From NCBI RefSeq assembly GCF_029952525.1, contig NZ_JASAOF010000005.1, positions 124,001 to 188,000 of the forward strand: DNA of 64,000 nucleotides, written 5' to 3'. Shown piece by piece: positions 1 through 64,000 of this stretch. A program made the position numbers and the translations under genes. Source of the stretch: Saccharopolyspora ipomoeae. GTDB taxonomy: Bacteria; Actinomycetota; Actinomycetes; Mycobacteriales; Pseudonocardiaceae. Under the pieces are notes generated by a model, which was not told where the DNA came from, made no database searches, and saw only the letters and a list, made by a program, of their open reading frames with translations. How positions within the stretch are numbered: position 1 is the first letter of the stretch; each line of letters starts with the position of its first letter.

Positions 1-689
1 CCCGCGAAGTCCTCGCCCACGTCGACGGGTTGATGAACGGCGTGCGGGCGCTGCGCGCTCAGCAGGAGTCCAAGCTTCGGGTGGCCGCGAGCATGACCGT
101 CGCCGAGTACCTGGTGCCGCGCTGGATCAGCAGGCTGCGCGAGGCGCTGCCGGAGGTGCACCTCGAACTCGACGTCACCAACTCCGCCGCCGTGGCCGAG
201 TCCGTCCGGCACGGGCAGGCGGATCTCGGCTTCATCGAGGCCCCCGACCCGCCCGATGGCGTGTCGGTGCGCTACCTGACCGGCGACCGCATGATCGTCA
301 TCGTCCCGCCCGGACACCCCTGGTCGCGGCTGCGGCGGCCGCTGACGCCCAGCGAGCTCGCCGCGACCCCGCTGATCGTGCGCGAGCACGGCTCCGGCAC
401 CCGCGAGAAGCTCTACCGCGCGCTCGCCGAGGTCGGCGCGACACCGGTGGCGCCGCTGCTGGAGCTCAGCTCGACCACCGCCGTGCGCAACGCCGTCGTC
501 GCCGGGGCCGGACCCGCGGTGCTCAGCGTCCTGGCCGCCGCCACCGACCTCGCCGAGCACCGGCTGGTGGAGGTCCCGGTCGCCGAGATGGACCTGCGGC
601 GACCGCTGCACGCCGTGTGGCGCTCAGGGCTGCAGCTCACCGGCCCGGCCGCGGCGCTGCTGGCCACCGCCACGCGCGTCCCCGACTGA
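1..689 (+). CDS. LysR-family regulator, C-terminal part (5' end outside window)
   Basis: The reading frame is open from base 3, so the gene begins before the window. About 229 residues are visible: the end of the linker helix (REVLAHVDGLMNGV), then the LysR substrate-binding fold starting KLRVAASMTVAEYLVP and ending in the usual final strand. The N-terminal helix-turn-helix is missing only because of the window edge. The effector-binding domain looks complete, with the family's GSGTREKLYRAL hinge region. The last 66 bases overlap the end of the convergent pabAB gene. The ligand and targets cannot be told from this part alone. Confidence 0.85.
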   Translation, partial: REVLAHVDGLMNGVRALRAQQESKLRVAASMTVAEYLVPRWISRLREALPEVHLELDVTNSAAVAESVRHGQADLGFIEAPDPPDGVSVRYLTGDRMIVIVPPGHPWSRLRRPLTPSELAATPLIVREHGSGTREKLYRALAEVGATPVAPLLELSSTTAVRNAVVAGAGPAVLSVLAAATDLAEHRLVEVPVAEMDLRRPLHAVWRSGLQLTGPAAALLATATRVPD

Positions 690-2672
690 CGGCAGCGCCC
701 GTGCCGGTGCGGCGGCCTTGAGCAGCATCTCGTCGAACTCGGCCTCCGGATCCGAACCCAGCACGATCGCGCCCCCGGCGCCGATCCGCCAGCGGCCGTC
801 GACGAGGACCATCGTGCGGATGACGATGTTGAGATCGGCCGCGCCCGAGCACCCCAGGTAGCCGATCGCGCCGGAGTACACGCCGCGCGCCCGGTCCTCG
901 ATCTCGTCGATGAGCTCCAGCGTCCGCCGCTTCGGCGCCCCGGTCATCGAGCCGCCGGGGAAGCAGGCGCGCACGCAGTCGATCACGTCGCGCTCGGCGC
1001 GCAGCGTGCCGCGCACGGTGGAGACCAGCTGGTGCACCGTCTCGTAGGTCTCCACCGCCATCAGCTCGGGCACGTGCACCGAGCCGACCTCGCAGACCCG
1101 GCCGAGGTCGTTGCGCATCAGGTCGACGATCATCAGGTTCTCGGCCCGCGTCTTCGGATCGGCGGCCAGCTCGCGGCGGATCTCCGCGTCGTGCTCGGCG
1201 CTCTCCCCGCGCGGCGCGGTGCCCTTGATCGGCTTGGCCTCCACCACCCGGTCCGGGGTGATCTTGAGGAACCGCTCCGGCGACGAGCAGGCCACCTCCA
1301 CCGCGTCGGCGCGCAGGAACGCCGAGTACGGCGCGGGGTTGCGGCGCCGCAACCGCCGGTAGGTCTCCCAGGCGGGTTCGACGGCGGGCAGCTCGGCGGC
1401 GTTGGTGAGGCAGATCTCGTAGCTCTCCCCCGCCAGCAGGTGGTCCTGACAGGTCAGCACCTCGCGCACGTAGGCCGCGCGATCGCGGGCCAGCGCCCGC
1501 TCGATCTCCGCGCCCTCGGCGTCACCGGGTTCGCCCGCGGGTGGCAGAGCCGACAGGACGGCGCTGGTGCCGGCGAGCCAGTCGACCGCTTCCGCGCGAT
1601 CCCCCTCGCTCAACGCCACCAGGTAGGTGCGCCCGCGCAGGTGGTCCACCGCCACGAACCGGTCGGCGAAGATCCACACCGCGTCCGGGGCCGGGGATCG
1701 GTGCCGGTTCGGCGAGCCGCAGTCGGCCTTGAGCTCGTAGCCGAAGTAGCCCACGTAGCCGCCGGTGAAGTCGAACGGCAGCGGCGGTGCCTCGATCTCC
1801 CGGTCGCGCAGCTCGCGCTGCAACCGGTCGAGCACGGGTTCACCGGAACCGACCCGGTGGACGAGGGTTTCGCTCAGCGGACCGGAATCGTCACCCAGGA
1901 ACGAGAACCGCGACAACCCCTCCTCCACCCGGGAGCTGTCCAGCCAGAACGCGCGCTCGGAGTCGGCGAACAGCCGCGCGAACGCGGCCTCGGTGTCGAC
2001 CGCGCCCTCCAGCTCCACCACGTTGGCGCGAAAACGGCGCCCAGCGGAAGTCCGCCCAGCGGCGGACGTCCGCTGGGCGGAGACGCTCCGCCGGGCCGTT
2101 CGGCCGGGAGCGAGGTCGCGGAAGTTGGCCAGCAGCCGCTCGCCGTGCTCGGACTCGACCGACTCCGGGTGGAACTGCACTCCCCAGCGCGGCAGGTCCC
2201 GGTGCCGCAACGCCATCACCACGCCGTCCTCGGCCCGCGCGGTCACCAGCAGCTCCTCGGGCACCGGTTCGGCCACGCACAGCGAGTGGTAGCGCACGGC
2301 CCCGAAGTCGGCCGGGATACCGGCGAACATCGCGTCCCCGTCGTGCCGGACGCGGGTGAGGTGCCCGTGCCGCGCCGCCGGCGCGGGGACCACGCGCGCG
2401 CCCTCGCTGACGGCCAGGCCCTGATGCCCCAGGCACACGCCCAGCACCGGCGCGGTCGCCCGCCGGAGGAGTTCCGCGCAGATGCCGAAATCCCGCGCGC
2501 GCTCCGGGCTCCCGGGACCGGGCGAGAGGACGATGTTGTCGTACTCGTCGAGATCCAGGTCCCCGGCGGCGTCGTTGGTGACGACGTGCGGCTCGCACCC
2601 GTTGACCCGGGCCAGCAGGTGGAACAGGTTGTAGGTGTAGGAGTCGTGGTTGTCGACCAGCAACGTGCGCAC
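624..2672 (-). CDS. pabAB: Aminodeoxychorismate synthase, fused PabA-PabB
   Basis: Makes 4-amino-4-deoxychorismate from chorismate and glutamine, the first step to p-aminobenzoate for folate or for PABA-primed secondary metabolites. Residues 1-190 are a class I glutamine amidotransferase with nucleophile Cys80 (GVCLGHQ) and His168/Glu170 (FHPE). The rest is a chorismate-binding domain with EAKPIKGTAPRG; the PIKGT lysine is typical of PabB, whereas anthranilate synthases carry PIAGT. The order PabA then PabB in one 682-residue chain is the actinomycete fused form. GTG start. No neighbouring pabC or polyketide genes are seen, so a primary folate role is as likely as a secondary-metabolite one. 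The 3' end overlaps the LysR gene tail to tail. Confidence 0.92.
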   Translation of the reverse strand: MRTLLVDNHDSYTYNLFHLLARVNGCEPHVVTNDAAGDLDLDEYDNIVLSPGPGSPERARDFGICAELLRRATAPVLGVCLGHQGLAVSEGARVVPAPAARHGHLTRVRHDGDAMFAGIPADFGAVRYHSLCVAEPVPEELLVTARAEDGVVMALRHRDLPRWGVQFHPESVESEHGERLLANFRDLAPGRTARRSVSAQRTSAAGRTSAGRRFRANVVELEGAVDTEAAFARLFADSERAFWLDSSRVEEGLSRFSFLGDDSGPLSETLVHRVGSGEPVLDRLQRELRDREIEAPPLPFDFTGGYVGYFGYELKADCGSPNRHRSPAPDAVWIFADRFVAVDHLRGRTYLVALSEGDRAEAVDWLAGTSAVLSALPPAGEPGDAEGAEIERALARDRAAYVREVLTCQDHLLAGESYEICLTNAAELPAVEPAWETYRRLRRRNPAPYSAFLRADAVEVACSSPERFLKITPDRVVEAKPIKGTAPRGESAEHDAEIRRELAADPKTRAENLMIVDLMRNDLGRVCEVGSVHVPELMAVETYETVHQLVSTVRGTLRAERDVIDCVRACFPGGSMTGAPKRRTLELIDEIEDRARGVYSGAIGYLGCSGAADLNIVIRTMVLVDGRWRIGAGGAIVLGSDPEAEFDEMLLKAAAPARALPSVGDARGGGQQRRGRAGELQP

Positions 2673-2689
2673 GACTCCCCGCGCAGCGC

Positions 2690-4177
2690 TCAGTTGTCCG
2701 AGCCCTTCTTGCCCGGCTCGTCCTTGTGCTCGTTGCCCTTGCCCGGCCTGTGCTCGCCCGGGTTCGGCGGCTGCGGCTTCTCCACCGGCGCGGGCGGCGG
2801 GGGCGGCGAGCTCGTCGACGAATCGACCACCGAGTCGGACTCGATCAGCGGCTGCCGCGCACCGCGCAGACCGAGCTGGTGGTGCTCGGTGATGCGCGTG
2901 CCGTCGGGCATGACCAGCACGATCCCGATGCGCACGGCGTTGCGGCCGGTGACCGTCGGCGGCTCGACCACTTGGACCTCCGACACGCTCGACCAGAAGG
3001 CCTCGTAGCCGGAGCGGCCCTGCGCCTGCAGGCCGGTGCCCAACCGGGTCCAGGCGTTGGCCGGGTGTTCGGGCAGCAACGCGTAGTAGTCGGACACGAC
3101 GCGTTCGAGCTCGGCGGGCGAGGCCGTCTGCTGCTGTTGCTGCTGGTCACCGGAGGGCAGCAGGAACGCCAGCGCGACCAGCACCGCGGCGGTGACGGCA
3201 CCGGCGGTCAGGTAGATCCAGCGGCGCGAACGCCTCGGCGGGGCCACGGGCGCGTTGTCCAGCCGGGTGCCGTTGTCCACCGCGCCGACCAGCGCCGTGT
3301 CCTCGACCCGGCTCATCGGCTGGGTGAGATCGGGCTCCGGCAGCGGGTTCGGCGCGCCGGAACCCACGGCCCGCAGCGCCTCGGCGGCCTGGGCCGGCGT
3401 CGGCCGCTGCGCGGGATCGACGTGCAGCATCCGGCTCAGCACCGGCGCCAGCACCCCGGCCAGCTGCGGCGGCCGGAACCGGCCGGCGGCGACCTCGTGC
3501 AGCAGGGCGATCGAGTTCGTCGCGTCCTCGCCGAACGGGGGCACGCCCTCCACCGCCGCGTACAGCGTCGCGCCCAGCGAGTAGACGTCGGAAGCGGGGG
3601 TCGGCGACTGCCCGCGCGCGACCTCCGGCGACAGGTAGGCGGGCGTTCCGGCGATGACGCCGGTGCGGGTGACCGACACGTCGTCGGCGGCGTGCGAGAT
3701 GCCGAAGTCGGTGATCTTGGCGGTGCCGTCGTCGCCGAGCAGGACGTTGCCGGGCTTGATGTCGCGGTGGGTGATGCCGGCGGCGTGCGCGGCCTCCAGC
3801 GCTGCGGCCGCCTGCGCCCCCATGCTCGCGACCTTGCCCGGGGTCATCCGCCCCTTCTCCGCCAGCACCTCGGAGAGGCTGCGGGAGGGCAGGTACTCCA
3901 TGATCAGCACGGGGAAGCCGTCGTGCTCGGTGACGTCGTGCACCGCCACGGCGTTCGGGTGGTGCAGGCGTGCGGCGAGGCGGCCCTCGCGCATGGCGCG
4001 CTGCCGCGCCTCCTCGGCCACCTCCGGGCTGGCGCCCTCGGCGGCGCTGAGCTGCTTGACCGCGACCGGGCGCTGCAGCAGCTCGTCGGTGGCCAGCCAC
4101 ACCACGCCCATGCCGCCGCTGCCCAGCCGCCGCTCCAGCCGGTACCGGCCGGCCAGCAGCGCTCCCACCTCCGTCAC
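2690..4177 (-). CDS. Membrane-anchored Ser/Thr protein kinase (PknB class, no PASTA)
   Basis: A 495-residue Hanks-type kinase. The GTG start at 4177 is chosen because it has a GGAAGGG site upstream and gives the normal kinase start VTEVGALLAGRYRL. Seen: glycine loop LGSGGMGVVWLA, catalytic Lys41 (VAVKQL), HRDIKPGN, and DFG (ITDFGIS). A threonine-rich linker follows the kinase domain, then one membrane helix (WIYLTAGAVTAAVLVALAFL), then an outside domain of about 130 residues. That domain has no PASTA repeats and ends in a proline-rich and lysine/glycine-rich tail. It sits 17 bases upstream of pabAB on the same strand and may be co-transcribed, though no functional link is evident. Its signal and substrates are unknown. 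Confidence 0.93.
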   Translation of the reverse strand: MTEVGALLAGRYRLERRLGSGGMGVVWLATDELLQRPVAVKQLSAAEGASPEVAEEARQRAMREGRLAARLHHPNAVAVHDVTEHDGFPVLIMEYLPSRSLSEVLAEKGRMTPGKVASMGAQAAAALEAAHAAGITHRDIKPGNVLLGDDGTAKITDFGISHAADDVSVTRTGVIAGTPAYLSPEVARGQSPTPASDVYSLGATLYAAVEGVPPFGEDATNSIALLHEVAAGRFRPPQLAGVLAPVLSRMLHVDPAQRPTPAQAAEALRAVGSGAPNPLPEPDLTQPMSRVEDTALVGAVDNGTRLDNAPVAPPRRSRRWIYLTAGAVTAAVLVALAFLLPSGDQQQQQQTASPAELERVVSDYYALLPEHPANAWTRLGTGLQAQGRSGYEAFWSSVSEVQVVEPPTVTGRNAVRIGIVLVMPDGTRITEHHQLGLRGARQPLIESDSVVDSSTSSPPPPPAPVEKPQPPNPGEHRPGKGNEHKDEPGKKGSDN

Positions 4178-4211
4178 GCAGAACCCTTCCACTCGGCGAA
4201 CCCCGACCAGG

Positions 4212-4436
4212 CTAACCCGTACGGATGATCCGGCTTCGCCCCCTGGCCATCCGCATCCCTGATGACCAGCGCAAACGATCACGAGTGGAGTCCTTTTCTC
4301 CGGTTTCCCGCAACAGGTCGCAGCCGGGTCCGCAGCGGCACCGCTCGTCGGGGTCGTTGCCGATCTCACCGGCGGTGATGCCCTCGAACCGGCCCCAGAA
4401 GCCCGTCGCCGGTGATCGTGCCGCTCGGCGACACAC
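4212..4436 (-). other. Possible small ORF or gene remnant in the kinase/dehydrogenase gap
   Basis: The roughly 400-base gap between the kinase and the flavoprotein gene has no convincing full gene. On the minus strand a short frame reads FWGRFEGITAGEIGNDPDE and then a cysteine-rich stretch CRCGPGCD, using third positions typical of real genes here. The upstream end has no clear ribosome site and codon use becomes poor after the cysteines. It could be a decayed gene, a small cysteine-rich protein, or chance. The gap must also hold the divergent promoters of the two flanking genes. Confidence 0.25.
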
Positions 4437-4579
4437 CAGACGCGGAGTCCGCCGCGGAGCGAACCGGACTCACCCCGTCCGGACGCGTTCCGCGCAGGCG
4501 CTATCGTGCTTGGCGTCGTGGCGTTTTCGCGTCGCCGGCGGTCATGTCGGACGCCGGGCCCCTGGACTCCTCGGAGAGG

Positions 4580-5812
4580 ATGGCCTTGAGCAGCAACGAG
4601 ATTCCGCGCTGGGCCGATCAGCCCAAGCCGTCGACGCCCGAAGAGTGGATCGCGAGAGCCCGTGCGGTGGCCCGAGTTCTGGCCGCCGACGCGGTGCAGC
4701 GCGACCGCGAGGGGGCGCCGCCGACCGCGGAAATCCGCCTGCTCAAGGAATCCGGACTGGTCACCCTGCTCGGACCGGCCGAGCACGGCGGCGGCGCGCA
4801 GCACTGGACCACCGCCTGCCGCGTGGTCCGCGAGGTCTCCGCCGGGGACGGCTCGATCGGCCAGCTGCTCGGCCACCACTACGTCTGGGCGTGGGCGATG
4901 CGGCTGGTCGGCACGCCCGCGCAGATCACCGAGGTCGACGCGCTCTACACGACCCACGCGCACTTCTTCGGCGGAGTGGTCAACCCGCGCGACCACGACC
5001 TGATCGTCGCCGACGAGGGCGAAACGCTGCTCTACCGGGGGAAGAAGTCCTTCTCCACCGGCGCCAAGGTCTCCGACCTGCTGGTCGTGGAGGGCACGCT
5101 GGAACCCGGTGGCCAGAGCGTGTTCACGGTCGTGCCCGCCCGGCAGGACGGGATCACCTTCGGCGACGACTGGGACAACCTCGGGCAGCGGCTGACCGTG
5201 TCCGGCAGCGTGGAGATCACCGACGTGCGGGTGCCGTGGTCGGCCGCCGCCGGATACGTCGACAAGCGCTTCCATGCCTCGGCTTTCAGCACCCTGCACG
5301 TGCCCGCGCTGCACCTGGTCTTCGCCAACCTCTACCTCGGCATCGCCCAGGCCGCGCTGCGCGCCGGGGTCGCCTACACGCGCGGGCACACCCGCGCCTG
5401 GCCCTACGGCGGCGAGGGCAAGAACTCCGGCACCGAGGAGTTCTACGTCCTGGAGGGCTACGGCGACCTGCAGTCGAAGCTGTGGGCCGCGGAGACGCTC
5501 ACCGACACCGCCGGGGCGAGCCTGGCGCAGCTGCTGCACTCCGACCGCGACTCGGTGACGCGCGAGATGCGGGGCCGCGCAGCGGTTCTCGTGTCGGCGG
5601 CCAAGCAGCGCACGATCGACGTCGGGCTGGAGGTCGCCAACCGGATCTTCGAGCTCACCGGTGCTCGCGCCACCGCGAACGCGGTCGGTCTGGACCTGCA
5701 CTGGCGCAACCTGCGCACCCACAGCCTGCACGACCCGGTCGCCTACAAGCGGGTCGAGGTCGGCAGGTACGCGCTGCTCGGCGACCTGCCGACCCCGTCG
5801 CCCTACACCTGA
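4580..5812 (+). CDS. Acyl-CoA dehydrogenase-fold flavoprotein (DszC/SfnB-like monooxygenase)
   Basis: About 410 residues of the acyl-CoA dehydrogenase fold, closest in pattern to the DszC/SfnB group: flavin-dependent monooxygenases that use reduced FMN and act in organosulfur desulfurisation or similar oxidations. Seen: LLKESGLVTLLGPAEHGGG near the N-terminus, GDGSIGQLLGHHYVW, and C-terminal ELTGARATANAVGLDLHWRN. This group lacks the catalytic glutamate of true acyl-CoA dehydrogenases; I could not place one. The start is uncertain. ATG 4580 directly abuts GGAGAGG, an in-frame TTG at 4586 has better spacing from it, and ATG 4544 is also possible. No flavin reductase or sulfonate transport gene is adjacent, so the substrate is unknown. 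Confidence 0.8.
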   Translation: MALSSNEIPRWADQPKPSTPEEWIARARAVARVLAADAVQRDREGAPPTAEIRLLKESGLVTLLGPAEHGGGAQHWTTACRVVREVSAGDGSIGQLLGHHYVWAWAMRLVGTPAQITEVDALYTTHAHFFGGVVNPRDHDLIVADEGETLLYRGKKSFSTGAKVSDLLVVEGTLEPGGQSVFTVVPARQDGITFGDDWDNLGQRLTVSGSVEITDVRVPWSAAAGYVDKRFHASAFSTLHVPALHLVFANLYLGIAQAALRAGVAYTRGHTRAWPYGGEGKNSGTEEFYVLEGYGDLQSKLWAAETLTDTAGASLAQLLHSDRDSVTREMRGRAAVLVSAAKQRTIDVGLEVANRIFELTGARATANAVGLDLHWRNLRTHSLHDPVAYKRVEVGRYALLGDLPTPSPYT

Positions 5813-5813
5813 T

Positions 5814-6740
5814 CTACTCCGGCGCCTCGCCGTCGGTCCAGGTCTTCGGCGTGACGACGTGCAGGGCGTTGCGGGCGACGCTGAACGTCTGCGGCGTGCT
5901 GGAGACGACCTCGCCGTCGATGTTGATCGGCTGCGGCTCGTCGGTGACGACCTCGACCTTCCGGGTGCGGAACTGCTCGATCTGGTCGTTGGGCGCGCCG
6001 GTCTTGAGCCCGCGCACGACCCCGGCGAGCTGACGGATGTTGCCCTGCCGGAGCACGGTGATGTCCAGGGCGTCGTCGTCGATGCCCGAGTCGCTGGCGG
6101 CCACCTGCCCGCCGCCGAAGTAGCGCCCGTTGGCCACCGAGATCTGCAGCAGCCGGTCGTAGCCGACGTCGGCGTGGTCGCCGTCGGGGAAGCGCAGCGT
6201 AGCGGCGAACGGCCGGTGCTTGAGGAACGCCTTGGCGGTGGCCACCGGGTAGGCCAGCGGGCCGACGAAGCGCTTCAGCCGCGGCGACATGGCCTGCGCG
6301 ACCTCCGCCCCGATGCCCACCGAGGCGCGGTTGACGTAGTAGTTGTCCCCGCACAGCCCCAGGTCGACGTCGACGATGTGGGCGCCGAGGATCGTCCGGC
6401 AGGCCCCGTCGAGGTCGTCGGGGATGTGCATGGTGCGCGCGAAGTCGTTCGCGGTGCCCAGCGGCAGCAGCCCGAGCGGCACGTCGCGGTGGGCGAGGCA
6501 GTCGACCACCGAGCTGACGCTGCCGTCGCCACCGCCGACGATGATGAGGTCGTGGCCGCTCCGGGCCGCCGAGTCGACGGTCTCCACGAGCCGCGACGGA
6601 TCGTTCAGCGGGTAGGTGGCACCCAGCGGGACGCCGAGCTCGCGCAGCCGCTCCAGGGCGTAGGCGTAGGCCTTGCCCCCGGTGCGCGAGTGCACGTTGA
6701 CCACCAGGGCCGCTTTGGTGACAGGCCGCTCGATGCGAAT
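5814..6740 (-). CDS. Diacylglycerol kinase-like lipid kinase, probable ATT start
   Basis: A DagK/YegS-type lipid kinase of about 308 residues. Seen: nucleotide loop VGGGDGSVSSV, LLPLGTANDFAR, and a C-terminal domain with NIDGEVVSSTP. The first standard start codon in frame (GTG 6704) would cut into the first strand of the fold (KAALVVNVHSRTG). Twelve codons upstream lies ATT (6738-6740), six bases after a perfect AGGAGG (6747-6752), and the codons between read RIERPVTKAAL as expected for the family. I therefore start the gene at ATT, a rare initiation codon. It converges with the flavoprotein gene with one base between the two stops. It phosphorylates diacylglycerol or a related lipid alcohol; the exact substrate is unknown. 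Confidence 0.82.
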   Translation of the reverse strand: MRIERPVTKAALVVNVHSRTGGKAYAYALERLRELGVPLGATYPLNDPSRLVETVDSAARSGHDLIIVGGGDGSVSSVVDCLAHRDVPLGLLPLGTANDFARTMHIPDDLDGACRTILGAHIVDVDLGLCGDNYYVNRASVGIGAEVAQAMSPRLKRFVGPLAYPVATAKAFLKHRPFAATLRFPDGDHADVGYDRLLQISVANGRYFGGGQVAASDSGIDDDALDITVLRQGNIRQLAGVVRGLKTGAPNDQIEQFRTRKVEVVTDEPQPINIDGEVVSSTPQTFSVARNALHVVTPKTWTDGEAPE

Positions 6741-6919
6741 GGTCCGCCTCCTGCGAAGTTCGAGGACACCGATGGCGTCCTTTCTACCTCCGCCGGGTCA
6801 CGAACCGCACCTACGGGTGATGTCCCCACGAGGCCTCGCGCAAGCGGCGCAGCCGCGAGCAGCGCGAACCACCCCGGCAGCCCGCACCGCCGAGCAGCGG
6901 GACCACGGACATCGAGCGT

Positions 6920-7099
6920 TCAGGCGCGGACCGCGACGTCCGCGGTCACCACGCCGGTGTTGACCATCGGGCGCTTGGCGCGGCGGGTGCCCCACGGGCC
7001 GTGCAGGGCGATCATGTCGGACGGGACCGGACAGGTGCGCCCGCCTTCGGCGATCCGGGTCATGCCGGCTTCGGGGCGGGGCTGGGCGTGCTTGGACAC
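6920..7099 (-). CDS. Small hypothetical protein, about 59 residues
   Basis: A short frame from GTG 7099 with strongly gene-like third positions through VSKHAQPRPEAGMTRIAEGG to the end RPMVNTGVVTADVAVRA. No domain, membrane segment or signal peptide is recognised. The protein is basic and has one cysteine. A weak GGTGAG precedes the GTG. An upstream frame extension to 7183 has poor codon use and is not included. It lies alone between the lipid kinase and a repeat-rich gap. I do not recognise a family. Confidence 0.45.
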   Translation of the reverse strand: MSKHAQPRPEAGMTRIAEGGRTCPVPSDMIALHGPWGTRRAKRPMVNTGVVTADVAVRA

Positions 7100-7183
7100 A
7101 GTTCTCACCAGTGACGAGTAGGCAAAGGGCAGAAAGGTTTCGGGCAGGAGAGCACGCGCTGCCGCGATTCCAGTATGCGCCAT

Positions 7184-7284
7184 CCGATGTCGATCTTCAC
7201 ATCGGGGTCGTTGAACGCAGAACGATCATCGAATCGAATTCGGATTCCTCTGTGGACTGTTAATGCGGTTTTCATGAGAACTTC
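7184..7284. repeat. AT-richer gap with inverted repeats and a palindromic-repeat copy
   Basis: The gap 7100-7401 holds no gene. It is markedly less GC-rich than its surroundings. It contains the inverted repeat CCGATGT/ACATCGG (7184-7205), a degenerate GAATC...GATTC dyad around 7230-7250, and at 7268-7284 a copy (GTTTTCATGAGAACTTC) of the palindrome found near 13.1 and 53.1 kb. The promoter of gtrA probably lies at its right end. Confidence 0.55.
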
Positions 7285-7401
7285 GCCCACCCCGAACAAC
7301 GCGAATTCATTTCACTTTTCACTGAACCCACAGACCACGCCATCGCGAGACCGGCGCACCCTCGCCGAGTCGCGTTCATCCGGACATGTCATCGTTGCGC
7401 C

Positions 7402-7911
7402 ATGACCGCCGGGCAAGAGGCCGAGCCGATCGCACCGCAGTCCCCGCGCTCCCCCGGGCAGCGCTTCCACACCGCCATGGAGGCGGTGACTCGAAGACTC
7501 CCCTTCGGGCTCTCCCGCGTCGTCGCGCCGAGCTTCCTGGGCTTCGCGCTGATCAACGGCTCCACCTTCGCCCTCGACCTGCTGCTGCTCACCCTGTTCC
7601 GCAGCGCGCTGCACTGGCCGGTGCCGGTGGCCTTCACCGTCGCCTACCTGATCGCCTTCACCGCCAGCTTCCTGCTCAACCGGGCGCTGAACTTCCGCTC
7701 GCACGCGCCCGTCGGGCCGCAGGCCGGGCTCTACGCCGTGGCGGTGGCGCTCAACTACCTGCTGTTCATCCTCGGCCTCGGCTCCGGGCTGGCCGCGCTC
7801 GGCACGCAGTACCACCTCTCGCGGCTCATCGCGGGGATGTGCGAGGCGGTCTACATGTACAGCGCGATGCGCTGGGTCATCTTCCGCGACACCGGCGCCC
7901 GCGCCGACTAG
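7402..7911 (+). CDS. GtrA-like membrane protein
   Basis: A 169-residue GtrA/DPMS-family protein with four predicted membrane helices, starting with FLGFALINGSTFALDLLLLT and ending with MYSAMRWVIFRD; the last arginine-rich motif is typical of the family. Members assist flipping or transfer of polyprenyl-linked sugars for cell-wall or surface glycans. The next gene, a phosphatase/lipid-kinase fusion, starts 8 bases later and is surely co-transcribed. This suggests a joint role in membrane lipid or lipid-carrier recycling. No glycosyltransferase is adjacent. Confidence 0.85.
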   Translation: MTAGQEAEPIAPQSPRSPGQRFHTAMEAVTRRLPFGLSRVVAPSFLGFALINGSTFALDLLLLTLFRSALHWPVPVAFTVAYLIAFTASFLLNRALNFRSHAPVGPQAGLYAVAVALNYLLFILGLGSGLAALGTQYHLSRLIAGMCEAVYMYSAMRWVIFRDTGARAD

Positions 7912-7919
7912 GGAACGAC

Positions 7920-9386
7920 GTGCTCGGCGTGCGCAGCGCGGTCCGGCGGTTGAAGTCCGCCGACCACGACTTCGTGCTGAGCACCGCAGGTTGGCCGCGC
8001 AGCAACGCCGATCCCGCGCTGCGGCGGCTCACCCACCTCGCCGACCACAGCAAGCTCTGGCTCGGTCTGGCCGCGCTGCTGGCGACCCGGCGAGGGCGGA
8101 CCCGGCGCGCCGCGCTGCGCGGAGCCGGTGCGATCGCGTTCAGCAGCGCCATCACCAACGGGATCGGCAAACCGCTGCTGCCGCGCAGGCGACCGGCCGC
8201 GGACCTGCTGCCCGAGCACCGGCGGCTCTCCGCGCCGCCGTCGTCCTCGTCGTTCCCGTCCGGCCACGCGGCCTCGGCCGCCGCCTTCACCGCAGCGGTG
8301 TCGATGGAATCGCCCCGGCTGGGCCTCGCGCTGCTCCCGCTGGCCGGGGCCGTGGCGTACTCGCGCGTGCACACCGGCGTGCACTGGCCCACCGACGTGC
8401 TCGTCGGCGCCGCGATCGGCACTGGCGTCGCCGTGGCCACCCACCGCTGGTGGCCGGTCCGCCCGGCCACGCCCAGCCTCGCCCGCCCCAGCGCGCGCAC
8501 CGCCGCGATCGAGCGCGGCGAGGGCCTGGTCCTGCTGGTCAACCCGGCTTCCGGGAGCCGCGATCCCTCGTGCGAGCTCGCCCGGCTGCTCCCGCGCGCA
8601 GAACTCGTGCACCCGATCCCCGGCCGGGACCTGGCCGAGCAGCTGCACGCGCACCTCGACGCCACCGGCGGGGCCAAGGCCCTGGGCGTCGCCGGAGGTG
8701 ACGGCAGCGTCGCGGCGGCCGCGGCGGTGGCGGCCACGCGCGGGCTGCCGCTGCTGGTGGTGCCGAGCGGAACGCTGAACCACTTCGCCCGCGACCTCGG
8801 GATCATCGACGTCGCCGACTCGCTCCGCGCGCTGCGCACCGGTTCGGCGGTCAACGTCGACCTGGGAACGGTGCTGGTCGACGACCTGCCGCAGCGGTGG
8901 TTCGTCAACACCGCGAGCCTCGGCGGCTACCCGGACGTGGTGCGGCTGCGCGCGAAGTGGGCGCCGCGCTGGGGCAAGTGGCCGGCCGGAGCGGCCGCGC
9001 TGGTGCGGGTGCTGGCCAGCGCGAAGCCGATCCCGGTGAGGATCAACGGTTCTCGGCACCGGATCTGGCTGATGTTCGTCGGCAGCAACGGTTATCAGCC
9101 CAAGGGGCTGGCTCCGACGTGGCGGCCCAGGCTGGACACCGGCGTGCTGGACCTCCGCTACATCCGCGCGGACCTGCCGTTCTCGCGCGCCCGGTTCGTG
9201 GCGGGAGCGCTGACCGGGGCGCTGTTCCAGAACCGCGCCTACGTCCAGCAGGAGTGCGACCGGGTGCGGGTGGAGGTGCTCGGACCGCCGGTGGCGCTGG
9301 CCCGCGACGGCGAGGTCTCGGTCACCGGGCGCACTTTCGCCTTCGCCGCCCGGGACGGGGCGCTGCACGTCTACCGGCCCGAATAG
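7920..9386 (+). CDS. PAP2 phosphatase - diacylglycerol kinase fusion protein
   Basis: About 488 residues with two opposed lipid activities in one chain. Residues about 1-180 form a PAP2 phosphatase with all three signature motifs: KPLLPRRRP, FPSGHAAS and SRVHTGVHWPTD. Residues about 195-488 form a DagK/sphingosine-kinase domain (LVLLVNPASGS, VAGGDGSVAAA, VVPSGTLNHFARDLG). The GTG at 7920 is chosen because it follows the gtrA stop closely and gives a sensible amphipathic N-terminus. The fusion could interconvert phosphatidate and diacylglycerol, or act on undecaprenyl species with GtrA. This kinase domain is distinct from the stand-alone lipid kinase 1.2 kb upstream. Confidence 0.88.
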   Translation: MLGVRSAVRRLKSADHDFVLSTAGWPRSNADPALRRLTHLADHSKLWLGLAALLATRRGRTRRAALRGAGAIAFSSAITNGIGKPLLPRRRPAADLLPEHRRLSAPPSSSSFPSGHAASAAAFTAAVSMESPRLGLALLPLAGAVAYSRVHTGVHWPTDVLVGAAIGTGVAVATHRWWPVRPATPSLARPSARTAAIERGEGLVLLVNPASGSRDPSCELARLLPRAELVHPIPGRDLAEQLHAHLDATGGAKALGVAGGDGSVAAAAAVAATRGLPLLVVPSGTLNHFARDLGIIDVADSLRALRTGSAVNVDLGTVLVDDLPQRWFVNTASLGGYPDVVRLRAKWAPRWGKWPAGAAALVRVLASAKPIPVRINGSRHRIWLMFVGSNGYQPKGLAPTWRPRLDTGVLDLRYIRADLPFSRARFVAGALTGALFQNRAYVQQECDRVRVEVLGPPVALARDGEVSVTGRTFAFAARDGALHVYRPE

Positions 9387-9393
9387 CACGAGA

Positions 9394-9434
9394 CCCCGGG
9401 TGACGCCGCGTCCCGTGTTCGGCGTCGCCCGGGG
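9394..9434. terminator. Hairpin terminator between convergent genes
   Basis: A 15-base-pair stem (CCCCGGGTGACGCCG against CGGCGTCGCCCGGGG, one G-T pair) with an 11-base loop lies between the stops of the fusion gene and the alcohol dehydrogenase. There is no U-run, as usual in actinomycetes. It can act in both directions. Confidence 0.75.
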
Positions 9435-9454
9435 CCTTGCCCAGCCGTGCGGCG

Positions 9455-10504
9455 TCAGGCGCCGATGGTGGCGGTGTCGATGACGAAGCGGTAGCGCACG
9501 TCGCTGCCGGTGACGCGCTCGTAGGCCTCGTTGACCTGGTCGGCGGAGATGGTCTCGATCTCCGCGCCGATGCCGTGCTCGGCGCAGAAGTCCAGCATCT
9601 CCTGGGTCTCGGCGATGCCGCCGATCATCGAGCCGGCCAGCGACTTGTTGCCGCCGATCAGCGAGAAGGCGCTGTAGGACAGCGGGGTGCCCGGGGCACC
9701 GACGTTGACCATCGCACCGCCGACCCGCAGCAGACTCAGGTAGGAGTCGACCGGCAGCTCGGCCGAGACGGTGTTGAGGATCAGGTCGAAGCGGCCGGCG
9801 AGGGTCTCGAAGGTCGACTCGTCGCTGGTCGCGTAGTAGTCCTTCGCGCCGAGCTTGAGGCCGTCCTCCTGCTTCTTCAGGCTCTGGCTCAGCACCGTCA
9901 CCTCGGCGCCCATCGCGGCGGCGAGCTTGACGGCCATGTGGCCGAGGCCGCCCAGGCCGACGACGGCGACCTTCTTGCCGGAGCCCGCGCCCCACTGGCG
10001 CAGCGGCGAGTAGGTGGTGATGCCGGCGCACAGCAGCGGGGCGGCGACGTCGAGGCCGATGCCCTCCGGGATGCCGCAGACGAACGAGTCCTTGACCACG
10101 ACCTGCCGGCTGTAGCCGCCGTAGGTGTTCTCGCCGTCGAAGCCGACGCCGTTGTAGGTCTGGACGTTGCCCTTGACGCAGAACTGCTCGGTGCCGGCCT
10201 GGCAGTACTCGCACTCGCCGCAGGAGTCGACCATGCAGCCCACGCCGACGCGGTCGCCGACCTGGTACTTGGTCACCTCGGAGCCGACGGCGGCCACGGT
10301 TCCGGCGATCTCGTGCCCCGGGACCATCGGAAAGATCGCGGTGCCCCAGTCCTCGCGGGCCTGGTGGATGTCGCTGTGGCAGATGCCGGCGTAGGCGATG
10401 TCGATCAGAACGTCGTTCGGCCGCAGGTCACGTCGCGTGATCGTCGTCTGCTCCAGGGGTGCCCCCGGGGACGGAACGGCGATAGCGTTCGTGATCGTGC
10501 TCAT
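9455..10504 (-). CDS. Zinc-dependent NAD(P) alcohol dehydrogenase, AdhC/YahK (cinnamyl-alcohol) type
   Basis: A 349-residue medium-chain dehydrogenase. Seen: catalytic zinc site CHSDIHQ and [12 protein letters not shown], structural-zinc cysteines in SCGECEYC...C, and the cofactor loop [12 protein letters not shown]. The ATG at 10504 has GGAGGG five bases upstream. The group reduces or oxidises a wide range of aldehydes and alcohols, usually with NADP. It is divergent from a TetR gene across two matched palindromes, so that TetR very likely represses it and responds to a toxic aldehyde or similar compound. Confidence 0.9.
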
Positions 10505-10536
10505 GAACCCTCCATGGAACAGCTTGTGCACGGGCC

Positions 10537-10584
10537 CTCGATGTAAGAGCCTTCTTACATCGAGACGTAAGAGGGGTCTTACAT
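10537..10584. promoter_or_regulatory. Two tandem TetR operators in a divergent promoter
   Basis: Operator A (10537-10564) has perfect 12-base arms CTCGATGTAAGA/TCTTACATCGAG around a 4-base spacer. Operator B (10565-10584) repeats the core GTAAGA-N4-TCTTAC with the same spacer. Their centres are 24 bases apart. They fill the gap between the alcohol dehydrogenase and the tetR gene, so binding would control both. Confidence 0.85.
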
Positions 10585-10600
10585 ATTCCGAACGAGAGAT

Positions 10601-11206
10601 GTGATCCAGGACATGACCGGGAAGTACCACCACGGTGATCTGCGCGCCGAGCTCGTGCGGGTCGCGCTGGACCTGATCGCCGAGCGCGGCGTCGACGGCT
10701 TCTCCGTCGCCGAGATCGCCCGCCGCGCCAAGGTCAGCCCCGGCGCCCCCTACCGGCACTTCCCGGACCGCGACAGCCTGGTCGCCGCCGTGGCCACCGA
10801 GGTCGCCCACCAGCTCGCCGACGAGGTCGAGCGGGCCGCCGGTGAGCACGACGACCCCGTCGAGGGCCTCGCGGCCGCCGCGGGCGCCTACACCGGCTAC
10901 CTCATCCGCCAGCGAGTCGGCATGGACCTCATCAACGCCGAGGTCCTCCAAGGCCCCCGCTACGCGGACCTGCACGACCAGACCCGCCGCCTCACCGACC
11001 AGCTCCTCCTCCGCACCATGCGGGTGGCCGCCCCCGCCGACGCCCTGGAGCTCATGGAGCAGCTGTTCACCCAAGCCCACGGCTACGGCACCTTCTGGCT
11101 CAACGGGGTCTTCACCAAGCACGGCTACACCCCGGCCCTGGTCGTCAGAAAATCAGCCCGAGCGGCCCGAGTAGCGGTCCAGGGCTACCGCCACACCACC
11201 CCCTGA
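10601..11206 (+). CDS. TetR-family repressor with WHG C-terminal domain
   Basis: A 201-residue TetR regulator. The N-terminal helix-turn-helix reads [21 protein letters not shown]; the C-terminal part is of the WHG type ([19 protein letters not shown]). The start is GTG 10601; ATG 10613 ([14 protein letters not shown]) is an equally good choice because the family often begins close to YHHGDLR. It is divergent from the zinc alcohol dehydrogenase with two palindromes between them, and probably represses both genes until a ligand binds. Confidence 0.88.
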
Positions 11207-11232
11207 CCCCGGACCGCCACCGGGGTGACCGA

Positions 11233-11300
11233 ATTTCAATGGAAGCCGGATCCCCGATCTCCATTGAAATCAGGTCCCCGACTTCCATCGAGATCGGGGA
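11233..11300. repeat. Intergenic palindromic repeat, CAATGGA family
   Basis: Two nested dyads lie between tetR and the convergent Rrf2 gene: ATTTCAATGGA (11233) with TCCATTGAAAT (11260), and TCCCCGATCT (11251) with AGATCGGGGA (11291). A third partial TTCCATCGAGATC follows. A related set is at 23.99 kb. It may serve as a terminator and looks like a dispersed repeat. Confidence 0.6.
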
Positions 11301-11309
11301 CTTCCGCGG

Positions 11310-11756
11310 TCAGCGGTGGGCGGGTTCGGAGTCGAGGGCGCGGATCTCGCGGACGCTGTCGGCGAGGGTGCGGTCGCCCAGGGAGGCGAGAACGGCGCGT
11401 TCGGCTTCGGCGGTGAGGTTGGCGAAGAACTCGCCGGTGCGGGCGGCGACCATGCAGACGTGCTCGCCGTCGGGCGAGCGGGCCCAGAGGGGCTTGTCGC
11501 CGACCGCGCAGCGGTAGATGTCGGCGAGGGTGATCTCCTCGGCGGGGCGGCCGAGCCGGGCGCCGCCGCCGCGACCCTTCGTGCAGATCACGAGTCCTGC
11601 GTTGTGCAGCGGGACGAGGAGCTTGCGCACGAGGCTCGGGTTGGTGCTCAGCTCCTCGGCGAACTGGGTGGAACTGCGCACCTCGGAGCCCTCCTCGGCC
11701 GCGATCGCCAGCCGCATCATCACCTGAAGCGCGCGGCAGAACCGGATGTCGAGCAC
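11310..11756 (-). CDS. Rrf2-family transcriptional regulator
   Basis: A 148-residue Rrf2 regulator with the winged helix STQFAEELSTNPSLVRKLL and wing GRGGGARLGRP. GTG 11756 is chosen for the GGAGG eight bases upstream; a longer frame to 11870 reads through the promoter region. Cysteines are present but not in the close triplet used by IscR/NsrR for an iron-sulfur cluster, so it is more like the YwnA/SaiR cluster-free type, possibly thiol-responsive. It is divergent from an old-yellow-enzyme gene and is the likely repressor of that enzyme. Confidence 0.85.
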   Translation of the reverse strand: MLDIRFCRALQVMMRLAIAAEEGSEVRSSTQFAEELSTNPSLVRKLLVPLHNAGLVICTKGRGGGARLGRPAEEITLADIYRCAVGDKPLWARSPDGEHVCMVAARTGEFFANLTAEAERAVLASLGDRTLADSVREIRALDSEPAHR

Positions 11757-11914
11757 GTCTTCCACCTCCGTCCGCAGGTCAGGCCGCAGTCTAGCAACGA
11801 ACCCAGAATAGCGACTGTCATAGTTGCAGTTAGCTGAATCGAATATGTACCTTTGTCTTGCACACTTCATCTCCGGGACGTCACGCCTGGAACGCAGGAC
11901 AGGAGACCTTCACT
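11757..11914. promoter_or_regulatory. Divergent Rrf2 / old-yellow-enzyme promoter region
   Basis: This 158-base gap is AT-rich around 11805-11860. It holds an ACTG-N9-CAGT dyad (as read on the minus strand) near 11815-11835 that could be the Rrf2 site. No clear -35/-10 pair was fixed. The assignment rests mainly on position. Confidence 0.35.
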
Positions 11915-13033
11915 GTGAGCAGTCGCGCTTCGCAGGCACTGGCCCGCCCGTTCACGCTCGGCTCGGTCGAGCTGCCCAACCGCATCGTGATGGCGCCGAT
12001 GACGCGCACCATGTCCCCGGGCGGCATCCCGGGTGAGGACGTGGCCGCCTACTACGCCCGGCGCGCCGCCGCAGGCACCGGCCTGATCATCACCGAGGGC
12101 ACCTTCGTCGACCACGCCTCGGCGGGCATGAGCTCGCGGGTCCCCCGCTTCCACGGCGAGGAGCAGCTGGCCGGGTGGGCGCGCGTGGTCAAGGACGTGC
12201 ACGCCGCGGGTGGCAAGATCATGCCGCAGCTGTGGCACGTGGGCATCCAGCGCCCGGCCGGTGCGGGTCCGTTCAAGGACGCGCCGGTCGTCGGCCCGTC
12301 GGGGATCGGCATGGACGGCACCCCGGGAGCCGGTTCGCCGCTGACGCTGTCCGACATCGACGACCTGATCAACGCCTTCGCCGAGGCCGCCTGGGCCGCC
12401 GAGCGGATCGGCTTCGACGGCATCGAGCTGCACGGCGCGCACGGGTACCTCATCGACCAGTTCCTGTGGGAGCGCACCAACAAGCGCACCGACGCCTACG
12501 GCGGCAACCACGTCGAGCGCACCAAGTTCGCCACCGACATCGTCAAGGCGGTCCGCGAGCGCGTGTCGCCGGACTTCCCGGTGGTGCTGCGGTTCTCGCA
12601 GTGGAAGGCGCACAACTACGACGCCAAGCTGGCCACCGACCCCGACGAGCTCGCCGAGATCCTCGCGCCGCTGTCGGACGCCGGTGTCGACGCGTTCCAC
12701 GCCTCCGGCCGCCGCTACTGGGAGCCGGAGTTCCCCGAGTCCGGTTCGGAGCTCAACATCGCCGGCTGGACCAAGAAGCTCACCGGCAAGCCGGTCATCA
12801 CCGTCGGTTCGGTCGGCCTGGACGCCCAGTTCGAGCCGGAGACGCTGGGCACCAAGGGCGCCTCGGTGGAGAGCATCGAGCGGCTGCTGGAGCGCTTCGA
12901 GCGCGACGAGTTCGACTTGGTCGCGGTCGGTCGCGCGCTGCTGGCCGACCCCGAGTGGTCGGACAAGGTCCTCGGCGACCGCCAGCACGAGCTCGTCCCG
13001 TTCGCCAAGGACGCCCTGAACACCTTGCACTGA
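11915..13033 (+). CDS. NADH:flavin oxidoreductase, old yellow enzyme family
   Basis: A 372-residue FMN barrel of the OYE family. Seen: LPNRIVMAPMTRT at the N-terminus, the substrate-binding histidine pair in ELHGAHGYLIDQFLW, and C-terminal VGRALLADPEW. GTG 11915 is chosen for AGGAG upstream. The family reduces activated alkenes of enones, nitro compounds and quinones with NAD(P)H. The divergent Rrf2 regulator suggests induction by electrophilic or redox stress. It is a single-domain OYE without the iron-sulfur/FAD half seen in 2,4-dienoyl-CoA reductases. Confidence 0.92.
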   Translation: MSSRASQALARPFTLGSVELPNRIVMAPMTRTMSPGGIPGEDVAAYYARRAAAGTGLIITEGTFVDHASAGMSSRVPRFHGEEQLAGWARVVKDVHAAGGKIMPQLWHVGIQRPAGAGPFKDAPVVGPSGIGMDGTPGAGSPLTLSDIDDLINAFAEAAWAAERIGFDGIELHGAHGYLIDQFLWERTNKRTDAYGGNHVERTKFATDIVKAVRERVSPDFPVVLRFSQWKAHNYDAKLATDPDELAEILAPLSDAGVDAFHASGRRYWEPEFPESGSELNIAGWTKKLTGKPVITVGSVGLDAQFEPETLGTKGASVESIERLLERFERDEFDLVAVGRALLADPEWSDKVLGDRQHELVPFAKDALNTLH

Positions 13034-13073
13034 CGATCACCATCCGGTGGGGACTCGGGTGAGTGTGGTGGGG

Positions 13074-13252
13074 GAAGTTTTCATGAAAACTTCCCTCCCC
13101 AAGTCCCCAAACCGAGGTTTCAAATGACACCTCACCCACCCCACGACGAGAGAACGTGCTGGTGGTGGGGTGCCCGGGGTTCGTCGGGGGAAGTTTCAAC
13201 TGAAAATTCCTCTGGGTGAGTGGTGGGGGAAGTCTTCATGAAAACTTCCCCC
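13074..13252. repeat. Cluster of GAAGTTTTCATGAAAACTTC palindromes
   Basis: Three copies of one palindrome follow the OYE gene: a perfect 20-base copy at 13074-13093, a degenerate copy at 13186-13212, and a near-perfect copy at 13229-13248 with GGGGG/CCCCC flanks. The pieces between contain CACCCACCCCACGACGAG, also seen at the 53 kb cluster. Each copy folds into a long hairpin. The dispersed, degenerate pattern points to a small palindromic repeat family, perhaps also used as a terminator. Confidence 0.8.
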
Positions 13253-13275
13253 ACCACACTCACCCACCAGGCCGA

Positions 13276-13398
13276 TCACCCGATCCGGAAACGCCGGACG
13301 GCGTCCTCGTCGAGCTCAACACCCAGACCGGGCCGCGCCGAGACCTCGATATCGCCGTCGGCGTTGACCCGAACCGGGTCGGCGAGCATGAAGTCGCG
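13276..13398 (-). pseudogene. C-terminal remnant of an enolase-superfamily (mandelate racemase-like) gene
   Basis: On the minus strand a 40-codon in-frame stretch reads RDFMLADPVRVNADGDIEV then [19 protein letters not shown] and a stop. This is the characteristic tail of mandelate racemase/muconate-lactonizing-type enzymes. Upstream on the same strand the sequence runs directly into the end of the amidase gene with no barrel domain, so everything before the last 40 residues is gone. It is not a copy of the gudD tail at 44.5 kb, which shares only [10 protein letters not shown]. It is probably the scar of a deletion in a former catabolic operon next to a repeat cluster. Confidence 0.7.
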
Positions 13399-13434
13399 TC
13401 GTCGCACTCGGCCCGCGCCGCACCCCGACCTGAG

Positions 13435-14922
13435 TCAGGCCGCTTCCAGCAGCGGCGTCGGCTGGGCCCAGGGCGCGGCGACCTCCAGCTGGCGGGCCAG
13501 GCGCAGCAGGAGGCCTTCGCTGCGCGGCGCTCCGACGAACTGCACGCCCAGCGGCAGGTTCGCGTCGGTGCGGTGCAGCGGGAGGCTGATCGCCGGGCGT
13601 CCGGTGAGGTTGGCCAGCTGGGTGTAGGGCACCCAGCGCAGGCTGTTGTCGACGATCTGCTCCACCGTCCCCAGCAGCTTGAGCACGCGGGTGGTCCGGG
13701 TCTTCAGCAGCGCCTTGACCACCGACTGCAGCGCGGGCGGGGTGTCCAGCGAGCCGACCTCGATCGGCGGCTCGCCCAAGGTGGGGGTCAGCAACAGGTC
13801 GTAGCGGGTGTGGAAGTCGGCCAGGGCCGCGACGTGCTCGCGGCGCCGCTCCTGCGCGTCGTGCAGCGCGATGCCGCCGGTCGCCCGGCCCAGCGCGGCC
13901 ATGACGAGCGTGTCGAGTTCGAAACCATCGTCGCCGCAGCCGGTTTCGCGCTTGATCCGCTCGACGTCGGCGGCCTGCCGGACGAACCACATCAGCAGGA
14001 AGTCGCGACCGAGCTGGCGGTCGTCGTGCGGCGGCTCGACCTCCTCGACCTCGTGGCCGAGCTCGGTGAGCAGTTCCGCCGAGCGCTCCACCGCGCGCAC
14101 GGCCTCGGGGTGCGGTTGCTCGCGCAGCGCGCAGCGGGTCGTGTAGCCGATGCGCAGCTTGCCCGGCGCCTCGTCGAGCTGCTCCAGCAGCGGGCGTTCC
14201 GGCGACGCGGTGACGTAGGGGCTCATCGGTTCCGGTCCGACGAGGGCGTCGAACATGGCGGCGGAGTCGCGCACGGTGCGGGAGATGACGCCGTTGGTGG
14301 CCATGCCCAGGAACTGCTCGGTCTCCACCGGACCGGTGGGCATCATGCCGCGCCCGGCCTTGAGACCGACGAGCCCGTTGCAGGCGGCCGGGATTCGGAT
14401 CGATCCGCCGCCGTCGCTGGCGGCGGCGACCGGCAGGATCCCGGCCGCGACGGCCGCGGCCGAGCCGCCGGAGGAGCCGCCCGGGGTGCGCCGGGCGTCC
14501 CACGGGTTGCGGGACGGGCCGAACAGGTCGGGTTCGGTGACGCCCTTGGAACCGAACTCGGGCGTGTTGGTCTTGCCGAAGATGACGAGCCCGGCGTCGA
14601 GCCAGCGCTGCACGACGGTGTCGGTCTTGCTGGCCGTGCGACCGGCCAGCGCGCGGCACCCGTCGTTGCTGACGGTTCCGGCGAGGTCCTGGTGCAGGTC
14701 CTTGAGCAGGAACGGGACCCCGGCGAACGGACCGGACAGCTCACCGGCGACGCGCTGGTCGGCGTGGTCGTCGAGCCAGGCCACGATCGCGTTGATCGCG
14801 GGGTTGACCGCCTTCGCCCTGGTCCTGGCGGTCTCCAGCAGTTCGCTGGGCGTCACCTGCCCGGTCGCGACCAGCTCCGCCAGCCCCAGACCGTCGTGCC
14901 GCAGGTACTCCTCGACGTCCAC
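13435..14922 (-). CDS. Amidase signature-family hydrolase
   Basis: A 495-residue amidase. The Ser-cisSer-Lys triad is visible: Lys in LLKDLHQD, the GGSSGGSAAAVAAG loop, and the nucleophile region SDGGGSIRIPAACNGLVGLK. The C-terminal half resembles 6-aminohexanoate-cyclic-dimer hydrolases and other small-amide amidases, but specificity cannot be read from sequence. GTG start with an AGGAGG just upstream. It lies on the same strand as the marR-ech pair and 19 bases beyond marR, so it may be their third cistron. The enolase remnant follows it. Confidence 0.9.
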   Translation of the reverse strand: MDVEEYLRHDGLGLAELVATGQVTPSELLETARTRAKAVNPAINAIVAWLDDHADQRVAGELSGPFAGVPFLLKDLHQDLAGTVSNDGCRALAGRTASKTDTVVQRWLDAGLVIFGKTNTPEFGSKGVTEPDLFGPSRNPWDARRTPGGSSGGSAAAVAAGILPVAAASDGGGSIRIPAACNGLVGLKAGRGMMPTGPVETEQFLGMATNGVISRTVRDSAAMFDALVGPEPMSPYVTASPERPLLEQLDEAPGKLRIGYTTRCALREQPHPEAVRAVERSAELLTELGHEVEEVEPPHDDRQLGRDFLLMWFVRQAADVERIKRETGCGDDGFELDTLVMAALGRATGGIALHDAQERRREHVAALADFHTRYDLLLTPTLGEPPIEVGSLDTPPALQSVVKALLKTRTTRVLKLLGTVEQIVDNSLRWVPYTQLANLTGRPAISLPLHRTDANLPLGVQFVGAPRSEGLLLRLARQLEVAAPWAQPTPLLEAA

Positions 14923-14941
14923 CCGTCCTCCTCTGCCACCG

Positions 14942-15388
14942 TCAGCCGAGCGCGTCGCAGCCGAGCTCCAGGCTCTGCCGGAACAGCGCGTGCTGCACCT
15001 CGGGAATCGCGCCCAGCATCTCCTCCTCGATCGCCGAGATCAACGGGTCGCAGCGTTCCAGCAGCTCACGCCCGGCGGGCGTGAGCGCCATCTGCAGCAC
15101 CCGGCGGTTGTTCGGGTCCCGGCGGCGTTCGAGGTGCCCGTTGCGCTCCAGGGCCCGGACCATCTCGTTCATCGTCTGCGGCGTGACGAAGGAGCGGCGC
15201 GCCAGCTGCGCCGACGACAGCCCGCCGCGCAACCGCAGCACGGTGAGCGCGGTGAACTGCGGCGTGGTCAGCCCGAGCGGGCGCAACGCTTCGTCCATCT
15301 TGGCCCGGATGGCCAGTTCGAGGCGTTTGACCAGGTACAGCGTCATGGGCTGAGCGTCATCAGCTGTCACCGCCCCATCATCGCTCAC
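14942..15388 (-). CDS. MarR-family repressor, probable hydroxycinnamate regulator
   Basis: A 148-residue MarR protein (LTTPQFTALTVLRLRGGLSS, winged helix SFVTPQTMNEMVRALERNG with wing RRRDPNNRRV). It sits directly downstream of ech on the same strand. MarR proteins paired with hydroxycinnamoyl-CoA genes (FerR, FerC, CouR, HcaR) are released from DNA by the CoA thioester. The perfect dyad upstream of ech is the likely target. The GTG at 15388 is the chosen start; GTG 15370 is an alternative. Confidence 0.82.
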   Translation of the reverse strand: MSDDGAVTADDAQPMTLYLVKRLELAIRAKMDEALRPLGLTTPQFTALTVLRLRGGLSSAQLARRSFVTPQTMNEMVRALERNGHLERRRDPNNRRVLQMALTPAGRELLERCDPLISAIEEEMLGAIPEVQHALFRQSLELGCDALG

Positions 15389-15509
15389 GCTTCCGCAATC
15401 CTCCCAACCCGCGGCGGCAACCCGCACCGCCGCGGGTTCTCGGCGGTCCTCCGGGGCCGGGCGCCGCGACGCCGTTCCGCTCCCCGGACCGTCCAGAACG
15501 GTCCCGGTT

Positions 15510-16346
15510 TCAATCCTCGTACGCGGAAAGCCCCGGCTTGTACGTCTTGTCGTCCAGGAACTGGGACATGCCCTTCTGGCGGCCGTTGGTGTCGTCGAGG
15601 AACTGGGACTGCTCGAACTTGGCGTAGAGGTAGTCCTCGGCCTGCTCCCACGGCATGTCGCGGGCGACCTTGTAGCCGACCTTGGCCGCGCGCAGCACGA
15701 CCGGGTTGGTGGCGGCGAGCTTGGCCGCGAGCTCGCGGGTGCGCTCGCGCAGCCGCTCGGCCGGGACCGCCTCGTTGACCAGCCGCATCTCGGCGGCGCG
15801 GCGTCCGTCGAACAGCTCCCCGGTCATGATGTGGTACAGCGCGTCGCGCTGCGGCACGGTCGCGGCCAGTGCGCGGGTGACCACGCCGCCGGGCGGGATC
15901 CCCCAGTTGATCTCGGAGAGCCCGAACTGCGCGTTCTCGTCGGTGATCGCCAGGTCGCAGGCCACGAGCGGGGTGAAGGCGCCGCCGAAGCACCAGCCGT
16001 TGACCATCGCGATGGTCGGCTTGGACCAGTTGGCCAGCCGCTTCCACTGCCACTCCGCGCTCGCCCGGCGGACCCGGATCTGCACCGACGGGTCGTCGGA
16101 CTGGTCGACCTCGCGGAAGTACTCCTTGAGGTCCATGCCCGCCGACCAGGCCTCGCCCGCGCCGGTGAGCACGAGCACGCGGCAGCGCGGGTCGGCCTCC
16201 AGCGCGTCGAGGGTGCGCACCATCTCGTCGTTGAGCGTCGGGTTCATCGCGTTGCGCTTGTCGGGCCGGTTGAGCGTCACCCACGCGATCCCGTCCTCGA
16301 AGTCGACGAGAACGGTGTTGCCCCAGGCATTCTCGGAAGTGGACAT
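15510..16346 (-). CDS. ech: Hydroxycinnamoyl-CoA hydratase/lyase (feruloyl/p-coumaroyl-CoA to vanillin/4-hydroxybenzaldehyde)
   Basis: A 278-residue crotonase very close in pattern to Pseudomonas Ech/HCHL. Shared runs include NRPDKRNAMNPTLN, GEAWSAGMDLKEYFREVD, KPTIAMVNGWCFGGAF, FGLSEINWGIPPG and the C-terminal QFLDDKTYKPGL. The catalytic glutamate lies in SEINWG, and the tyrosines of EDYLYAK are conserved. It hydrates feruloyl-CoA or p-coumaroyl-CoA and cleaves off acetyl-CoA, giving vanillin or 4-hydroxybenzaldehyde in lignin-monomer catabolism. GGAGAGG precedes the ATG. The partner CoA ligase (fcs) is not adjacent; the acyl-CoA synthetase at 26.5 kb is in another operon. Confidence 0.92.
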   Translation of the reverse strand: MSTSENAWGNTVLVDFEDGIAWVTLNRPDKRNAMNPTLNDEMVRTLDALEADPRCRVLVLTGAGEAWSAGMDLKEYFREVDQSDDPSVQIRVRRASAEWQWKRLANWSKPTIAMVNGWCFGGAFTPLVACDLAITDENAQFGLSEINWGIPPGGVVTRALAATVPQRDALYHIMTGELFDGRRAAEMRLVNEAVPAERLRERTRELAAKLAATNPVVLRAAKVGYKVARDMPWEQAEDYLYAKFEQSQFLDDTNGRQKGMSQFLDDKTYKPGLSAYED

Positions 16347-16374
16347 GGTGAACCTCTCCGCCGGGAACTCAATC

Positions 16375-16389
16375 ATCAGGAATCCTGAT
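16375..16389. promoter_or_regulatory. Likely MarR operator of the ech promoter
   Basis: A perfect 7-base inverted repeat ATCAGGA-A-TCCTGAT is centred 36 bases upstream of the ech ATG. A second, wider pair of the same half-sites (TCAGGA-N10-TCCTGA, 16454-16475) lies further upstream. Size and symmetry suit a MarR dimer. Confidence 0.7.
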
Positions 16390-16479
16390 TGTTTCGAGAC
16401 CGATCGTGAGCGCCACTCCCCATGAGGAGCAAGTTCTTGTGACTCGGACCACTTCAGGAGTGTCGTGCTTCCTGATGGT

Positions 16480-19248
16480 TCAGGCGCGGCGTCCGGTCGC
16501 CTCGACCGCGACCTCGACGCGGGACCGCACACCCAGCTTGGCCAGCACGTGCGACACGTGGACCTCGATGGTGCGGCGCGAGGCGAACAGCTCGGCGGCG
16601 ATCTCCGGGTTGGACTTGCCGTCGCCGACCAGCAGCGCCACCTGCCGCTCGGTGCGGGTCAGCGCCTCCCAACCGGTGGTGGCGCGCAGCCGCTTCGCCC
16701 GCGGCGTCCGGATGCCGTACGGCAGCATCCGGGCCGCGGCGCGCTTCAGGTCCCAGTGGGCGCCGAGCTGGGTGAAGATCTCGGCCGCCTGCACGTAGGC
16801 CTTGCGGGCCGCCGGGATCTCGCCGCGCTCGGCCAGCACCGCGGCCAGGTCCTCCAGCGCGCGGGCGCGCTTGGGCGGCTGCTCGGTCTTGTCGTAGTGC
16901 GCGATGGCCGCGCGCAGCGTGATCGGGTCGCCTTCGACCAGACCCCGGCAGTGCTGCGCGGCGGCGAGCAGGTTCGGGGCCGCGCCCACGGTCGCACCCT
17001 GCCCGCAGGAGTTGGTGGCGCGGGTGGCGGTCTCGGAGTCGCCGGTCTGCAACGCGTAGCGGACCAGCATCGGCAACCACACGTAGTTGCTGCCGAACCG
17101 CTCGCTGGCGTCGAGGGCCTCGACGAGGATGGCCTTGGCGCGCTCCAGGTCGCCGTCGATCTCGGCGCCCAGCACCCCGGCCACCATCAGGAAGCCGGAG
17201 TTCTCCTGGGAATCCGGCGTCGCCTCGCCCGCGACCGCCAGCTGCTGGTCGAAGACCTCGCGCTCACCGCGGTACCCGGCGAGCATCGCCCGCAGCCCGT
17301 GCAGCCAGCGCAGCTGGTGCGGGGTCATCTCGTCGGTGAGCTCGCTCGCGGCCTGCAGCTCGGCCGCGGCGTCGTCCCAGCGCCCGACGGTGAAGTAGTG
17401 GTTGCCCGCCGACAGCCGCACGACGGCCAGCCGGGACGGGGTCGCGCTGGTCTCGGCGATGGCCAGCATCTCGTAGAGCACGGACTCGGCCTCGGCGGCG
17501 TGGCCGAAGGCGAACAGCAGCATCATCCGGTTGCTGAGCACCTGCAGCCGCAGGTCGACGTTCTCCAGCGCGTCGCCGAGCGCGACACCGGCTTCCTGGT
17601 AGCAGACCAGGGCTTCGGCGAGGTCGCTGTTGCGGGCCCGCGCCGTGCCCCGGACGTGCAGGGCGAGGCCGAGCGCGTGGGCGTCGCCGGACTCGCGGGC
17701 CTCGGCCAGCGCCCGGTCCACGGTGCGCTCGGAGTCGGCGAAGCGCCCGGACAGCAACTGCGCCTGGGCGAGGGTGCCGCGCATCCGAGCCAGCCAGCGC
17801 AGCTCGGACCCGGTGGTGGCTTCGGCTTCGGCGATGACGGCGGCGGCCTCGTCGGCTCTGCGGCGCACGGCCAGCGACCACACCAGGTACCAGGTCAGCT
17901 CGGCGGCGCGGGAGCTGTCGGCGACCTCGGCCAGGGCTCGTTCGCTGAGCTCGTGGGCCTGCTCGGGCCGGTCGAGCTGCACCAGCGACAGGGCTCGGGC
18001 GGCGAGCAGCACGTCGCGGCGCTCCTCCTCAGCGGGCATCGGGACGAGCGCGGCCTCGAGCAGTTCCGCCGCGCAGGCCGGTGCGCGGTGGGCGAGGGCG
18101 TGGCCGTGCTGCACCAGCCAGTCCAGGCTCCAGCCGTCGATCTCGCTGTCGCCGATGGCGATCGAGGCGAGCAGCTGCTCCCCGACCCGTTCCACGGAGG
18201 CCCCGGAGTCGTGCAGGACGTGCGCGGCCTGCTCGTGCAGGGCCAGCCGCAGCGAGGTCGGGTTGGTCTCGTAGAGGGCCTGGCGCACGACCGGGTGCTG
18301 GAAGGCCAGGTGCAGACCGGATTCCACGAGCACCCCGGAGTCCATCGCCTCCTCGACGTGGCCGACGAGGGCGGAAACGGGCCGTTCGGAGAGGGTGGAC
18401 AGCTCGCTCATGGCGAAGGCCGGGCCGAGCAGCGCGGCCATCCGGAGCAGGCCGAGGGTCTGGTGGTCGAAGAAGCCGAGCCGCCCGATGACGGCCTCGG
18501 CCAGCGAGCGCGGCATCCCGGTGTCCGCGCCGGCCAGCTCGGCGCGGCCGTCGTCGACGGCGATCGCACCCTCGCGGGTCAGGGCCGCGACGACTTCGCC
18601 GGCGTAGCGCGGGTTTCCGGCGGCACCGGCGAGCATCCGGCGCAACCGGGGACCGATCCGGGCTGCGCGGGCGAGCGTCCCGGCCAGGCCGGCCACGGCG
18701 GTCTCCGCCAGCGGCTGCAGGGAGATCCGGGGCACCTGCGCGCGCACTTCGTGGTGCCCGCGGGCGGGGCGGGCGGCCGAGATCAGCAGCAGCGGAAGCT
18801 CTTCGGTGAGCGCGACGAACCGCTGCCACACGTGCATGCTCGCGTCGTCGGCCCACTGGACGTCGTCGACGACGAGCACCAGGGGCGCGTTCGCGCACCA
18901 CTTGGCGACGAGGTCGGCGAGCTCGCCGACGGCGGTCCCGTCCGCGCCGGAGATCCGCTCGTGGAGCTCCCGCAGCTCCGGTTCGTCGGACTTGGGCCCG
19001 ACTCCGAGGCAGTCGAGCACGAACCGCAGCGGGAACTGCCTGCTGAGCCGGTCGGCGGTGGCGTGGCGCACCGCGCAGCCCCGCACCGCCGCGTCGGCGA
19101 CGAGCTGGTCGAGCAGCGCGGTCTTGCCGATCCCGGGCTCACCCTCGATCCACAGCGCACCACCGGTGCCGTCGACCACCGACGCGACCAGCCGCCGCAG
19201 CTCGTCGAGCTCGGTCTTGCGGCCGAAGAGCACCGGTTCCGCCGTCAT
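16480..19248 (-). CDS. Large ATP-binding LuxR regulator (LAL family)
   Basis: A 922-residue LAL regulator. The N-terminal AAA/STAND module has Walker A IEGEPGIGKTALLDQL and Walker B LVLVVDDVQWADD. A long helical TPR-like middle follows, and the C-terminus is a LuxR helix-turn-helix (LTRTERQVALLVGDGKSNPEIAAEL...). Such proteins are activators of secondary metabolism or sugar use. The start is ATG 19248 with GTG one codon earlier as the alternative; no strong ribosome site is seen. Neighbours are ech downstream and the flavin monooxygenase upstream on the same strand, across a strong terminator, so it is probably its own unit. Targets are unknown. Confidence 0.9.
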   Translation of the reverse strand: MTAEPVLFGRKTELDELRRLVASVVDGTGGALWIEGEPGIGKTALLDQLVADAAVRGCAVRHATADRLSRQFPLRFVLDCLGVGPKSDEPELRELHERISGADGTAVGELADLVAKWCANAPLVLVVDDVQWADDASMHVWQRFVALTEELPLLLISAARPARGHHEVRAQVPRISLQPLAETAVAGLAGTLARAARIGPRLRRMLAGAAGNPRYAGEVVAALTREGAIAVDDGRAELAGADTGMPRSLAEAVIGRLGFFDHQTLGLLRMAALLGPAFAMSELSTLSERPVSALVGHVEEAMDSGVLVESGLHLAFQHPVVRQALYETNPTSLRLALHEQAAHVLHDSGASVERVGEQLLASIAIGDSEIDGWSLDWLVQHGHALAHRAPACAAELLEAALVPMPAEEERRDVLLAARALSLVQLDRPEQAHELSERALAEVADSSRAAELTWYLVWSLAVRRRADEAAAVIAEAEATTGSELRWLARMRGTLAQAQLLSGRFADSERTVDRALAEARESGDAHALGLALHVRGTARARNSDLAEALVCYQEAGVALGDALENVDLRLQVLSNRMMLLFAFGHAAEAESVLYEMLAIAETSATPSRLAVVRLSAGNHYFTVGRWDDAAAELQAASELTDEMTPHQLRWLHGLRAMLAGYRGEREVFDQQLAVAGEATPDSQENSGFLMVAGVLGAEIDGDLERAKAILVEALDASERFGSNYVWLPMLVRYALQTGDSETATRATNSCGQGATVGAAPNLLAAAQHCRGLVEGDPITLRAAIAHYDKTEQPPKRARALEDLAAVLAERGEIPAARKAYVQAAEIFTQLGAHWDLKRAAARMLPYGIRTPRAKRLRATTGWEALTRTERQVALLVGDGKSNPEIAAELFASRRTIEVHVSHVLAKLGVRSRVEVAVEATGRRA

Positions 19249-19329
19249 CACGCCGCGAGCCTAGCCGCTGCGAGCCGCGCCAGACCCCTTGAGAGATCAA
19301 CTACGCCCCAGATTGGGGGCTAGCCCTAC

Positions 19330-19367
19330 CCCACCCGGCCGGGCCCGGGTGGGCCCGGCCGGGTGGG
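19330..19367. terminator. Strong GC hairpin terminator after the flavin monooxygenase
   Basis: A perfect 17-base-pair stem (arms CCCACCCGGCCGGGCCC and its complement) with a GGGT loop begins four bases beyond the monooxygenase stop. It should separate that gene from the LAL regulator. Confidence 0.8.
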
Positions 19368-19371
19368 TGGG

Positions 19372-21177
19372 TCAGGAGGTGTGGTGGACCTCCTGGAGGC
19401 CGTAGACGGGGGTGGGGATCCCCTCGGCTCGGGCCTTGAGCTGCAGGGCCAGGTAGAGGGAGTAGTGGCGGGACTGGTGGAGGTTGCCGCCGTGGAACCA
19501 CAGCGCCTGCTGCTGGGTGGGCTTCCACATGTTGCGCTCCTCCCCCTCCCACGGGCCGGGGTCCTTGGTGGTGTCCGAGCCCAGGCCCCACACCTTGCCG
19601 ACCTTGTCGGCGACCTCCTGACCGACGATGTCGGCCGCCAGGCCGTTCATCGACCGGAAACCCGTGGCGTAGACGACGAGATCGGCCTCCAGCCGGGTCC
19701 CGTCGGTCAGCACCACCTCGGTCTCGGTGAGCTCGGCGACGTCGCCGCGGGCGAGCTTCACGCTGCCGTCGGCGATGAGCTCGCAGGCGCCCACGTCGAT
19801 GTAGTAGCCCGAGCCGCGGCGCAGGTACTTCATGAACAGGCCCGAGTCGTCGTCGCCGAAGTCCAGCTGGAAACCGGCCTCCTCCAACCGCGCGTAGAAC
19901 TCGGCGTCCTGCTCGCGGATCACGTCGAAGGCGGGCTTCTGGAACTCGTTGAGGATCCGGTACGGGATCGAGGCGAACGTCAGGTCCGCGGTGCGGGTGT
20001 CGATGCCCGCGGCCACCGCCTCCTCCGAGTACAGCGGGCCGAGGCTGTGCTCCATCAGCGAGTCCGACCGCACCACGTGCGTCGACGAGCGCTGCACCAT
20101 CGTCACGTCGGCCCCGGCCTCCCACAGCGCGCCGCAGATGTCGTGCGAGGAGTTGTTCGAGCCGATCACCACGGCCTTCTTGCCGCGGTAGGCGTCCGGC
20201 CCGGGGTGCTCGGAGGAGTGGTGCTGGTCGCCTCGGAAGCGGTCCTGACCTGGGAAGACGGGCACGTTCGGCTTGCCGGACACGCCCAGGGCCATCACCA
20301 GCTGGCGCGGCCGGAGGGTGACCTGCTCGCCGTCGCGGTCCACGACCAGCTCCCACTGGCCGTTGTCCTCGTCGTACTTCGCGCTCAGCGCCGTCGTGGA
20401 GCCCCAGTAGTTGAGCTCCATGACCTTGGTGTACATCTCCAGCCAGTCGCCGATCTTGTCCTTCGGCGCGAAAACCGGCCAGTTCTCCGGGAAATCGATG
20501 TAGGGCAGGTGGTCGTACCAGACCGGGTCGTGCAGGGCCAGCGACTTGTAGCGCCTGCGCCAGGAGTCGCCGGGCTTCTCGTTGCGCTCGACGATGATCG
20601 TCGGCACGCCCAGCTGGCGCAGCCGCGCGCCGAGCGCGATGCCGCCCTGCCCGCCGCCGACGATGACGACCTCCGGCTGCCGGGTGCGGCCGAGCTCGGC
20701 GAGCTCGGTCTCCCGCTCCTCGCGCCAGGTCACCCGGTCCGGGTTCGCGCCGTGCTCGGCGCCCCGGGGCCTGCGGTGGTTCTTGGGTTCCTCGTGGCCC
20801 TTGAGCTCGTCGAGGGTGGTCAGGAACGTCCAGGCCTTGCCGTTGACGAGACGAAGGTGACCGGTGCCGCGCCCGACGGCCGTCTCGAAGGAGAACCAGG
20901 CCTCGGTGACCCCGCCGGACTCGGTCGGTTCGCCGAGGACGGTGAACCCGGTCGGTGCCGCGTGCTCCAGCGTCGCCGAGAGCATCGCGGCGATGTCCGC
21001 GCGCCCCTCGGAGGTCTTGATGTTCCAGGTGAGCGCGATCAGGTCGCGCCAGTAGCAGTCCTCGCCGAACAGCGACACCACGCGATCGGTGTCGCGGGCC
21101 GCGATGGCCTCGGAGAACTCGGTGATCCACTGCTCGACCCGGGCTCGGGTCGCGTTGTGCTCGACGGTCTGGCTCAC
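19372..21177 (-). CDS. Flavin-containing monooxygenase with N-terminal SnoaL-like domain
   Basis: A 601-residue protein. Residues about 1-150 form a SnoaL/NTF2-like domain (IAARDTDRVVSLFGEDCYWRD), and the rest is a class B flavoprotein monooxygenase. Seen: FAD loop VVIVGGGQGGIALGARL, NADPH loop AVVIGSNNSSHDIC, and ATGF in VVYATGFRSMNG. Catalysis would be NADPH-dependent oxygenation, either Baeyer-Villiger or N/S-hydroxylation. AGGAGGT precedes GTG 21177. The gene follows a GAF-domain regulator and the TTGCA direct repeats, which suggests induction by a small ketone or alcohol-type substrate. The fused N-terminal domain recurs in actinobacterial homologues, but its role is unknown to me. Confidence 0.88.
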   Translation of the reverse strand: MSQTVEHNATRARVEQWITEFSEAIAARDTDRVVSLFGEDCYWRDLIALTWNIKTSEGRADIAAMLSATLEHAAPTGFTVLGEPTESGGVTEAWFSFETAVGRGTGHLRLVNGKAWTFLTTLDELKGHEEPKNHRRPRGAEHGANPDRVTWREERETELAELGRTRQPEVVIVGGGQGGIALGARLRQLGVPTIIVERNEKPGDSWRRRYKSLALHDPVWYDHLPYIDFPENWPVFAPKDKIGDWLEMYTKVMELNYWGSTTALSAKYDEDNGQWELVVDRDGEQVTLRPRQLVMALGVSGKPNVPVFPGQDRFRGDQHHSSEHPGPDAYRGKKAVVIGSNNSSHDICGALWEAGADVTMVQRSSTHVVRSDSLMEHSLGPLYSEEAVAAGIDTRTADLTFASIPYRILNEFQKPAFDVIREQDAEFYARLEEAGFQLDFGDDDSGLFMKYLRRGSGYYIDVGACELIADGSVKLARGDVAELTETEVVLTDGTRLEADLVVYATGFRSMNGLAADIVGQEVADKVGKVWGLGSDTTKDPGPWEGEERNMWKPTQQQALWFHGGNLHQSRHYSLYLALQLKARAEGIPTPVYGLQEVHHTS

Positions 21178-21270
21178 GCCGACTACCTCCTGCGCGGGCG
21201 TCGTTGCCCTTGAGTGGTCGCGATCACATGACACCAGTCATGGAGCCACACCGGAGACGGGCGCGCACGG

Positions 21271-21286
21271 GTTGCAGGGGGTTGCA
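21271..21286. promoter_or_regulatory. GTTGCA direct repeats upstream of the monooxygenase
   Basis: GTTGCA-GGGG-GTTGCA lies just inside the gap between the GAF regulator and the monooxygenase, about 95 bases upstream of the latter's start. The same hexamer is repeated in front of the aldehyde dehydrogenase at 58.5 kb, which is next to a paralogous GAF regulator. It is a candidate activator site. Confidence 0.45.
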
Positions 21287-21289
21287 GCG

Positions 21290-22561
21290 TCAGCCGCGCA
21301 CCGCCGGGGCGGTGGAGTGCGGCAGCAGCGCGGCCGGGTCGTCGGGCCGCAGCACCTCGACGTCGACGTTCTCGCTGAACCGGTACGGGCGCCTGCCGAG
21401 CAGGCCGCCGAGGGTCCGGCGCAGCCGTGACATCTCGGCCCGCACCGTGACCGTGCGCCGCTCGTCGCCGAAGACCTCGGCGGCCAGCTGCGCGGCCGTG
21501 CACCCGCCGGGGTGGGCGGCCAGCAGGAACAGCAGTTCCGCGTGCCGGGGGCTCAGCGGGTGGCTCCAACCGCCCGCGGCCGAGTCGACCTCGACGTGGG
21601 CCTGGGAACCGCGCAGGTCGAGCCGTGCGCGGGTGCGCTCGTCGAGCGCGGCGGTGGCGTCGTCGTCGAGCAGCCGCACCAACCATCCGCCCGGCACCGG
21701 TTCGACCGCGCAGTCGCCGAGCGCGGGCAGCCACGCGCGTCCCGCGCCGCATCCGGCGGGCAGCGCGACGTGGTCGACCGGGCCGAGGCCGGTGGAGGCG
21801 GCGACCCACCCGTGCGGGTCGGTGACCGCGGCCCGGCCGGAGACCCGCGACAGCAGCGGGACGGCGCTGCCGCGCAACCCTTCGAGCGCGGTGAGGTGGG
21901 TGGTGCGCAGCTGTGCCTCGGCCAGCTGCGCGACCGTCTGCACCAGGGCGAGGGTGGTGGGGCTGACGGTGGAGGCGGGGCCGGACAGGTCGACCGCGCC
22001 GAGCAGCCGGCCGGTGCGCGGGTCGTGCAGGGGTGCGCTGGCGCAGGTCCAGGCGTGGTGGGTGCGCACGTAGTGCTCGGCGGAGTACACCTGGATCGGC
22101 AGGCCCGTGACCAGGGCGGTGCCGATCGCGTTGGTGCCCACGACGTCCTCGCCCCAGCTCATGCCCTCGACGAAGCCGAGCGAGTCGGCGTTGCGGCGCA
22201 CCGCGGCGCTGCCGTCCCGCCACAGCACGTGCCCATCGGCGTCGGTGATCACCATGATGTTCGCGGTCTGCTCGGCGACCCCGCCGAGGCGGCTGCGCAG
22301 CAGCGGCAGGACCTCGGACAACGGCGACTCCCGCCGCCGCTCGGCCAGCTCGTCGGCCCGCAACTGCCGAGGCGCGCGCCCCCGCTCGGGATCGATCCCC
22401 CGCGACCGCATCCGCCCCCACGAAGCCCCGATCACCGCCCGAGGGCGAGCGGGCGGGGTCTCCCCGGCGAGCGCCGCGTCGTGAACCCGAGCCAGCAGCC
22501 GCGCGTACCGGTGGGGGTCCTCCCCCACCGGCAACGCCGCCTCCAAGCTCTCCTCGCGCAC
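21290..22561 (-). CDS. GAF-domain transcriptional activator with winged-helix C-terminus
   Basis: About 423 residues. The GAF sensor half carries the AcoR-type run VGTNAIGTALVTGLPIQVYS followed by EHYVRTHHAWTCASAPLHDP. The C-terminal HAELLFLLAAHPGGCTAAQ with RAEMSRLRRTLGGLLGRRPY is an OmpR/SARP-like winged helix, not the Fis-type helix or sigma-54 ATPase of AcoR. GTG 22561 is chosen at the point where homology to the paralogue (58698-60197) begins; longer frames run through the palindrome upstream. It is probably the activator of the downstream monooxygenase, responding to that pathway's substrate. Confidence 0.85.
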   Translation of the reverse strand: MREESLEAALPVGEDPHRYARLLARVHDAALAGETPPARPRAVIGASWGRMRSRGIDPERGRAPRQLRADELAERRRESPLSEVLPLLRSRLGGVAEQTANIMVITDADGHVLWRDGSAAVRRNADSLGFVEGMSWGEDVVGTNAIGTALVTGLPIQVYSAEHYVRTHHAWTCASAPLHDPRTGRLLGAVDLSGPASTVSPTTLALVQTVAQLAEAQLRTTHLTALEGLRGSAVPLLSRVSGRAAVTDPHGWVAASTGLGPVDHVALPAGCGAGRAWLPALGDCAVEPVPGGWLVRLLDDDATAALDERTRARLDLRGSQAHVEVDSAAGGWSHPLSPRHAELLFLLAAHPGGCTAAQLAAEVFGDERRTVTVRAEMSRLRRTLGGLLGRRPYRFSENVDVEVLRPDDPAALLPHSTAPAVRG

Positions 22562-22599
22562 GACCCAAGTGTGACCCACGCCGCAACCCCCGCCAACCG

Positions 22600-22617
22600 C
22601 GAGAACCGCGGTTCTCG
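22600..22617. promoter_or_regulatory. Perfect 18-base palindrome upstream of the GAF regulator
   Basis: CGAGAACCGCGGTTCTCG lies 39 bases upstream of the GAF regulator start and 33 bases past the stop of the FAD hydroxylase. It could be an operator or a terminator hairpin; position fits both. Confidence 0.5.
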
Positions 22618-22649
22618 ACCCGACGAGGACTGCGGTATCCGTCCTGGTT

Positions 22650-23834
22650 TCAGCTGGTCTTGGAGGTCCAGTCGATGTGGTGGTCGTAGGCCCAGCCCCG
22701 GCCCATCGGGGGTTTGCGCTGCCAGGCGAAGGCCCGCTTGGTCTTGGCGCGGAGGTCCCGGAGGCGGCGGGACAGGGGGTGGTGGGCTCGGCTGGTGCCC
22801 GTTCGGCCCATCGCGACGACCGCTTCGACCCGCTCCCGGCGGAGGTGTTCGAAGGCCGCGAAGGCCGCTGCGGGGGTGGTGTGATCGCGGAGGCAGCGGG
22901 CGAGCTGGACCCCGTCCTCGACCGCCATCGCCGCGCCCTGCTCGGAGGCGGGTGGGGCCACGTGCAGGGCGTCTCCAATGATGATCGCGCGGTCGCGGTG
23001 CCAGCGCGGGACGTGCGGCAGGGCGTGGTCGTCGAAGGACAGGATGCGCTCGGAGTTGCCGACGACGGTCGGGGCGAGGGTGTCGTCGGCGGCGAACAGC
23101 TCGGTCATCTCGGCGCGCAGCGCGTCGACGTCCTGAGGTGCGTCGCGGCGGCGCGGGACCGGGGAACGCAGGCTGGTGAACCAGAAGCAGCCGCCGGAGT
23201 GCGAGTCGCGGGTGGCGGCGAAGAAGCCCTTCGCGCCCACGTAGGAGCGCAGCACCTCCGGGGGCGGCGGTTCGCAGCCCGGTTCGGCCGCGTAACCGTA
23301 GATCGTGCGGGTGCCCAGGCGCTCCGGTTCCGGCCCGTCGGGGTTGATCCGGCCGCGCACCAGCGAGTTCGCGCCGTCCGAACCGACGAGGACGTCGCCC
23401 TCGACGCGGCTGCCGTCGGCCAGCGTCACCGCGGCGGCGGCCGGGTCGGCCTCGACGACGCGGGAACCGTGCCGGAACTCGGCGCCGCGTTCGAGTGCCT
23501 GCTCGCGCAGCACCGCCGAGAGCACCGGCCAGTGCATGACGCGCGGCAGTCCGCGCTCCGAGCTCGGATCGGCGCCCAGCGAGTACCCGACGCGGGTGCC
23601 GTCGGGGCGGATGCGCTCGGTGCGCACCAGCGGGAACGAGCGGGCGATCACCGGCTGGTGGGCGTCCACAGCGCGCAGCGCGTCCATCCCGTTCGGGTTC
23701 AACCGGACCACCGCGCCCTCGCCGTGGTCGGCCGGGCGCGATTCCACCACGGTCACCGCGATTCCGGCGCTGCGCAGGGCCAGCGCCAGCGCAGTCCCCG
23801 CGATCCCTCCCCCGCTGACAACGACGTGCTCCAC
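22650..23834 (-). CDS. FAD-dependent aromatic hydroxylase-like monooxygenase
   Basis: A 394-residue class A flavoprotein monooxygenase of the PHBH/UbiH fold. Seen: VVVSGGGIAGTALALALRSAG, the DG motif DVLVGSDGANSLVR, and the second FAD motif AIIIGDALHVAPPASEQGAAMAVEDG (GD and P residues conserved). It would hydroxylate an aromatic or polyketide-like ring using NAD(P)H and O2. GTG 23834 is chosen because it gives the expected N-terminus directly before the FAD loop. No ring-cleavage gene is adjacent, so the substrate is unknown. Confidence 0.88.
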   Translation of the reverse strand: MEHVVVSGGGIAGTALALALRSAGIAVTVVESRPADHGEGAVVRLNPNGMDALRAVDAHQPVIARSFPLVRTERIRPDGTRVGYSLGADPSSERGLPRVMHWPVLSAVLREQALERGAEFRHGSRVVEADPAAAAVTLADGSRVEGDVLVGSDGANSLVRGRINPDGPEPERLGTRTIYGYAAEPGCEPPPPEVLRSYVGAKGFFAATRDSHSGGCFWFTSLRSPVPRRRDAPQDVDALRAEMTELFAADDTLAPTVVGNSERILSFDDHALPHVPRWHRDRAIIIGDALHVAPPASEQGAAMAVEDGVQLARCLRDHTTPAAAFAAFEHLRRERVEAVVAMGRTGTSRAHHPLSRRLRDLRAKTKRAFAWQRKPPMGRGWAYDHHIDWTSKTS

Positions 23835-23990
23835 AGCATCCCCCAGGACACTCGACCGATCCACGACCTCCCGGCACCCTAGCCCGGCGGACCGGCCGAT
23901 CTCCCTAGAAAACCCGCGACCGCCCGAAACGCACCGACGACCACCCGATGCCGGATTCCGACCCGAACGGCCCCCGGCTCTCCCGCGGTC

Positions 23991-24038
23991 CCCCCGATTC
24001 CAAATGGAAATCGGGGGGCCGACTTCCATTGAAATCGG
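23991..24038. repeat. Intergenic palindromic repeat, CAATGGA family
   Basis: The 250-base gap 23835-24085 has no gene. Within it, CCCCCGATT/AATCGGGGG form a hairpin around CCAAATGG, followed by GACTTCCATTGAAATC, the same words as the repeat at 11.25 kb. It lies downstream of the acyl-CoA operon and may end its transcription. Confidence 0.55.
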
Positions 24039-24085
24039 GTCAACTCGGTGCGGGGGCGTCGTGGGGACCGTTCGGTGTCGGCGCG

Positions 24086-25258
24086 TCAGCCCAGCAGGTA
24101 TTTCGCGATGGCGTTCTTCTGGATCTCGGAGGAACCCGTGAGGACGCGGAACATGCGCAGTCGGCGGAACAGCGACTCGACCTCCGAGCCGCGGACCATC
24201 CCGGCCTTGCCGTGGAGCTGCATCGCGTCGTCGGCGATGCGGAAGGCGTTCTCGGCGACGAACAGCTTGCACATGAAGGCCTCCGTCGCCGGGCGCCTGC
24301 CTGCGTCGAGGTCGGCGAGCGCGTCGTAGGTCATGGCGCGCGCCGCGTAGTGGGCGGTGGCCATGTCGGCGAGCTTGTGCTGCACGCTCTGCAACCCGGC
24401 CATCGGCCCGCCCGCGACCTCACGACCCCGGACGTGCTCCCGCGTCAGCGCGATCAGCCTGCGGGTGCTGCCCAGCACCGTCGGGCAGTGCAGCAACCGG
24501 TTGGTGGTGACCCGGCCGAGTCCGATGCGCAGCCCCTCCCCCACGTCGCCGAGCAGCTGCTCCGGCCCGACGTAGCAGTCGTCGAGGACGATGTCCGCCT
24601 CGATGTGCTGGCCGGACAGCGGCACCTCGCCGGGCAGCACCGAGCACCCGGGCGAGTCGAGGTCGACCAGGAACGCCGAGTAGCTCTCCTGCTCCCCGGC
24701 CATCCGCGCCACCAGCACCGAGAAGTCGGCGAACGGCCCGGCGGAGCTGAACACCTTGTGCCCGCTGATCCGCCAGCCCTCACCGTCCGGCGTGGCGGTG
24801 GTGCGCATGGCGCGGACGTGCGAGCCCGCGTCCGGTTCGGTCAGCGAGAAGCAGCACGCGCGGTCGCCCTCGACGACCGGTCGCAGGTAGCGCTCGACCT
24901 GCTGCGGCGTGGCGTGACCGAAGATGGCCCCGGCGCGCAGCGGTCCGCCCATGTCACCGAGCACGCTGTGGCCGAGCACCCGGCCGGACGCGGCGACCTC
25001 CTCCTTGAGCACGGCGAGCCGGGTGGCGCTGAGCCCGCGCCCGCCGTGCTCGGGCGGCAGGTGGATGCCGTAGAAACCGAGCTGCCGGGCGCGTTTCCAC
25101 ACCGGCTGCAGGATCTCGCGCCCGTACTTCGACTCGTGGTCGAGCTCGTGGCGCCGCTCGTAGTCGGCGAGTTCGCCGTGCAGGTACTCGCGCAGCTCGG
25201 CGACCAGCCCGGCGAGTTCGGGATCGTGGTCGTGGGTGGGTTCGAGCTCGAAGCTCAC
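24086..25258 (-). CDS. Acyl-CoA dehydrogenase
   Basis: A 390-residue acyl-CoA dehydrogenase. Seen: FSLTEPDAGSHVRAM (flavin/substrate signature), ISGHKVFSSAG, and C-terminal FRVLTGSSEIQKNAIAKYLLG. It introduces an alkene next to a CoA thioester. The GTG at 25258 has GGAGGAG upstream and overlaps the stop of the preceding metallo-hydrolase gene by GTGA, so translation is coupled. It is the last gene of a three-gene acyl-CoA operon. The substrate chain is unknown; a branched or cyclic acid is possible because the set lacks hydratase and thiolase genes. Confidence 0.9.
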   Translation of the reverse strand: MSFELEPTHDHDPELAGLVAELREYLHGELADYERRHELDHESKYGREILQPVWKRARQLGFYGIHLPPEHGGRGLSATRLAVLKEEVAASGRVLGHSVLGDMGGPLRAGAIFGHATPQQVERYLRPVVEGDRACCFSLTEPDAGSHVRAMRTTATPDGEGWRISGHKVFSSAGPFADFSVLVARMAGEQESYSAFLVDLDSPGCSVLPGEVPLSGQHIEADIVLDDCYVGPEQLLGDVGEGLRIGLGRVTTNRLLHCPTVLGSTRRLIALTREHVRGREVAGGPMAGLQSVQHKLADMATAHYAARAMTYDALADLDAGRRPATEAFMCKLFVAENAFRIADDAMQLHGKAGMVRGSEVESLFRRLRMFRVLTGSSEIQKNAIAKYLLG

Positions 25259-26505
25259 GCCGTCTCCTCCCCTGCCAACTCGCGGGAGGACCGGGCTGTC
25301 TCGCCGAAGATCCCGCGCGCCATCAGCGATTCCTCCGCTTCGGCCCGCGCCTGGTAGATCTCGGAGCGAACCCGGTGCAGCGCGGGCGTTCCCGGCTCGG
25401 CCCGGGTGGCCATCTCGGCCAGGTGCCCGGCCAGCCGCAGGTCTCCGGTGTCGCGGGCGCGCAGCGCGGCGTCGGCGAGGACCCGCGCGCCACCGGCGAG
25501 TTCGGCCACGGCTGCGGCCAGCACCGCGTCGGGCGCGGGCTTGAGGTGAGCCGGGTTGCCGTCGTACCAGCCGCCGTAGCGGCGCCAGAGGTTGCGCACC
25601 ACGAACTCCGGTTCGTCGTAGCGGGCGCGCAGGTAGACCCGGTCCGCCAGGTGCGGCGGCGGGCTCACCCGCTGCACGATCTCGTCGAGCGGGTGACCGT
25701 CGTTCATCATCCCGAGCGTCTGCTCCACCAGGGATTCGAGCCATTCCGCGGTCTCGGTCAGCGCCTGCTCGATGCGATCGGCGCCGAAGACCGGGGCGCC
25801 GTGCGAGGGCAGCATGATCTCGGCGCCGAGCCCGGCCATCCGCCGCAGCGCCTGCGCCCACTCGCGGGGGTAGCGCTGCGCCTTCTGCGGGTTGCCGCAG
25901 TTCGGGCTCACCCAGACGAACAGGTCGCCGGGCAGCAGCAGCCGGTGCTCGGGGACGTAGGCGACCGCGGCGTCGTCGGTCTCGCCTTCGGCGTGGAACA
26001 GCTCGAAGGTCAGCCCGGCGCGGGTGAGGGTGAGCGCGTCGCGGAAGGTGACGTCCGGAAGCCGGTAGCTGCGCGGCCAGCGCAGGTCGGCGATGCCGAA
26101 CTGGCGCCGGTTGATCAGGGCGTTGTAGCCGGCGGTCAGCGCGTAGCGGTCGAACCGGTCGCGGACCCGTTCCTGGGCGATGACCTGCGGCGGACGGGGT
26201 TCGGCGTCGAACGGGTCGAGCCCGCCGACGTGGTCGATGTGGCCGTGGGAGTAGAACGCCAGCGTCAGCGGGTCGGCGCTCCACTCGCGCAGGATCGCGT
26301 GGGTGCGCTTCGCCGACAGCGGGTTGCCGGTGTCGAAGAGCAACAGCTCGTCGGCGGAGCGGAAGGCGATGGCGTTGCCGAAGCCGGGCAGCAGGCCCAG
26401 CCCGTCGGCGATGTCGACGACGGCCTCACCGCGAGCGCTCCCGGCGATGTGGTCGTCGAGCTCGCCGTTCCAGACCTGGTCGGCGTAGGTTCTGATGTCG
26501 CTCAT
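25255..26505 (-). CDS. Metallo-beta-lactamase-fold hydrolase, alkylsulfatase-like
   Basis: A 416-residue MBL-fold protein with a clear metal motif HGHIDHVGG, further ligands in the GETDD and SHGAPV regions, and a C-terminal helical dimerisation part resembling SdsA-type alkylsulfatases (RYGGWYDGNPAHLKPAP is very characteristic). The usual C-terminal sterol-carrier domain of SdsA is absent or short here. It may hydrolyse an alkyl sulfate or a thioester. ATG 26505 has AGGAGACC upstream. It lies between the acyl-CoA synthetase (15-base gap) and the acyl-CoA dehydrogenase (4-base overlap), which suggests removal of a sulfate or ester group before or during beta-oxidation. Confidence 0.85.
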   Translation of the reverse strand: MSDIRTYADQVWNGELDDHIAGSARGEAVVDIADGLGLLPGFGNAIAFRSADELLLFDTGNPLSAKRTHAILREWSADPLTLAFYSHGHIDHVGGLDPFDAEPRPPQVIAQERVRDRFDRYALTAGYNALINRRQFGIADLRWPRSYRLPDVTFRDALTLTRAGLTFELFHAEGETDDAAVAYVPEHRLLLPGDLFVWVSPNCGNPQKAQRYPREWAQALRRMAGLGAEIMLPSHGAPVFGADRIEQALTETAEWLESLVEQTLGMMNDGHPLDEIVQRVSPPPHLADRVYLRARYDEPEFVVRNLWRRYGGWYDGNPAHLKPAPDAVLAAAVAELAGGARVLADAALRARDTGDLRLAGHLAEMATRAEPGTPALHRVRSEIYQARAEAEESLMARGIFGETARSSRELAGEETA

Positions 26506-26520
26506 GCGGTCTCCTGGGGC

Positions 26521-28080
26521 TCAGCCGATGCGGCGGTCGACGCCGGTCCAGTCGCGTTCGCGCAGCGCGCGGCGGTCGACCTTGCCGGTGCGGGTGCGGG
26601 GCAGGGCGTCGAGGAACTCGACGACGCGCGGGAGCTTGTGCCGGGCGATGCGGGCCGCGCAGGCCTCGACCAGCGCGTCGGCGTCGACGTCGGATCCGGG
26701 GCGGCGCACGACGCACGCCTTGACCGTCTCGCCCCACTCGTCGTCGGGAACGCCGTAGACGCAGGCCTCGTCGACGTCGGCGTGGGTGTAGAGGGCGGCT
26801 TCGACCTCGGTGCAGTAGACGTTGTAACCGCCGGAGACGATCATGTCCTTCTTGCGGTCGACGAGGAACAGGTAGCCGTCCTCGCGGAACCGGCCGAGGT
26901 CTCCGGTGCGCACCCAGCCGTCGCGGAACGTCTCGGCGCTGGCCTCGGGCGCCCGGTGGTACTGCCGCACGCAGTCCGGGCCGCGCGCGACGACCTCGCC
27001 GATCTCGCCGGGCGGCACGGGCTTCCCGTTGTCGTCGACGACGCGCACCTCGGTGTCGAAGACCGGACGTCCGCACGACAGCAGCAGTTCGGGGTCGGCT
27101 TCGACGGCGTGCGCGATCTCCTCGGCCGAGAGGTGGGTGATCGCGCTGGTGGTCTCGGCCTGCCCGTAGCCCTGCGCGACGACGGGCCCGAAGGCCGCGA
27201 CCGCCTCGCGCAGCCGGGTGGGGCTGACCGGGGCGCCGCCGAGGGTCAGCGAGCGCAGGCTCGACAGGTCGCGCTCGGCCAGCGTCGGCGAGGCCAGCAC
27301 CCGGTTGAGCATCGCGGGCACCAGGAACGTGGTGGTGACGCGTTCGCGTTCGAGCACGTCGAGGTAGCCCTCGACGTCGAAGGCGGGCAGCACGACCACG
27401 GTCGACCCGCGGAAGAAGCAGGACAGGATGCCCATGCCGCTGGCGTGGGTGATCGGACCGGGCGCGAGGTAGACCTCGGTCTCGCCGGTGCCGCGCATCG
27501 CGAGCTTGCGCAGGCAGGCCAGCCGGTTGCCGACGGTCTGCACGGCGGCCTTGAGGGTGCCGCTGGAGCCGGAGGTGAAGTTCAGGACGGCCGGGTCGTC
27601 GGGCGAGACGTCGACGGCGATCTCCGCCTCGTCGCCCTCGGCGACCAGCTCGGAGTACGAGAGACCTTCTCCCGCATCGAGTTCCACCACGAGCACGTCG
27701 TCGCCGAGGATCGGGCGGAGGGTGTCGCGGTGGGCCCGGTCGACGAACACCGCTCGCGGCTCGGCGTCGGCGACGACCTGGCCGATCTCGGCCGACGACA
27801 GCCGCGGCGAGAGCGGGACCCGCACGAGACCGGCCTTGCACAGGGCCATCTCGACGACGACGAGCTCGCCCCGGTTGCCCGCGAGGGTCGCCACGCGGGT
27901 GCCCTCGGTGCATCCGCGGGCCCGCAGCGCGGAGGCGATCCGGTTGCTCTCGGCATCCAGCTCCCGGTAGGTCCAGCGCTGATCCGCGCAGGTCAGCGCG
28001 GTCACGTCCGGGCGGTTCCGGGCGGTGCGCGTCAGGTAGTGACCGAGGTTCACGCCACTTGTTCGCAACATGACGACCAT
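26521..28080 (-). CDS. Acyl-CoA synthetase (AMP-forming)
   Basis: A 519-residue ANL-superfamily ligase. Seen: P-loop NFTSGSSGTLKAA, GYGQAETT, GWVRTGDLGRF and the C-terminal catalytic lysine region PRTRTGKVDRRAL. It activates a carboxylic acid to its CoA ester with ATP. The ATG at 28080 has no ribosome site and sits just after CTATAA, so a leaderless message is possible; ATG 28071 is an alternative. It is the first gene of the operon with the MBL hydrolase and acyl-CoA dehydrogenase. It is divergent from a TetR gene. Confidence 0.9.
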   Translation of the reverse strand: MVVMLRTSGVNLGHYLTRTARNRPDVTALTCADQRWTYRELDAESNRIASALRARGCTEGTRVATLAGNRGELVVVEMALCKAGLVRVPLSPRLSSAEIGQVVADAEPRAVFVDRAHRDTLRPILGDDVLVVELDAGEGLSYSELVAEGDEAEIAVDVSPDDPAVLNFTSGSSGTLKAAVQTVGNRLACLRKLAMRGTGETEVYLAPGPITHASGMGILSCFFRGSTVVVLPAFDVEGYLDVLERERVTTTFLVPAMLNRVLASPTLAERDLSSLRSLTLGGAPVSPTRLREAVAAFGPVVAQGYGQAETTSAITHLSAEEIAHAVEADPELLLSCGRPVFDTEVRVVDDNGKPVPPGEIGEVVARGPDCVRQYHRAPEASAETFRDGWVRTGDLGRFREDGYLFLVDRKKDMIVSGGYNVYCTEVEAALYTHADVDEACVYGVPDDEWGETVKACVVRRPGSDVDADALVEACAARIARHKLPRVVEFLDALPRTRTGKVDRRALRERDWTGVDRRIG

Positions 28081-28083
28081 TTA

Positions 28084-28098
28084 TAGACAGACCGTCCA
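28084..28098. promoter_or_regulatory. Candidate TetR operator
   Basis: TAGAC-AGACC-GTCCA is an inverted repeat (4 of 5 base pairs match) in the 53-base gap between the acyl-CoA synthetase and the divergent tetR. It overlaps the probable synthetase promoter. Such TAGAC-N5-GTCTA sites are common for TetR proteins. Confidence 0.5.
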
Positions 28099-28133
28099 GG
28101 ATTGTCCAGGGCGTCCGCTGGCAGAATCAGCGC

Positions 28134-28793
28134 ATGCCCACCAACGCCCCGACCACGACCGGCGGCTCCCGCCGGGACACCCCGCGCCGCGAGGACCGCA
28201 GGACGCGGCGCACCCGCACCGCGCTGCAGACCGCGCTCGTCGACCTCGCCCTGGAGCGCGGCTACGCCCCGCTGACCGTCGAGGAGATCGCCGAGCGGGC
28301 CGACGTCGGGCGCGCGACGTTCTACACGCACTACAGCGACAAGGACGAGCTCTTCGACGCGGTCGTGCGCACCCTGCTCGGCGAGCTCGCCGAGCGCACT
28401 CAGCCCGCGCTGGACACGGCGGAGGGCTTCAACGGACGCCCGGTGCGCGCCCTGTTCGAGCACGCCGAGGAGCGCAGCGAGGTCTACCGGCTGATCCTGC
28501 GCGGCGACGGCGACGGCCGGGCGCTGCACGCGCTCACCGAGGCGCTGTCCCGGTCGGTGCGCGCCGAGTTCTCCGGCCGCGCCGAGACCAACGGCGTGAC
28601 ACCGCGACTGGACATCGACCTGCTGGCGCGCACCTGGGTCGGCGAGGTGACCGCCGTGCTGACCTGGTACTTCGCCAGCCCAGAACCGCCGATGCCGCTG
28701 CCCGAGGCGGCGCGGATGCTGGCCTCGCTGTCCCGGCACGGCCGGTGGTGGGGCCTCGGCTTCGACGGCCCGCCACCGGACCTCGAATCCTGA
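28134..28793 (+). CDS. TetR-family regulator of the acyl-CoA operon
   Basis: A 219-residue TetR protein with helix-turn-helix LTVEEIAERADVGRATFYTHYSDKDEL. The long basic leader (RREDRRTRRTRTALQ) is common in actinomycete members. It is divergent from the acyl-CoA synthetase with a dyad between, so it probably represses that operon and responds to an acyl-CoA or the free acid. It may also control the MFS gene that starts 90 bases downstream on the same strand. Confidence 0.85.
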   Translation: MPTNAPTTTGGSRRDTPRREDRRTRRTRTALQTALVDLALERGYAPLTVEEIAERADVGRATFYTHYSDKDELFDAVVRTLLGELAERTQPALDTAEGFNGRPVRALFEHAEERSEVYRLILRGDGDGRALHALTEALSRSVRAEFSGRAETNGVTPRLDIDLLARTWVGEVTAVLTWYFASPEPPMPLPEAARMLASLSRHGRWWGLGFDGPPPDLES

Positions 28794-28884
28794 GAGCCGC
28801 TTGAGCCGACCCGCACCTCGGGTTAGTTTCTGGACAGCTTGTCCATGACTGGACCTGCTGTCTCGAACAGTGAGGAGCGGTGCC

Positions 28885-30183
28885 GTGCTGCCACATCGTC
28901 GTGAGCTGCAGACCTATCCGACCGGCGCGCGGCGGCGCGGTTTGCTCGCCGCCGCGATCCTGGCCATGTTCCTCACCGCCTACGAGGGGCAGCTCGCGCC
29001 GGTGCTGAGCCTGCTGCTCGCCGACCTGGGCATGCCGCTGGGCCGCTACGGCGCGATCACCGCGGTGTCGCTGCTGGTCGGCGCGGTGGCCGGGTTCGTC
29101 GGCGGCAAGCTGGTGGACCGGCTGGGCCGGGTGCGGCTGATGGTGCCGTTCCTGTTCCTGTCCGGCCTGGCGTGCCTGTTCATGGCCACCTCCACCTCCG
29201 AGGCGCAGTTCACCGCCGCACGCGTCCTGCTCGCGCTCGTCGAGGGCATCGCGGCGGCCGGAAGTGCCCCGCTGGTGCGGGATTTCGCGCCGCGGATGGG
29301 CCGGGCGCAGGCGTTCGCGTTCTTCTCCTGGGGCACCGTCGGCGCCAACTTCTTCGCCGCGGCCATCACCGCGCTGACGCTGGACCTGCTCGGCGGGACC
29401 TGGCAGGCGCAGCTCTACCTGATGGCCGGGATCTCGCTGGCCGGCGCGGTCGTGGTCGCCGCGACGCTGCGCGAGCTCGCCCCGCCGGTGCGGCGCGAGA
29501 TCCGGCTGTCCGAGGAGGCCGTCCGGCCGATCACGCCGACCAGGACCGGCTCCCCGCTGCGGAACGCGACGGCGTGGACCTACGTGGCGGCGATGTCGGC
29601 GCTGTTCCTGCTGCTGGGCACGCTCAACGCCTACGGCCAGGTCCTGCTCGGCGAGGCGCTCGGGGTTCAGGTGCGGTTCGCGTCGCTGATCATGATGTTC
29701 TTCTGGGGCGCGAACCTCGTTGCGAGCCTGGGACTCTCGCGCTGGTCGGACCGGCTCCAGCGGCGCACCCCGTTCCTGCTCACCGGCGGAGCGACCTCGG
29801 CGGCGGCGCTGCTGGCGCTCATCGCCCTGCTGGGACTGGGCACCGACGCCCCCGCAGCGGCCGTCGTGGTGGTGTTCATCGGCCTGGGCGTCGCGCTCGG
29901 TGCGATCTTCGGGCCGTGGATGGCGGCCTTCGCCGCCTACGTCGAGGAGATCCACGTCGACGCCGAGGGCACGGCCTTCGGCCTGCAGCACCTGGTCAGC
30001 AGGCTCGTCGTGCTCGCGGCGGTGCTGCTGGCCCCCCGGCTGGCCGACGCCGCGGGCTGGTCGGCGTGGCTGCTGGTCACGCTCGCGGCGGTGGTCGTCT
30101 TCCTCGCCCTGATCCTGCTCCTGCACCGCAGGAACCCGGAGCGGGCACCCGAGACCGTCGCGGAGCGCGCTCCCACCGGATGA
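28885..30183 (+). CDS. MFS transporter
   Basis: A 432-residue major facilitator protein with 12 predicted helices and the loop 2-3 motif GGKLVDRLGRVRLM. GTG 28885 has GAGGAG seven bases upstream. The pattern resembles CynX/cyanate-type and other small organic-anion carriers, but the substrate is not readable from sequence. Being next to the TetR and opposite the acyl-CoA operon, it may import that operon's acid substrate; this is inference. Confidence 0.85.
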   Translation: MLPHRRELQTYPTGARRRGLLAAAILAMFLTAYEGQLAPVLSLLLADLGMPLGRYGAITAVSLLVGAVAGFVGGKLVDRLGRVRLMVPFLFLSGLACLFMATSTSEAQFTAARVLLALVEGIAAAGSAPLVRDFAPRMGRAQAFAFFSWGTVGANFFAAAITALTLDLLGGTWQAQLYLMAGISLAGAVVVAATLRELAPPVRREIRLSEEAVRPITPTRTGSPLRNATAWTYVAAMSALFLLLGTLNAYGQVLLGEALGVQVRFASLIMMFFWGANLVASLGLSRWSDRLQRRTPFLLTGGATSAAALLALIALLGLGTDAPAAAVVVVFIGLGVALGAIFGPWMAAFAAYVEEIHVDAEGTAFGLQHLVSRLVVLAAVLLAPRLADAAGWSAWLLVTLAAVVVFLALILLLHRRNPERAPETVAERAPTG

Positions 30184-30199
30184 GCGTGGCAGACCCCAC

Positions 30200-30225
30200 C
30201 TAAGTGCTAGTAGCCTCTCACTTAG
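30200..30225. promoter_or_regulatory. Inverted repeat in the P450 promoter
   Basis: CTAAGTG (30200) and CACTTAG (30219) form a perfect 7-base dyad with a 12-base spacer, about 30 bases upstream of the P450 ATG. It is a plausible operator for the TetR gene that follows the P450. Confidence 0.5.
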
Positions 30226-30255
30226 ACGTGGAATGCGAGGAAGGGCGGGCGGACG

Positions 30256-31449
30256 ATGACGGCGGAACTGGCGCTGCCGATGCGACGCGACGGGTTCGGG
30301 CCCGCCGCCGAGCTCGGCGAGGTGCGCGACGGCGACGGCGTGGTGCGGGTCGACTCGCCCTTCGGCCAGACCGGGTACCTGGTGACCCGCTTCGCCGACG
30401 TGCGACGCGTGCTCGGCGACCCGGCGCGGTTCAGCAACGCCCGGGCCCGCGCCACCTCACCGCTGGAAGCCCGGCTCAGCGACGAGGAAGCCGCCCGGTT
30501 GCGGGCCGGTGGCCTGCTCGGTTACGACCCGCCGGAGCACTCGCGGCTGCGCCGGATGCTCACCCCGGAGTTCACCGTGCGCCGGATGCGCCGGCTCGAA
30601 CCGCGGATCGTGGAGATCGTCGAGGCCGCCCTCGACGACGTCGAGCGGGCGGGCAAGCCCGCCGACCTGGTGTCCCGCTTCGCGCTGCCGGTGCCCTCGC
30701 TGGTGATCTGCGAGCTGCTGGGCGTGCCCTACTCGGATCGCGACGAGTTCCAGAGCATCTCGGCCCGACTGCTCGACACCTCGCTGCCGGCGGATGAGCG
30801 GATGGCCGCCCAGCACGCCAACCGCGACTACATGGCCGGGCTCGTCGAGCGCGCCCAGGCCGACCCGGGCGAGGACATGCTCGGGATGCTGGTGCGCGAG
30901 CACGGTTCCGACATCACCACCGACGAGCTGGTCGGCATCTGCTCGCTGCTGCTGCTCGCCGGGCACGAGACCACCTCGAACATGCTCGGGCTGGGAACCC
31001 TCGCGCTGCTGCAGAACCCGGACCAGCTCGCCCTGGTCCGCGACGACCCGGCGATGATCGAGCCCGCCGTGGAGGAGCTGCTGCGCTGGCTGTCCATCGT
31101 GCACTCGGTGGCGATGCGGATGACCACCGAGGAGGTGGAGATCGCCGGGAACACCATTGCGGAGGGCGAGCTGGTGATGCTGTCGATCCCCACCGCCAAC
31201 CGCGACGCCTCGTTCATCGACGACCCGGAGACCCTCGACATCACCCGGGGAGTCGGCGGGCACCTCGCGTTCGGCCACGGCGTGCACCACTGCCTCGGCG
31301 CCCCGCTGGCGCGGATGGAGATGCGCATCGCCTTCCCGGCGCTGCTGCGCCGCTTCCCCGGACTGGCGCTGGCGGATCCGGAAGCGCAGCCGGACTTCCG
31401 CGTCTTCAACGCCGTCTACGGGCTGGAACGGCTGGAGCTGACCTGGTGA
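30256..31449 (+). CDS. Cytochrome P450 (CYP107-like class I)
   Basis: A 397-residue soluble P450. Seen: I-helix oxygen-binding AGHETTSN, ExxR in VEELLRWL, and the heme-binding loop FGHGVHHCLGAPLAR. Length and motifs fit the CYP107 clan of actinomycete P450s, which hydroxylate macrolides, steroids, fatty acids and drugs. No ferredoxin gene is adjacent, so redox partners come from elsewhere. It is followed at 44 bases by a TetR gene and preceded by a dyad, so it is probably inducible. Confidence 0.93.
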   Translation: MTAELALPMRRDGFGPAAELGEVRDGDGVVRVDSPFGQTGYLVTRFADVRRVLGDPARFSNARARATSPLEARLSDEEAARLRAGGLLGYDPPEHSRLRRMLTPEFTVRRMRRLEPRIVEIVEAALDDVERAGKPADLVSRFALPVPSLVICELLGVPYSDRDEFQSISARLLDTSLPADERMAAQHANRDYMAGLVERAQADPGEDMLGMLVREHGSDITTDELVGICSLLLLAGHETTSNMLGLGTLALLQNPDQLALVRDDPAMIEPAVEELLRWLSIVHSVAMRMTTEEVEIAGNTIAEGELVMLSIPTANRDASFIDDPETLDITRGVGGHLAFGHGVHHCLGAPLARMEMRIAFPALLRRFPGLALADPEAQPDFRVFNAVYGLERLELTW

Positions 31450-31493
31450 GCGCCTGAGCTCGCGGCCGTGCGGTGCTGTTACGGTCCCGTGCC

Positions 31494-32078
31494 ATGGCGG
31501 AGCGGACATTGCGGGCGGACGCCGCGCGCAACCACCAGCGGATCGTCGACGCCGCGCTGGCGGCGTTCGAGGACGCGGGGCCGGACGTCACGCTCGACGA
31601 GATCGCCGACCGCGCGGCCGTGAGCGTCGCGACGCTCTACCGGCGCTTCGGAAACCGGGACGAGGTGGTGCGCGCGGCCTTCGACCACGTGCTCACCACG
31701 GAGGTCGAGCCGGTGGCCGACGCGCGCACCGACGACGCCTGGCACCACCTGACCGACCTGCTGCGCACGGCCGTCGACTCCCTCGCCCGGCGCCGGGGAC
31801 TGCTCGCGGTGGCCCGGGAGGCCCGCGTCGTCGACGTGGAAAGCGTGCAGCGGTGCGCGAATTCGCTGCGGCGGATGCTGGACCGCGCGATCGCCGAGGG
31901 CGTGGTCCGGCCGGAGCTGGAGGTCCGCGACCTGGCCGCGGTCATCTTCATGGTGCTGAGCACCGTCCACCCCGACGACCCCGAGGGCCGGGACCGCCGC
32001 CGCTACCTCGCGCTGCTCATCGACGGTCTGCGCCCGTCGCCGGACGTGCTGCCTCCCCCGTCCGCGCGCGGCCGGTGA
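31494..32078 (+). CDS. TetR-family regulator next to the P450
   Basis: A 194-residue TetR protein with VTLDEIADRAAVSVATLYRRFGNRDEV. ATG 31494 is chosen to give the standard MAERTLRADAARNHQRI start. Its position behind the P450 suggests co-transcription and autoregulation through the CTAAGTG dyad. Its ligand is unknown. Confidence 0.87.
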   Translation: MAERTLRADAARNHQRIVDAALAAFEDAGPDVTLDEIADRAAVSVATLYRRFGNRDEVVRAAFDHVLTTEVEPVADARTDDAWHHLTDLLRTAVDSLARRRGLLAVAREARVVDVESVQRCANSLRRMLDRAIAEGVVRPELEVRDLAAVIFMVLSTVHPDDPEGRDRRRYLALLIDGLRPSPDVLPPPSARGR

Positions 32079-32107
32079 GCGCGAGGGCCTCGCGCTAGCG
32101 TGAACGC

Positions 32108-32581
32108 ATGACCATCAGCGACACCGACCGCGATTTCCTGCGCCGCGCCGTGGGACTCGCCGCCCGCGCGCTGGAGTCCGGGGACGAACCGTTCGGTTCC
32201 GTGCTCGTCTCCCCCGAGGGCGACGTGCTCTTCGAGGACCACAACCACGTGTCAGGTGGCGACCGCACCCAGCACCCCGAGTTCGCGATCGCGCGCTGGG
32301 CGGCGGACAACGTCGTCGCCGGGGTCCGCCCGCGCTGCACCGTCTACACCTCCGGCGAGCACTGCCCGATGTGCTCGGCGGCGCACGCCTGGGTCGGGCT
32401 GGGCCGCATCGTCTACGCCTCGTCGTCGGCGCAGCTCGGCCAGTGGGCCGGTGAGCTGGGGCTTCCCGCCTCGCCCGTCGCGTCGCTGCCGATCGAGGCG
32501 GTCGCACCGGGTGTCGACGTCGACGGACCGGACCCGGAGCTGGCGCAGGAGGTGCGCGCGCTGCACGCCCGCCGGGCCTGA
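32108..32581 (+). CDS. Nucleoside/guanine deaminase-like protein
   Basis: A 157-residue CDA-fold zinc deaminase with the full signature: His56-Pro-Glu58 (HPE) and HCPMC for the two zinc cysteines. Length and the C-terminal LAQEVRALHARR are closest to guanine deaminase (GuaD) and broad nucleoside deaminases rather than TadA, which it resembles only around the zinc site. It would release ammonia from a purine or pyrimidine base. It stands alone between TetR and channel genes. Confidence 0.88.
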   Translation: MTISDTDRDFLRRAVGLAARALESGDEPFGSVLVSPEGDVLFEDHNHVSGGDRTQHPEFAIARWAADNVVAGVRPRCTVYTSGEHCPMCSAAHAWVGLGRIVYASSSAQLGQWAGELGLPASPVASLPIEAVAPGVDVDGPDPELAQEVRALHARRA

Positions 32582-32687
32582 CCCCGCTGTGCCGTGGACG
32601 ACAGTCGGTCGTGCCTGCGCGGGATCCCGGACGTCGCCGGTTAAGTTGATCGGCGATCACACCGAGTACGACGTCGGGGGACGACAC

Positions 32688-33485
32688 GTGAGCACACGCG
32701 AACGGTTGCGCGAGCTGGTCGAGGCACCGCGGTTCCAGCAGTTCATCATCGGGGTCATCCTGCTCAACGCGGTGACCTTGGGCTGCGAGACCTCGCCGTC
32801 GCTGGTCGAGGACTACGGCGAGGTGCTGCACGCGGCCGACCGGATCGCACTGCTGATCTTCACCGTCGAGCTCGGCGCCCGCCTCTACGCGCACGGGCCC
32901 CGGTTCTTCCGCGACCCGTGGAACTGCTTCGACGCGATCATCGTGGGCGTCGCGCTGCTGCCGACGACGGGTTCGCTCGGGGTGCTGCGGGCGCTGCGGA
33001 TCCTGCGGGCGCTGCGGCTGATCTCGGCGATCCCCAGCATGCGGCGGGTCGTCGGAGCCCTGCTGGGCGCGCTGCCGGGCATGGCCTCGATCGCGGCGCT
33101 GCTGGCACTGATCCTCTACGTGGGCTCGGTGATCGCGACCAAGCTGTTCAGCGCCGTCGCCCCGGAGTACTTCGGCGACCTGGGCGCCTCGCTGTTCACC
33201 CTGTTCCAGGTCATGACCGGGGAGGCCTGGTCGGAGGTGGCGCGGTCGGTGATGGAGGCCGAGCCGCTGGCGTGGATCTTCTTCATCGGCTACATCGCGG
33301 TCACCACCTTCACGGTGCTCAACCTGTTCATCGCGGTGACGGTCTCGGCGATGGAGTCGCAGGTGGCCCGCGAGCACGAGCGCGCCGAGGAGAACCAGAC
33401 CGCGATCCTGCTCGCCGAGCTCCAGCAGCTGCGCGAGGAAGTTCGCGGCCTGCACACCGCGGGGCAGAAGCCCTCGACCGACTAG
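32688..33485 (+). CDS. Single-domain voltage-gated cation channel (NaChBac-like)
   Basis: A 265-residue six-helix ion channel of the bacterial voltage-gated type, working as a tetramer. Seen: S1 from QFIIGVILLNAVTLGCE, S4 with regularly spaced arginines (LRALRILRALRLI), the pore turn FQVMTGEAWSEVA, S6 IAVTTFTVLNLFIAVTVSAM, and a C-terminal coiled coil. In BacNav channels the filter is usually TLESW; here it is TGEAW, keeping Glu and Trp but not the Leu/Ser. GTG 32688 is chosen for GGGGGA upstream. Ion selectivity cannot be assigned. Confidence 0.88.
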   Translation: MSTRERLRELVEAPRFQQFIIGVILLNAVTLGCETSPSLVEDYGEVLHAADRIALLIFTVELGARLYAHGPRFFRDPWNCFDAIIVGVALLPTTGSLGVLRALRILRALRLISAIPSMRRVVGALLGALPGMASIAALLALILYVGSVIATKLFSAVAPEYFGDLGASLFTLFQVMTGEAWSEVARSVMEAEPLAWIFFIGYIAVTTFTVLNLFIAVTVSAMESQVAREHERAEENQTAILLAELQQLREEVRGLHTAGQKPSTD

Positions 33486-33540
33486 GGTTCATGCGTGCGG
33501 CGGAGCCGCATCCGACCGCGGAACAGCCCTGAGGAGCGTT

Positions 33541-34230
33541 GTGGACGACCGGCTGGTGTTGTGGGACGTCGACCACACGCTGATCGATTCGGTGGGGTTG
33601 GGCGGCGCGGCCTACGAGCGGATCTTCCCGCAGGTCACCGGAGAACCCGTGCGGGAGCGGGCGATGATGGACGGGCGCACCGACCTCGGCACCATCGACC
33701 GGATGCTGCGCGCCCACGCCCTCGAACCGACCCGCGAGAGGGTGGCGGCGATGACCGCGGCGCTGGCCGAGGTCTTCGACGAGGTGCGCGGGGAGCTGGT
33801 CGCCCGCGGCCGGGTGCTGCCCGGGGTGCGGGAGGCGTTGTCGGCGTTCGACGCCGATCCGGCGGTGCACCAGAGCGTGCTGACCGGCAACACCGCGGAG
33901 GTCGCGCGGATCAAGCTCGACGCGTTCGACCTGCTCGGCCACTTCGACCTGGCGATCGGCGCTTTCGGCGACGACCACCTGCGCCGGGGCGGTCTGGTGC
34001 CGGTCGCCCGGGAGCGGGCGGCGCGGGAGCTCGGCATCGACTTCTCCCCCGAGCGGATCGTGCTCATCGGCGACACGCTCAACGACGTGCGCGCTGCCCA
34101 CGAGTCGGGTGCGCGGCTGGTCGCGGTCGCCACCGGTTCCCACAGCGCCGACGAACTGCGGTCCGCCGGCGCCGAGGTCGTCTTCGACGCCCTGCCCGCG
34201 CCGGAGGAGCTCCGGGCGGCGCTGGGCTGA
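33541..34230 (+). CDS. HAD-superfamily phosphatase
   Basis: A 229-residue HAD hydrolase with all motifs: DVDHTLID (nucleophile and acid Asp), VLTGNT (Thr), and IGDTLNDVRAAHESG with the conserved Asp pair. The cap is a C1 helical bundle. The group includes phosphoglycolate-phosphatase-like enzymes; the substrate is unknown. GTG with GAGGAG upstream. A bulged hairpin terminator follows. Confidence 0.88.
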   Translation: MDDRLVLWDVDHTLIDSVGLGGAAYERIFPQVTGEPVRERAMMDGRTDLGTIDRMLRAHALEPTRERVAAMTAALAEVFDEVRGELVARGRVLPGVREALSAFDADPAVHQSVLTGNTAEVARIKLDAFDLLGHFDLAIGAFGDDHLRRGGLVPVARERAARELGIDFSPERIVLIGDTLNDVRAAHESGARLVAVATGSHSADELRSAGAEVVFDALPAPEELRAALG

Positions 34231-34239
34231 AACGCGCGT

Positions 34240-34287
34240 CCTGGACGGCCTGCTCGCGTCTGCGCGGGTGAGCAGGCCGCGTCCAGG
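34240..34287. terminator. Hairpin terminator between convergent HAD and thioesterase genes
   Basis: CCTGGACGGCCTGCTC pairs with GAGCAGGCCGCGTCCAGG (two-base bulge) across a short loop, nine bases past the HAD stop. It can serve both flanking genes. Confidence 0.65.
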
Positions 34288-34306
34288 TGTTCGGCTAACG
34301 GAGCGC

Positions 34307-34717
34307 TCATCGGTAGAGCTTCCGGTGGAAGCGAGCGCGGTCGACGGTGGCCACCTGGTGGTGCAGCACCCCGGCCTGCCGGCCGGTGTCGACGTTGATC
34401 GCGCGGGCGGTCCAGGTCTGGCGGCCGACGTCGGGCGCCGGGCCTCGTTCGACCTCGATGCGCACCACCTGACCGGGCAGCGTCGGCGCGGTGTGCTCGT
34501 ACACCCCGCCGCAGCCGAGCATCGCGAACTCGTCGGGCACGTCGGGGGCGAGCAGCTCCCAGGTCGCGTCCTCCAGCATCGCGATCATGGTGCCGGTGGC
34601 GAGCACCGGTTCGCCGCGCCGCGCCAGCAGGGTTCCGGGCAGGATGCTCGGCACGGTGTGCGCGGGCGTGATGGTCCGCGTGCAGCTGTGCACCTGGACC
34701 GGCTGGGTGTTGGTCAC
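34307..34717 (-). CDS. FlK-like hotdog thioesterase
   Basis: A 136-residue hotdog-fold protein. It matches the fluoroacetyl-CoA thioesterase (FlK) pattern: Thr and Glu in ATGTMIAMLEDATWE and His in YEHTAPTLPGQVV, corresponding to FlK's catalytic Thr/Glu/His. Similar proteins hydrolyse small or toxic acyl-CoAs, and true fluoroacetate specificity is rare. GTG 34717 overlaps the stop of the zinc-ribbon gene by GTGA, so the two are coupled. What toxic thioester it removes is unknown. Confidence 0.75.
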   Translation of the reverse strand: MTNTQPVQVHSCTRTITPAHTVPSILPGTLLARRGEPVLATGTMIAMLEDATWELLAPDVPDEFAMLGCGGVYEHTAPTLPGQVVRIEVERGPAPDVGRQTWTARAINVDTGRQAGVLHHQVATVDRARFHRKLYR

Positions 34718-34950
34718 GACCGGTCCCCTCCCAGCAGCGCCGGGGCGGTGGTGATCACGGCGCCGCCGGTGCGGATCGGGTCTTCCAGCAGCCCGGGTCC
34801 GCAGGGGTCGCGCCAGAACACGGCGCAGTCGGGGCAGAACCAGCGCTGCAGCGGGGGTTCCAGCCACCGCACCTCGCCGGTGCACAGTGGACAGTTCAGG
34901 GCCAGCACTTCCGGCGCCGGCCCGTATCGATTCAGTCCGACAGCGGTCAT
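34714..34950 (-). CDS. Small zinc-ribbon protein
   Basis: A 78-residue protein with two CxxC pairs (CPLC and CPDC, 20 residues apart), a typical zinc ribbon, followed by GGAVITTAPALLGGDRS. ATG 34950 has GGAGGAAT upstream. It is the first gene of a two-gene unit with the FlK-like thioesterase. Its short ribbon recalls the rubredoxin-like part of DUF35-type partners of acyl-CoA enzymes, but the second domain is absent. It is perhaps a docking or stability partner of the thioesterase; I do not recognise a named family. Confidence 0.7.
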   Translation of the reverse strand: MTAVGLNRYGPAPEVLALNCPLCTGEVRWLEPPLQRWFCPDCAVFWRDPCGPGLLEDPIRTGGAVITTAPALLGGDRS

Positions 34951-35352
34951 CCCATTCCTCCGATTCGTTCGAGCGGCTCCTCCGTTGTCCGCTTCGTCGG
35001 GAAGTATCGACCGGACCAAGATCGAAACTGAAGTGGCGCGATCGCCCGCGTTCACCGATCGGGCGGCATGTCGAACCTCCCCGTGAGGCGATAGTCCACA
35101 AAGGATCAACCGAAAGTGGAACAACCAAAATGACACGGTACGAGCCTGTTCCGATAATCCACTGTGGACTTAATCACACGGATCACCGGTAGGCCGTGCG
35201 CTCCCCCGAAAACCGAACACCCGTACCGGTGCCGGAACCCGGCCGAGCGCTCCGCGCGCGGCCCGTCCGAGGCGCCGTCGGGGTGACGAATGGGGCTCTC
35301 GGAAGTTCCGTTGGAAAATGGGCTTGAGTCTCCAGTCGGTGGAAGGTTGAAG
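34951..35352. promoter_or_regulatory. 402-base divergent promoter region with candidate MerR operator
   Basis: No gene is seen. The middle (35090-35180) is unusually AT-rich and holds the perfect dyad TCCAC-T-GTGGA (35158-35168). At the right end TTGAGT (35324-35329) is followed by CTCCAGTCGGTGGA, the kind of dyad MerR proteins bind between a -35 and a distant -10 element. If used, transcription would begin close to the merR start codon. Confidence 0.4.
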
Positions 35353-36270
35353 GTGGATCCCGTGAGCGAGGAACCCGAGCTGTTCACCATCGGTGAGCTG
35401 GCGCAGCGGACCGGGCTGGCGGTGCGGACCATCCGCTTCTGGTCCGACAGCGAGGTCGTGACGCCCAGCGGGCGTTCGGCCGGCGGCTACCGGCTCTACG
35501 ACGCCGAAGCCGTCGCGCGCCTGGACCTGGTGCGCACGCTGCGGGAACTGGGGCTGGACCTGGCCTCGGTGCGGCAGGTGCTGTCGCGCCAGGTCACGGT
35601 CCAGGACGTGGCCGAGGAGCACCTGCGGGCGCTCGACGGGGAGCTGCGCACCCTCCAGACCCGGCGCGCCGTGCTGCGGTGGATCGCTCGCCGAGGAACC
35701 ACGACCGAGGAGATGAGGACCATGCACGAGGTGGCCAAGATGTCGGCCGACGAGCGCCAGCGCATCATCGACGACTTCGTCGGCACGACCTTCGAGGGCA
35801 TCGACGACGACGCCCCGGGCGCGCACATCGCCCAGGGCATGCGCTCGATGCCACCGGCTCTACCGGACGACCCCACCACCGAGCAGGTGGACGCGTGGGT
35901 CGAGCTCGCCGAGCTCGTCGCCGACGAGGACTTCCGGCGCCGCTGCCGCGAGATGGCGGTGACCGGGGCCCAGGGCATCGAGCAGCCGGGCGGTTACACG
36001 CCGGAGAAGGTGATGGAGCACGGCGCCGAGGCGCTGCGCGAGGGCGTCGCACCGGAATCCGCCCGCGGCGCGGAGTTCCTGGACCGCATCGTCGACCCGG
36101 GCTTGGGCGCGGAGGAGCGGCTGGCGCTGGCCGACACGGTCGAGACCTTCACCGATCGGCGCGTCGAGCGCTACTGGCAGCTGCTGGGCGTGCTCAACGG
36201 CTGGCCCGCGTTCGAGCCGCACGTGCCGAACTTCGAGTGGCTCATCGCGGCGCTGCGCGCCCACGCGTGA
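35353..36270 (+). CDS. MerR-family regulator with TipAS-like C-terminal region
   Basis: About 305 residues. The N-terminal MerR helix-turn-helix reads FTIGELAQRTGLAVRTIRFWSD with GYRLYDAEAVARLDLVRTL. The C-terminal 170 residues are helical and ligand-binding in appearance (a TipAS-like fold is possible, unproven). GTG 35353 has GGAAGG at good spacing; GTG 35362 (VSEEPELFTIGEL) is equally plausible and would fit a leaderless message from the MerR-type promoter. Ligand and targets are unknown; autoregulation is likely. Confidence 0.85.
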   Translation: MDPVSEEPELFTIGELAQRTGLAVRTIRFWSDSEVVTPSGRSAGGYRLYDAEAVARLDLVRTLRELGLDLASVRQVLSRQVTVQDVAEEHLRALDGELRTLQTRRAVLRWIARRGTTTEEMRTMHEVAKMSADERQRIIDDFVGTTFEGIDDDAPGAHIAQGMRSMPPALPDDPTTEQVDAWVELAELVADEDFRRRCREMAVTGAQGIEQPGGYTPEKVMEHGAEALREGVAPESARGAEFLDRIVDPGLGAEERLALADTVETFTDRRVERYWQLLGVLNGWPAFEPHVPNFEWLIAALRAHA

Positions 36271-36276
36271 GTCCGC

Positions 36277-36930
36277 TCAGACGTTGCGGAGCACGGAGAC
36301 GACCGTGCCGAGGATGACGGCGTCGTCGCCGTCGATGACCTCGTAGTCGGGGTTGCGGGGTTCGAGGTGGACGTGGCCGTTGCGGCGGCGGAAGACCTTG
36401 ACCGTGGCCTCGTCGTCGAGCATCGCGGCGACGATCTGCCCGGAGTGCGCCTCGGACTGCTGGCGCACCACGACGATGTCGCCGTCGCAGATGGCGGCGT
36501 CGACCATCGAGTCACCGCGCACGCGCAGCCCGAACACGTTGCCGCGGCCGGTGAGCTCGCGCGGCAGCGTCAGCACGTCGTCGACGTGCTCCTCGGCGGC
36601 GATGGGCGTTCCGGCGGCGATGTCGCCGACGACCGGCACCGGGACGTTGCGCTCGTCGCCGGACCCGGAACGCCCGTCGCGCAGGAAGAGTCGCACGTCG
36701 ATCGGCCGGGACAGGGTTTCGCTGCGCTTCAGGAAGCCCTTGTCCTCCAGGGCCGCCAGGTGCCGGGACACCGAGGAGGTGGAGCGCAACCCGACCGCCT
36801 CACCGATCTGCCGGGTGCTCGGCGCGTAGCCGTGCTCGACCACCCAGTCCCGGATGGTGGCCAGGATGCGCTGCTGGCGCTCCGGCAGGGCCGAGGCGTC
36901 CAGGTGGTCGAGGTCGTCGAATGCGGTCAT
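36277..36930 (-). CDS. lexA: LexA SOS repressor
   Basis: A 217-residue LexA. N-terminal winged helix (YAPSTRQIGEAVGLRSTSSVSRHL); cleavage site Ala-Gly in VGDIAAGTP; catalytic serine in RGDSMVDAAI and lysine in EATVKVF. It represses DNA-damage genes and cleaves itself when RecA is activated. No TCGAAC-N4-GTTCGA SOS box is visible in its own upstream gap, which is shared with a divergent dehydrogenase, so autoregulation is not evident here. The remaining SOS neighbours usual in actinomycetes (nrdR, recA) are not in the window. Confidence 0.95.
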   Translation of the reverse strand: MTAFDDLDHLDASALPERQQRILATIRDWVVEHGYAPSTRQIGEAVGLRSTSSVSRHLAALEDKGFLKRSETLSRPIDVRLFLRDGRSGSGDERNVPVPVVGDIAAGTPIAAEEHVDDVLTLPRELTGRGNVFGLRVRGDSMVDAAICDGDIVVVRQQSEAHSGQIVAAMLDDEATVKVFRRRNGHVHLEPRNPDYEVIDGDDAVILGTVVSVLRNV

Positions 36931-36989
36931 CCGGACCATCCTAATCCTCCCGTCGGACGCATGATCGACCTGGTCAGCGCGCTCGTGAT

Positions 36990-37003
36990 TGAAACATGTT
37001 CTA
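36990..37003. promoter_or_regulatory. KstR-type box upstream of the hydroxysteroid dehydrogenase-like gene
   Basis: TGAAACATGTTCTA fits TNNAACNNGTTNNA, the published consensus of the cholesterol-catabolism repressor KstR, at all eight fixed bases. It lies 23 bases before the start of the SDR gene. It also lies 60 bases upstream of lexA. Confidence 0.55.
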
Positions 37004-37026
37004 CATCTCGGGTAGCGTCGTCCGGC

Positions 37027-37761
37027 ATGGGACGCGTGGAGGGCACAGCAGCCGTCATCACCGGTGGGGCTCGGGGCATGGGCGCCGCGCACGCTCGGGC
37101 GCTCGTCGCCGAGGGCGGGCGGGTCGTCATCGGCGACATCCTCGACGAGCAGGGCCAGGCGCTGGCCGACGAGCTCGGCGAGGCCGCCCGCTACGTGCAC
37201 CTGGACGTGACCGAGCCCGAGGACTGGGCGCGGGCCACCGAGCTCGCGGTGGCCGAGTTCGGGCTGCTCAACGTCCTCGTGAACAACGCGGGCATCGTCA
37301 ACGGCAGCGCGATCGAGCACTTCGACCTGGCGCGCTGGCAGAAGATCCTCGACGTCAACCTCACCGGCACGTTCCTCGGCATGCAGGCCGCCGTGGAGCC
37401 GATGAAGGCGGCGGGTGGCGGCTCGATCATCAACGTCTCGTCGATCGAGGGCCTGCGCGGAAGCCCTTGGGCGCACGGCTACGTCGCCACCAAGTGGGCC
37501 GTGCGGGGGCTGGCGAAGTCGGCGGCGCTGGAGCTCGCACCGCACAAGATCCGGGTGAACTCCCTGCACCCCGGGCTGATCCGCACGCCGATGACCGAGA
37601 ACATCCCCGAGGACATGATCAAGACCCCGCTGGGCCGCGCCGCCGACCCGGAGGAGGTCGCGACGTTCGTGGTGTTCCTGGCCAGCGAGGAGTCGTCGTT
37701 CGCGACCGGCTCGGAGTTCGTCGTCGACGGCGGGCTCACCGCCGACGTGCCGCACGACTGA
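37027..37761 (+). CDS. Short-chain dehydrogenase, 3-alpha/20-beta-hydroxysteroid dehydrogenase type
   Basis: A 244-residue classical SDR. Seen: cofactor loop TGGARGMGAAHARALVAEG, NNAG, catalytic Ser (INVSSIEG), Tyr-x-x-x-Lys (YVATKWAV), and VNSLHPGLIRTPMTE. Overall pattern is very like FabG3/Rv2002 and Streptomyces 20-beta-hydroxysteroid dehydrogenase (GDILDEQG, RYVHLDVTEP). It probably interconverts a steroid hydroxyl and ketone with NAD. A KstR-type box lies in its promoter. It converges with the amine-dehydrogenase-like gene, overlapping 26 bases. Confidence 0.88.
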   Translation: MGRVEGTAAVITGGARGMGAAHARALVAEGGRVVIGDILDEQGQALADELGEAARYVHLDVTEPEDWARATELAVAEFGLLNVLVNNAGIVNGSAIEHFDLARWQKILDVNLTGTFLGMQAAVEPMKAAGGGSIINVSSIEGLRGSPWAHGYVATKWAVRGLAKSAALELAPHKIRVNSLHPGLIRTPMTENIPEDMIKTPLGRAADPEEVATFVVFLASEESSFATGSEFVVDGGLTADVPHD

Positions 37762-38824
37762 ACCGACCCCTGCCGGTCCCCAGCGGCAGGTCGAGGGTCG
37801 TGCGGATGCCGGGTTCTGCGGCCACCACCGCCGGGATGGCGTTCACGATGCGGCCCGCGGCGGCGACGATCGCGGCGTGGTTGTGGTCGCCCTCCCGGCT
37901 GCTCGGGCAGATGTCGACGGCGTAGGACGGCTCACCGGTGATCTCCACCCGGTAGGAACCGCCGGGCTGGGCCGGTCGTGCCCAGTCCGGCCGCAGGTCG
38001 TCGCGCAGCCGGGTCACGTGCTCGACGACGATCGCGGGCTCACCGGCCACCACGCCGGTGATCTCGAAGCGGACCGCGGCGGTGCCGCCCGCGGGGATGT
38101 GGCCGGCCGCGACGTCGAACGCCTCCGGCGCGGGTTCGCGCTCGACGTGCTCGGTGATCTCGTCGACCTCGATGCCGAAACCCGCCGCGAGCTGCCGGAT
38201 CGTCGTCCCCCACGCCATGCCGAGCACGCCCGGCCGGTAGAGCATCGGCGTCTCGTCCCCTGGCTTGCCGAAGCCCATGACGTCGAACATGACCTCGGCG
38301 CCGTCGTAGGTGGCGTAGTCGGCGATCTCCAGGCAGCGCACCCGCTCGACGCGACGGCAGGTGCTCGCCAGCGCGAACGGGATGAGGTCGTTGGCGAAAC
38401 CGGGGTCCACACCGGTGATGAACAGGCTCGCTCCGCCCTCGCGGGCGGCCCGCTCCACGGGTTCGATCATCTCCGGCGGGAACACCTGCCACGGGTACTG
38501 GAAGGTCACCGGGGCCGAGCCGACGACGTCGATCCCGGCTTCCAGCAGCCGCCGGACGTCGGCGATCGCCTCCACCGGGCGGGTGTCGCCCATCGCGCAG
38601 TACACGGCGCAGTCCGGGCGCGCGGCCAGGACGTCGTCGAGCTCACCGGTCGCGGTGAGGCCGGTGACGACGTCGAGCCCGGCGAGGGCACCGGCGTCGC
38701 GCCCGATCTTGTCCGGGTTCGACACCCACACGCCGACCAGCTCGCACTCGTCCGCCTCGATCAGCCCCGCCAGGGCGAGCCGCCCCACGTTCCCGGTTCC
38801 CAGGTGAGCCACCCGAATCGCCAC
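37736..38824 (-). CDS. Native amine dehydrogenase-like oxidoreductase (dihydrodipicolinate reductase fold)
   Basis: A 362-residue NAD(P)H-dependent protein. The N-terminal Rossmann fold reads VAHLGTGNVGRLALAGLIEADECELVG; the second half carries SGVDPGFAND-like ITGVDPGFANDLIPFAL, MFDVMGFGKPGDETP and GDHNHAAIVAAAGRIVNAIPAV. This is the pattern of the mycobacterial 'native amine dehydrogenase' family, which reductively aminates ketones in vitro; the natural role is not settled. GTG 38824 has GAGGAGG upstream. A KstR-type palindrome sits about 55 bases upstream, inside the end of the neighbouring membrane-protein gene. A steroid-related role is inferred. Confidence 0.8.
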   Translation of the reverse strand: MAIRVAHLGTGNVGRLALAGLIEADECELVGVWVSNPDKIGRDAGALAGLDVVTGLTATGELDDVLAARPDCAVYCAMGDTRPVEAIADVRRLLEAGIDVVGSAPVTFQYPWQVFPPEMIEPVERAAREGGASLFITGVDPGFANDLIPFALASTCRRVERVRCLEIADYATYDGAEVMFDVMGFGKPGDETPMLYRPGVLGMAWGTTIRQLAAGFGIEVDEITEHVEREPAPEAFDVAAGHIPAGGTAAVRFEITGVVAGEPAIVVEHVTRLRDDLRPDWARPAQPGGSYRVEITGEPSYAVDICPSSREGDHNHAAIVAAAGRIVNAIPAVVAAEPGIRTTLDLPLGTGRGRFSRAARRR

Positions 38825-38850
38825 AGCGCCTCCTCGCGTCCGCGCCGAGA

Positions 38851-39810
38851 CTACCCGCGACCGCTCCATTTTTGGAACATGTTCCACGTCGGCTGGGGCG
38901 CCGCGACCGCGCGCACCGCCACCACCCCCGCCGCGACGAGCGCCAGTACCCCGGCGCCTTCCAGCACCGCCGGGACGGCACCGGCCGGGTCGAGCCCGAA
39001 CAGCGTCACCACCACGACGACCGCTGCGAAGGCTCCGTACCCGGATGCGGCGAGCCGAACGACGGTGAGGCGGAAGCGTTCCGGGCGCTCGGCGTAGCGC
39101 AGGAACCAGGCCAGGGCGGGCAGCACGAGAACCCCGTGCATCGTGGCCGCGTGCGCGGGCTTGAGCCCGGCGGTGAACGCGAACGCCTGCGCCACGTCGC
39201 CCTGCACGCGGGTGAGCACCGTTCCCCGGGCCATCATCAGCACTCCGATCGCCAGCGCGACCATCAGCGAGAGGAACCCGACGCGCAGCGCCAGCCGCAT
39301 GCTCGGCGGGACGTCCGCGTGCCTGCGCAGAACGGTCGCCGTCACCGCGGTGATCACCCCGACGATCGCGACCGCTCCCAGCGCCGCCGAGGCCGCGGCG
39401 ACGACGTCGGCGGCGGTGGCCGTCTCGGGCGGGATGAAGTGCGACGGGACTCGCCGCCACGCCTGCATCGTGATCCCGGCGACCTCCACCGCGCACGCCG
39501 CGGCGAAGATCGCCAGCAGCCGCGAGCGGCTCCGGGGGCGCATCGGCACGAACGACAGCACCCAGGTCAGCGTGGCCAGCGTCAGCCCGAACGACAGGCC
39601 GAAGGTCGCCGGTTTGCGCCAGGACAGCGGCCCGCTCCACTGCCCGCCCGTCACCAGCAGCACGCCGAGGTGGACCAGCCCGCTGACCAGCAGCAGCGCC
39701 GCCACCCGGTAGCAGGCGCGCTCCCCCCGCGACCCGCTCCGGTAGGCCTCCGCCAGGTCGGTGGCCATCGCCCGGAGCGCCCATCGCCCGCGCGGCGTCG
39801 TCGTGGTCAT
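38851..39810 (-). CDS. Multi-pass membrane protein of unknown function
   Basis: A 319-residue integral membrane protein with about seven hydrophobic helices, for example VAALLLVSGLVHLGVLLVTG, and a conserved-looking WSGPLSWRKPATFGLSFGL and MHGVLVLPALAWFLRY. The histidines in HLGVLLV and MHGVL might bind heme or metal, but no family name is recognised. ATG 39810 has a perfect GGAGGTG site. It precedes the amine-dehydrogenase-like gene by 26 bases on the same strand and probably shares its transcript. The KstR-type box lies within its last codons. Confidence 0.75.
   Translation of the reverse strand: MTTTTPRGRWALRAMATDLAEAYRSGSRGERACYRVAALLLVSGLVHLGVLLVTGGQWSGPLSWRKPATFGLSFGLTLATLTWVLSFVPMRPRSRSRLLAIFAAACAVEVAGITMQAWRRVPSHFIPPETATAADVVAAASAALGAVAIVGVITAVTATVLRRHADVPPSMRLALRVGFLSLMVALAIGVLMMARGTVLTRVQGDVAQAFAFTAGLKPAHAATMHGVLVLPALAWFLRYAERPERFRLTVVRLAASGYGAFAAVVVVVTLFGLDPAGAVPAVLEGAGVLALVAAGVVAVRAVAAPQPTWNMFQKWSGRG
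38873..38886. promoter_or_regulatory. Perfect KstR-type palindrome upstream of the amine-dehydrogenase-like gene
   Basis: TGGAACATGTTCCA is a perfect 14-base palindrome fitting TNNAACNNGTTNNA. It overlaps the codons WNMF at the end of the membrane-protein gene, 49 bases before the next start codon. Confidence 0.55.
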
Positions 39811-39910
39811 CGCGCACCTCCGCTCGTCACCGACGATGCTGCGCGCTGCCGGGCCCGCGAACATCCGTCGGCGCGCGGCGCGCGGCCTGCGCACCGCGAC
39901 GTAGCGGCGC

Positions 39911-40780
39911 CTAGACCAGCTCCAGGAAGGTGTGCAGAACCGGGTTGTCGTTGCTGCCGCGCCAGGCGAGGTGGAGCTCGACGGGGTCCGGGACCGGCAG
40001 GCGGACCGGCCGCAGGGCGACGCCCTCGAAGCGCAGCCGCGCCGCCGTCGAGGGCACCAGGGCGATGCCGAGACCGACCTCGACCAGCGCGAGGACGGTG
40101 TGCACCTGGTCGGCGTGCTGCACGTAGGACGGGTGCACGCCCGCCTCGCCGAACAAGCCCACCATCAGGTCGTAGAAGTAGCGGGCCGCGAACGGCGAGT
40201 ACCCCACCACCGTCGCGCCGTGGAAGTCCGCCAGGTCGACCTCGTCCTGCTCGGTCAGCGGGTGCTCCACCGGCAGGGCCGCGACCAGCGGTTCGGAGCG
40301 CAGCAGCCGGGACTCCAGCCCGGGCGGGGTCGGCGGCCGGACCAGACCCACGTCGAGCGCGTCGGCGGAGATCCGCTCCAGCTGGTCGCCGCTGACCAGC
40401 TCGTGCAGCACCACCTCGACGTGCGGCAGGTGGCTGCGCGCGGTGTTGAGCAGCCCGCCGAGCACGCCGTAGGCCGACGTGGCGGTGAAGCCCAGCCGCA
40501 GCACGCCGGTGCGGCCGTCGGTCACCCGGCGCACCGAGCGGGCCGCGTTCTCGGCGTCGTGCAGCAGTCGGCGGGCGTCGCTCAGGAACGAGCGCCCGGC
40601 CGGGGTGAGCCGCACGGTGCGGCTGCTGCGGTCGATGAGCCGGACCGCCAGTTCGCGCTCCAGCTGCTGGATCTGGCGGCTCAGCGGCGGTTGGGTCATG
40701 TTCAGCCGGGCGGCGGCGCGGCCGAAGTGGCCCTCTTCGGCGACCGCGACGAATCCGGCGAGTTGGGTGATGGTGAACAT
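39911..40780 (-). CDS. LysR-family regulator of the glucarate operon
   Basis: A 289-residue LysR protein with helix-turn-helix [23 protein letters not shown], full effector domain and C-terminal [12 protein letters not shown]. It is divergent from kdgD with a 102-base gap, the classic layout of a LysR activator facing its target. It resembles BenM/CatR-like members in the first 60 residues. Its inducer is probably glucarate or a pathway intermediate. An ATGC...GCAT dyad in the gap (near 40804-40829) is a weak operator candidate. Confidence 0.9.
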
Positions 40781-40882
40781 CGATGCAGTCCCGGTATCAG
40801 TGGATGCTTAATCGGAGTTGGACGCGCATTGATGGACGACTCTAACGTCAGCCTCGACCAAGCACCGGACCTGGAGGAAACG

Positions 40883-41803
40883 ATGTCCCGCTTCTCGCCC
40901 GCCGAAGTCGCCGAACGGCTCGCCAGCGGGCTTCTCTCGTTCCCGGTGACGCACTTCAACGAGGACCTGAGCTTCGACGAGGCCGCCTACCGGGACAACA
41001 TCGGCTGGCTGTCGGGCTTCGGCGCGACCGGGCTGTTCGCGGCGGGCGGGACCGGCGAGTTCTTCTCGCTGACCACCGCCGAGGTGGAGCGCGTGGTCGC
41101 CGCCGCCGCGCAGGAGGTTCCCGCCGACGTCCCGGTGATCGCCCCCGCCGGCTACGGCACGGCCTCGGCCGTGGAGCTGGCCCGCGCGGGTGAGCGCGCC
41201 GGCGCCGACGGGCTCCTGCTGCTCCCGCCGTACCTCACCGAGGCGCCGCAGGAGGGCCTGATCGAGCACGTCCGCGCGGTGTGCGCGGCCACCGACCTGG
41301 GCGTGATCATCTACAGCCGCGCCAACGCCGTCTACTCCGACGAGACCGTGGTGCGGTTGGCCGACGAGTGCCCGAACCTCATCGGCTTCAAGGACGGCGT
41401 CGGCGACATCGAGAAGATGACCCGGATCTACTCCCGCGTCGGCGACCGCCTGACCTACGTCGGCGGCCTGCCCACCGCCGAGACGTTCGCCCTGCCCTAC
41501 CTGGAGATGGGCGTGACGACCTACTCCTCGGCGATGTACAACTTCGTGCCCGAGTTCGCGGTGCGCTTCTACGACGCCGTCCGCGAGCGCGACCGGGCCA
41601 CCGCGTACCGGTACCTCAACGAGTTCGTCCTGCCCTACTGCGACATCCGCAACCGCAGCGCCGGTTACGCGGTGAGCATCGTCAAGGCGGGCATGCGCGC
41701 CATCGGCCGCCCGGCGGGCCCCGTCCGGGCGCCGCTGACCGACCTCGACGACACCGAGCTGAAGCTGCTGACCGAACTGATCGAACGCGTCCCGGAGGCG
41801 TGA
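40883..41803 (+). CDS. kdgD: 5-dehydro-4-deoxyglucarate dehydratase
   Basis: A 306-residue DHDPS-family enzyme. Seen: [13 protein letters not shown] near the start, [13 protein letters not shown] with the tyrosine, and the Schiff-base lysine in [14 protein letters not shown]. It converts 5-keto-4-deoxyglucarate to 2-oxoglutarate semialdehyde plus CO2 and water. GGAGG precedes the ATG. It is the first gene of the operon kdgD - semialdehyde dehydrogenase - gudD - permease, which covers import and conversion of glucarate to 2-oxoglutarate. Confidence 0.93.
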
Positions 41804-41805
41804 GC

Positions 41806-43386
41806 ATGACCCAAGTGACCGGACAGATGATCATCGCGGGCACACCGGTGTCCGGTGCCGGGAACCAGATCCGCGCGATCGACCCGAGCACGGGCGCCGA
41901 GCTGGAGCCGCCGTTCGCCCACGGCGACGCCTCCCACGTCGAGCGCGCCTGCGCCGCGGCGGCCGAGGCCTTCGGCCCGTACCGGCGGCTGCCGATCGCC
42001 GAGCGCGCCGCGTTCCTGGAACGCATCGCCGACAACATCGAGAAGGTCGGCGACGAGCTGGTCGAGCGGGCGCACGCCGAGTCGGGGCTGCCGGTGGCGC
42101 GCCTGACCGGCGAGCGCGGCCGCACGACCGGGCAGCTGCGGATGTTCGCGACGTTGCTGCGCAACGGCGACCACGACATCCCGCGCATCGACCCGGCCCT
42201 GCCGGACCGCACTCCCCCGCGCGTCGACATCCGGCAGCGCCACGTGCCGCTGGGGCCGGTGGCGGTGTTCGGGGCGAGCAACTTCCCGCTGGCCTTCTCG
42301 GTGGCCGGCGGCGACACCGCCTCCGCGCTGGCGGCCGGGTGCCCGGTGGTGGTCAAGGGCCACGACGCGCACCCCGGCACCGCCGAGCTGGTGGGTCGCG
42401 CGATCGCCGACGCGGTCGCCGACCTGGGACTTCCCGCCGGGACGTTCTCGCTGCTGTTCGGCCGCGGCCCCGACCTGGGAACCCGGCTGGTGACCGACCC
42501 GCGCGTCCAGGCGGTCGGGTTCACCGGCTCGCGCGCCGGGGGCCTGGCGCTGGTGGCCGCCGCGCAGTCGCGGCCGCAGCCGATCCCGGTGTACGCGGAG
42601 ATGAGCAGCAGCAACCCGGTGTTCCTGCTGCCCGGCGCGCTGGCCGAGCGCGGCGGCGAGATCGCCACCGGTTTCGTGGGCTCGCTGACGCTGGGATCGG
42701 GGCAGTTCTGCACCAACCCGGGCGTGGTGATCGCGGTCGACGGGCCGGAGCTGCGCTCCTTCCTCGACACCGCCGCCGACGCCGTCGCCAAGCGCGAGGC
42801 CGGGGTCATGCTCACCCCGGGCATCGCCCGCGCCTACGCCGAGGGCGTGACGCGGCTGGCCGAGCACGCGAAGGTCGAGGTGCTCGCCCAAGGCCCGGAG
42901 ACTGACCTGCCGGTGGCGGGACGACCGGCGCTGGTGGTCACCGACGCCGCGGAGTTCCTGGGCGACGAGGCGCTGCAGCAGGAGGTGTTCGGGTCCTGCT
43001 CGGTCGTGGTGCGCTGCCGCGACGCCGCGCAGGTCCGCGAAGTCGCCGAGTCGCTGGAGGGCCAGCTGACCGTCACCGTGCACGCCGCCGACTCCGACCA
43101 CGCCCAGGCCGCCGAGCTGCTGGACGTGCTGGAGCTCAAGGCGGGCCGGATCCTGTTCGACGGCTGGCCGACCGGCGTCGAGGTCGGGCACGCGATGGTC
43201 CACGGTGGACCGTTCCCGTCCACTTCGGACTCGCGGACGACCTCGGTGGGCACGCTGGCGATCGAGCGGTTCCAGCGTCCGGTGGCCTACCAGGACGTTC
43301 CCGCCGCGCTGCTGCCCGACTCGCTGGCCGACGGCAACCCGGCCGGGTTGCTGCGGCGCGTCGACGGCGAACCCGGCAGGCACTGA
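41806..43386 (+). CDS. 2,5-dioxovalerate (2-oxoglutarate semialdehyde) dehydrogenase
   Basis: A 526-residue aldehyde dehydrogenase of the ketoglutarate-semialdehyde type. Seen: [25 protein letters not shown], the catalytic cysteine in [10 protein letters not shown], and the C-terminal [19 protein letters not shown] run that marks this subfamily. It oxidises the KdgD product to 2-oxoglutarate with NAD(P). ATG 41806 lies 2 bases after the kdgD stop with GGAGG upstream, and gudD follows at 17 bases. The final step feeds the citric acid cycle. Confidence 0.92.
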
Positions 43387-43403
43387 CCACTCGGAGAGGC
43401 ACC

Positions 43404-44726
43404 ATGACACCCGTGATCTCGCAGCTGCGCGTCATCCCGGTCGCCGGGCACGACAGCATGCTGCTCAACCTCAGCGGTGCGCACGCGCCGTTCTTCACCC
43501 GGAACCTGCTGGTGCTCACCGATTCCGAGGGGCGCACCGGGGTCGGCGAGGTGCCCGGCGGCGAGCCGATCCGCGCGACGTTGGAGGAGTCGGCGGAGCT
43601 GGTCGTCGGGCAGCCCGTGGCGCGGCTGCGCTCGGTGCTGCGGGAGGTGCACGCGCGCTTCGCCGACCGGGACTCCGGCGGCCGCGGCGCGCAGACCTTC
43701 GACCTGCGGGTCACCGTGCACGCGGTGACCGCGATCGAGTCGGCGATGCTGGACCTGCTCGGCAAGCACCTGGGCGTGCCGGTGGCCGAGCTGCTCGGCG
43801 ACGGGCAGCAGCGGGCCGAGGTCCCGGTGCTGGGCTACCTGTTCTTCGTCGGCGACCGCACCAAGACCGACCTGCCCTACCTGGCCCCCGGTGACGGCGA
43901 CGACTGGTCGCGGCTGCGGCACGAGGAGGCGCTGACGCCGGAGGCGGTGGTGCGCCTGGCCGAGGCGGCCCGCGAGCGCTACGGGTTCCGCGACTTCAAG
44001 CTCAAGGGCGGTGTGCTGCCCGCCCGCGAGGAGGCCGAGGCGGTCACCGCGCTGGCCGAGCGGTTCTCCGACGCGCGGATCACGTTGGACCCCAACGGCG
44101 GCTGGTTGCTGTCAGAGGCGATCGAGGTCGGCCGCTCGCTGCGCGACGTGCTCGCCTACGCCGAGGACCCGTGCGGTGGCGAGGGCGGGTACTCGGGCCG
44201 GGAGACCATGGCGGAGTTCCGCCGCGCCACCGGGCTCCCCACCGCCACCAACATGATCGCCACCGATTGGCGGCAGCTGGGTCACGCGGTCCGCGCGGGC
44301 GCGGTCGACATCCCGCTGGCCGACCCGCACTTCTGGACGATGAGCGGCTCGGTGCGGGTGGCGCAGTTCTGCCACGACTGGGGCCTGACGTGGGGTTCGC
44401 ACTCCAACAACCACTTCGACGTCTCGCTGGCGATGTTCACCCACGTCGCCGCCGCGGCCCCGGGCGAGATCACCGCGATCGACACCCACTGGATCTGGCA
44501 GGACGGCCAACGCCTGACCCGAAACCCCCTGCAGATCTCCGAAGGTCGACTCCCGGTCCCCACGACCCCGGGTCTGGGCGTCGAACTCGACGAGGACCGG
44601 GTCGCCGAAGCCCACGACCTCTACCTCCGGCACGGTCTCGGCTCCCGCGACGACGCCGCGGCCATGCAGTACCTCATCCCGGGCTGGGCCTTCGACCCCA
44701 AACGCCCCGCCCTGGACCGCCCCTAA
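43404..44726 (+). CDS. gudD: D-glucarate dehydratase
   Basis: A 440-residue enolase-superfamily enzyme of the GudD type. Seen: catalytic KxK in FKLKGG, metal ligands in LDPNGGW, AEDPC and the following strand, TNMIATDW, and the general-base His in [10 protein letters not shown]. It dehydrates D-glucarate (and usually L-idarate) to 5-keto-4-deoxyglucarate for KdgD. It is the third gene of the operon, with a GGAGAGG upstream of the ATG. A large composite palindrome separates it from the permease. Confidence 0.95.
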
Positions 44727-44740
44727 CCCCCGCCCAAAAT

Positions 44741-44851
44741 CCACCCGATCAAGCCCCTCAAGACGAATACCGGGGTTTTCGACCGGTCGAAAACCCCGGT
44801 TTTCGTCGCACGAATACCGCTGTTTTCGACTTGAGGGGTCCGATCGGGTGG
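44741..44851. repeat. Nested composite palindrome between gudD and the permease
   Basis: Outer arms CCACCCGATC...CCCCTCAAG (44741-44762) and CTTGAGGGG...GATCGGGTGG (44830-44851) enclose a perfect 32-base palindrome at 44769-44800 (half ACCGGGGTTTTCGACC). The words CGAATACCG(C/G)-GTTTTCGAC are also directly repeated (44765 and 44811). The whole 111 bases fold on themselves. It may reduce permease expression, end transcription partly, or be a small inserted repeat. Confidence 0.8.
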
Positions 44852-44876
44852 GGATGGGTGGCCGAGGAGGAAGGCA

Positions 44877-46331
44877 ATGATGCCTACCAGATCTTTGGAT
44901 TTTGCGAGTGCGATCTCGTTAGCCGCCGACGAGGCGCCGGAGACCGCGTGGACCCTGCCGCCTTGGGCCCTGTTGTTGCTGGTGGTGGGTGGGATCGCGC
45001 TGCTCCTGCTGCTGGTGATGAAGGCGAAGTTGCACGCGTTCGTCGCTCTGCTGGTGGTCAGCGTCGTGGTGGCGGCCGTCGCCGGCATCAGCCCCACCGA
45101 GATCCCGGGCCTTTTGGAAGACGGGATGGGCGAGACCCTCGGCGAGATCGCGATCATCGTGGCGCTGGGCGCCATGCTCGGCCGGTTGATCCAGGAATCC
45201 GGGGCCGCCGAGGTGCTGTCCGGGCGGATGCTGGCCGCTTTCGGCGAGCGGCGCGCTCCCCTGGCGGTCGGCTTGACCGCGCTGATCTTCGGGATCCCGG
45301 TGTTCTTCGACGTCGGGTTCATCATCCTGCTGCCGCTGATCTACTCGGTGGCGCAGCGCTCCGGCCGCTCGGTGATCAGCATCGCGCTGCCCGCCGTCGG
45401 CGGCCTGGCGATCATGCACGCGGTGCTGCCGCCGCACCCCGGACCGGTGGCCGCGGCGGGCCTGCTCGGCGCGAACCTCGGCTGGGTGACGATCATGGGC
45501 CTGGTCTGCGGGCTTCCCGCCTGGTTCGTCGGGGCGTACCTGTTCGGCACCCGCATCGGCGACCGGATGGGCACCCCGGTTCCCGCGCAGCTGCTCGGCG
45601 AGGCCGAGGAGCAGGCGGGCAGCGGTGGCGGTGGTGGCGTGGCGACCAAGGCCCCGCCGTCGCTGGGCGTGACGGTGGGCGTGATCCTGCTGCCGGTCGT
45701 GCTGATCATGCTCAACACCTTCGCCGAGGTCGTCCTCCCGGAGGGCGCGGTCCGCGACGTGCTGACGTTCATCGGCGCACCGGTCATCGCGCTGACGGTC
45801 GCGACGCTGCTGTCGTTCTGGGTGCTGGGCCTGCGCGGCGGGTTCTCGATGGAGCGCATCGAGAAGGCCGCGTCGGCCTCGCTGGGCCCGGTGGCCCTGG
45901 TGCTGCTGGTGACCGGTGCGGGCGGCGTGTTCGGCGCGGTCCTGGAGGCCACCGGCGCCGGTGAGGCGCTGGCCGACCTGCTCGGGCAGACGTCGCTGCC
46001 GGTGGTGGTGCTGGCGTTCCTGATCGCCACCGCGCTGCGCGTGGCGCTGGGGTCGAAGACGGTCGCGATCGTGACGACGGCCCCGATCGTGGCTCCGCTG
46101 ATCCACGAGCTGGGCCTGTCTCAGCCGGAGATCGCCCTGGTGGTGGTCGCGGTCGCCGCGGGCGGCACGGTCCTGTCGCACGTCAACGACTCGGGTTTCT
46201 GGCTGTTCAACCGCTACATGGACCTCGACATCAGGGGCACGCTCAAGAGCTGGACCCTGATGGAGACCTTCATGGGCGGAGCGGCGTTCCTCATCGCCGC
46301 CGCCCTCAGCGCGGTCCTCGCCCTCACCTGA
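44877..46331 (+). CDS. GntP-family gluconate/glucarate permease
   Basis: A 484-residue GntP/GntT-family proton symporter with about 13 helices. Seen: MLGRLIQESGAAEVLS, FGIPVFFDVGFIILLPLIY and SHVNDSGFWLFNRYMDL, all family signatures. Being next to gudD it probably imports D-glucarate or a related sugar acid rather than gluconate. GAGGAGG lies six bases before ATG 44877. It is separated from gudD by 150 bases with the composite palindrome, so it may be transcribed separately or attenuated. Confidence 0.92.
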   Translation: MMPTRSLDFASAISLAADEAPETAWTLPPWALLLLVVGGIALLLLLVMKAKLHAFVALLVVSVVVAAVAGISPTEIPGLLEDGMGETLGEIAIIVALGAMLGRLIQESGAAEVLSGRMLAAFGERRAPLAVGLTALIFGIPVFFDVGFIILLPLIYSVAQRSGRSVISIALPAVGGLAIMHAVLPPHPGPVAAAGLLGANLGWVTIMGLVCGLPAWFVGAYLFGTRIGDRMGTPVPAQLLGEAEEQAGSGGGGGVATKAPPSLGVTVGVILLPVVLIMLNTFAEVVLPEGAVRDVLTFIGAPVIALTVATLLSFWVLGLRGGFSMERIEKAASASLGPVALVLLVTGAGGVFGAVLEATGAGEALADLLGQTSLPVVVLAFLIATALRVALGSKTVAIVTTAPIVAPLIHELGLSQPEIALVVVAVAAGGTVLSHVNDSGFWLFNRYMDLDIRGTLKSWTLMETFMGGAAFLIAAALSAVLALT

Positions 46332-46345
46332 CCCCGCTCGGAGCG

Positions 46346-46374
46346 CGGCGCCCTTCCCATCGGGAGGGGCGCCG
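46346..46374. terminator. Hairpin terminator of the glucarate operon
   Basis: A 13-base-pair stem CGGCGCCCTTCCC/GGGAGGGGCGCCG (one G-T pair) with a three-base loop begins 14 bases after the permease stop, between convergent genes. Confidence 0.8.
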
Positions 46375-46390
46375 CCGTCGTGGGTCACCC

Positions 46391-46464
46391 GTGGACAGTT
46401 TTAGCCATAACTGTCCGGACAATTCGGACATTGATCATGGGTGATTATGGCTAAAACTGTCCAC
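46391..46464. repeat. 74-base element with perfect 20-base inverted ends
   Basis: GTGGACAGTTTTAGCCATAA at 46391-46410 is repeated exactly as its reverse complement at 46445-46464. The 34-base core contains TGTCCGGACAATTCGGACA, echoing the ends. The element is AT-rich compared with its surroundings and lies between two convergent genes. It may be a tiny non-autonomous inverted-repeat element or a long-stem terminator. Confidence 0.7.
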
Positions 46465-46501
46465 TGCCAACCACCGATGACACCGTCACCGGACCTCCCG
46501 A

Positions 46502-47662
46502 TCAGGGTTTCCGGGTGAAACCCGCTGGGATGAGGAGGTCTTCCGGGGTGAGGTCGTGGATGGAGGGGCGCGCCAAGGCCAGGAGGGAGGAGTCGATGCC
46601 GCTCCGGAGGATGTCGAAGACGTTGCGGACTCCGGCCTGGCCTTCAGCGGCCAGCCCCCAGAGGTACGCGCGGCCGATGAGGACCGCGCGGGCGCCGAGG
46701 GCGAGGGCCTTGACGACGTCGCTGCCCCGGCGGATCCCGCCGTCGAGGAGCACCTCGACGTCCCCGCCGACCGCCTCCGCGATCGCCGGGAGCAACCGGA
46801 TCGTCGCCGGGGTGGAGTCGAGGTTGTTGCCGCCGTGGTTGGACACCGAGATCGCCGTGGCGCCGATGTCGCGGGCGCGGCGGGCGTCGTCGGGATGCGT
46901 GATGCCCTTGATCATGAACGGGCCGCCCCAGCGCTCCCGCAGCCAGGCGACGTCCTCCCAGGTGGGAGGCGGGGTGAACATCCACTCGCCGTAGGCGCCG
47001 AAGAACGTCGGCGCGGCCTGGCCGCGCGGCACCATGTTCGGCGTGGTCAGGTCCGGCAGCCCGTGGCGGAGGAACCCGCTCAGCCAGCGCGGCCGCAGCA
47101 GGCCCTGCGGGGCGAAGCTCAGCTTCGTGCGCAGGTCCAGCTTCTCCGGGATCGGCGGGCTCCCCCAGTCCCTCCCGGTGGCGAAGCACCAGTCGAGGGT
47201 GACGATGAGCGCCTTCGCCCCGGCCGCGCGGGCGCGTTCGGCGCGGGCCAGCACCTTCTCCCGGTCGCCCACCCAGTAGACCTGGAAGAACGTCTTCGGG
47301 TTGGCCTCGACGACGTCCTCGACCGCGCGGCTGGCGAACGACGACAGCCCGATCGCCGTGCCCACCTCCGCCGCGGCGCGGGCCACCGCGACCTCGCCCT
47401 CCGGGTGCACGGCCTGCACCCCGGTCGGGGACACCACCACCGGCAGCGACAGCTCCTGGCCCATCACCGTGGTCGCCACGTCCCGCTCGGCGGGTAGGTC
47501 GGCCACGCGCGGGGCGAAGCCGAGCTCGCCGAAGGCCCGGATGTTGTCCTCCAGCGTGGACCCGCGTTCGCTGCCGGCCACCAGCGCCAGATAGACCGAC
47601 CGGGGCAATCTCCTGCGGGCACGCCGATGCGCCTCCGCCACCGTTTCGAACCACTCCGCCAT
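46502..47662 (-). CDS. mftD: MftD-like FMN enzyme (pre-mycofactocin synthase)
   Basis: A 386-residue FMN protein of the lactate/glycolate oxidase superfamily. Its N-terminus MAEWFETVAEAHRRARRRLP and runs GFAPRV, TVMGQELSLPVV, FFGAYGEWM and GGIRRGSDVVKALALGARAV match MftD, the enzyme that oxidatively deaminates the AHDP intermediate of mycofactocin. True alpha-hydroxyacid oxidases have NHGGRQLD; here it is NHGGNNLD, so the substrate-binding arginine is replaced, as in MftD. The remaining mft genes (ABCEF) are not in the window, so it is either a displaced mftD or a paralogue. It is divergent from mno across 284 bases. Confidence 0.72.
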   Translation of the reverse strand: MAEWFETVAEAHRRARRRLPRSVYLALVAGSERGSTLEDNIRAFGELGFAPRVADLPAERDVATTVMGQELSLPVVVSPTGVQAVHPEGEVAVARAAAEVGTAIGLSSFASRAVEDVVEANPKTFFQVYWVGDREKVLARAERARAAGAKALIVTLDWCFATGRDWGSPPIPEKLDLRTKLSFAPQGLLRPRWLSGFLRHGLPDLTTPNMVPRGQAAPTFFGAYGEWMFTPPPTWEDVAWLRERWGGPFMIKGITHPDDARRARDIGATAISVSNHGGNNLDSTPATIRLLPAIAEAVGGDVEVLLDGGIRRGSDVVKALALGARAVLIGRAYLWGLAAEGQAGVRNVFDILRSGIDSSLLALARPSIHDLTPEDLLIPAGFTRKP

Positions 47663-47714
47663 GCCGCACCACGCTAGGTGCCGCGCGCCCCGTCAGCACC
47701 GTGCGACCGGGTCC

Positions 47715-47770
47715 GCTGCCGCCCGTCCGATCGAACGGGCGGCAGCGTCGCTACCTGACCGATCGGACGG
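47715..47770. promoter_or_regulatory. Palindromes in the mftD/mno divergent promoter
   Basis: GCTGCCGCCCGT (47715) and its exact complement ACGGGCGGCAGC (47735) flank CCGATCGA. Nine bases on, CTGACCGATCGGACGG (47755-47770) recurs with one change at 58587-58602 in the aldehyde dehydrogenase promoter. Both are candidates for the MnoR response regulator or a GAF activator. The rest of the 284-base gap shows nothing clear. Confidence 0.55.
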
Positions 47771-47946
47771 GTGCACCCCTCCCCGATCGTCCTGATCTGG
47801 GGCCTCGGACGAGGGGTCTTGGCCCGTCGGCGTTCTCCCCGGGTGAGCTGGGGCACTAACTTCCGGCCCAGTGGCGGGTTCGACGCCCCGCTCCCCCGCC
47901 CGGCCGGAGAACAACGTGCAACGACGCGCGTGGAAAGGACAGCCAC

Positions 47947-49239
47947 ATGCAGGTCGATGAGCTGCTCAAGCCGTTCCCGATCAAGGAGTTCCACCCGTTC
48001 CCCCGCGCCCTGCTGGGCCCCGGTTCGCACGAGATGATCGGGCCGGAGGCGTTGAAGCTGGGCTTCAAGAAGACCCTGGTGATGACCTCCGGCCTGCGCG
48101 GCACCGACATCGTGCACAAGATCGTCGAGTCGATGCGCTACCACGGCCTGGAGGTCGTGGTCTACGACCAGGTCGAGTCCAATCCCAAGGACTACAACGT
48201 GATGGACTCCGTCGCGATGTACCAGGAGAACGCCTGCGACTCGTTCGTGTCGATCGGCGGCGGCTCCTCCCACGACGCGTGCAAGGGCGCGCGCATCTCG
48301 GTGGCCCACGACGGCCGCAACGTCAACGAGTTCGAGGGCTTCAACAAGTCCGAGAACCCCAAGAACCCGCCGCACATCGCCGTGTCCACCACCGCGGGCA
48401 CGGGTTCGGAGACGTCCTGGGCCTACGTCATCACCGACACCACCACCGACCCCGACAACCCGCACAAGTACGTCGCCTTCGACGACAACTCGGTGACCAC
48501 GCTGGCCATCGACGACCCGGTCCTCTACTACGACTGCCCGATCGACTACACCGCGCAGTGCGGCTTCGACGTGCTCGCGCACGCCTCCGAGCCCTACGTC
48601 TCGCGGCTGAACTTCCCGCCGTCACTGGGGAACGCGCTGCACGCGGTGAAGATGACCGCCGAGAACCTGCGCCAGGCGGTGTGGAACGGCCAGGACCTGC
48701 CCGGCCGCGAGGGCATGATGTACGCGCAGTACATCGCCGCGCAGGCGTTCAACTCCGGCGGTCTGGGCATCATCCACTCGATCTCGCACGCCGTGAGCGC
48801 GTTCTACGACACCCACCACGGGCTCAACAACGCCATCGCACTGCCGCGGGTGTGGGCGTTCAACATGCCGGTGGCCTACAAGCGCTTCGCCGACATGGCC
48901 GACGCGATGGGCGTCGACACCCACGGCATGACCGCCCCGCAGGCCGCCGACGCCGCCCTCAACGCCGCCATCCGGCTGCTGCGCGACGTGGGCATCACGG
49001 AGCGGTTCGTCGACGTCACCGCCGACACCTACTCCAAGAACCGGCTCGGCCAGGGCCCGACGAAGTTCTACGAGCGCTCGAAGGAGATCAAGGGTGACGC
49101 CGCCGACGTCGACCGCATCACCAACCACGTCCTCGGCGACGCCTGCACCCCGGGCAACGCCAAGGAGTGCACGTTCGACACGGTGCGCCCGGTCGTCGAG
49201 CACTGCATGACCGGGGATCTGGACGACCTGCTGACCTGA
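47947..49239 (+). CDS. mno: NDMA-dependent methanol dehydrogenase (nicotinoprotein)
   Basis: A 430-residue iron-type/family III alcohol dehydrogenase that matches the actinobacterial Mno/Mdo enzymes (MQVDELLKPFPIKEFHPFPR). Seen: cofactor loop SIGGGSSHDACKGARI, STTAGTGSETSWAYVITD, and metal ligands in HASEPYVS and IIHSISHAVSAFYDTHHG. The family holds NADH tightly, oxidises methanol and other short alcohols, and is measured with the dye NDMA; mycofactocin is thought to be the natural electron acceptor. GGAAAGG precedes the ATG. It heads an operon with moxR, VWA and mftM-like genes. Confidence 0.92.
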   Translation: MQVDELLKPFPIKEFHPFPRALLGPGSHEMIGPEALKLGFKKTLVMTSGLRGTDIVHKIVESMRYHGLEVVVYDQVESNPKDYNVMDSVAMYQENACDSFVSIGGGSSHDACKGARISVAHDGRNVNEFEGFNKSENPKNPPHIAVSTTAGTGSETSWAYVITDTTTDPDNPHKYVAFDDNSVTTLAIDDPVLYYDCPIDYTAQCGFDVLAHASEPYVSRLNFPPSLGNALHAVKMTAENLRQAVWNGQDLPGREGMMYAQYIAAQAFNSGGLGIIHSISHAVSAFYDTHHGLNNAIALPRVWAFNMPVAYKRFADMADAMGVDTHGMTAPQAADAALNAAIRLLRDVGITERFVDVTADTYSKNRLGQGPTKFYERSKEIKGDAADVDRITNHVLGDACTPGNAKECTFDTVRPVVEHCMTGDLDDLLT

Positions 49240-49332
49240 TCCCCCTCGGACCGGCCGTGGTGTCGCGCCCTCCGACCTGTGCGGCACCACGGCCCTCCCA
49301 CCCAGCACCGCTCGCATCCCGGAGGTATCGCA

Positions 49333-50520
49333 GTGCTCGACGACATCGCGGATCAACCCGGCGACAAGCCCTTCGAGTCCGTCGAGGAGGTGATCAACCG
49401 CTTCGGCGAGCACGGCTACATCTCCGACCGGCGGCTGGCCACCACCGTCTTCCTCCAGTCCAGATTGGACAAACCGCTGCTGCTGGAAGGCCCTGCGGGC
49501 GTGGGCAAGACCGAGCTGGCCAAGACCCTCGCCGAGGTCACCGGGCGCAAGCTGCTGCGGTTGCAGTGCTACGAGGGCCAGGACGAGAGCAAGGCGCTCT
49601 ACGAGTGGGACTACGGCAAGCAGCTGCTCTACACCCAGATGCTGCGCGACAAGATCGGCGAGATCATCGCCGACGCCCCGGACCTGACGACCGCGATCGA
49701 CCGGATCGGCGCGCAGGACAGCGTGTTCTTCTCCGACCGGTTCCTGGCCGCCCGGCCGCTGCTGGAGGCGATCCGCGGCGAGCAACCTGCGGTGCTGCTG
49801 GTCGACGAGGTCGACCGCGCCGACGAGGCCCTCGAGGCGGTGCTGCTGGAGTGCCTGGCCGAGTTCCAGGTCTCGGTCCCCGAGGTCGGCACCTACACCG
49901 CGACCACCCCGCCGTACGTGGTGCTCACCTCCAACAACACCCGCGACCTGTCGGCGGCGCTGAAACGCCGCTGCCTGCACCTGTTCCTGGACTACCCGGA
50001 CCACGACCGGGAGCTGGAGATCGTCCGCTCCAAGCGCACCGGGCTGCCGGAGAACCTGGCCGAGCAGCTGGTGACGGTGGTGCGGCGGCTGCGCGAGCTC
50101 AAGCTGCGCAAGGCCCCGTCGATCTCCGAGACCATCGACTGGGCGCGGACTCTCGCCGTGCTCGGCGCCGAGGACCTGGGCTCGGAGGTGCTGGCCGAGA
50201 CCGTCAACGTGGTCGTGAAGTACGAGCGCGACCTGCAGCAGGCGCTGGACGTGATCGGGCACATGGGCGATCCGAACCGCGACATCCCGCAGCAGCTCCC
50301 GGCCCGCGGCCACGGGCACGGACATGGGCACGGCCACGGGCACGACCACGACCGCGGTGACGACCACGACGACGGGCCCGAGGTGCGGGCCGCCAAGGAC
50401 CGGCCGGGCCGCCACGACGATTCCTACTACGGCGCACCGGGTTCCGCCTCGTCCGGTCAGCGGGCCACGGGCAGCCAGGGGGCGCGGTCGTTCTCCTCGG
50501 TGACCCGCCGCAAGTCGTGA
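49333..50520 (+). CDS. MoxR-type AAA ATPase with histidine-rich tail
   Basis: A 395-residue AAA protein. Seen: Walker A EGPAGVGKTELAKTLA, Walker B VLLVDEVDRADE, sensor 1 LTSNNTRDLS. It fits the MoxR/CoxD group of chaperone-like ATPases that work with VWA proteins to insert metal centres or mature enzymes. The C-terminus has (GH) repeats from about residue 318, then HDHDRGDDHDD, a probable metal-binding stretch. GTG 49333 has GGAGGT six bases upstream. It lies 93 bases behind mno and 10 before the VWA gene, so its client is probably Mno or the iron alcohol dehydrogenase. Confidence 0.9.
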   Translation: MLDDIADQPGDKPFESVEEVINRFGEHGYISDRRLATTVFLQSRLDKPLLLEGPAGVGKTELAKTLAEVTGRKLLRLQCYEGQDESKALYEWDYGKQLLYTQMLRDKIGEIIADAPDLTTAIDRIGAQDSVFFSDRFLAARPLLEAIRGEQPAVLLVDEVDRADEALEAVLLECLAEFQVSVPEVGTYTATTPPYVVLTSNNTRDLSAALKRRCLHLFLDYPDHDRELEIVRSKRTGLPENLAEQLVTVVRRLRELKLRKAPSISETIDWARTLAVLGAEDLGSEVLAETVNVVVKYERDLQQALDVIGHMGDPNRDIPQQLPARGHGHGHGHGHGHDHDRGDDHDDGPEVRAAKDRPGRHDDSYYGAPGSASSGQRATGSQGARSFSSVTRRKS

Positions 50521-50530
50521 GGAGCACGCC

Positions 50531-52048
50531 GTGGAATCCGCCCTGCACCGGTTCGTCCGGTTGTTGCGCCTGTTCGGCGTGCGCATCTCCGTGTCCGAGG
50601 CCACCGACGCGATGCGCTGCGCCGCCCAGCCCGGCATGCTCGACGACCGGGACGCGCTGCGCAACGCCCTGAAGGTCGCGATGATCAAGGACCGGCGCGA
50701 CGAGGAGATCTTCGACGAGGTCTTCGACGCGTTCTTCGCGCTGCGCCCGGTCGTGCCCGACGACGCCGAGCACGAGCACACCCACGAGCACGACGACCTC
50801 TCCGACACCGGTGAGCTGCAGTCGTTCACCGTCTCCGAGGAGCCCGCGGAGACCCCGCAGGAGGGGCACACGCACGCCAAGCCTGCCGACATCCGCGACT
50901 ACTTCGACCCCGAGGACCTGGCCCAGCAGTACAACCTGCACCAGGAGAGCAACAAGATCGACCTCGCCTCGATGACCGACGAGGTCGTGTTCTCCAGCGA
51001 CAACAGCAGCACCGGAGGCGGTTCGGTGCCGTCGGTGCAGCTGGAGACCGAGCGGCTGCACAACGCGGGCACTCCCGGGTCGCTGGCCGAGCACACCGGG
51101 CAGCGCATCGACACCCGGCTGAGCATCGCCGAGGAGCAGACGCTGCTGGACTGGCTCGGCGAGGACGAGGAGCCCGACGCGGCGCCGCGCGGACAGCTCA
51201 CCGGCGTCCTGGAGAACCTGCCGGAGCTGCTCAAGCAGCACCTGGCCAAGCTCGCCGAGCTGGAGCGCACCGCCAAGGAGTCCCGCGAGGTCACCGCCGG
51301 GCGGCTGGACCGGGTCGACGAGGGCGAGCGCCAGCAGCTGGAGGAGTCGCTGCGGCGGATCGTGCACAGCCTGCGCGGGGCGCCGACCAGCAAGCGCCGC
51401 AACACCCCGCGCGGGCGGGTGCACCCGGCGCGGACGATGCGCCGCAACATGCGCTACGACGGCGTCCCGTTCCGGCCGGTCACCGTCACCCGCGCCGAGG
51501 ACAAGCCGAGGCTGGTGGTGCTGGCCGACGTGTCGCTGTCGGTGCGCTCGACCGCCCGGTTCACGCTCCACCTGGTGCACGGGCTCCAGTCGCTGTTCAC
51601 GCAGGTCCGCACCTTCGCGTTCGTCGACGATCCGGTGGAGATCACCGAGCTGTTCACCGATCACCCGCTGGAGCGGGCGCTGGGGCTGGTGTTCGACGGG
51701 TTGCCGCAGGGCGGAGTGCTCGACGTCGACGGCAACTCCGACTACGGCGCCACCTTCAGCCGGTTCCTGGAGGACTTCGGCACGACGCTCAACCGCCGGA
51801 CGACGGTGCTGATCCTCGGTGACGGGCGCGGCAACGGCAACGACCCGCACGTCGACGCGCTCGCCGAGATCGCCCGCCGCGCGCGGGAGACCATCTGGCT
51901 CACCCCGGAGCCCCGGTACTCGTGGCGGCTGGGGCGCTGCGACCTGCCGGACTACGCCGACCACTGCGACCGGGTGCAGGTGGTGCGCGACCTGTCCGGG
52001 CTGGCGAAGGCGGCCGAGTCCATCGCGACGGAGGTGACCGGGCGGTGA
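50531..52048 (+). CDS. CoxE-like VWA-domain protein
   Basis: A 505-residue partner of the MoxR ATPase. The C-terminal VWA domain carries the metal-ion-dependent adhesion site DVSLSV and the later GDGRGNGND loop. The middle is acidic with histidine-rich patches (EHEHTHEHDD, EGHTHAK) and a long helical segment. GTG start with GAGGAG upstream. In CO dehydrogenase and similar systems CoxD/CoxE pairs help build the metal centre; by analogy this pair may assist metal loading of the alcohol dehydrogenases beside it. The last 4 bases overlap the methyltransferase gene. Confidence 0.88.
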   Translation: MESALHRFVRLLRLFGVRISVSEATDAMRCAAQPGMLDDRDALRNALKVAMIKDRRDEEIFDEVFDAFFALRPVVPDDAEHEHTHEHDDLSDTGELQSFTVSEEPAETPQEGHTHAKPADIRDYFDPEDLAQQYNLHQESNKIDLASMTDEVVFSSDNSSTGGGSVPSVQLETERLHNAGTPGSLAEHTGQRIDTRLSIAEEQTLLDWLGEDEEPDAAPRGQLTGVLENLPELLKQHLAKLAELERTAKESREVTAGRLDRVDEGERQQLEESLRRIVHSLRGAPTSKRRNTPRGRVHPARTMRRNMRYDGVPFRPVTVTRAEDKPRLVVLADVSLSVRSTARFTLHLVHGLQSLFTQVRTFAFVDDPVEITELFTDHPLERALGLVFDGLPQGGVLDVDGNSDYGATFSRFLEDFGTTLNRRTTVLILGDGRGNGNDPHVDALAEIARRARETIWLTPEPRYSWRLGRCDLPDYADHCDRVQVVRDLSGLAKAAESIATEVTGR

Positions 52049-52965
52049 CTGCCGGGGAACGCGCGGCGCTGCACATCGACCCGCTGGACCACATCGACCC
52101 GCTGGCCCCGCACGGCCGCGACCCGCTGGTCACCGTCGGCCGCCACGAGTCGACGTGCGACGCGCGGGTCGCGGTGACCCGCACGCCGCACTTCTGCCTG
52201 CACCGACGGGATCACCGGATGGAGGTGGCCCACTGGTTCAGGCCAGAGCAGCTGGACAACAACCTGGCGGGCGTGCTGGCCGACGAGCTGTTCGCACCCG
52301 GCTGGCTCAGCGGCGTGGAGGTCTTCGAGCGGGTGTTCACCGAGGTCGTGCAGTCGGTGATCGACGACCCGCTGCGCGCGTGGACGACCTTCTACGACAA
52401 CACCCTGGCCCGCATCCGGGAGTGCTGGGCGTCGCCGGCCGAGCGCGCGCCGCACTCCTCGATCGCGGACTTCGCCCCGCTGTACCGGCGGGTGCTGGGG
52501 ATGGCCCCGCCCGGCCGGGTGCTGGACCTGGGCTCGTGCTTCGGGTTCCTGCCGCTGCTGTTCGCCGAGCGGGGCGAGCACACGGTGATCGCCTCGGACC
52601 TGGCCCCCGGCAGCATGCGCCTGCTCAAGACCGTCGCCTCCACCCGAGGTCACCACATGCACACGCTGGTCTGCGACGCGACTCAGGTCCCGCTCCCCGA
52701 CGGCGCGGTCGACACGGTCACGGCGATGCACCTCCTGGAGCACCTCGAACCGGCCCGGGGGGACGCGGTCCTCGCCGAAGCCCTCCGCTTGGCCCGCCGC
52801 CGGGTCATCATCGCCGTCCCCTACGAGGACGAGCCCAACGCCGCCTTCGGCCACGTCCGCACCTTCGCCGAAGCCGACCTCCACCACCTCGGCGCCACCA
52901 CGGGCCACCCCTACGAGGTAACCCACCACCACGGGGGCTGGCTCGACATCCGAAAGACACCCTGA
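52045..52965 (+). CDS. mftM: SAM methyltransferase, MftM-like (mycofactocin oligosaccharide)
   Basis: A 306-residue class I methyltransferase: SAM loop VLDLGSCFGFLPLLFAERG, VIASDLAPGSMRLLK, and CDATQVPLPDGAVDTVTAMHLLEHL. In Mycolicibacterium smegmatis the mycofactocin-glycan methyltransferase MftM lies in the same gene order behind mno, a MoxR ATPase and a VWA gene, so the assignment rests on both sequence type and neighbourhood. It would methylate the cellulose-like sugar chain of mycofactocin. The GTG start overlaps the VWA stop (GTGA). A palindrome cluster follows. Confidence 0.75.
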   Translation: MTAGERAALHIDPLDHIDPLAPHGRDPLVTVGRHESTCDARVAVTRTPHFCLHRRDHRMEVAHWFRPEQLDNNLAGVLADELFAPGWLSGVEVFERVFTEVVQSVIDDPLRAWTTFYDNTLARIRECWASPAERAPHSSIADFAPLYRRVLGMAPPGRVLDLGSCFGFLPLLFAERGEHTVIASDLAPGSMRLLKTVASTRGHHMHTLVCDATQVPLPDGAVDTVTAMHLLEHLEPARGDAVLAEALRLARRRVIIAVPYEDEPNAAFGHVRTFAEADLHHLGATTGHPYEVTHHHGGWLDIRKTP

Positions 52966-52972
52966 CACCGCG

Positions 52973-53150
52973 CAGTTTTCATGAAAACCGTCCCACCCCA
53001 CGACGGACGAAACTCCCGTGTTCCCCTCACGGGAGTGGGGTGGGTGGAGGGAAGTTTTCATGAAAACCTCGGTTCCCACCTGACCGAGTGGGCTCCTGCC
53101 CGGACACTCGTGTTTCGTTGGTGGTGTGGGGAAGTTTTCATGAGAACTTC
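52973..53150. repeat. Cluster of GAAGTTTTCATGAAAACTTC palindromes
   Basis: Three copies lie between the ends of the two convergent alcohol operons: GCAGTTTTCATGAAAACCGT (52973), GAAGTTTTCATGAAAACCTC (53051) and GAAGTTTTCATGAGAACTTC (53131). Between them ACTCCCGTG/TCACGGGAGT and CCACCCCAC/GTGGGGTGG form further hairpins. The set matches the 13.1 kb cluster in content and arrangement. Confidence 0.8.
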
Positions 53151-53153
53151 GCG

Positions 53154-53816
53154 TCAGATGAGGTGGAGTTTGCTGGCTTCGTAGACCGCTTCCGCTCGGC
53201 TGGTGGCGGTGAGCTTGCGCATGATGTTGCGGACGTGGAACTTGACCGTGGTCTCGGAGATGAAGAGCTTGGTGCCGATGTCCCGGTTGCTGAGGCCGTG
53301 GGCGAGCTGGCGGAGGACGTTGAGCTCTCGTTCCGTCAAGCGGGGTTCCGCGGTGGGGGTGTTCATCGACTCGACCATCGCGGCGGCCGAGCGGGAGTCG
53401 AAGGAGCTCTCGCGGCGGGCCACGGCGCGGATGGAGCGGACCAGCTCGGTGGTGTCGACGTCCTTGACGACGTAACCGCGGGCGCCGCGGTGGATGGCGT
53501 CGACGACCAGCCCGCCGTCGAGGAACGTGGTGAGCACCAGGACGCCGAGGTCCGGGTAGCGCTCGGTGAGCTGCCCGCACAGCTGCAGCCCCTCGGTGTT
53601 GTCCCCGGTGGACAGCTTGAGGTCGAGCAGCACGATGTGCGGTGCGGCGTCGGCGACGACGGTCAGCGCCTCGGCCGCGGTGGCCGCCTCCCCGACGACC
53701 TGCAGGTCGTCCTCCCGTTCGAGCACCGAGCGCAGCCCGTGCCGGACGATGGCGTGGTCGTCGACGAGCACGATCCGCACCGGTGGGCTTCCGGTGCGCT
53801 GGTCGGGCAGCCTCAC
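53154..53816 (-). CDS. mnoR: NarL/LuxR-type response regulator, MnoR-like
   Basis: A 220-residue response regulator: receiver with acidic pair VDD, phospho-acceptor Asp65 (LLDLKLS) and Lys in VVKDV, then LuxR helix-turn-helix LTERELNVLRQLAHGLSNRDIGTKL. GTG 53816 overlaps the sensor kinase stop by GTGA. Position in a mno/mftM/iron-ADH locus matches the MnoS-MnoR system of M. smegmatis, which activates alcohol oxidation genes. Likely targets here are the mno and iron-ADH promoters. Confidence 0.82.
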   Translation of the reverse strand: MRLPDQRTGSPPVRIVLVDDHAIVRHGLRSVLEREDDLQVVGEAATAAEALTVVADAAPHIVLLDLKLSTGDNTEGLQLCGQLTERYPDLGVLVLTTFLDGGLVVDAIHRGARGYVVKDVDTTELVRSIRAVARRESSFDSRSAAAMVESMNTPTAEPRLTERELNVLRQLAHGLSNRDIGTKLFISETTVKFHVRNIMRKLTATSRAEAVYEASKLHLI

Positions 53817-55183
53817 GGCGTCACCTCCCGCTCCGGCGGCAGCGGCACCCGCAGCTGCAGCGCCACCCCGCCCATCCGCGAGCGCCGGATGCTCAGCGCG
53901 CCGCCGAGCTCCTCCGCCCGCGCCGCCATGTTCGCCAGACCCCGGTGCCGGCCCGCCAGATCGGCCGCCTCGGAGAGCTTCAGGGACCGCCGCAGCTGCG
54001 CGGGATCGCCGATGCCGTCGTCGGAGACCGTGAGCCGCAGTTGGTCGGCCTGGTAGACCAGCTGCACGACGGCACGGGTGGCTTCGGCGTGCGAGACGAT
54101 GTTGAACAGCGCTTCCCCGGTGAGCCGCAGGATGGAGCTCTCATCCTCCGGCGGCAGCGGCGCGGGGCTTCCCGCGACCCGCACCTCGACCTCCAGCTCG
54201 CTGGAGAGGTGCACTGTGGACAGTTGTTTGAGCAGCACCGGCAGCGATCCCGGTGGTTCCTCGGCTCCGTGGTGCAGCGCGTAGATCGCGGCGCGCAGTC
54301 GCTCCACGGCCTGCTGGGTGAGCCCCTTGGCCGGGGCGAGCTTCTCGGCGACCTGCGCGGCTTCCGGCCCCATGTCGGCGAGTTCGGCGCGGCACACCTC
54401 GACGGTCATGCCTGCGCTGAGGACGTACTGGGTGACGGTGTCGTGCAGTTCGCGGGCGATGCGGTGCCGCTCGTCGTCGAGGGCCTGGCGCTGCATGGCC
54501 TCGACGAGGCGTCGCTGGGTCTCCTGCAGCTCGGCGTTGCGGGCGGCCAGGTCCCGGGCCTGCTGGGCGGCGGCCTCGGAGAGCTGCTCGGTGCGTCCGC
54601 GCAGCTGGGCGGCGGCGTGGAACAGGAACGAGTTGTGCACGGCGACGGCGGCCTGGTTGGCCAGGACCCGCAGAATCGCCAGGTCGGTGTCGGCGACCTG
54701 CACGTCACCGGGCCAGCCGACGATGCCGCCGACGGGTTCGCCGTCGAGGGTCATCGGCGCCCGCACCCAGCCGGGCCCGCCGGGTTCGAGCTCGATCTCC
54801 CACGGCCGGTTGCGGATGACGTCGAGCTGCTCGCGCGCCTCGGGTGGCAGCGCGGCCTCGTCGTCGACGAGTTCGCCGCGGTGCAGCAGCAGGAACCGGG
54901 GCCGGGCGGCGCGCAGCGCGCCGTCGGCGATGCCGACGAGCATCCGGTCGGCCTGCAGGTGCTCTGCCGCGGCCCGGACGACGGCTTCGACCAGCGTGCG
55001 CGGCCCTTCGACGGTGCGCACCAGGGCGCCGGAGATCCGGTCGAGGGCCTGCACGGCGTGCTCCAGGCGCTCGGCTGAGCGGACGTACTCCGGGTAGAAG
55101 GAGCGCTTGCCGGAGCGCAGCCCGGTCAGCACGCCGAGGTCGTCGCCGAAGTCGCCGCCGGACATCGCGGCCTCATCGCTCAC
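53813..55183 (-). CDS. mnoS: GAF-domain sensor histidine kinase, MnoS-like
   Basis: A 456-residue soluble sensor kinase without membrane helices. A GAF domain (about residues 60-190, with LRVLANQAAVAVHNSFLF) is followed by a coiled coil, a HisKA_3 box with the phospho-His in RIARELHDTVTQYVLSAGM, and an ATPase domain ending in VSDDGIG and RGLANMAARAEELGG. GTG 55183 overlaps the alcohol dehydrogenase stop by 4 bases; ATG 55165 has a better GAGG site. It presumably senses an alcohol or aldehyde through GAF and phosphorylates the coupled MnoR-like regulator. Confidence 0.82.
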   Translation of the reverse strand: MSDEAAMSGGDFGDDLGVLTGLRSGKRSFYPEYVRSAERLEHAVQALDRISGALVRTVEGPRTLVEAVVRAAAEHLQADRMLVGIADGALRAARPRFLLLHRGELVDDEAALPPEAREQLDVIRNRPWEIELEPGGPGWVRAPMTLDGEPVGGIVGWPGDVQVADTDLAILRVLANQAAVAVHNSFLFHAAAQLRGRTEQLSEAAAQQARDLAARNAELQETQRRLVEAMQRQALDDERHRIARELHDTVTQYVLSAGMTVEVCRAELADMGPEAAQVAEKLAPAKGLTQQAVERLRAAIYALHHGAEEPPGSLPVLLKQLSTVHLSSELEVEVRVAGSPAPLPPEDESSILRLTGEALFNIVSHAEATRAVVQLVYQADQLRLTVSDDGIGDPAQLRRSLKLSEAADLAGRHRGLANMAARAEELGGALSIRRSRMGGVALQLRVPLPPEREVTP

Positions 55184-56418
55184 AGCGCGGCCCGGAACAG
55201 CCGGGCGATGTCGGTGGCGCGCGCCTCGCGCGGATTCGTCGTCAGGCAGGCGTCTTTGAGCGTGTTGCGCGTCAGCACCGGGATGTCCGCGTCGGACACC
55301 CCGAGCGAGCGCAGCGTCTTGGGCACGCCGACGACGTCGGCGAGCTCCCGCACCCGCTCGGCCAGGGTCAACGCCACCTCGACGTCGGGCACCCCGTCGG
55401 TGTCGATGCCGATCGCGGCGGCCAGCGGGACGTAGCGGGCCGGGTCGGTCTCGGCGTTGAACCGGATGACGTGCGGCAGCAGCACCCCGTTGATCACCCC
55501 GTGCGGAGCGTCGAGCAACCCGCCGACCTGGTGGCTCATGGCGTGGGTGGCGCCGAGGATCGCGTTGGTGAAGGCCATCCCGGCCTCCAGCGCGCCCTGG
55601 GCCATCGCGATCCGCGGTTCGGCCTCGGCGGGCCGGAACAGGGTGCGCGCGAGGTTGCCGGTGATGAGCGTCGCGGCGTGCAGCGAGTGCTGCTCGGTGA
55701 GGGTGTTGTGCGCGCGGGAGACGTAGGACTCGATGGCGTGGGTGAGCGCGTCGAGGCCGGTCGCGGCGTTGAGCCAGTCCGGCATGCTGGTCAGCAGCCG
55801 GGGGTCGACCACCGAGATCTCGGGCACCAGCGCCCGGCTCAGGATCGTGATCTTGGTGGCGTTGGCGGTGTCGGTGACGATGGCGAACTGGGAGACGTCG
55901 GCTCCGGTTCCCGAGGTCGAGGGCGCCATGACCAGCGGCGGGATCGGGTGCACGACCTGGTCGACGCCTTCGTAGTCGAGGATGCGGCCGCCGTTGCCGG
56001 ACAGGATCGCCACGCCCTTGGCCGCGTCGATCACCGAACCGCCGCCGACCCCGATGATCACGTCGGCGCCGGACTCGGCGTAGCGGCGGTGCGCGGCCTC
56101 GATCTCGTGGTCCTTCGGGTTGGGCGTGACCGCGTCCCACACGACCGCCGAGAGCCCGACGGCTTCGAGGTGGCCGACGGCCTCCGCCGCCCAGCGGGCC
56201 TCGGTGAGCCCGCCGTCGGTGACCAGGAACGGGCGGCGGGCGCCGAGGCGCCGCGCGCAGTGCCCGAGCTCGGCCAGCGCGCCGGGACCGAACACGACCT
56301 CCGGCACGTGGAACTTCGCCAGCCTCGGCGGTTCACCGCCGGGCCGCGTGATCCGCGGTCCGGGCAGCTCGGCCACGCCGAGCTCGGGCGGGCTGGGCAC
56401 CCGGCTTCGCACTGTCAT
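55180..56418 (-). CDS. Iron-containing alcohol dehydrogenase (1,3-propanediol dehydrogenase-like)
   Basis: A 412-residue group III alcohol dehydrogenase. Seen: GVGGGSVIDAAKGVAIL, APSTSGTGADVSQFAIV, metal ligands in DALTHAIESYVS and ATHAMSHQVGGLLDAPHG. It oxidises short alcohols or diols to aldehydes. In M. smegmatis a 1,3-propanediol dehydrogenase lies beside the MnoSR genes, so the same role is likely. ATG 56418 has GGAGG eight bases upstream. It heads the operon with mnoS and mnoR, linked by two 4-base overlaps. Confidence 0.88.
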   Translation of the reverse strand: MTVRSRVPSPPELGVAELPGPRITRPGGEPPRLAKFHVPEVVFGPGALAELGHCARRLGARRPFLVTDGGLTEARWAAEAVGHLEAVGLSAVVWDAVTPNPKDHEIEAAHRRYAESGADVIIGVGGGSVIDAAKGVAILSGNGGRILDYEGVDQVVHPIPPLVMAPSTSGTGADVSQFAIVTDTANATKITILSRALVPEISVVDPRLLTSMPDWLNAATGLDALTHAIESYVSRAHNTLTEQHSLHAATLITGNLARTLFRPAEAEPRIAMAQGALEAGMAFTNAILGATHAMSHQVGGLLDAPHGVINGVLLPHVIRFNAETDPARYVPLAAAIGIDTDGVPDVEVALTLAERVRELADVVGVPKTLRSLGVSDADIPVLTRNTLKDACLTTNPREARATDIARLFRAAL

Positions 56419-56531
56419 CAGGCATCCTCCAGGCACCGGTGCGTCGGATCTGCGAACGCCGGTCGGGTCGACGCGCTGGAACGGGACCCATCCTATCCCG
56501 GAACGTGACCCCGACCACAGCAGCGAGACCG

Positions 56532-56562
56532 GCGGGGTCCGCCCGGTCCGGGCGGACCCCGC
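56532..56562. terminator. Hairpin terminator of the aldehyde dehydrogenase operon
   Basis: A perfect 13-base-pair stem GCGGGGTCCGCCC with a GGTCC loop lies 31 bases past the DUF779 stop and before the promoter of the iron alcohol dehydrogenase, separating two same-strand operons. Confidence 0.75.
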
Positions 56563-56592
56563 AGCCGCCCCCACCGCACGGCGCTCGCCGGG

Positions 56593-56966
56593 TCAGGCGA
56601 GGCCGAACGCCTCGAGCTCGTCGTCGGTGAGAAGTCGCGAGCGGATCAGGAACCGGACGCCCTCGGGGGCCTCCAGCGAGAACCCGCTGCCGCGGCCGCG
56701 CACGACGTCGATGGTCAGGTGGGTGTGCTTCCAGTACTCGTGCTGCGACTCCGACATCCACACCGGCACCGCCTCGCCGTCCACGTCGAGGTCGCCGAGG
56801 TGGACGTCGGAACCGCCGGTGCGGAACTCCCCGGCCGGGTAGCACATCGGGGCGCTGCCGTCGCAGCAGCCGCCGGACTGGTGGAACATCAGCGGACCGT
56901 GGTCGGCCCGGAGGCGGCGGAGCAGGTCCACCGCCTCCGGGGTCACGGCCACCCGGGCGGGCTCCA

Positions 56967-56967
<1 letters not shown>
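56593..56967 (-). CDS. DUF779-family protein
   Basis: A 124-residue DUF779 protein with the family runs MFHQSGGCCDGSAPMCYP (three cysteines), EYWKHTHLTIDVVRGRG and the C-terminal LTDDELEAFG. The start ATG shares one base with the TGA of the aldehyde dehydrogenase, so it is translationally coupled to it. This pairing is common in actinobacteria and proteobacteria; the role is unknown, perhaps a metal- or thiol-dependent partner of the dehydrogenase. Confidence 0.88.
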
Positions 56968-58490
<1,523 letters not shown>

Positions 58491-58545
58491 GCGTTGCCTC
58501 CTGGACGAGAACTCCGTTGTCTCCGCCGATCGTGGCGCGCCGCAC

Positions 58546-58602
58546 GTTGCAACGAGGTTGCACCGGCCGTTGCGCCGATCGGCTGACTGACCGAACGGAC
58601 GG
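58546..58602. promoter_or_regulatory. Divergent ALDH/GAF promoter with GTTGCA repeats and shared 16-base motif
   Basis: GTTGCA occurs at 58546 and 58557, with GTTGCG at 58569, at 11-12 base steps, so on one helix face. It is followed by CTGACCGAACGGACGG (58587-58602), which is 15 of 16 identical to the motif before mno. GTTGCA direct repeats also precede the monooxygenase at 21.27 kb. They are likely sites for the GAF activator and a common regulator. Confidence 0.55.
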
Positions 58603-58697
58603 TGTTGCGCCTGGTGGCGGGTGACGCCCTTGTCCCCGGGATCACGCGTGGTCATGATGTGCTCACGCGTCGACGAGGACGCAGGACTGGAGGCACG

Positions 58698-60197
58698 GTG
58701 CAGGCCGAGGAGGAGACCCCGACCGCGACGATGCTCGCCGACCCGCTGGAGTACGCGTCGCTGCTGGGCCGGGTGTGGGACGCCGTGCTGCGCGGGGACC
58801 GCGCTCCCCGCTCGCCGCGGACGCTGGTCTCGGAGTCCTGGCAGCGCTCGCTGGCCGCCGAGGTCGATCCCGACGCCTGCGAGGCACCCGTGGTCTGCGA
58901 GCGCGACGAGGTCCGCGACCTGCGCGACGAGCACCCCCTCCGGGCCGCGATCCCGGTGCTGCGCCAGACCGTCCTCGACGTCGCCGACGAGGCGATGCAC
59001 GTGATGATCGTGACCGATCGCGACGGGCTGATCCTGTGGCGCGAGGGGCATTCCGAGGTGCAGCGCCGCGCCGACAAGGTGCGGCTGAGCGAGGGCACCC
59101 GGTGGGCCGAGGAGGCCATCGGCACCAACGCGATGGGAACGACGCTCGCGGTGGGCAAACCGGTGCAGATCTACTCCGCCGAGCACCTGGTGCGCACGTA
59201 CCACGACTGGACCTGCGCGGCGAGCCCCATCCACGACCCCGACACGGGTGACGTGCTGGGATCTGTGGACATCAGCGGCCCGCTGCGCACCGTGCACCCG
59301 GCGATGGTGTCGCTGGTCAGCGCGGCGGCGCAGCTCGCCGAGAGCCACCTGCGGGCGCGGATGGCCGCTCGCGACGAGCAGCTGCGGGCTCGCAACATGC
59401 CGCACCTGCGGGCGCTGCGCGGCGAGGCCGGTGCGCTGCTGACCCGCACCGGGCGGGTGCTGGCGGTGGAGCCGGGGGCGGCGCTGCTGCCCGAGCGCGT
59501 CGACGTCACCGACGGCCGGATCACCCTGGCCGACGGGCGCGAGGCCGTGCTGGAGCGGCTCGCCGAGGGCTACCTGCTGCGGGTGCCGGGTTCGTCGACG
59601 ACCCGCGCCCGCCCGCGTCCGGTGCTGTCGCTGTCGTTCCTGGACTCGGGTGGTCCGCGCGCGGTCCTCGACGGGCGCGAGGTCCCGCTGTCGTTGCGGC
59701 ACGCGGAGATCCTGACGCTGCTGGCGATGCGCCCGGCCGGGCTCACCGCCGACAAGCTGGCGTTCCAGCTCTACGGCGAGCGCGGCAACCCGGTCACCGC
59801 CCGCGCCGAGATCCACCGGCTGCGCGCGCACCTGGGCGAGCACGTCATCGCCACCAAGCCCTACCGGCTGCAGGCCGCGGTCGACGCGGACTTCCTGACG
59901 GTGCGCCGCGCGCTGCACGACGGTGATCTGCGCACCGCATCGGAGGCCTACCGGGGGCCGCTGCTGGAGGCCAGCGAGGCCCCGGCGATCCGCGACGAGC
60001 GGGAGGAGCTGTTCGCCTCGCTGCGCAACGCCGTGCTCGACCGCGGCGACGTCGCGGCCCTGTGGGCGCTGTTCCGCGACCACCCCACCGACGACCTGGA
60101 GGTGCTGGGCCAGCTCGCCCACCGCCTGCCCCGCCACGACGCGCGGCGCCCGCTGGTGACCGCCCGCATGCAGCAGGTCCTCGCGGGCGAGGTCTGA
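58698..60197 (+). CDS. GAF-domain activator with winged-helix and BTAD-like tail
   Basis: About 499 residues and a paralogue of the regulator at 21.3-22.6 kb. The GAF part has [20 protein letters not shown] and [20 protein letters not shown]. The DNA-binding part is an OmpR/SARP-like winged helix ([34 protein letters not shown]), and here it continues into a short BTAD-like helical tail absent from the paralogue. GTG 58698 follows GGAGG closely; the ATG a few codons in is an alternative. It is divergent from the aldehyde dehydrogenase and probably activates it when alcohol or aldehyde is present. Confidence 0.87.
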
Positions 60198-60737
60198 TCA
60201 GGCGCGCAGACCGGCGAGCATGACCTCGACGACGCGCTCGACGGACTCGATGCCGCCGACGGGCAGGTGCGAGGACACCGCGCCCTCGACCATCTCGCAG
60301 ATCAGCGCCAGGTCGGTCGGCTGGACGTCGGCGCGGACCGCACCGGCCGCCTGGGCGCGGCGCAGGCCCGGGGTCAGGACGGCGAGCAGCTGGCGGACGT
60401 AGCGGCGCTGGTCGGCGGCCGGAAGCTCGCGGAACAGGCGCACCAGGGGGCGGCGGGAGATCTGCTCCTCGAACAACTCCGCCAACACCTCGACGAAGTC
60501 GGCGTCGGCGGTGTCCGCGACGAGTTCGCGCAGCATGTGCAGCTTGCTCTCGGCCACCGCGAGCCCGAGGGCGTAGCGGTCGGAGAAGTGCCGGTAGACG
60601 GTGGCGCGGCCGAGACCGGAGCGACGGGCGATCTCGCTGAGCTGCACGAGCTCGACGTCCTCGGTGAACGCCTCATCGGCCGCCTGCAGGATGACCTCGC
60701 GGTTGCGGCGCGCATCGGTTCGCCGAGAACTCAGCAC
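60198..60737 (-). CDS. TetR-family regulator next to cholesterol oxidase
   Basis: A 179-residue TetR protein with VQLSEIARRSGLGRATVYRHFSDRY. GTG 60737 has GGAGGGG upstream, and the longer frame to 60806 runs into the promoter. It is divergent from the cholesterol oxidase with a dyad between them. Its stop abuts that of the GAF regulator with no base between. It probably controls itself and the oxidase; it is not KstR by its length or start. Confidence 0.85.
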   Translation of the reverse strand: MLSSRRTDARRNREVILQAADEAFTEDVELVQLSEIARRSGLGRATVYRHFSDRYALGLAVAESKLHMLRELVADTADADFVEVLAELFEEQISRRPLVRLFRELPAADQRRYVRQLLAVLTPGLRRAQAAGAVRADVQPTDLALICEMVEGAVSSHLPVGGIESVERVVEVMLAGLRA

Positions 60738-60794
60738 CGCTCCCCTCCACAAGGCCACACGGAGCTCCAACCTACCCGCCAGTAGTGAGATCGT

Positions 60795-60813
60795 CGAGAA
60801 GTTCAATGTCTCG
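60795..60813. promoter_or_regulatory. Candidate TetR operator before cholesterol oxidase
   Basis: CGAGA-N9-TCTCG in the AT-rich 132-base gap between tetR and the oxidase gene, about 57 bases before the oxidase ATG. Arms are short, so confidence is modest. Confidence 0.4.
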
Positions 60814-60869
60814 TTTTGGCTGCCTAAGCTCCGCGCCAGTCACCGCTGACCTGCCGTGGAGGTACCCGC

Positions 60870-62441
60870 ATGCCCGAACTCAGCCGCCGCACCCTGCTCG
60901 CCGGAACCGCGGCCGCCGCCGGCCTCTCGCTGACCGGCCCGTACGCCAACGCCGCGAGCCGCGTGCCGCTGACCCGCGAGGAGCACCGCGTGGTGGTCAT
61001 CGGTTCCGGGTTCGGCGGCGGCGTGACGGCGCTGCGGTTCGCCCAGGCCGGGATCCCGGTGCTCGTGCTCGAACGCGGCAAGCGCTGGCCGACCGGCCCG
61101 AACGCCGACACCTTCCCCACCCTGGCCTCGCCGGACAAGCGGTTCTTCTGGATGGGATCGGGCCCGTCGCTGTTCGGCATCGAGCCGCCGCCCTTCGAGC
61201 GCTACACCGGCCTGCTGGAGCGCGTGGCCGGCAACGGCATGGACATCATGTGCGCGGCCGGTGTCGGCGGGGGCTCGCTGCTCTACCAGGGCATGACGCT
61301 CCAGCCGACCGAAGAGGTCTTCAACGCCAACATGCCCGAGAAGCTCGACTACGCGCGGATGGACTCGGTCTACTACCGGCGCGTGTCCGAGATGCTGCGG
61401 ATCGCGACCGCCCCGGACGAGCTGATCAACAGCGAGCCCTACAAGGCGCCGCGGATCTTCGCCCGCAACGCCCGCGCCGCCGGGTACTCGGTGGAGAAGA
61501 TCCCGATGCCGATCGACTGGGACTACGCGCTGCGGGAGCTGCGCGGCGAGATGAAACCCTCCTACACCAACGGTGATTGCGCGTTCGGCGTGAACAACGG
61601 CGGCAAGCACTCGGTGGACGTCACCTACCTCGCGCAGGCCGAGGCCACCGGCAAGGTCACCGTCGCGCCCCAGCACAACGTCACCGAGGTCGCCCGGACC
61701 CGCGACGGGCGCTGGGAGGTGCACGTCGACCGCATCGCCAACGACGGCACCGCGCTGGAGCAGAAGATCATCACCACTCCGGCGCTGGTGATGGCGGCGG
61801 GAACCGCGGGCACCACCCGGCTGCTGATGCGCGCCGCCGCCAAGGACCAGATCCGCGACATGCCCGACGGTCTGGGCTCCAACTGGGGTTCCAACGGCGA
61901 CCGGATCTACACCTGGACCAACTTCGAGGACGACTTCGGCACGCCGCAGGGCGGCCCGGTCGTCTACGGCAGCAAGGAGTGGGACGACCCGACGCTGGCC
62001 AACACCGTCATCCAGGCGTCGATCCCGCCGCTGCCGAACCTGCGCACCACGATGCTCGTCGGCTACGGCGTGAGCTCCGGGCGCGGCCGGTTCGTCTACG
62101 ACTCCGCGGAGGACGACGCGGTGCTGGACTGGCCGTCGCAGGCGGATTCGACGCTGGCCGAGCGCGTCGACCAGCGCGTGGCCGAGGTCGCGGGCAACGG
62201 TTCGGTGCGGCTGGACACGACGTCGCTGGTGCCCAACACCTGGCACCCGCTGGGCGGTGCGTCGATGAACGTGGTGTGCGACCTGGCCGGGCGGGTGAAG
62301 GGCCAGCGGGGCCTCTACGTGCTCGACGGTGCGCTCATGCCCGGCAACACCGCGGCCTGCAACCCGTCGATGACCATCGCGGCGGTGGCCGAGCGCGCCA
62401 CCGACGAGCTGCTCGCCCAGGACGCGGGCACCGTGTTCTGA
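60870..62441 (+). CDS. choA: Secreted cholesterol oxidase (GMC family)
   Basis: A 523-residue GMC flavoenzyme with a twin-arginine signal (SRRTLLAGTAAAAGLSLTG; likely cut near AASRVP). Seen: FAD loop VVIGSGFGGGVTALRFAQAG, AAGVGGGSLLYQGM, AAGTAGTTRLL, and the catalytic His/Asn region NTWHPLGGASMN with C-terminal PGNTAACNPSMTIAA. This is the class I, non-covalent FAD cholesterol oxidase pattern of Streptomyces/Rhodococcus ChoA. It oxidises cholesterol and isomerises it to cholest-4-en-3-one outside the cell. GGAGGT precedes the ATG. With the KstR-type boxes at 37-39 kb it hints at sterol use. Confidence 0.93.
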   Translation: MPELSRRTLLAGTAAAAGLSLTGPYANAASRVPLTREEHRVVVIGSGFGGGVTALRFAQAGIPVLVLERGKRWPTGPNADTFPTLASPDKRFFWMGSGPSLFGIEPPPFERYTGLLERVAGNGMDIMCAAGVGGGSLLYQGMTLQPTEEVFNANMPEKLDYARMDSVYYRRVSEMLRIATAPDELINSEPYKAPRIFARNARAAGYSVEKIPMPIDWDYALRELRGEMKPSYTNGDCAFGVNNGGKHSVDVTYLAQAEATGKVTVAPQHNVTEVARTRDGRWEVHVDRIANDGTALEQKIITTPALVMAAGTAGTTRLLMRAAAKDQIRDMPDGLGSNWGSNGDRIYTWTNFEDDFGTPQGGPVVYGSKEWDDPTLANTVIQASIPPLPNLRTTMLVGYGVSSGRGRFVYDSAEDDAVLDWPSQADSTLAERVDQRVAEVAGNGSVRLDTTSLVPNTWHPLGGASMNVVCDLAGRVKGQRGLYVLDGALMPGNTAACNPSMTIAAVAERATDELLAQDAGTVF

Positions 62442-62447
62442 TGATTC

Positions 62448-62498
62448 CCGCCCCGCGCCACTCCTGGTGGCCGCGCCACTCCCGGTGGCGCGGGGCGG
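62448..62498. terminator. Hairpin terminator between choA and gcoB
   Basis: Perfect 14-base arms CCGCCCCGCGCCAC and GTGGCGCGGGGCGG flank a partly self-complementary loop, followed by TT. It lies between convergent genes and can serve both. Confidence 0.8.
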
Positions 62499-62501
62499 TT
62501 C

Positions 62502-63533
62502 TCACCGGTGCGAGGCGTCGAGGAACTCCTCGCGGAAGATCTTGCGCGGAGCCATCCTCCGGCGCTTGAGCGCCTTGACCCCCGCCTCGATCATCCCCGG
62601 CGGCCCGCACAGGTAGGCGCTGAGACCGCGGCAGGACTGGAAGTCGGCGAGCACCACGTCGGTCACCAGACCCGTGGCGCCGTCCCAGTCCTCTTCGGAC
62701 AGGCACGGCCGGTACCCGAAGTGCGGGTGCTCGCGGGCCAGCTCCTCGAAGAACTCCACGTCGTAGAGGTCCTGCCTGCTGCGACCTCCGTGGTAGAGGT
62801 GCAGTTCCGGCGCGAGGTCGTGGTCCAGGGCGTGCCGCACGATGGACTTCAGCGGCGCCAGACCCGTTCCCCCGGCGATGAGGATCGCCGGTTCGTCCTG
62901 CGCCACCGGCATCCCGAAGTCCCCGAGCGGGCCCTTGAGCTCGATGCGCTCCCCCACCGCCAGTCCGGCGAACACCCAGCCGTCGGTGGCGATCCCGCCC
63001 GGCGTGCGCCGGACGTGGAACTCCAGCCGCGAGGTCTCCGACGGCGGGTTCGCCATCGAGTACTGCCGCGCCACACCGGTTCCCGGCACGACGATCTCGG
63101 CGTACTGGCCGGGGTTGAACGACATCGGCTCGTCGAGCTCCACGACCAGCCGCCGGATGTCGCGGGCGATGTCGTCGAGCACCACCACGGTCCCGGAGTG
63201 ATCGCGCAGCGGGTGCCGCGGGATGCCGTCGTCGGGATCGACCTGCTCGACCGGTTCCAGCACCAGCGCCGAGCGCGGCGTGGCCTGGCAGCCCAGGGCG
63301 ATCCCGGCCTCGCGCTCCTCGGGCGTGAGGGTGTACTCGGAGGAGTCGCGGTGGTCGACCTCGCCGGAGAGCACCTTCATCTTGCAGCTGCCGCAGGTCC
63401 CCTGCGTGCAGGAGTGCGGCAACCAGATGTCGTCGCGCAGGCAGGACTCCAGGATCGATTGCCCCGCAGCGCATCTCGTCGAGCGGTCCAGCGGGTCGAT
63501 GCGGACCTCGTGGGTCGTCTCCGTCGCGGTCAT
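62502..63533 (-). CDS. gcoB: GcoB-like reductase of aromatic O-demethylase
   Basis: A 343-residue three-part electron-transfer protein. The N-terminal plant-type [2Fe-2S] domain has CTQGTCGSC and a later GCQ cysteine; a flavin domain follows with RQYSMANPP, then an NADH domain with IAGGTGLAPLKSIV and AYLCGPPGMIEAGVKALKRR. Domain order and the C-terminal KRRRMAPRKIFREEF match GcoB, the one-piece partner of P450 GcoA. ATG 63533 shares a base with the gcoA stop and has GGAGG upstream. It passes electrons from NADH to the P450. Confidence 0.9.
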   Translation of the reverse strand: MTATETTHEVRIDPLDRSTRCAAGQSILESCLRDDIWLPHSCTQGTCGSCKMKVLSGEVDHRDSSEYTLTPEEREAGIALGCQATPRSALVLEPVEQVDPDDGIPRHPLRDHSGTVVVLDDIARDIRRLVVELDEPMSFNPGQYAEIVVPGTGVARQYSMANPPSETSRLEFHVRRTPGGIATDGWVFAGLAVGERIELKGPLGDFGMPVAQDEPAILIAGGTGLAPLKSIVRHALDHDLAPELHLYHGGRSRQDLYDVEFFEELAREHPHFGYRPCLSEEDWDGATGLVTDVVLADFQSCRGLSAYLCGPPGMIEAGVKALKRRRMAPRKIFREEFLDASHR

Positions 63534-64000
63534 CACACCTCCCAGACGGCGCGCAGCTCGATCGGGCCGCGGAAGCCCCAGCCCCAGAAGTCGACCTCGT
63601 GGTCGGCGTCGGGCTCCAGGTTCGGGATGGCCTCGAACAGCTCCTCCAGCGCGATCCGCACGACCTCGGTCGCGAAGTACGTTCCCGCGCAGGCGTGCTT
63701 GCCCGCGCCGAAGGCCAGGTTCGGCACCGGCGTGCGGTCCAGGTCGAACGCCGCCGGGGACGAGTAGTCGTTCTCGTCGTGGTTGGCCGAGCCGTAGGAC
63801 ATCATCACCACCGACCCGGCGGGCAGCTCGATGCCGTCGATGACCATGTCCCGGTGGTTGCGCCGCGCCACCGCCGACCAGATCGGCGAGGTCCAGCGCA
63901 CGCCCTCGGTGATGGCCCGGCGCACCAGCGACGGGTCGTCGACGACCCGTTCCAGCTGGTCCGGCCGCGTGAACAGGCCCGCGATGGTGGAGGCCATCGC
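63533..64000 (-). CDS. gcoA: GcoA-like cytochrome P450 (CYP255 aromatic O-demethylase), C-terminal part
   Basis: The gene runs off the right edge; the last 155 residues are visible. They match GcoA closely: [32 protein letters not shown] (ExxR), [14 protein letters not shown], heme loop [14 protein letters not shown] and the end [12 protein letters not shown]. GcoA demethylates guaiacol to catechol plus formaldehyde; relatives accept alkylguaiacols. It is translationally coupled to gcoB. The active-site phenylalanines that set substrate choice lie outside the window. Confidence 0.88.

What the first reader, a model, noticed from the sequence alone, without database searches (positions are those of the whole stretch)
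46502..60197. Mycofactocin-linked alcohol oxidation island
mno, MoxR ATPase, CoxE-like VWA and MftM-like methyltransferase form one operon. A convergent operon holds an iron alcohol dehydrogenase with GTGA-coupled MnoS/MnoR-like sensor and regulator. An MftD-like gene diverges from mno, and an aldehyde dehydrogenase/DUF779 operon with a GAF activator follows. The set covers enzymes, cofactor modification, likely maturation factors and two control systems. The core resembles the M. smegmatis methylotrophy locus; the added mftD-like gene and aldehyde module on the flanks appear to be a different arrangement. Protein families are established knowledge; the joint pathway is inference.
Basis: partly seen in the sequence, partly recalled or inferred. 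Interest (0 to 1): 0.85.

Follow-up and report, generated by a model that had tools for sequence, protein, structure and literature searches.

The report
Alcohol-oxidation locus with mycofactocin finishing genes
A soil bacterium keeps, in one stretch of DNA, an alcohol-burning enzyme, its control switch, its probable assembly helpers and two genes that help finish the unusual cofactor it runs on; the locus is a known kind found in many related bacteria, but the helper ATPase carries a histidine-rich tail that suggests it handles metal.

Summary
All named genes are at 46502-60197, and the genome (Saccharopolyspora, near S. flava) carries two mycofactocin gene sets. The core is not unusual: of 80 named relatives, mno has the MoxR/VWA pair in 78, mftM in 72, a convergent kinase/regulator in 54, and mycofactocin biosynthesis genes within about 10 kb in 56. 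The mftD is a true MftD and looks like the residue of a linked cluster; five genomes of the genus have one mftD, beside mno, and one mftC on another contig. A palindrome (CCTGnCCGATCGGnCAGG) stands upstream of mno in 71 of 98 loci; its only two exact sites in this genome lie between mftD and mno, so both arms are probably induced together. A weaker variant lies in the ALDH-activator gap. New here: the MoxR ATPase has a histidine-rich tail in 88 of 96 loci (0 of 4 in the high-scoring methanol-oxidase branch), and the VWA protein has invariant histidines; their best structural matches are NorQ and NorD, a metal-insertion pair (weak models). Best reading: an alcohol-induced, mycofactocin-dependent oxidation locus that also helps finish its cofactor and probably metallates its enzyme. 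Metal insertion, substrate and regulation are inferred.

The parts
46502..47662 (-). mftD, premycofactocin synthase (FMN enzyme), divergent from mno
   Evidence: TIGR03966 690.5 bits, cut-off 470.85; groups with six Saccharopolyspora mftD, SH-aLRT 98, quick tree
47721..47740 (.). palindrome 1 (probable MnoR/MadR box), exact 18-base site 47722-47739
47753..47772 (.). palindrome 2 (probable MnoR/MadR box), exact 18-base site 47754-47771, starting 193 bases upstream of mno
47947..49239 (+). mno, NDMA-dependent (mycofactocin-linked) alcohol dehydrogenase, 430 aa
   Evidence: TIGR04266 666.3 bits, cut-off 625; 60-64% identical to four rows of the high-scoring branch, 77-89% to 13 rows of its own branch
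49333..50520 (+). madB-like MoxR AAA+ ATPase
   Evidence: NF047784 382.5 bits, below cut-off 475; GPAGVGKT and D158-E159 invariant in 42 rows; best PDB fold match NorQ (model pLDDT 59.4)
50311..50370 (+). histidine-rich tail of the MoxR protein (residues 327-346)
   Evidence: at least 5 His in 20 residues in 88 of 96 MadB proteins
50479..50493 (+). C-terminal GxRxF motif of the MoxR protein (G383, R385, F387)
   Evidence: invariant in 42 of 42 rows of A3; R385 and F387 in at least 97% of 96 rows
50531..52048 (+). madC-like VWA protein
   Evidence: NF047783 293.1 bits, below cut-off 600; Pfam VWA_CoxE over cut-off; D333, S335, S337 and H83, H85, H87, H113, H115, H137 invariant in 42 rows; best PDB fold match NorD
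52045..52965 (+). mftM, mycofactocin oligosaccharide methyltransferase; only match over cut-off in the genome
   Evidence: NF041255 345.7 bits, cut-off 200
53154..53816 (-). response regulator (MnoR/MadR type, LuxR-family output domain)
   Evidence: NF047785 342.9 bits, cut-off 300; Pfam GerE and Response_reg
53813..55183 (-). sensor histidine kinase (MnoS/MadS type)
   Evidence: NF047786 602 bits, cut-off 500
55180..56418 (-). iron-containing alcohol dehydrogenase (putative 1,3-propanediol dehydrogenase, or ErcA-like regulatory partner)
   Evidence: ErcA model 448.2 bits, cut-off 550 not reached; Pfam Fe-ADH
56593..56967 (-). DUF779 protein
   Evidence: PF05610 159.6 bits
56967..58490 (-). 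acetaldehyde dehydrogenase, ExaC type
   Evidence: NF050026 968.7 bits, cut-off 900
58586..58603 (.). variant palindrome ACTGACCGAACGGACGGT between ALDH and activator, possible weak MadR box
   Evidence: 3 mismatches to the consensus; similar site at nearly the same place in L049, L050, L051, L053
58731..60197 (+). GAF-domain transcriptional activator (AcoR/DhaR-like); start uncertain
   Evidence: Pfam GAF; DhaR model 69.7 bits, cut-off 551 not reached

Best explanation
An alcohol-induced, mycofactocin-dependent alcohol oxidation locus. MnoS/MnoR-type signalling acts on two tandem palindromes between mftD and mno and switches on both arms. To the right, Mno oxidises alcohols with a bound nicotinamide and passes electrons to mycofactocin (from the literature on Mno, not tested here); the MoxR/VWA pair matures Mno, most likely by metal insertion; MftM methylates the cofactor's sugar chain. 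To the left, MftD does the redox-activating step of cofactor synthesis. The Fe-ADH either oxidises diols or serves as signalling partner of the kinase; the aldehyde dehydrogenase removes the product. mftD is what remains of a mycofactocin cluster that in many relatives lies beside mno; it can supply the step missing from the mftABC..FE cluster elsewhere in the genome. Shown: genes, homology, synteny, trees, the two exact palindromes, the histidine-rich tail. Inferred: regulation, metal insertion, substrate, pathway completion.
For: Family matches; two mft sets in the genome; mftM only here. Synteny in 80 named loci: madB 78, madC 78, mftM 72, madR 54, madS 54 (all convergent to mno), Fe-ADH 51, any of mftB-F 56. 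Trees place window mftD and the C11 mftC with genes that lie beside mno in S. subtropica and S. rectivirgula. Genus, 22 genomes: mftC 21, mno 12, mftD over cut-off 11; mftD in 9 of 12 with mno and 2 of 10 without, Fisher p 0.03, rows not independent. Palindrome at 2 or fewer mismatches in 71 of 98 mno upstream regions against 11 of 490 shuffled; exact sites in this genome only there. PMC11303327 (abstract and passages seen): the MnoR site of M. smegmatis is single, 137 bp upstream of mno; loss of mnoSR lowers mno and MSMEG_6239. Histidine tail in 88 of 96 MadB; best fold hits NorD and NorQ. PMC7174638 (passages seen): MSMEG_6240-6242 expression changes with zur and zinc.
Against: No expression or binding data for this organism. 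Structure models are weak (mean pLDDT 66.5 and 59.4). The high-scoring branch (L150-L153, 4 of 4) and 4 further loci (L154, L164-L166) have MadB without the histidine tail, so it is not essential to the whole family. One mno with full flanks (L067, a second mno of its genome) has no MoxR/VWA pair beside it. 3 of 12 mno genomes of the genus have no mftD over the cut-off, two of them with a D-less mft cluster right beside mno. The window genome has a second mftD in C47, so here the D step need not come from this locus. No palindrome at 4 or fewer mismatches lies in the 300 bases upstream of Fe-ADH in the window, L049 or L055. 27 of 98 mno upstream regions lack a site at 2 or fewer mismatches. 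One-mismatch sites occur at 20 other places in the genome, one of them inside the C11 mftE match. The ALDH site is 3 mismatches off. In M. smegmatis the mno genes fall with added zinc, which does not by itself point to zinc insertion.
Confidence: 0.7

Rival explanations
1. The MoxR/VWA pair is an activase, not a metal inserter: it remodels Mno to free a dead-end nicotinamide or to let mycofactocin in, like the Rubisco activase pair CbbQO (recalled).
For: MadB also matches CbbQ; PMC12926040 (listing and start of abstract only) tells of an activator protein for the related Bacillus methanol dehydrogenase; MadB without a histidine tail still accompanies Mno in 8 of 96 loci.
Against: Histidine-rich tail in 88 of 96 MadB and invariant histidines in MadC; best fold hits are NorQ and NorD, which serve iron insertion, though the models are weak.
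Confidence: 0.3
2. mftD is a redundant leftover of a broken-up cluster with no special role, since C47 carries mftABCDE.
For: Second mftD in C47; no other of mftB, C, E, F lies in the window (listed).
Against: 88-97% protein identity in four sister species; G151, G152, G154, G155 and G165 each have one mftD, beside mno, and one mftC on another contig; it shares the mno palindromes.
Confidence: 0.2
3. The Fe-ADH is a signalling partner of the kinase, as ErcA is in Pseudomonas ethanol control (recalled), rather than a catabolic diol dehydrogenase.
For: Best NCBIfam model is ErcA (448.2 bits); four-base overlap with the kinase gene; it accompanies madS and madR in 51 of 54 loci, the three exceptions being L096, L106 and L125.
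Against: ErcA cut-off 550 not reached; the M. smegmatis gene in this role is described as putative 1,3-propanediol dehydrogenase.
Confidence: 0.3
4. The physiological substrate is mainly methanol (a methylotrophy locus), not ethanol, longer alcohols or diols.
For: TIGR04266 name and score over cut-off; MnoSR and Mno literature on methanol (passages).
Against: The window enzyme is only 41 bits over the cut-off and 60-64% identical to the high-scoring branch; an acetaldehyde-type ALDH lies next to it; the same literature also ties Mno to ethanol and MnoSR to 1,3-propanediol.
Confidence: 0.25

Closest known systems
mno / mnoSR locus of Mycolicibacterium smegmatis (MSMEG_6236-6242)
   Same: mno (6242), AAA ATPase (6241), hypothetical protein (6240), putative 1,3-propanediol dehydrogenase (6239), MnoS (6238), SAM methyltransferase (6237), MnoR (6236); single MnoR site upstream of mno (PMC11303327 and PMC7174638, passages)
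   Different: here two palindromes, mftD divergent, mftM as last gene of the mno arm, a convergent Fe-ADH/kinase/regulator arm, histidine-tailed MoxR. The M. smegmatis DNA itself was not examined, so gene directions and tail there are untested
NCBIfam MadB, MadC, MadR, MadS models (NF047784, NF047783, NF047785, NF047786)
   Same: best models for the four proteins
   Different: MadB and MadC below their cut-offs, MadR and MadS above; the paper behind the Mad names was not found
NorQ/NorD
   Same: MoxR AAA+ plus VWA pair beside the enzyme it serves; best PDB fold match for both
   Different: target would be a soluble Fe-ADH-family dehydrogenase, not nitric oxide reductase; histidine-rich tail and GxRxF motif on the ATPase
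mycofactocin cluster mftABCDEF
   Same: MftD and MftM are members by cut-off
   Different: only D and M here; A, B, C, E, F lie in two other loci

Membership tests
NDMA-dependent methanol dehydrogenase (TIGR04266) | score over curated cut-off 625 | tested here: met
   666.3 bits
NDMA-dependent methanol dehydrogenase (TIGR04266) | tightly bound nicotinamide, activity with NDMA rather than free NAD | not testable with these tools
   needs protein
MftD premycofactocin synthase (TIGR03966) | score over cut-off 470.85 | tested here: met
   690.5 bits
MftM (NF041255) | score over cut-off 200 | tested here: met
   345.7 bits
MadB (NF047784) | score over cut-off 475 | tested here: not met
   382.5 bits
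MadC (NF047783) | score over cut-off 600 | tested here: not met
   293.1 bits
MadR / MadS (NF047785, NF047786) | scores over cut-offs 300 and 500 | tested here: met
   342.9 and 602 bits
MnoR target site | palindromic site upstream of mno, not elsewhere in the genome | tested here: met
   exact sites only in the mftD-mno gap, two copies; 20 other places at one mismatch
MnoR target site | same letters as the published M. smegmatis site | not tested
   the letters were not in the text seen
MoxR/VWA metal-insertion pair (NorQD type) | Walker A and DE box in the ATPase, MIDAS DxSxS in the VWA protein | tested here: met
   invariant in 42 of 42 rows each
MoxR/VWA metal-insertion pair (NorQD type) | finger-like extension of the VWA domain that enters the ATPase pore | tested here: inconclusive
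   model of mean pLDDT 66.5 too weak to judge
MoxR/VWA metal-insertion pair (NorQD type) | target lacks metal when the pair is absent | not testable with these tools
   needs deletion and metal analysis
ErcA (NF041833) | score over cut-off 550 | tested here: not met
   448.2 bits
ExaC acetaldehyde dehydrogenase (NF050026) | score over cut-off 900 | tested here: met
   968.7 bits
MftG (TIGR04542, NF038210, TIGR03970), for the GMC enzyme at 60870 | score over cut-off | tested here: not met
   50.4 of 400, 38.9 of 300 and 32.3 of 387.45 bits

The most novel reading that the evidence does not exclude
The MoxR/VWA pair is a dedicated metallation machine for mycofactocin-linked alcohol dehydrogenases: the ATPase carries its own histidine-rich metallochaperone tail and a C-terminal docking motif, and the same MnoR switch that makes enzyme and metallator also makes the redox-activating (MftD) and the methylating (MftM) enzyme of the cofactor, so enzyme, metal and cofactor are completed together only when alcohol is present.
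Probability: 0.35. Interest if true: 0.7.

Novelty: new variant of a known kind. Interest (0 to 1): 0.45.

Why it matters
In 78 of 80 named loci mno travels with a MoxR/VWA pair, and I found no paper that explains why (open-licence library only). A histidine-rich tail in 88 of 96 loci makes metal insertion a directly testable answer. The split pathway (one mftC in a D-less cluster, one mftD beside mno) offers a natural test of when MftD is needed, and genomes of the genus with mftC but no mftD over cut-off ask what those clusters make.

Tried and rejected
Rejected: that the arrangement is peculiar to this genome. That the GMC enzyme at 60870 is MftG. That the C11 mftE is broken: one search reports a TGA inside the match, but the frame is open from its start to a stop at its end. 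Led nowhere: the origin of the Mad names (one search found 0 papers, mostly a depression scale with the same letters). Sequence search of the PDB with MadC gave no VWA protein at E up to 1. The structure models are too weak to show a NorD-type finger. Papers holding two of MoxR, histidine-rich, mycofactocin: 1, about prophages in a mycobacterium, not read; one search listed 6 papers, none with both MoxR and histidine-rich. So no description of the histidine tail was found in these two searches; the library lacks most subscription journals.

Limits of the counts. The 80 named loci are the best 80 of 380 relatives and lean to close kin. The 98-locus set adds the window and 17 unnamed loci, some probably the same genome as a named one: L124 and L160 share a contig length, and L049 is nearly the window. 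Both flanks are full in 62 of 80 named loci, so absences in the other 18 mean little; of the 62, 61 have madB and madC, 58 mftM, 43 all six core genes, 45 any of mftB-F. MadB and MadC rows number 96 of 98: L067 and L076 lack them, L076 with only 126 bases of contig left. Alignments A2 and A3 used 42 of 96 rows. Trees are quick ones with SH-aLRT support only, and the MftD outgroup branch is very long. Shuffles are Markov shuffles. Gene calls in relatives are tblastn hits over score thresholds that I set. Of the 25 mftC places, 22 were looked at (own two, 16 in L168-L183, L184, L201-L203); G153:C275, G164 and G170 were not.
Full report
What is there. The window lies in contig C43 of a 6.63 Mb genome in 47 contigs. 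The closest named locus, L049 from Saccharopolyspora flava, has the same genes at 89-99% protein identity (best segments), so the organism is most likely a Saccharopolyspora.

Mycofactocin in the genome. mftA twice and mftC twice over cut-off. The C11 site holds an NDMA-dependent Zn-ADH, mftA, mftB, mftC, two OYE-type oxidoreductases, a mycofactocin-associated EtfA, a FixC-like protein, mftF and mftE, but no mftD. The C47 site holds mftA, B, C, D, E and a sugar-type ABC transporter, without mftF. mftD over cut-off occurs in the window (690.6 bits) and in C47 (641.8 bits). mftM over its cut-off occurs only in the window.

Synteny. A genome scan with 18 aligned Mno proteins gave 80 named loci, the best of 380. 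Of 80: madB 78, madC 78, mftM 72, madR 54, madS 54, Fe-ADH 51, all six 49; mftC 48, mftD 34, any of mftB-F 56 (two of these mftF only); ALDH 20, DUF779 17, activator 31, all three of these 12. Where madS is present it is convergent to mno in 54 of 54. Loci of Streptomyces, Actinomadura, Nocardioides, Phycicoccus, Pseudonocardia, S. subtropica and S. rectivirgula, among others, have mft genes near mno; some Pseudonocardia, Amycolatopsis and other loci have none. In S. flava, S. rhizosphaerae, S. dendranthemae, S. endophytica and one MAG mftD is the only one of mftB-F found. Four loci of the high-scoring TIGR04266 branch (L150-L153) have mno, madB, madC; three of them continue with Fe-ADH, madS, madR on the same strand and mftM opposite. 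In the order sample mno was found in 17 of 150 genomes, own included.

Origin of mftD. In a tree of 38 rows the window mftD sits with six Saccharopolyspora mftD, two of them (S. subtropica, S. rectivirgula) in mno-linked clusters, SH-aLRT 98; the C47 mftD sits with Janibacter and Nocardioides. In a tree of 52 rows the C11 mftC sits in a ten-row group, SH-aLRT 100, with mno-linked mftC of the same two species and of Streptomyces and Actinomadura. In the genus (22 genomes) mftC is in 21, mno in 12, mftD over cut-off in 11; mftD is in 9 of 12 genomes with mno and in 2 of 10 without, Fisher p 0.03, rows not independent. In G151, G152, G154, G155 and G165 the one mftD is beside mno and the one mftC on another contig. 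The 16 mftC regions L168-L183, from 16 other genomes, are of the C11 kind and show no mftD in the stretch fetched (11-18 kb each). G153 and G167 have a D-less cluster of this kind beside mno. With a loose threshold the 11 genomes without mftD over cut-off give best scores of 105-341 bits; scores of that size also occur beside a true mftD in G151 and G156. That mftD is not in every species with the cluster was already stated in 2011 (PMC3023750, passages seen).

Control. The best palindrome site upstream of mno (400 bases) has 2 or fewer mismatches in 71 of 98 loci against 11 of 490 shuffled regions; 63 of these 71 start 120-260 bases upstream, range 48-379. In 300-base regions, at 2 or fewer mismatches: mno 70 of 98 (15 of 490 shuffled), Fe-ADH 34 of 65 (4 of 325), activator 14 of 33 (2 of 165), ALDH 5 of 21 (2 of 105); mftM, meant as a negative control, 5 of 81 (6 of 405), which is itself somewhat above its shuffles. 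In this genome the only exact sites are the two between mftD and mno; at one mismatch the pattern hits 12 and 14 times on the two strands against 1 and 1 for the reversed pattern, and 20 other places are hit. The window has no site at 4 or fewer mismatches in the 300 bases upstream of Fe-ADH, nor have L049 and L055, while S. rhizosphaerae and S. subtropica have one at 1 and 0 mismatches. A variant lies at 58586-58603 in the ALDH-activator gap, with a like site at nearly the same place in four sister species. In M. smegmatis the MnoR site is single and upstream of mno, and loss of mnoSR lowers mno, the propanediol dehydrogenase and, under carbon limitation, an aldehyde dehydrogenase elsewhere, MSMEG_1543 (PMC11303327, abstract and passages).

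The MoxR/VWA pair. MadB has invariant Walker motifs and ends in a histidine-rich stretch followed by a tail with G383, R385 and F387 invariant in 42 rows. At least 5 histidines in 20 residues occur in 88 of 96 MadB: 88 of 89 loci whose mno is at least 82% identical to the window's, and 0 of 7 others. The same measure in the other proteins of these loci: at most 3 in MadR, 4 in MadS, 5 in MadC (12 of 96), and in single cases 6 in MftM (2 of 82) and Fe-ADH (1 of 65); MadB mostly has 7-14. MadC has invariant H83, H85, H87, H113, H115, H137 and D333, S335, S337. AlphaFold models are weak (mean pLDDT 66.5 MadC, 59.4 MadB), yet the best PDB match of MadC is NorD (E 7.7e-6; other VWA domains follow closely) and of MadB NorQ (E 8.3e-9). 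NorQ and NorD are needed for iron insertion into nitric oxide reductase (PMC13036017, abstract and introduction). By sequence MadB matches midasin best, then NorQ and CbbQ. In M. smegmatis MSMEG_6240-6242 are lower in a zur mutant and with added zinc, and MSMEG_6237 is higher on zinc depletion (PMC7174638, table passages); this links the locus to metal state but does not show which metal goes where.

Judgement. The locus is a variant of the known mno/mnoSR system. The histidine-tailed MoxR, the palindromes shared by mftD and mno, and the split mycofactocin pathway are the informative parts. Metal insertion by MadB/MadC, induction by alcohol, and completion of the C11 pathway by this mftD are inferences.

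Noticed in passing
L008 and L167 (G000 C11), L168-L183: Mycofactocin clusters without mftD but with OYE-type oxidoreductase and a mycofactocin-associated EtfA in the own genome and 16 fetched genomes of the genus; 10 of 21 mftC genomes of the genus have no mftD over cut-off. What they make is open.
   Followed up: partly
L009 (G000 C47): Second set mftABCDE followed by a sugar-type ABC transporter, of the Janibacter/Nocardioides lineage, without mftF.
   Followed up: partly
L159, L162: mftB, mftC, mftD, mno, madB, madC run in one direction, as if mno were part of the mft operon.
   Followed up: no
L058, L068, L085, L087, L099, L112, L123: Palindromes (0-1 mismatches) upstream of the GAF activator in Streptomyces, Amycolatopsis and Actinomadura loci, suggesting the aldehyde module is under the same switch there.
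   Followed up: partly
G167:C117:9376-10617: mno of this genome is reported with one inner TGA.
   Followed up: no
L067: A second mno of Pseudonocardia acidicola with full flanks but none of the sought neighbours.
   Followed up: no
window 43404-46331: Glucarate dehydratase-like gene (822.6 bits, cut-off 828.7) and GntP-family transporter next to the locus; sugar-acid catabolism, apparently unrelated.
   Followed up: no
window 60870-63997: GMC (cholesterol-oxidase-like) enzyme, ferredoxin-type reductase and a P450 reading frame beyond the locus; the GMC enzyme is not MftG by score.
   Followed up: partly
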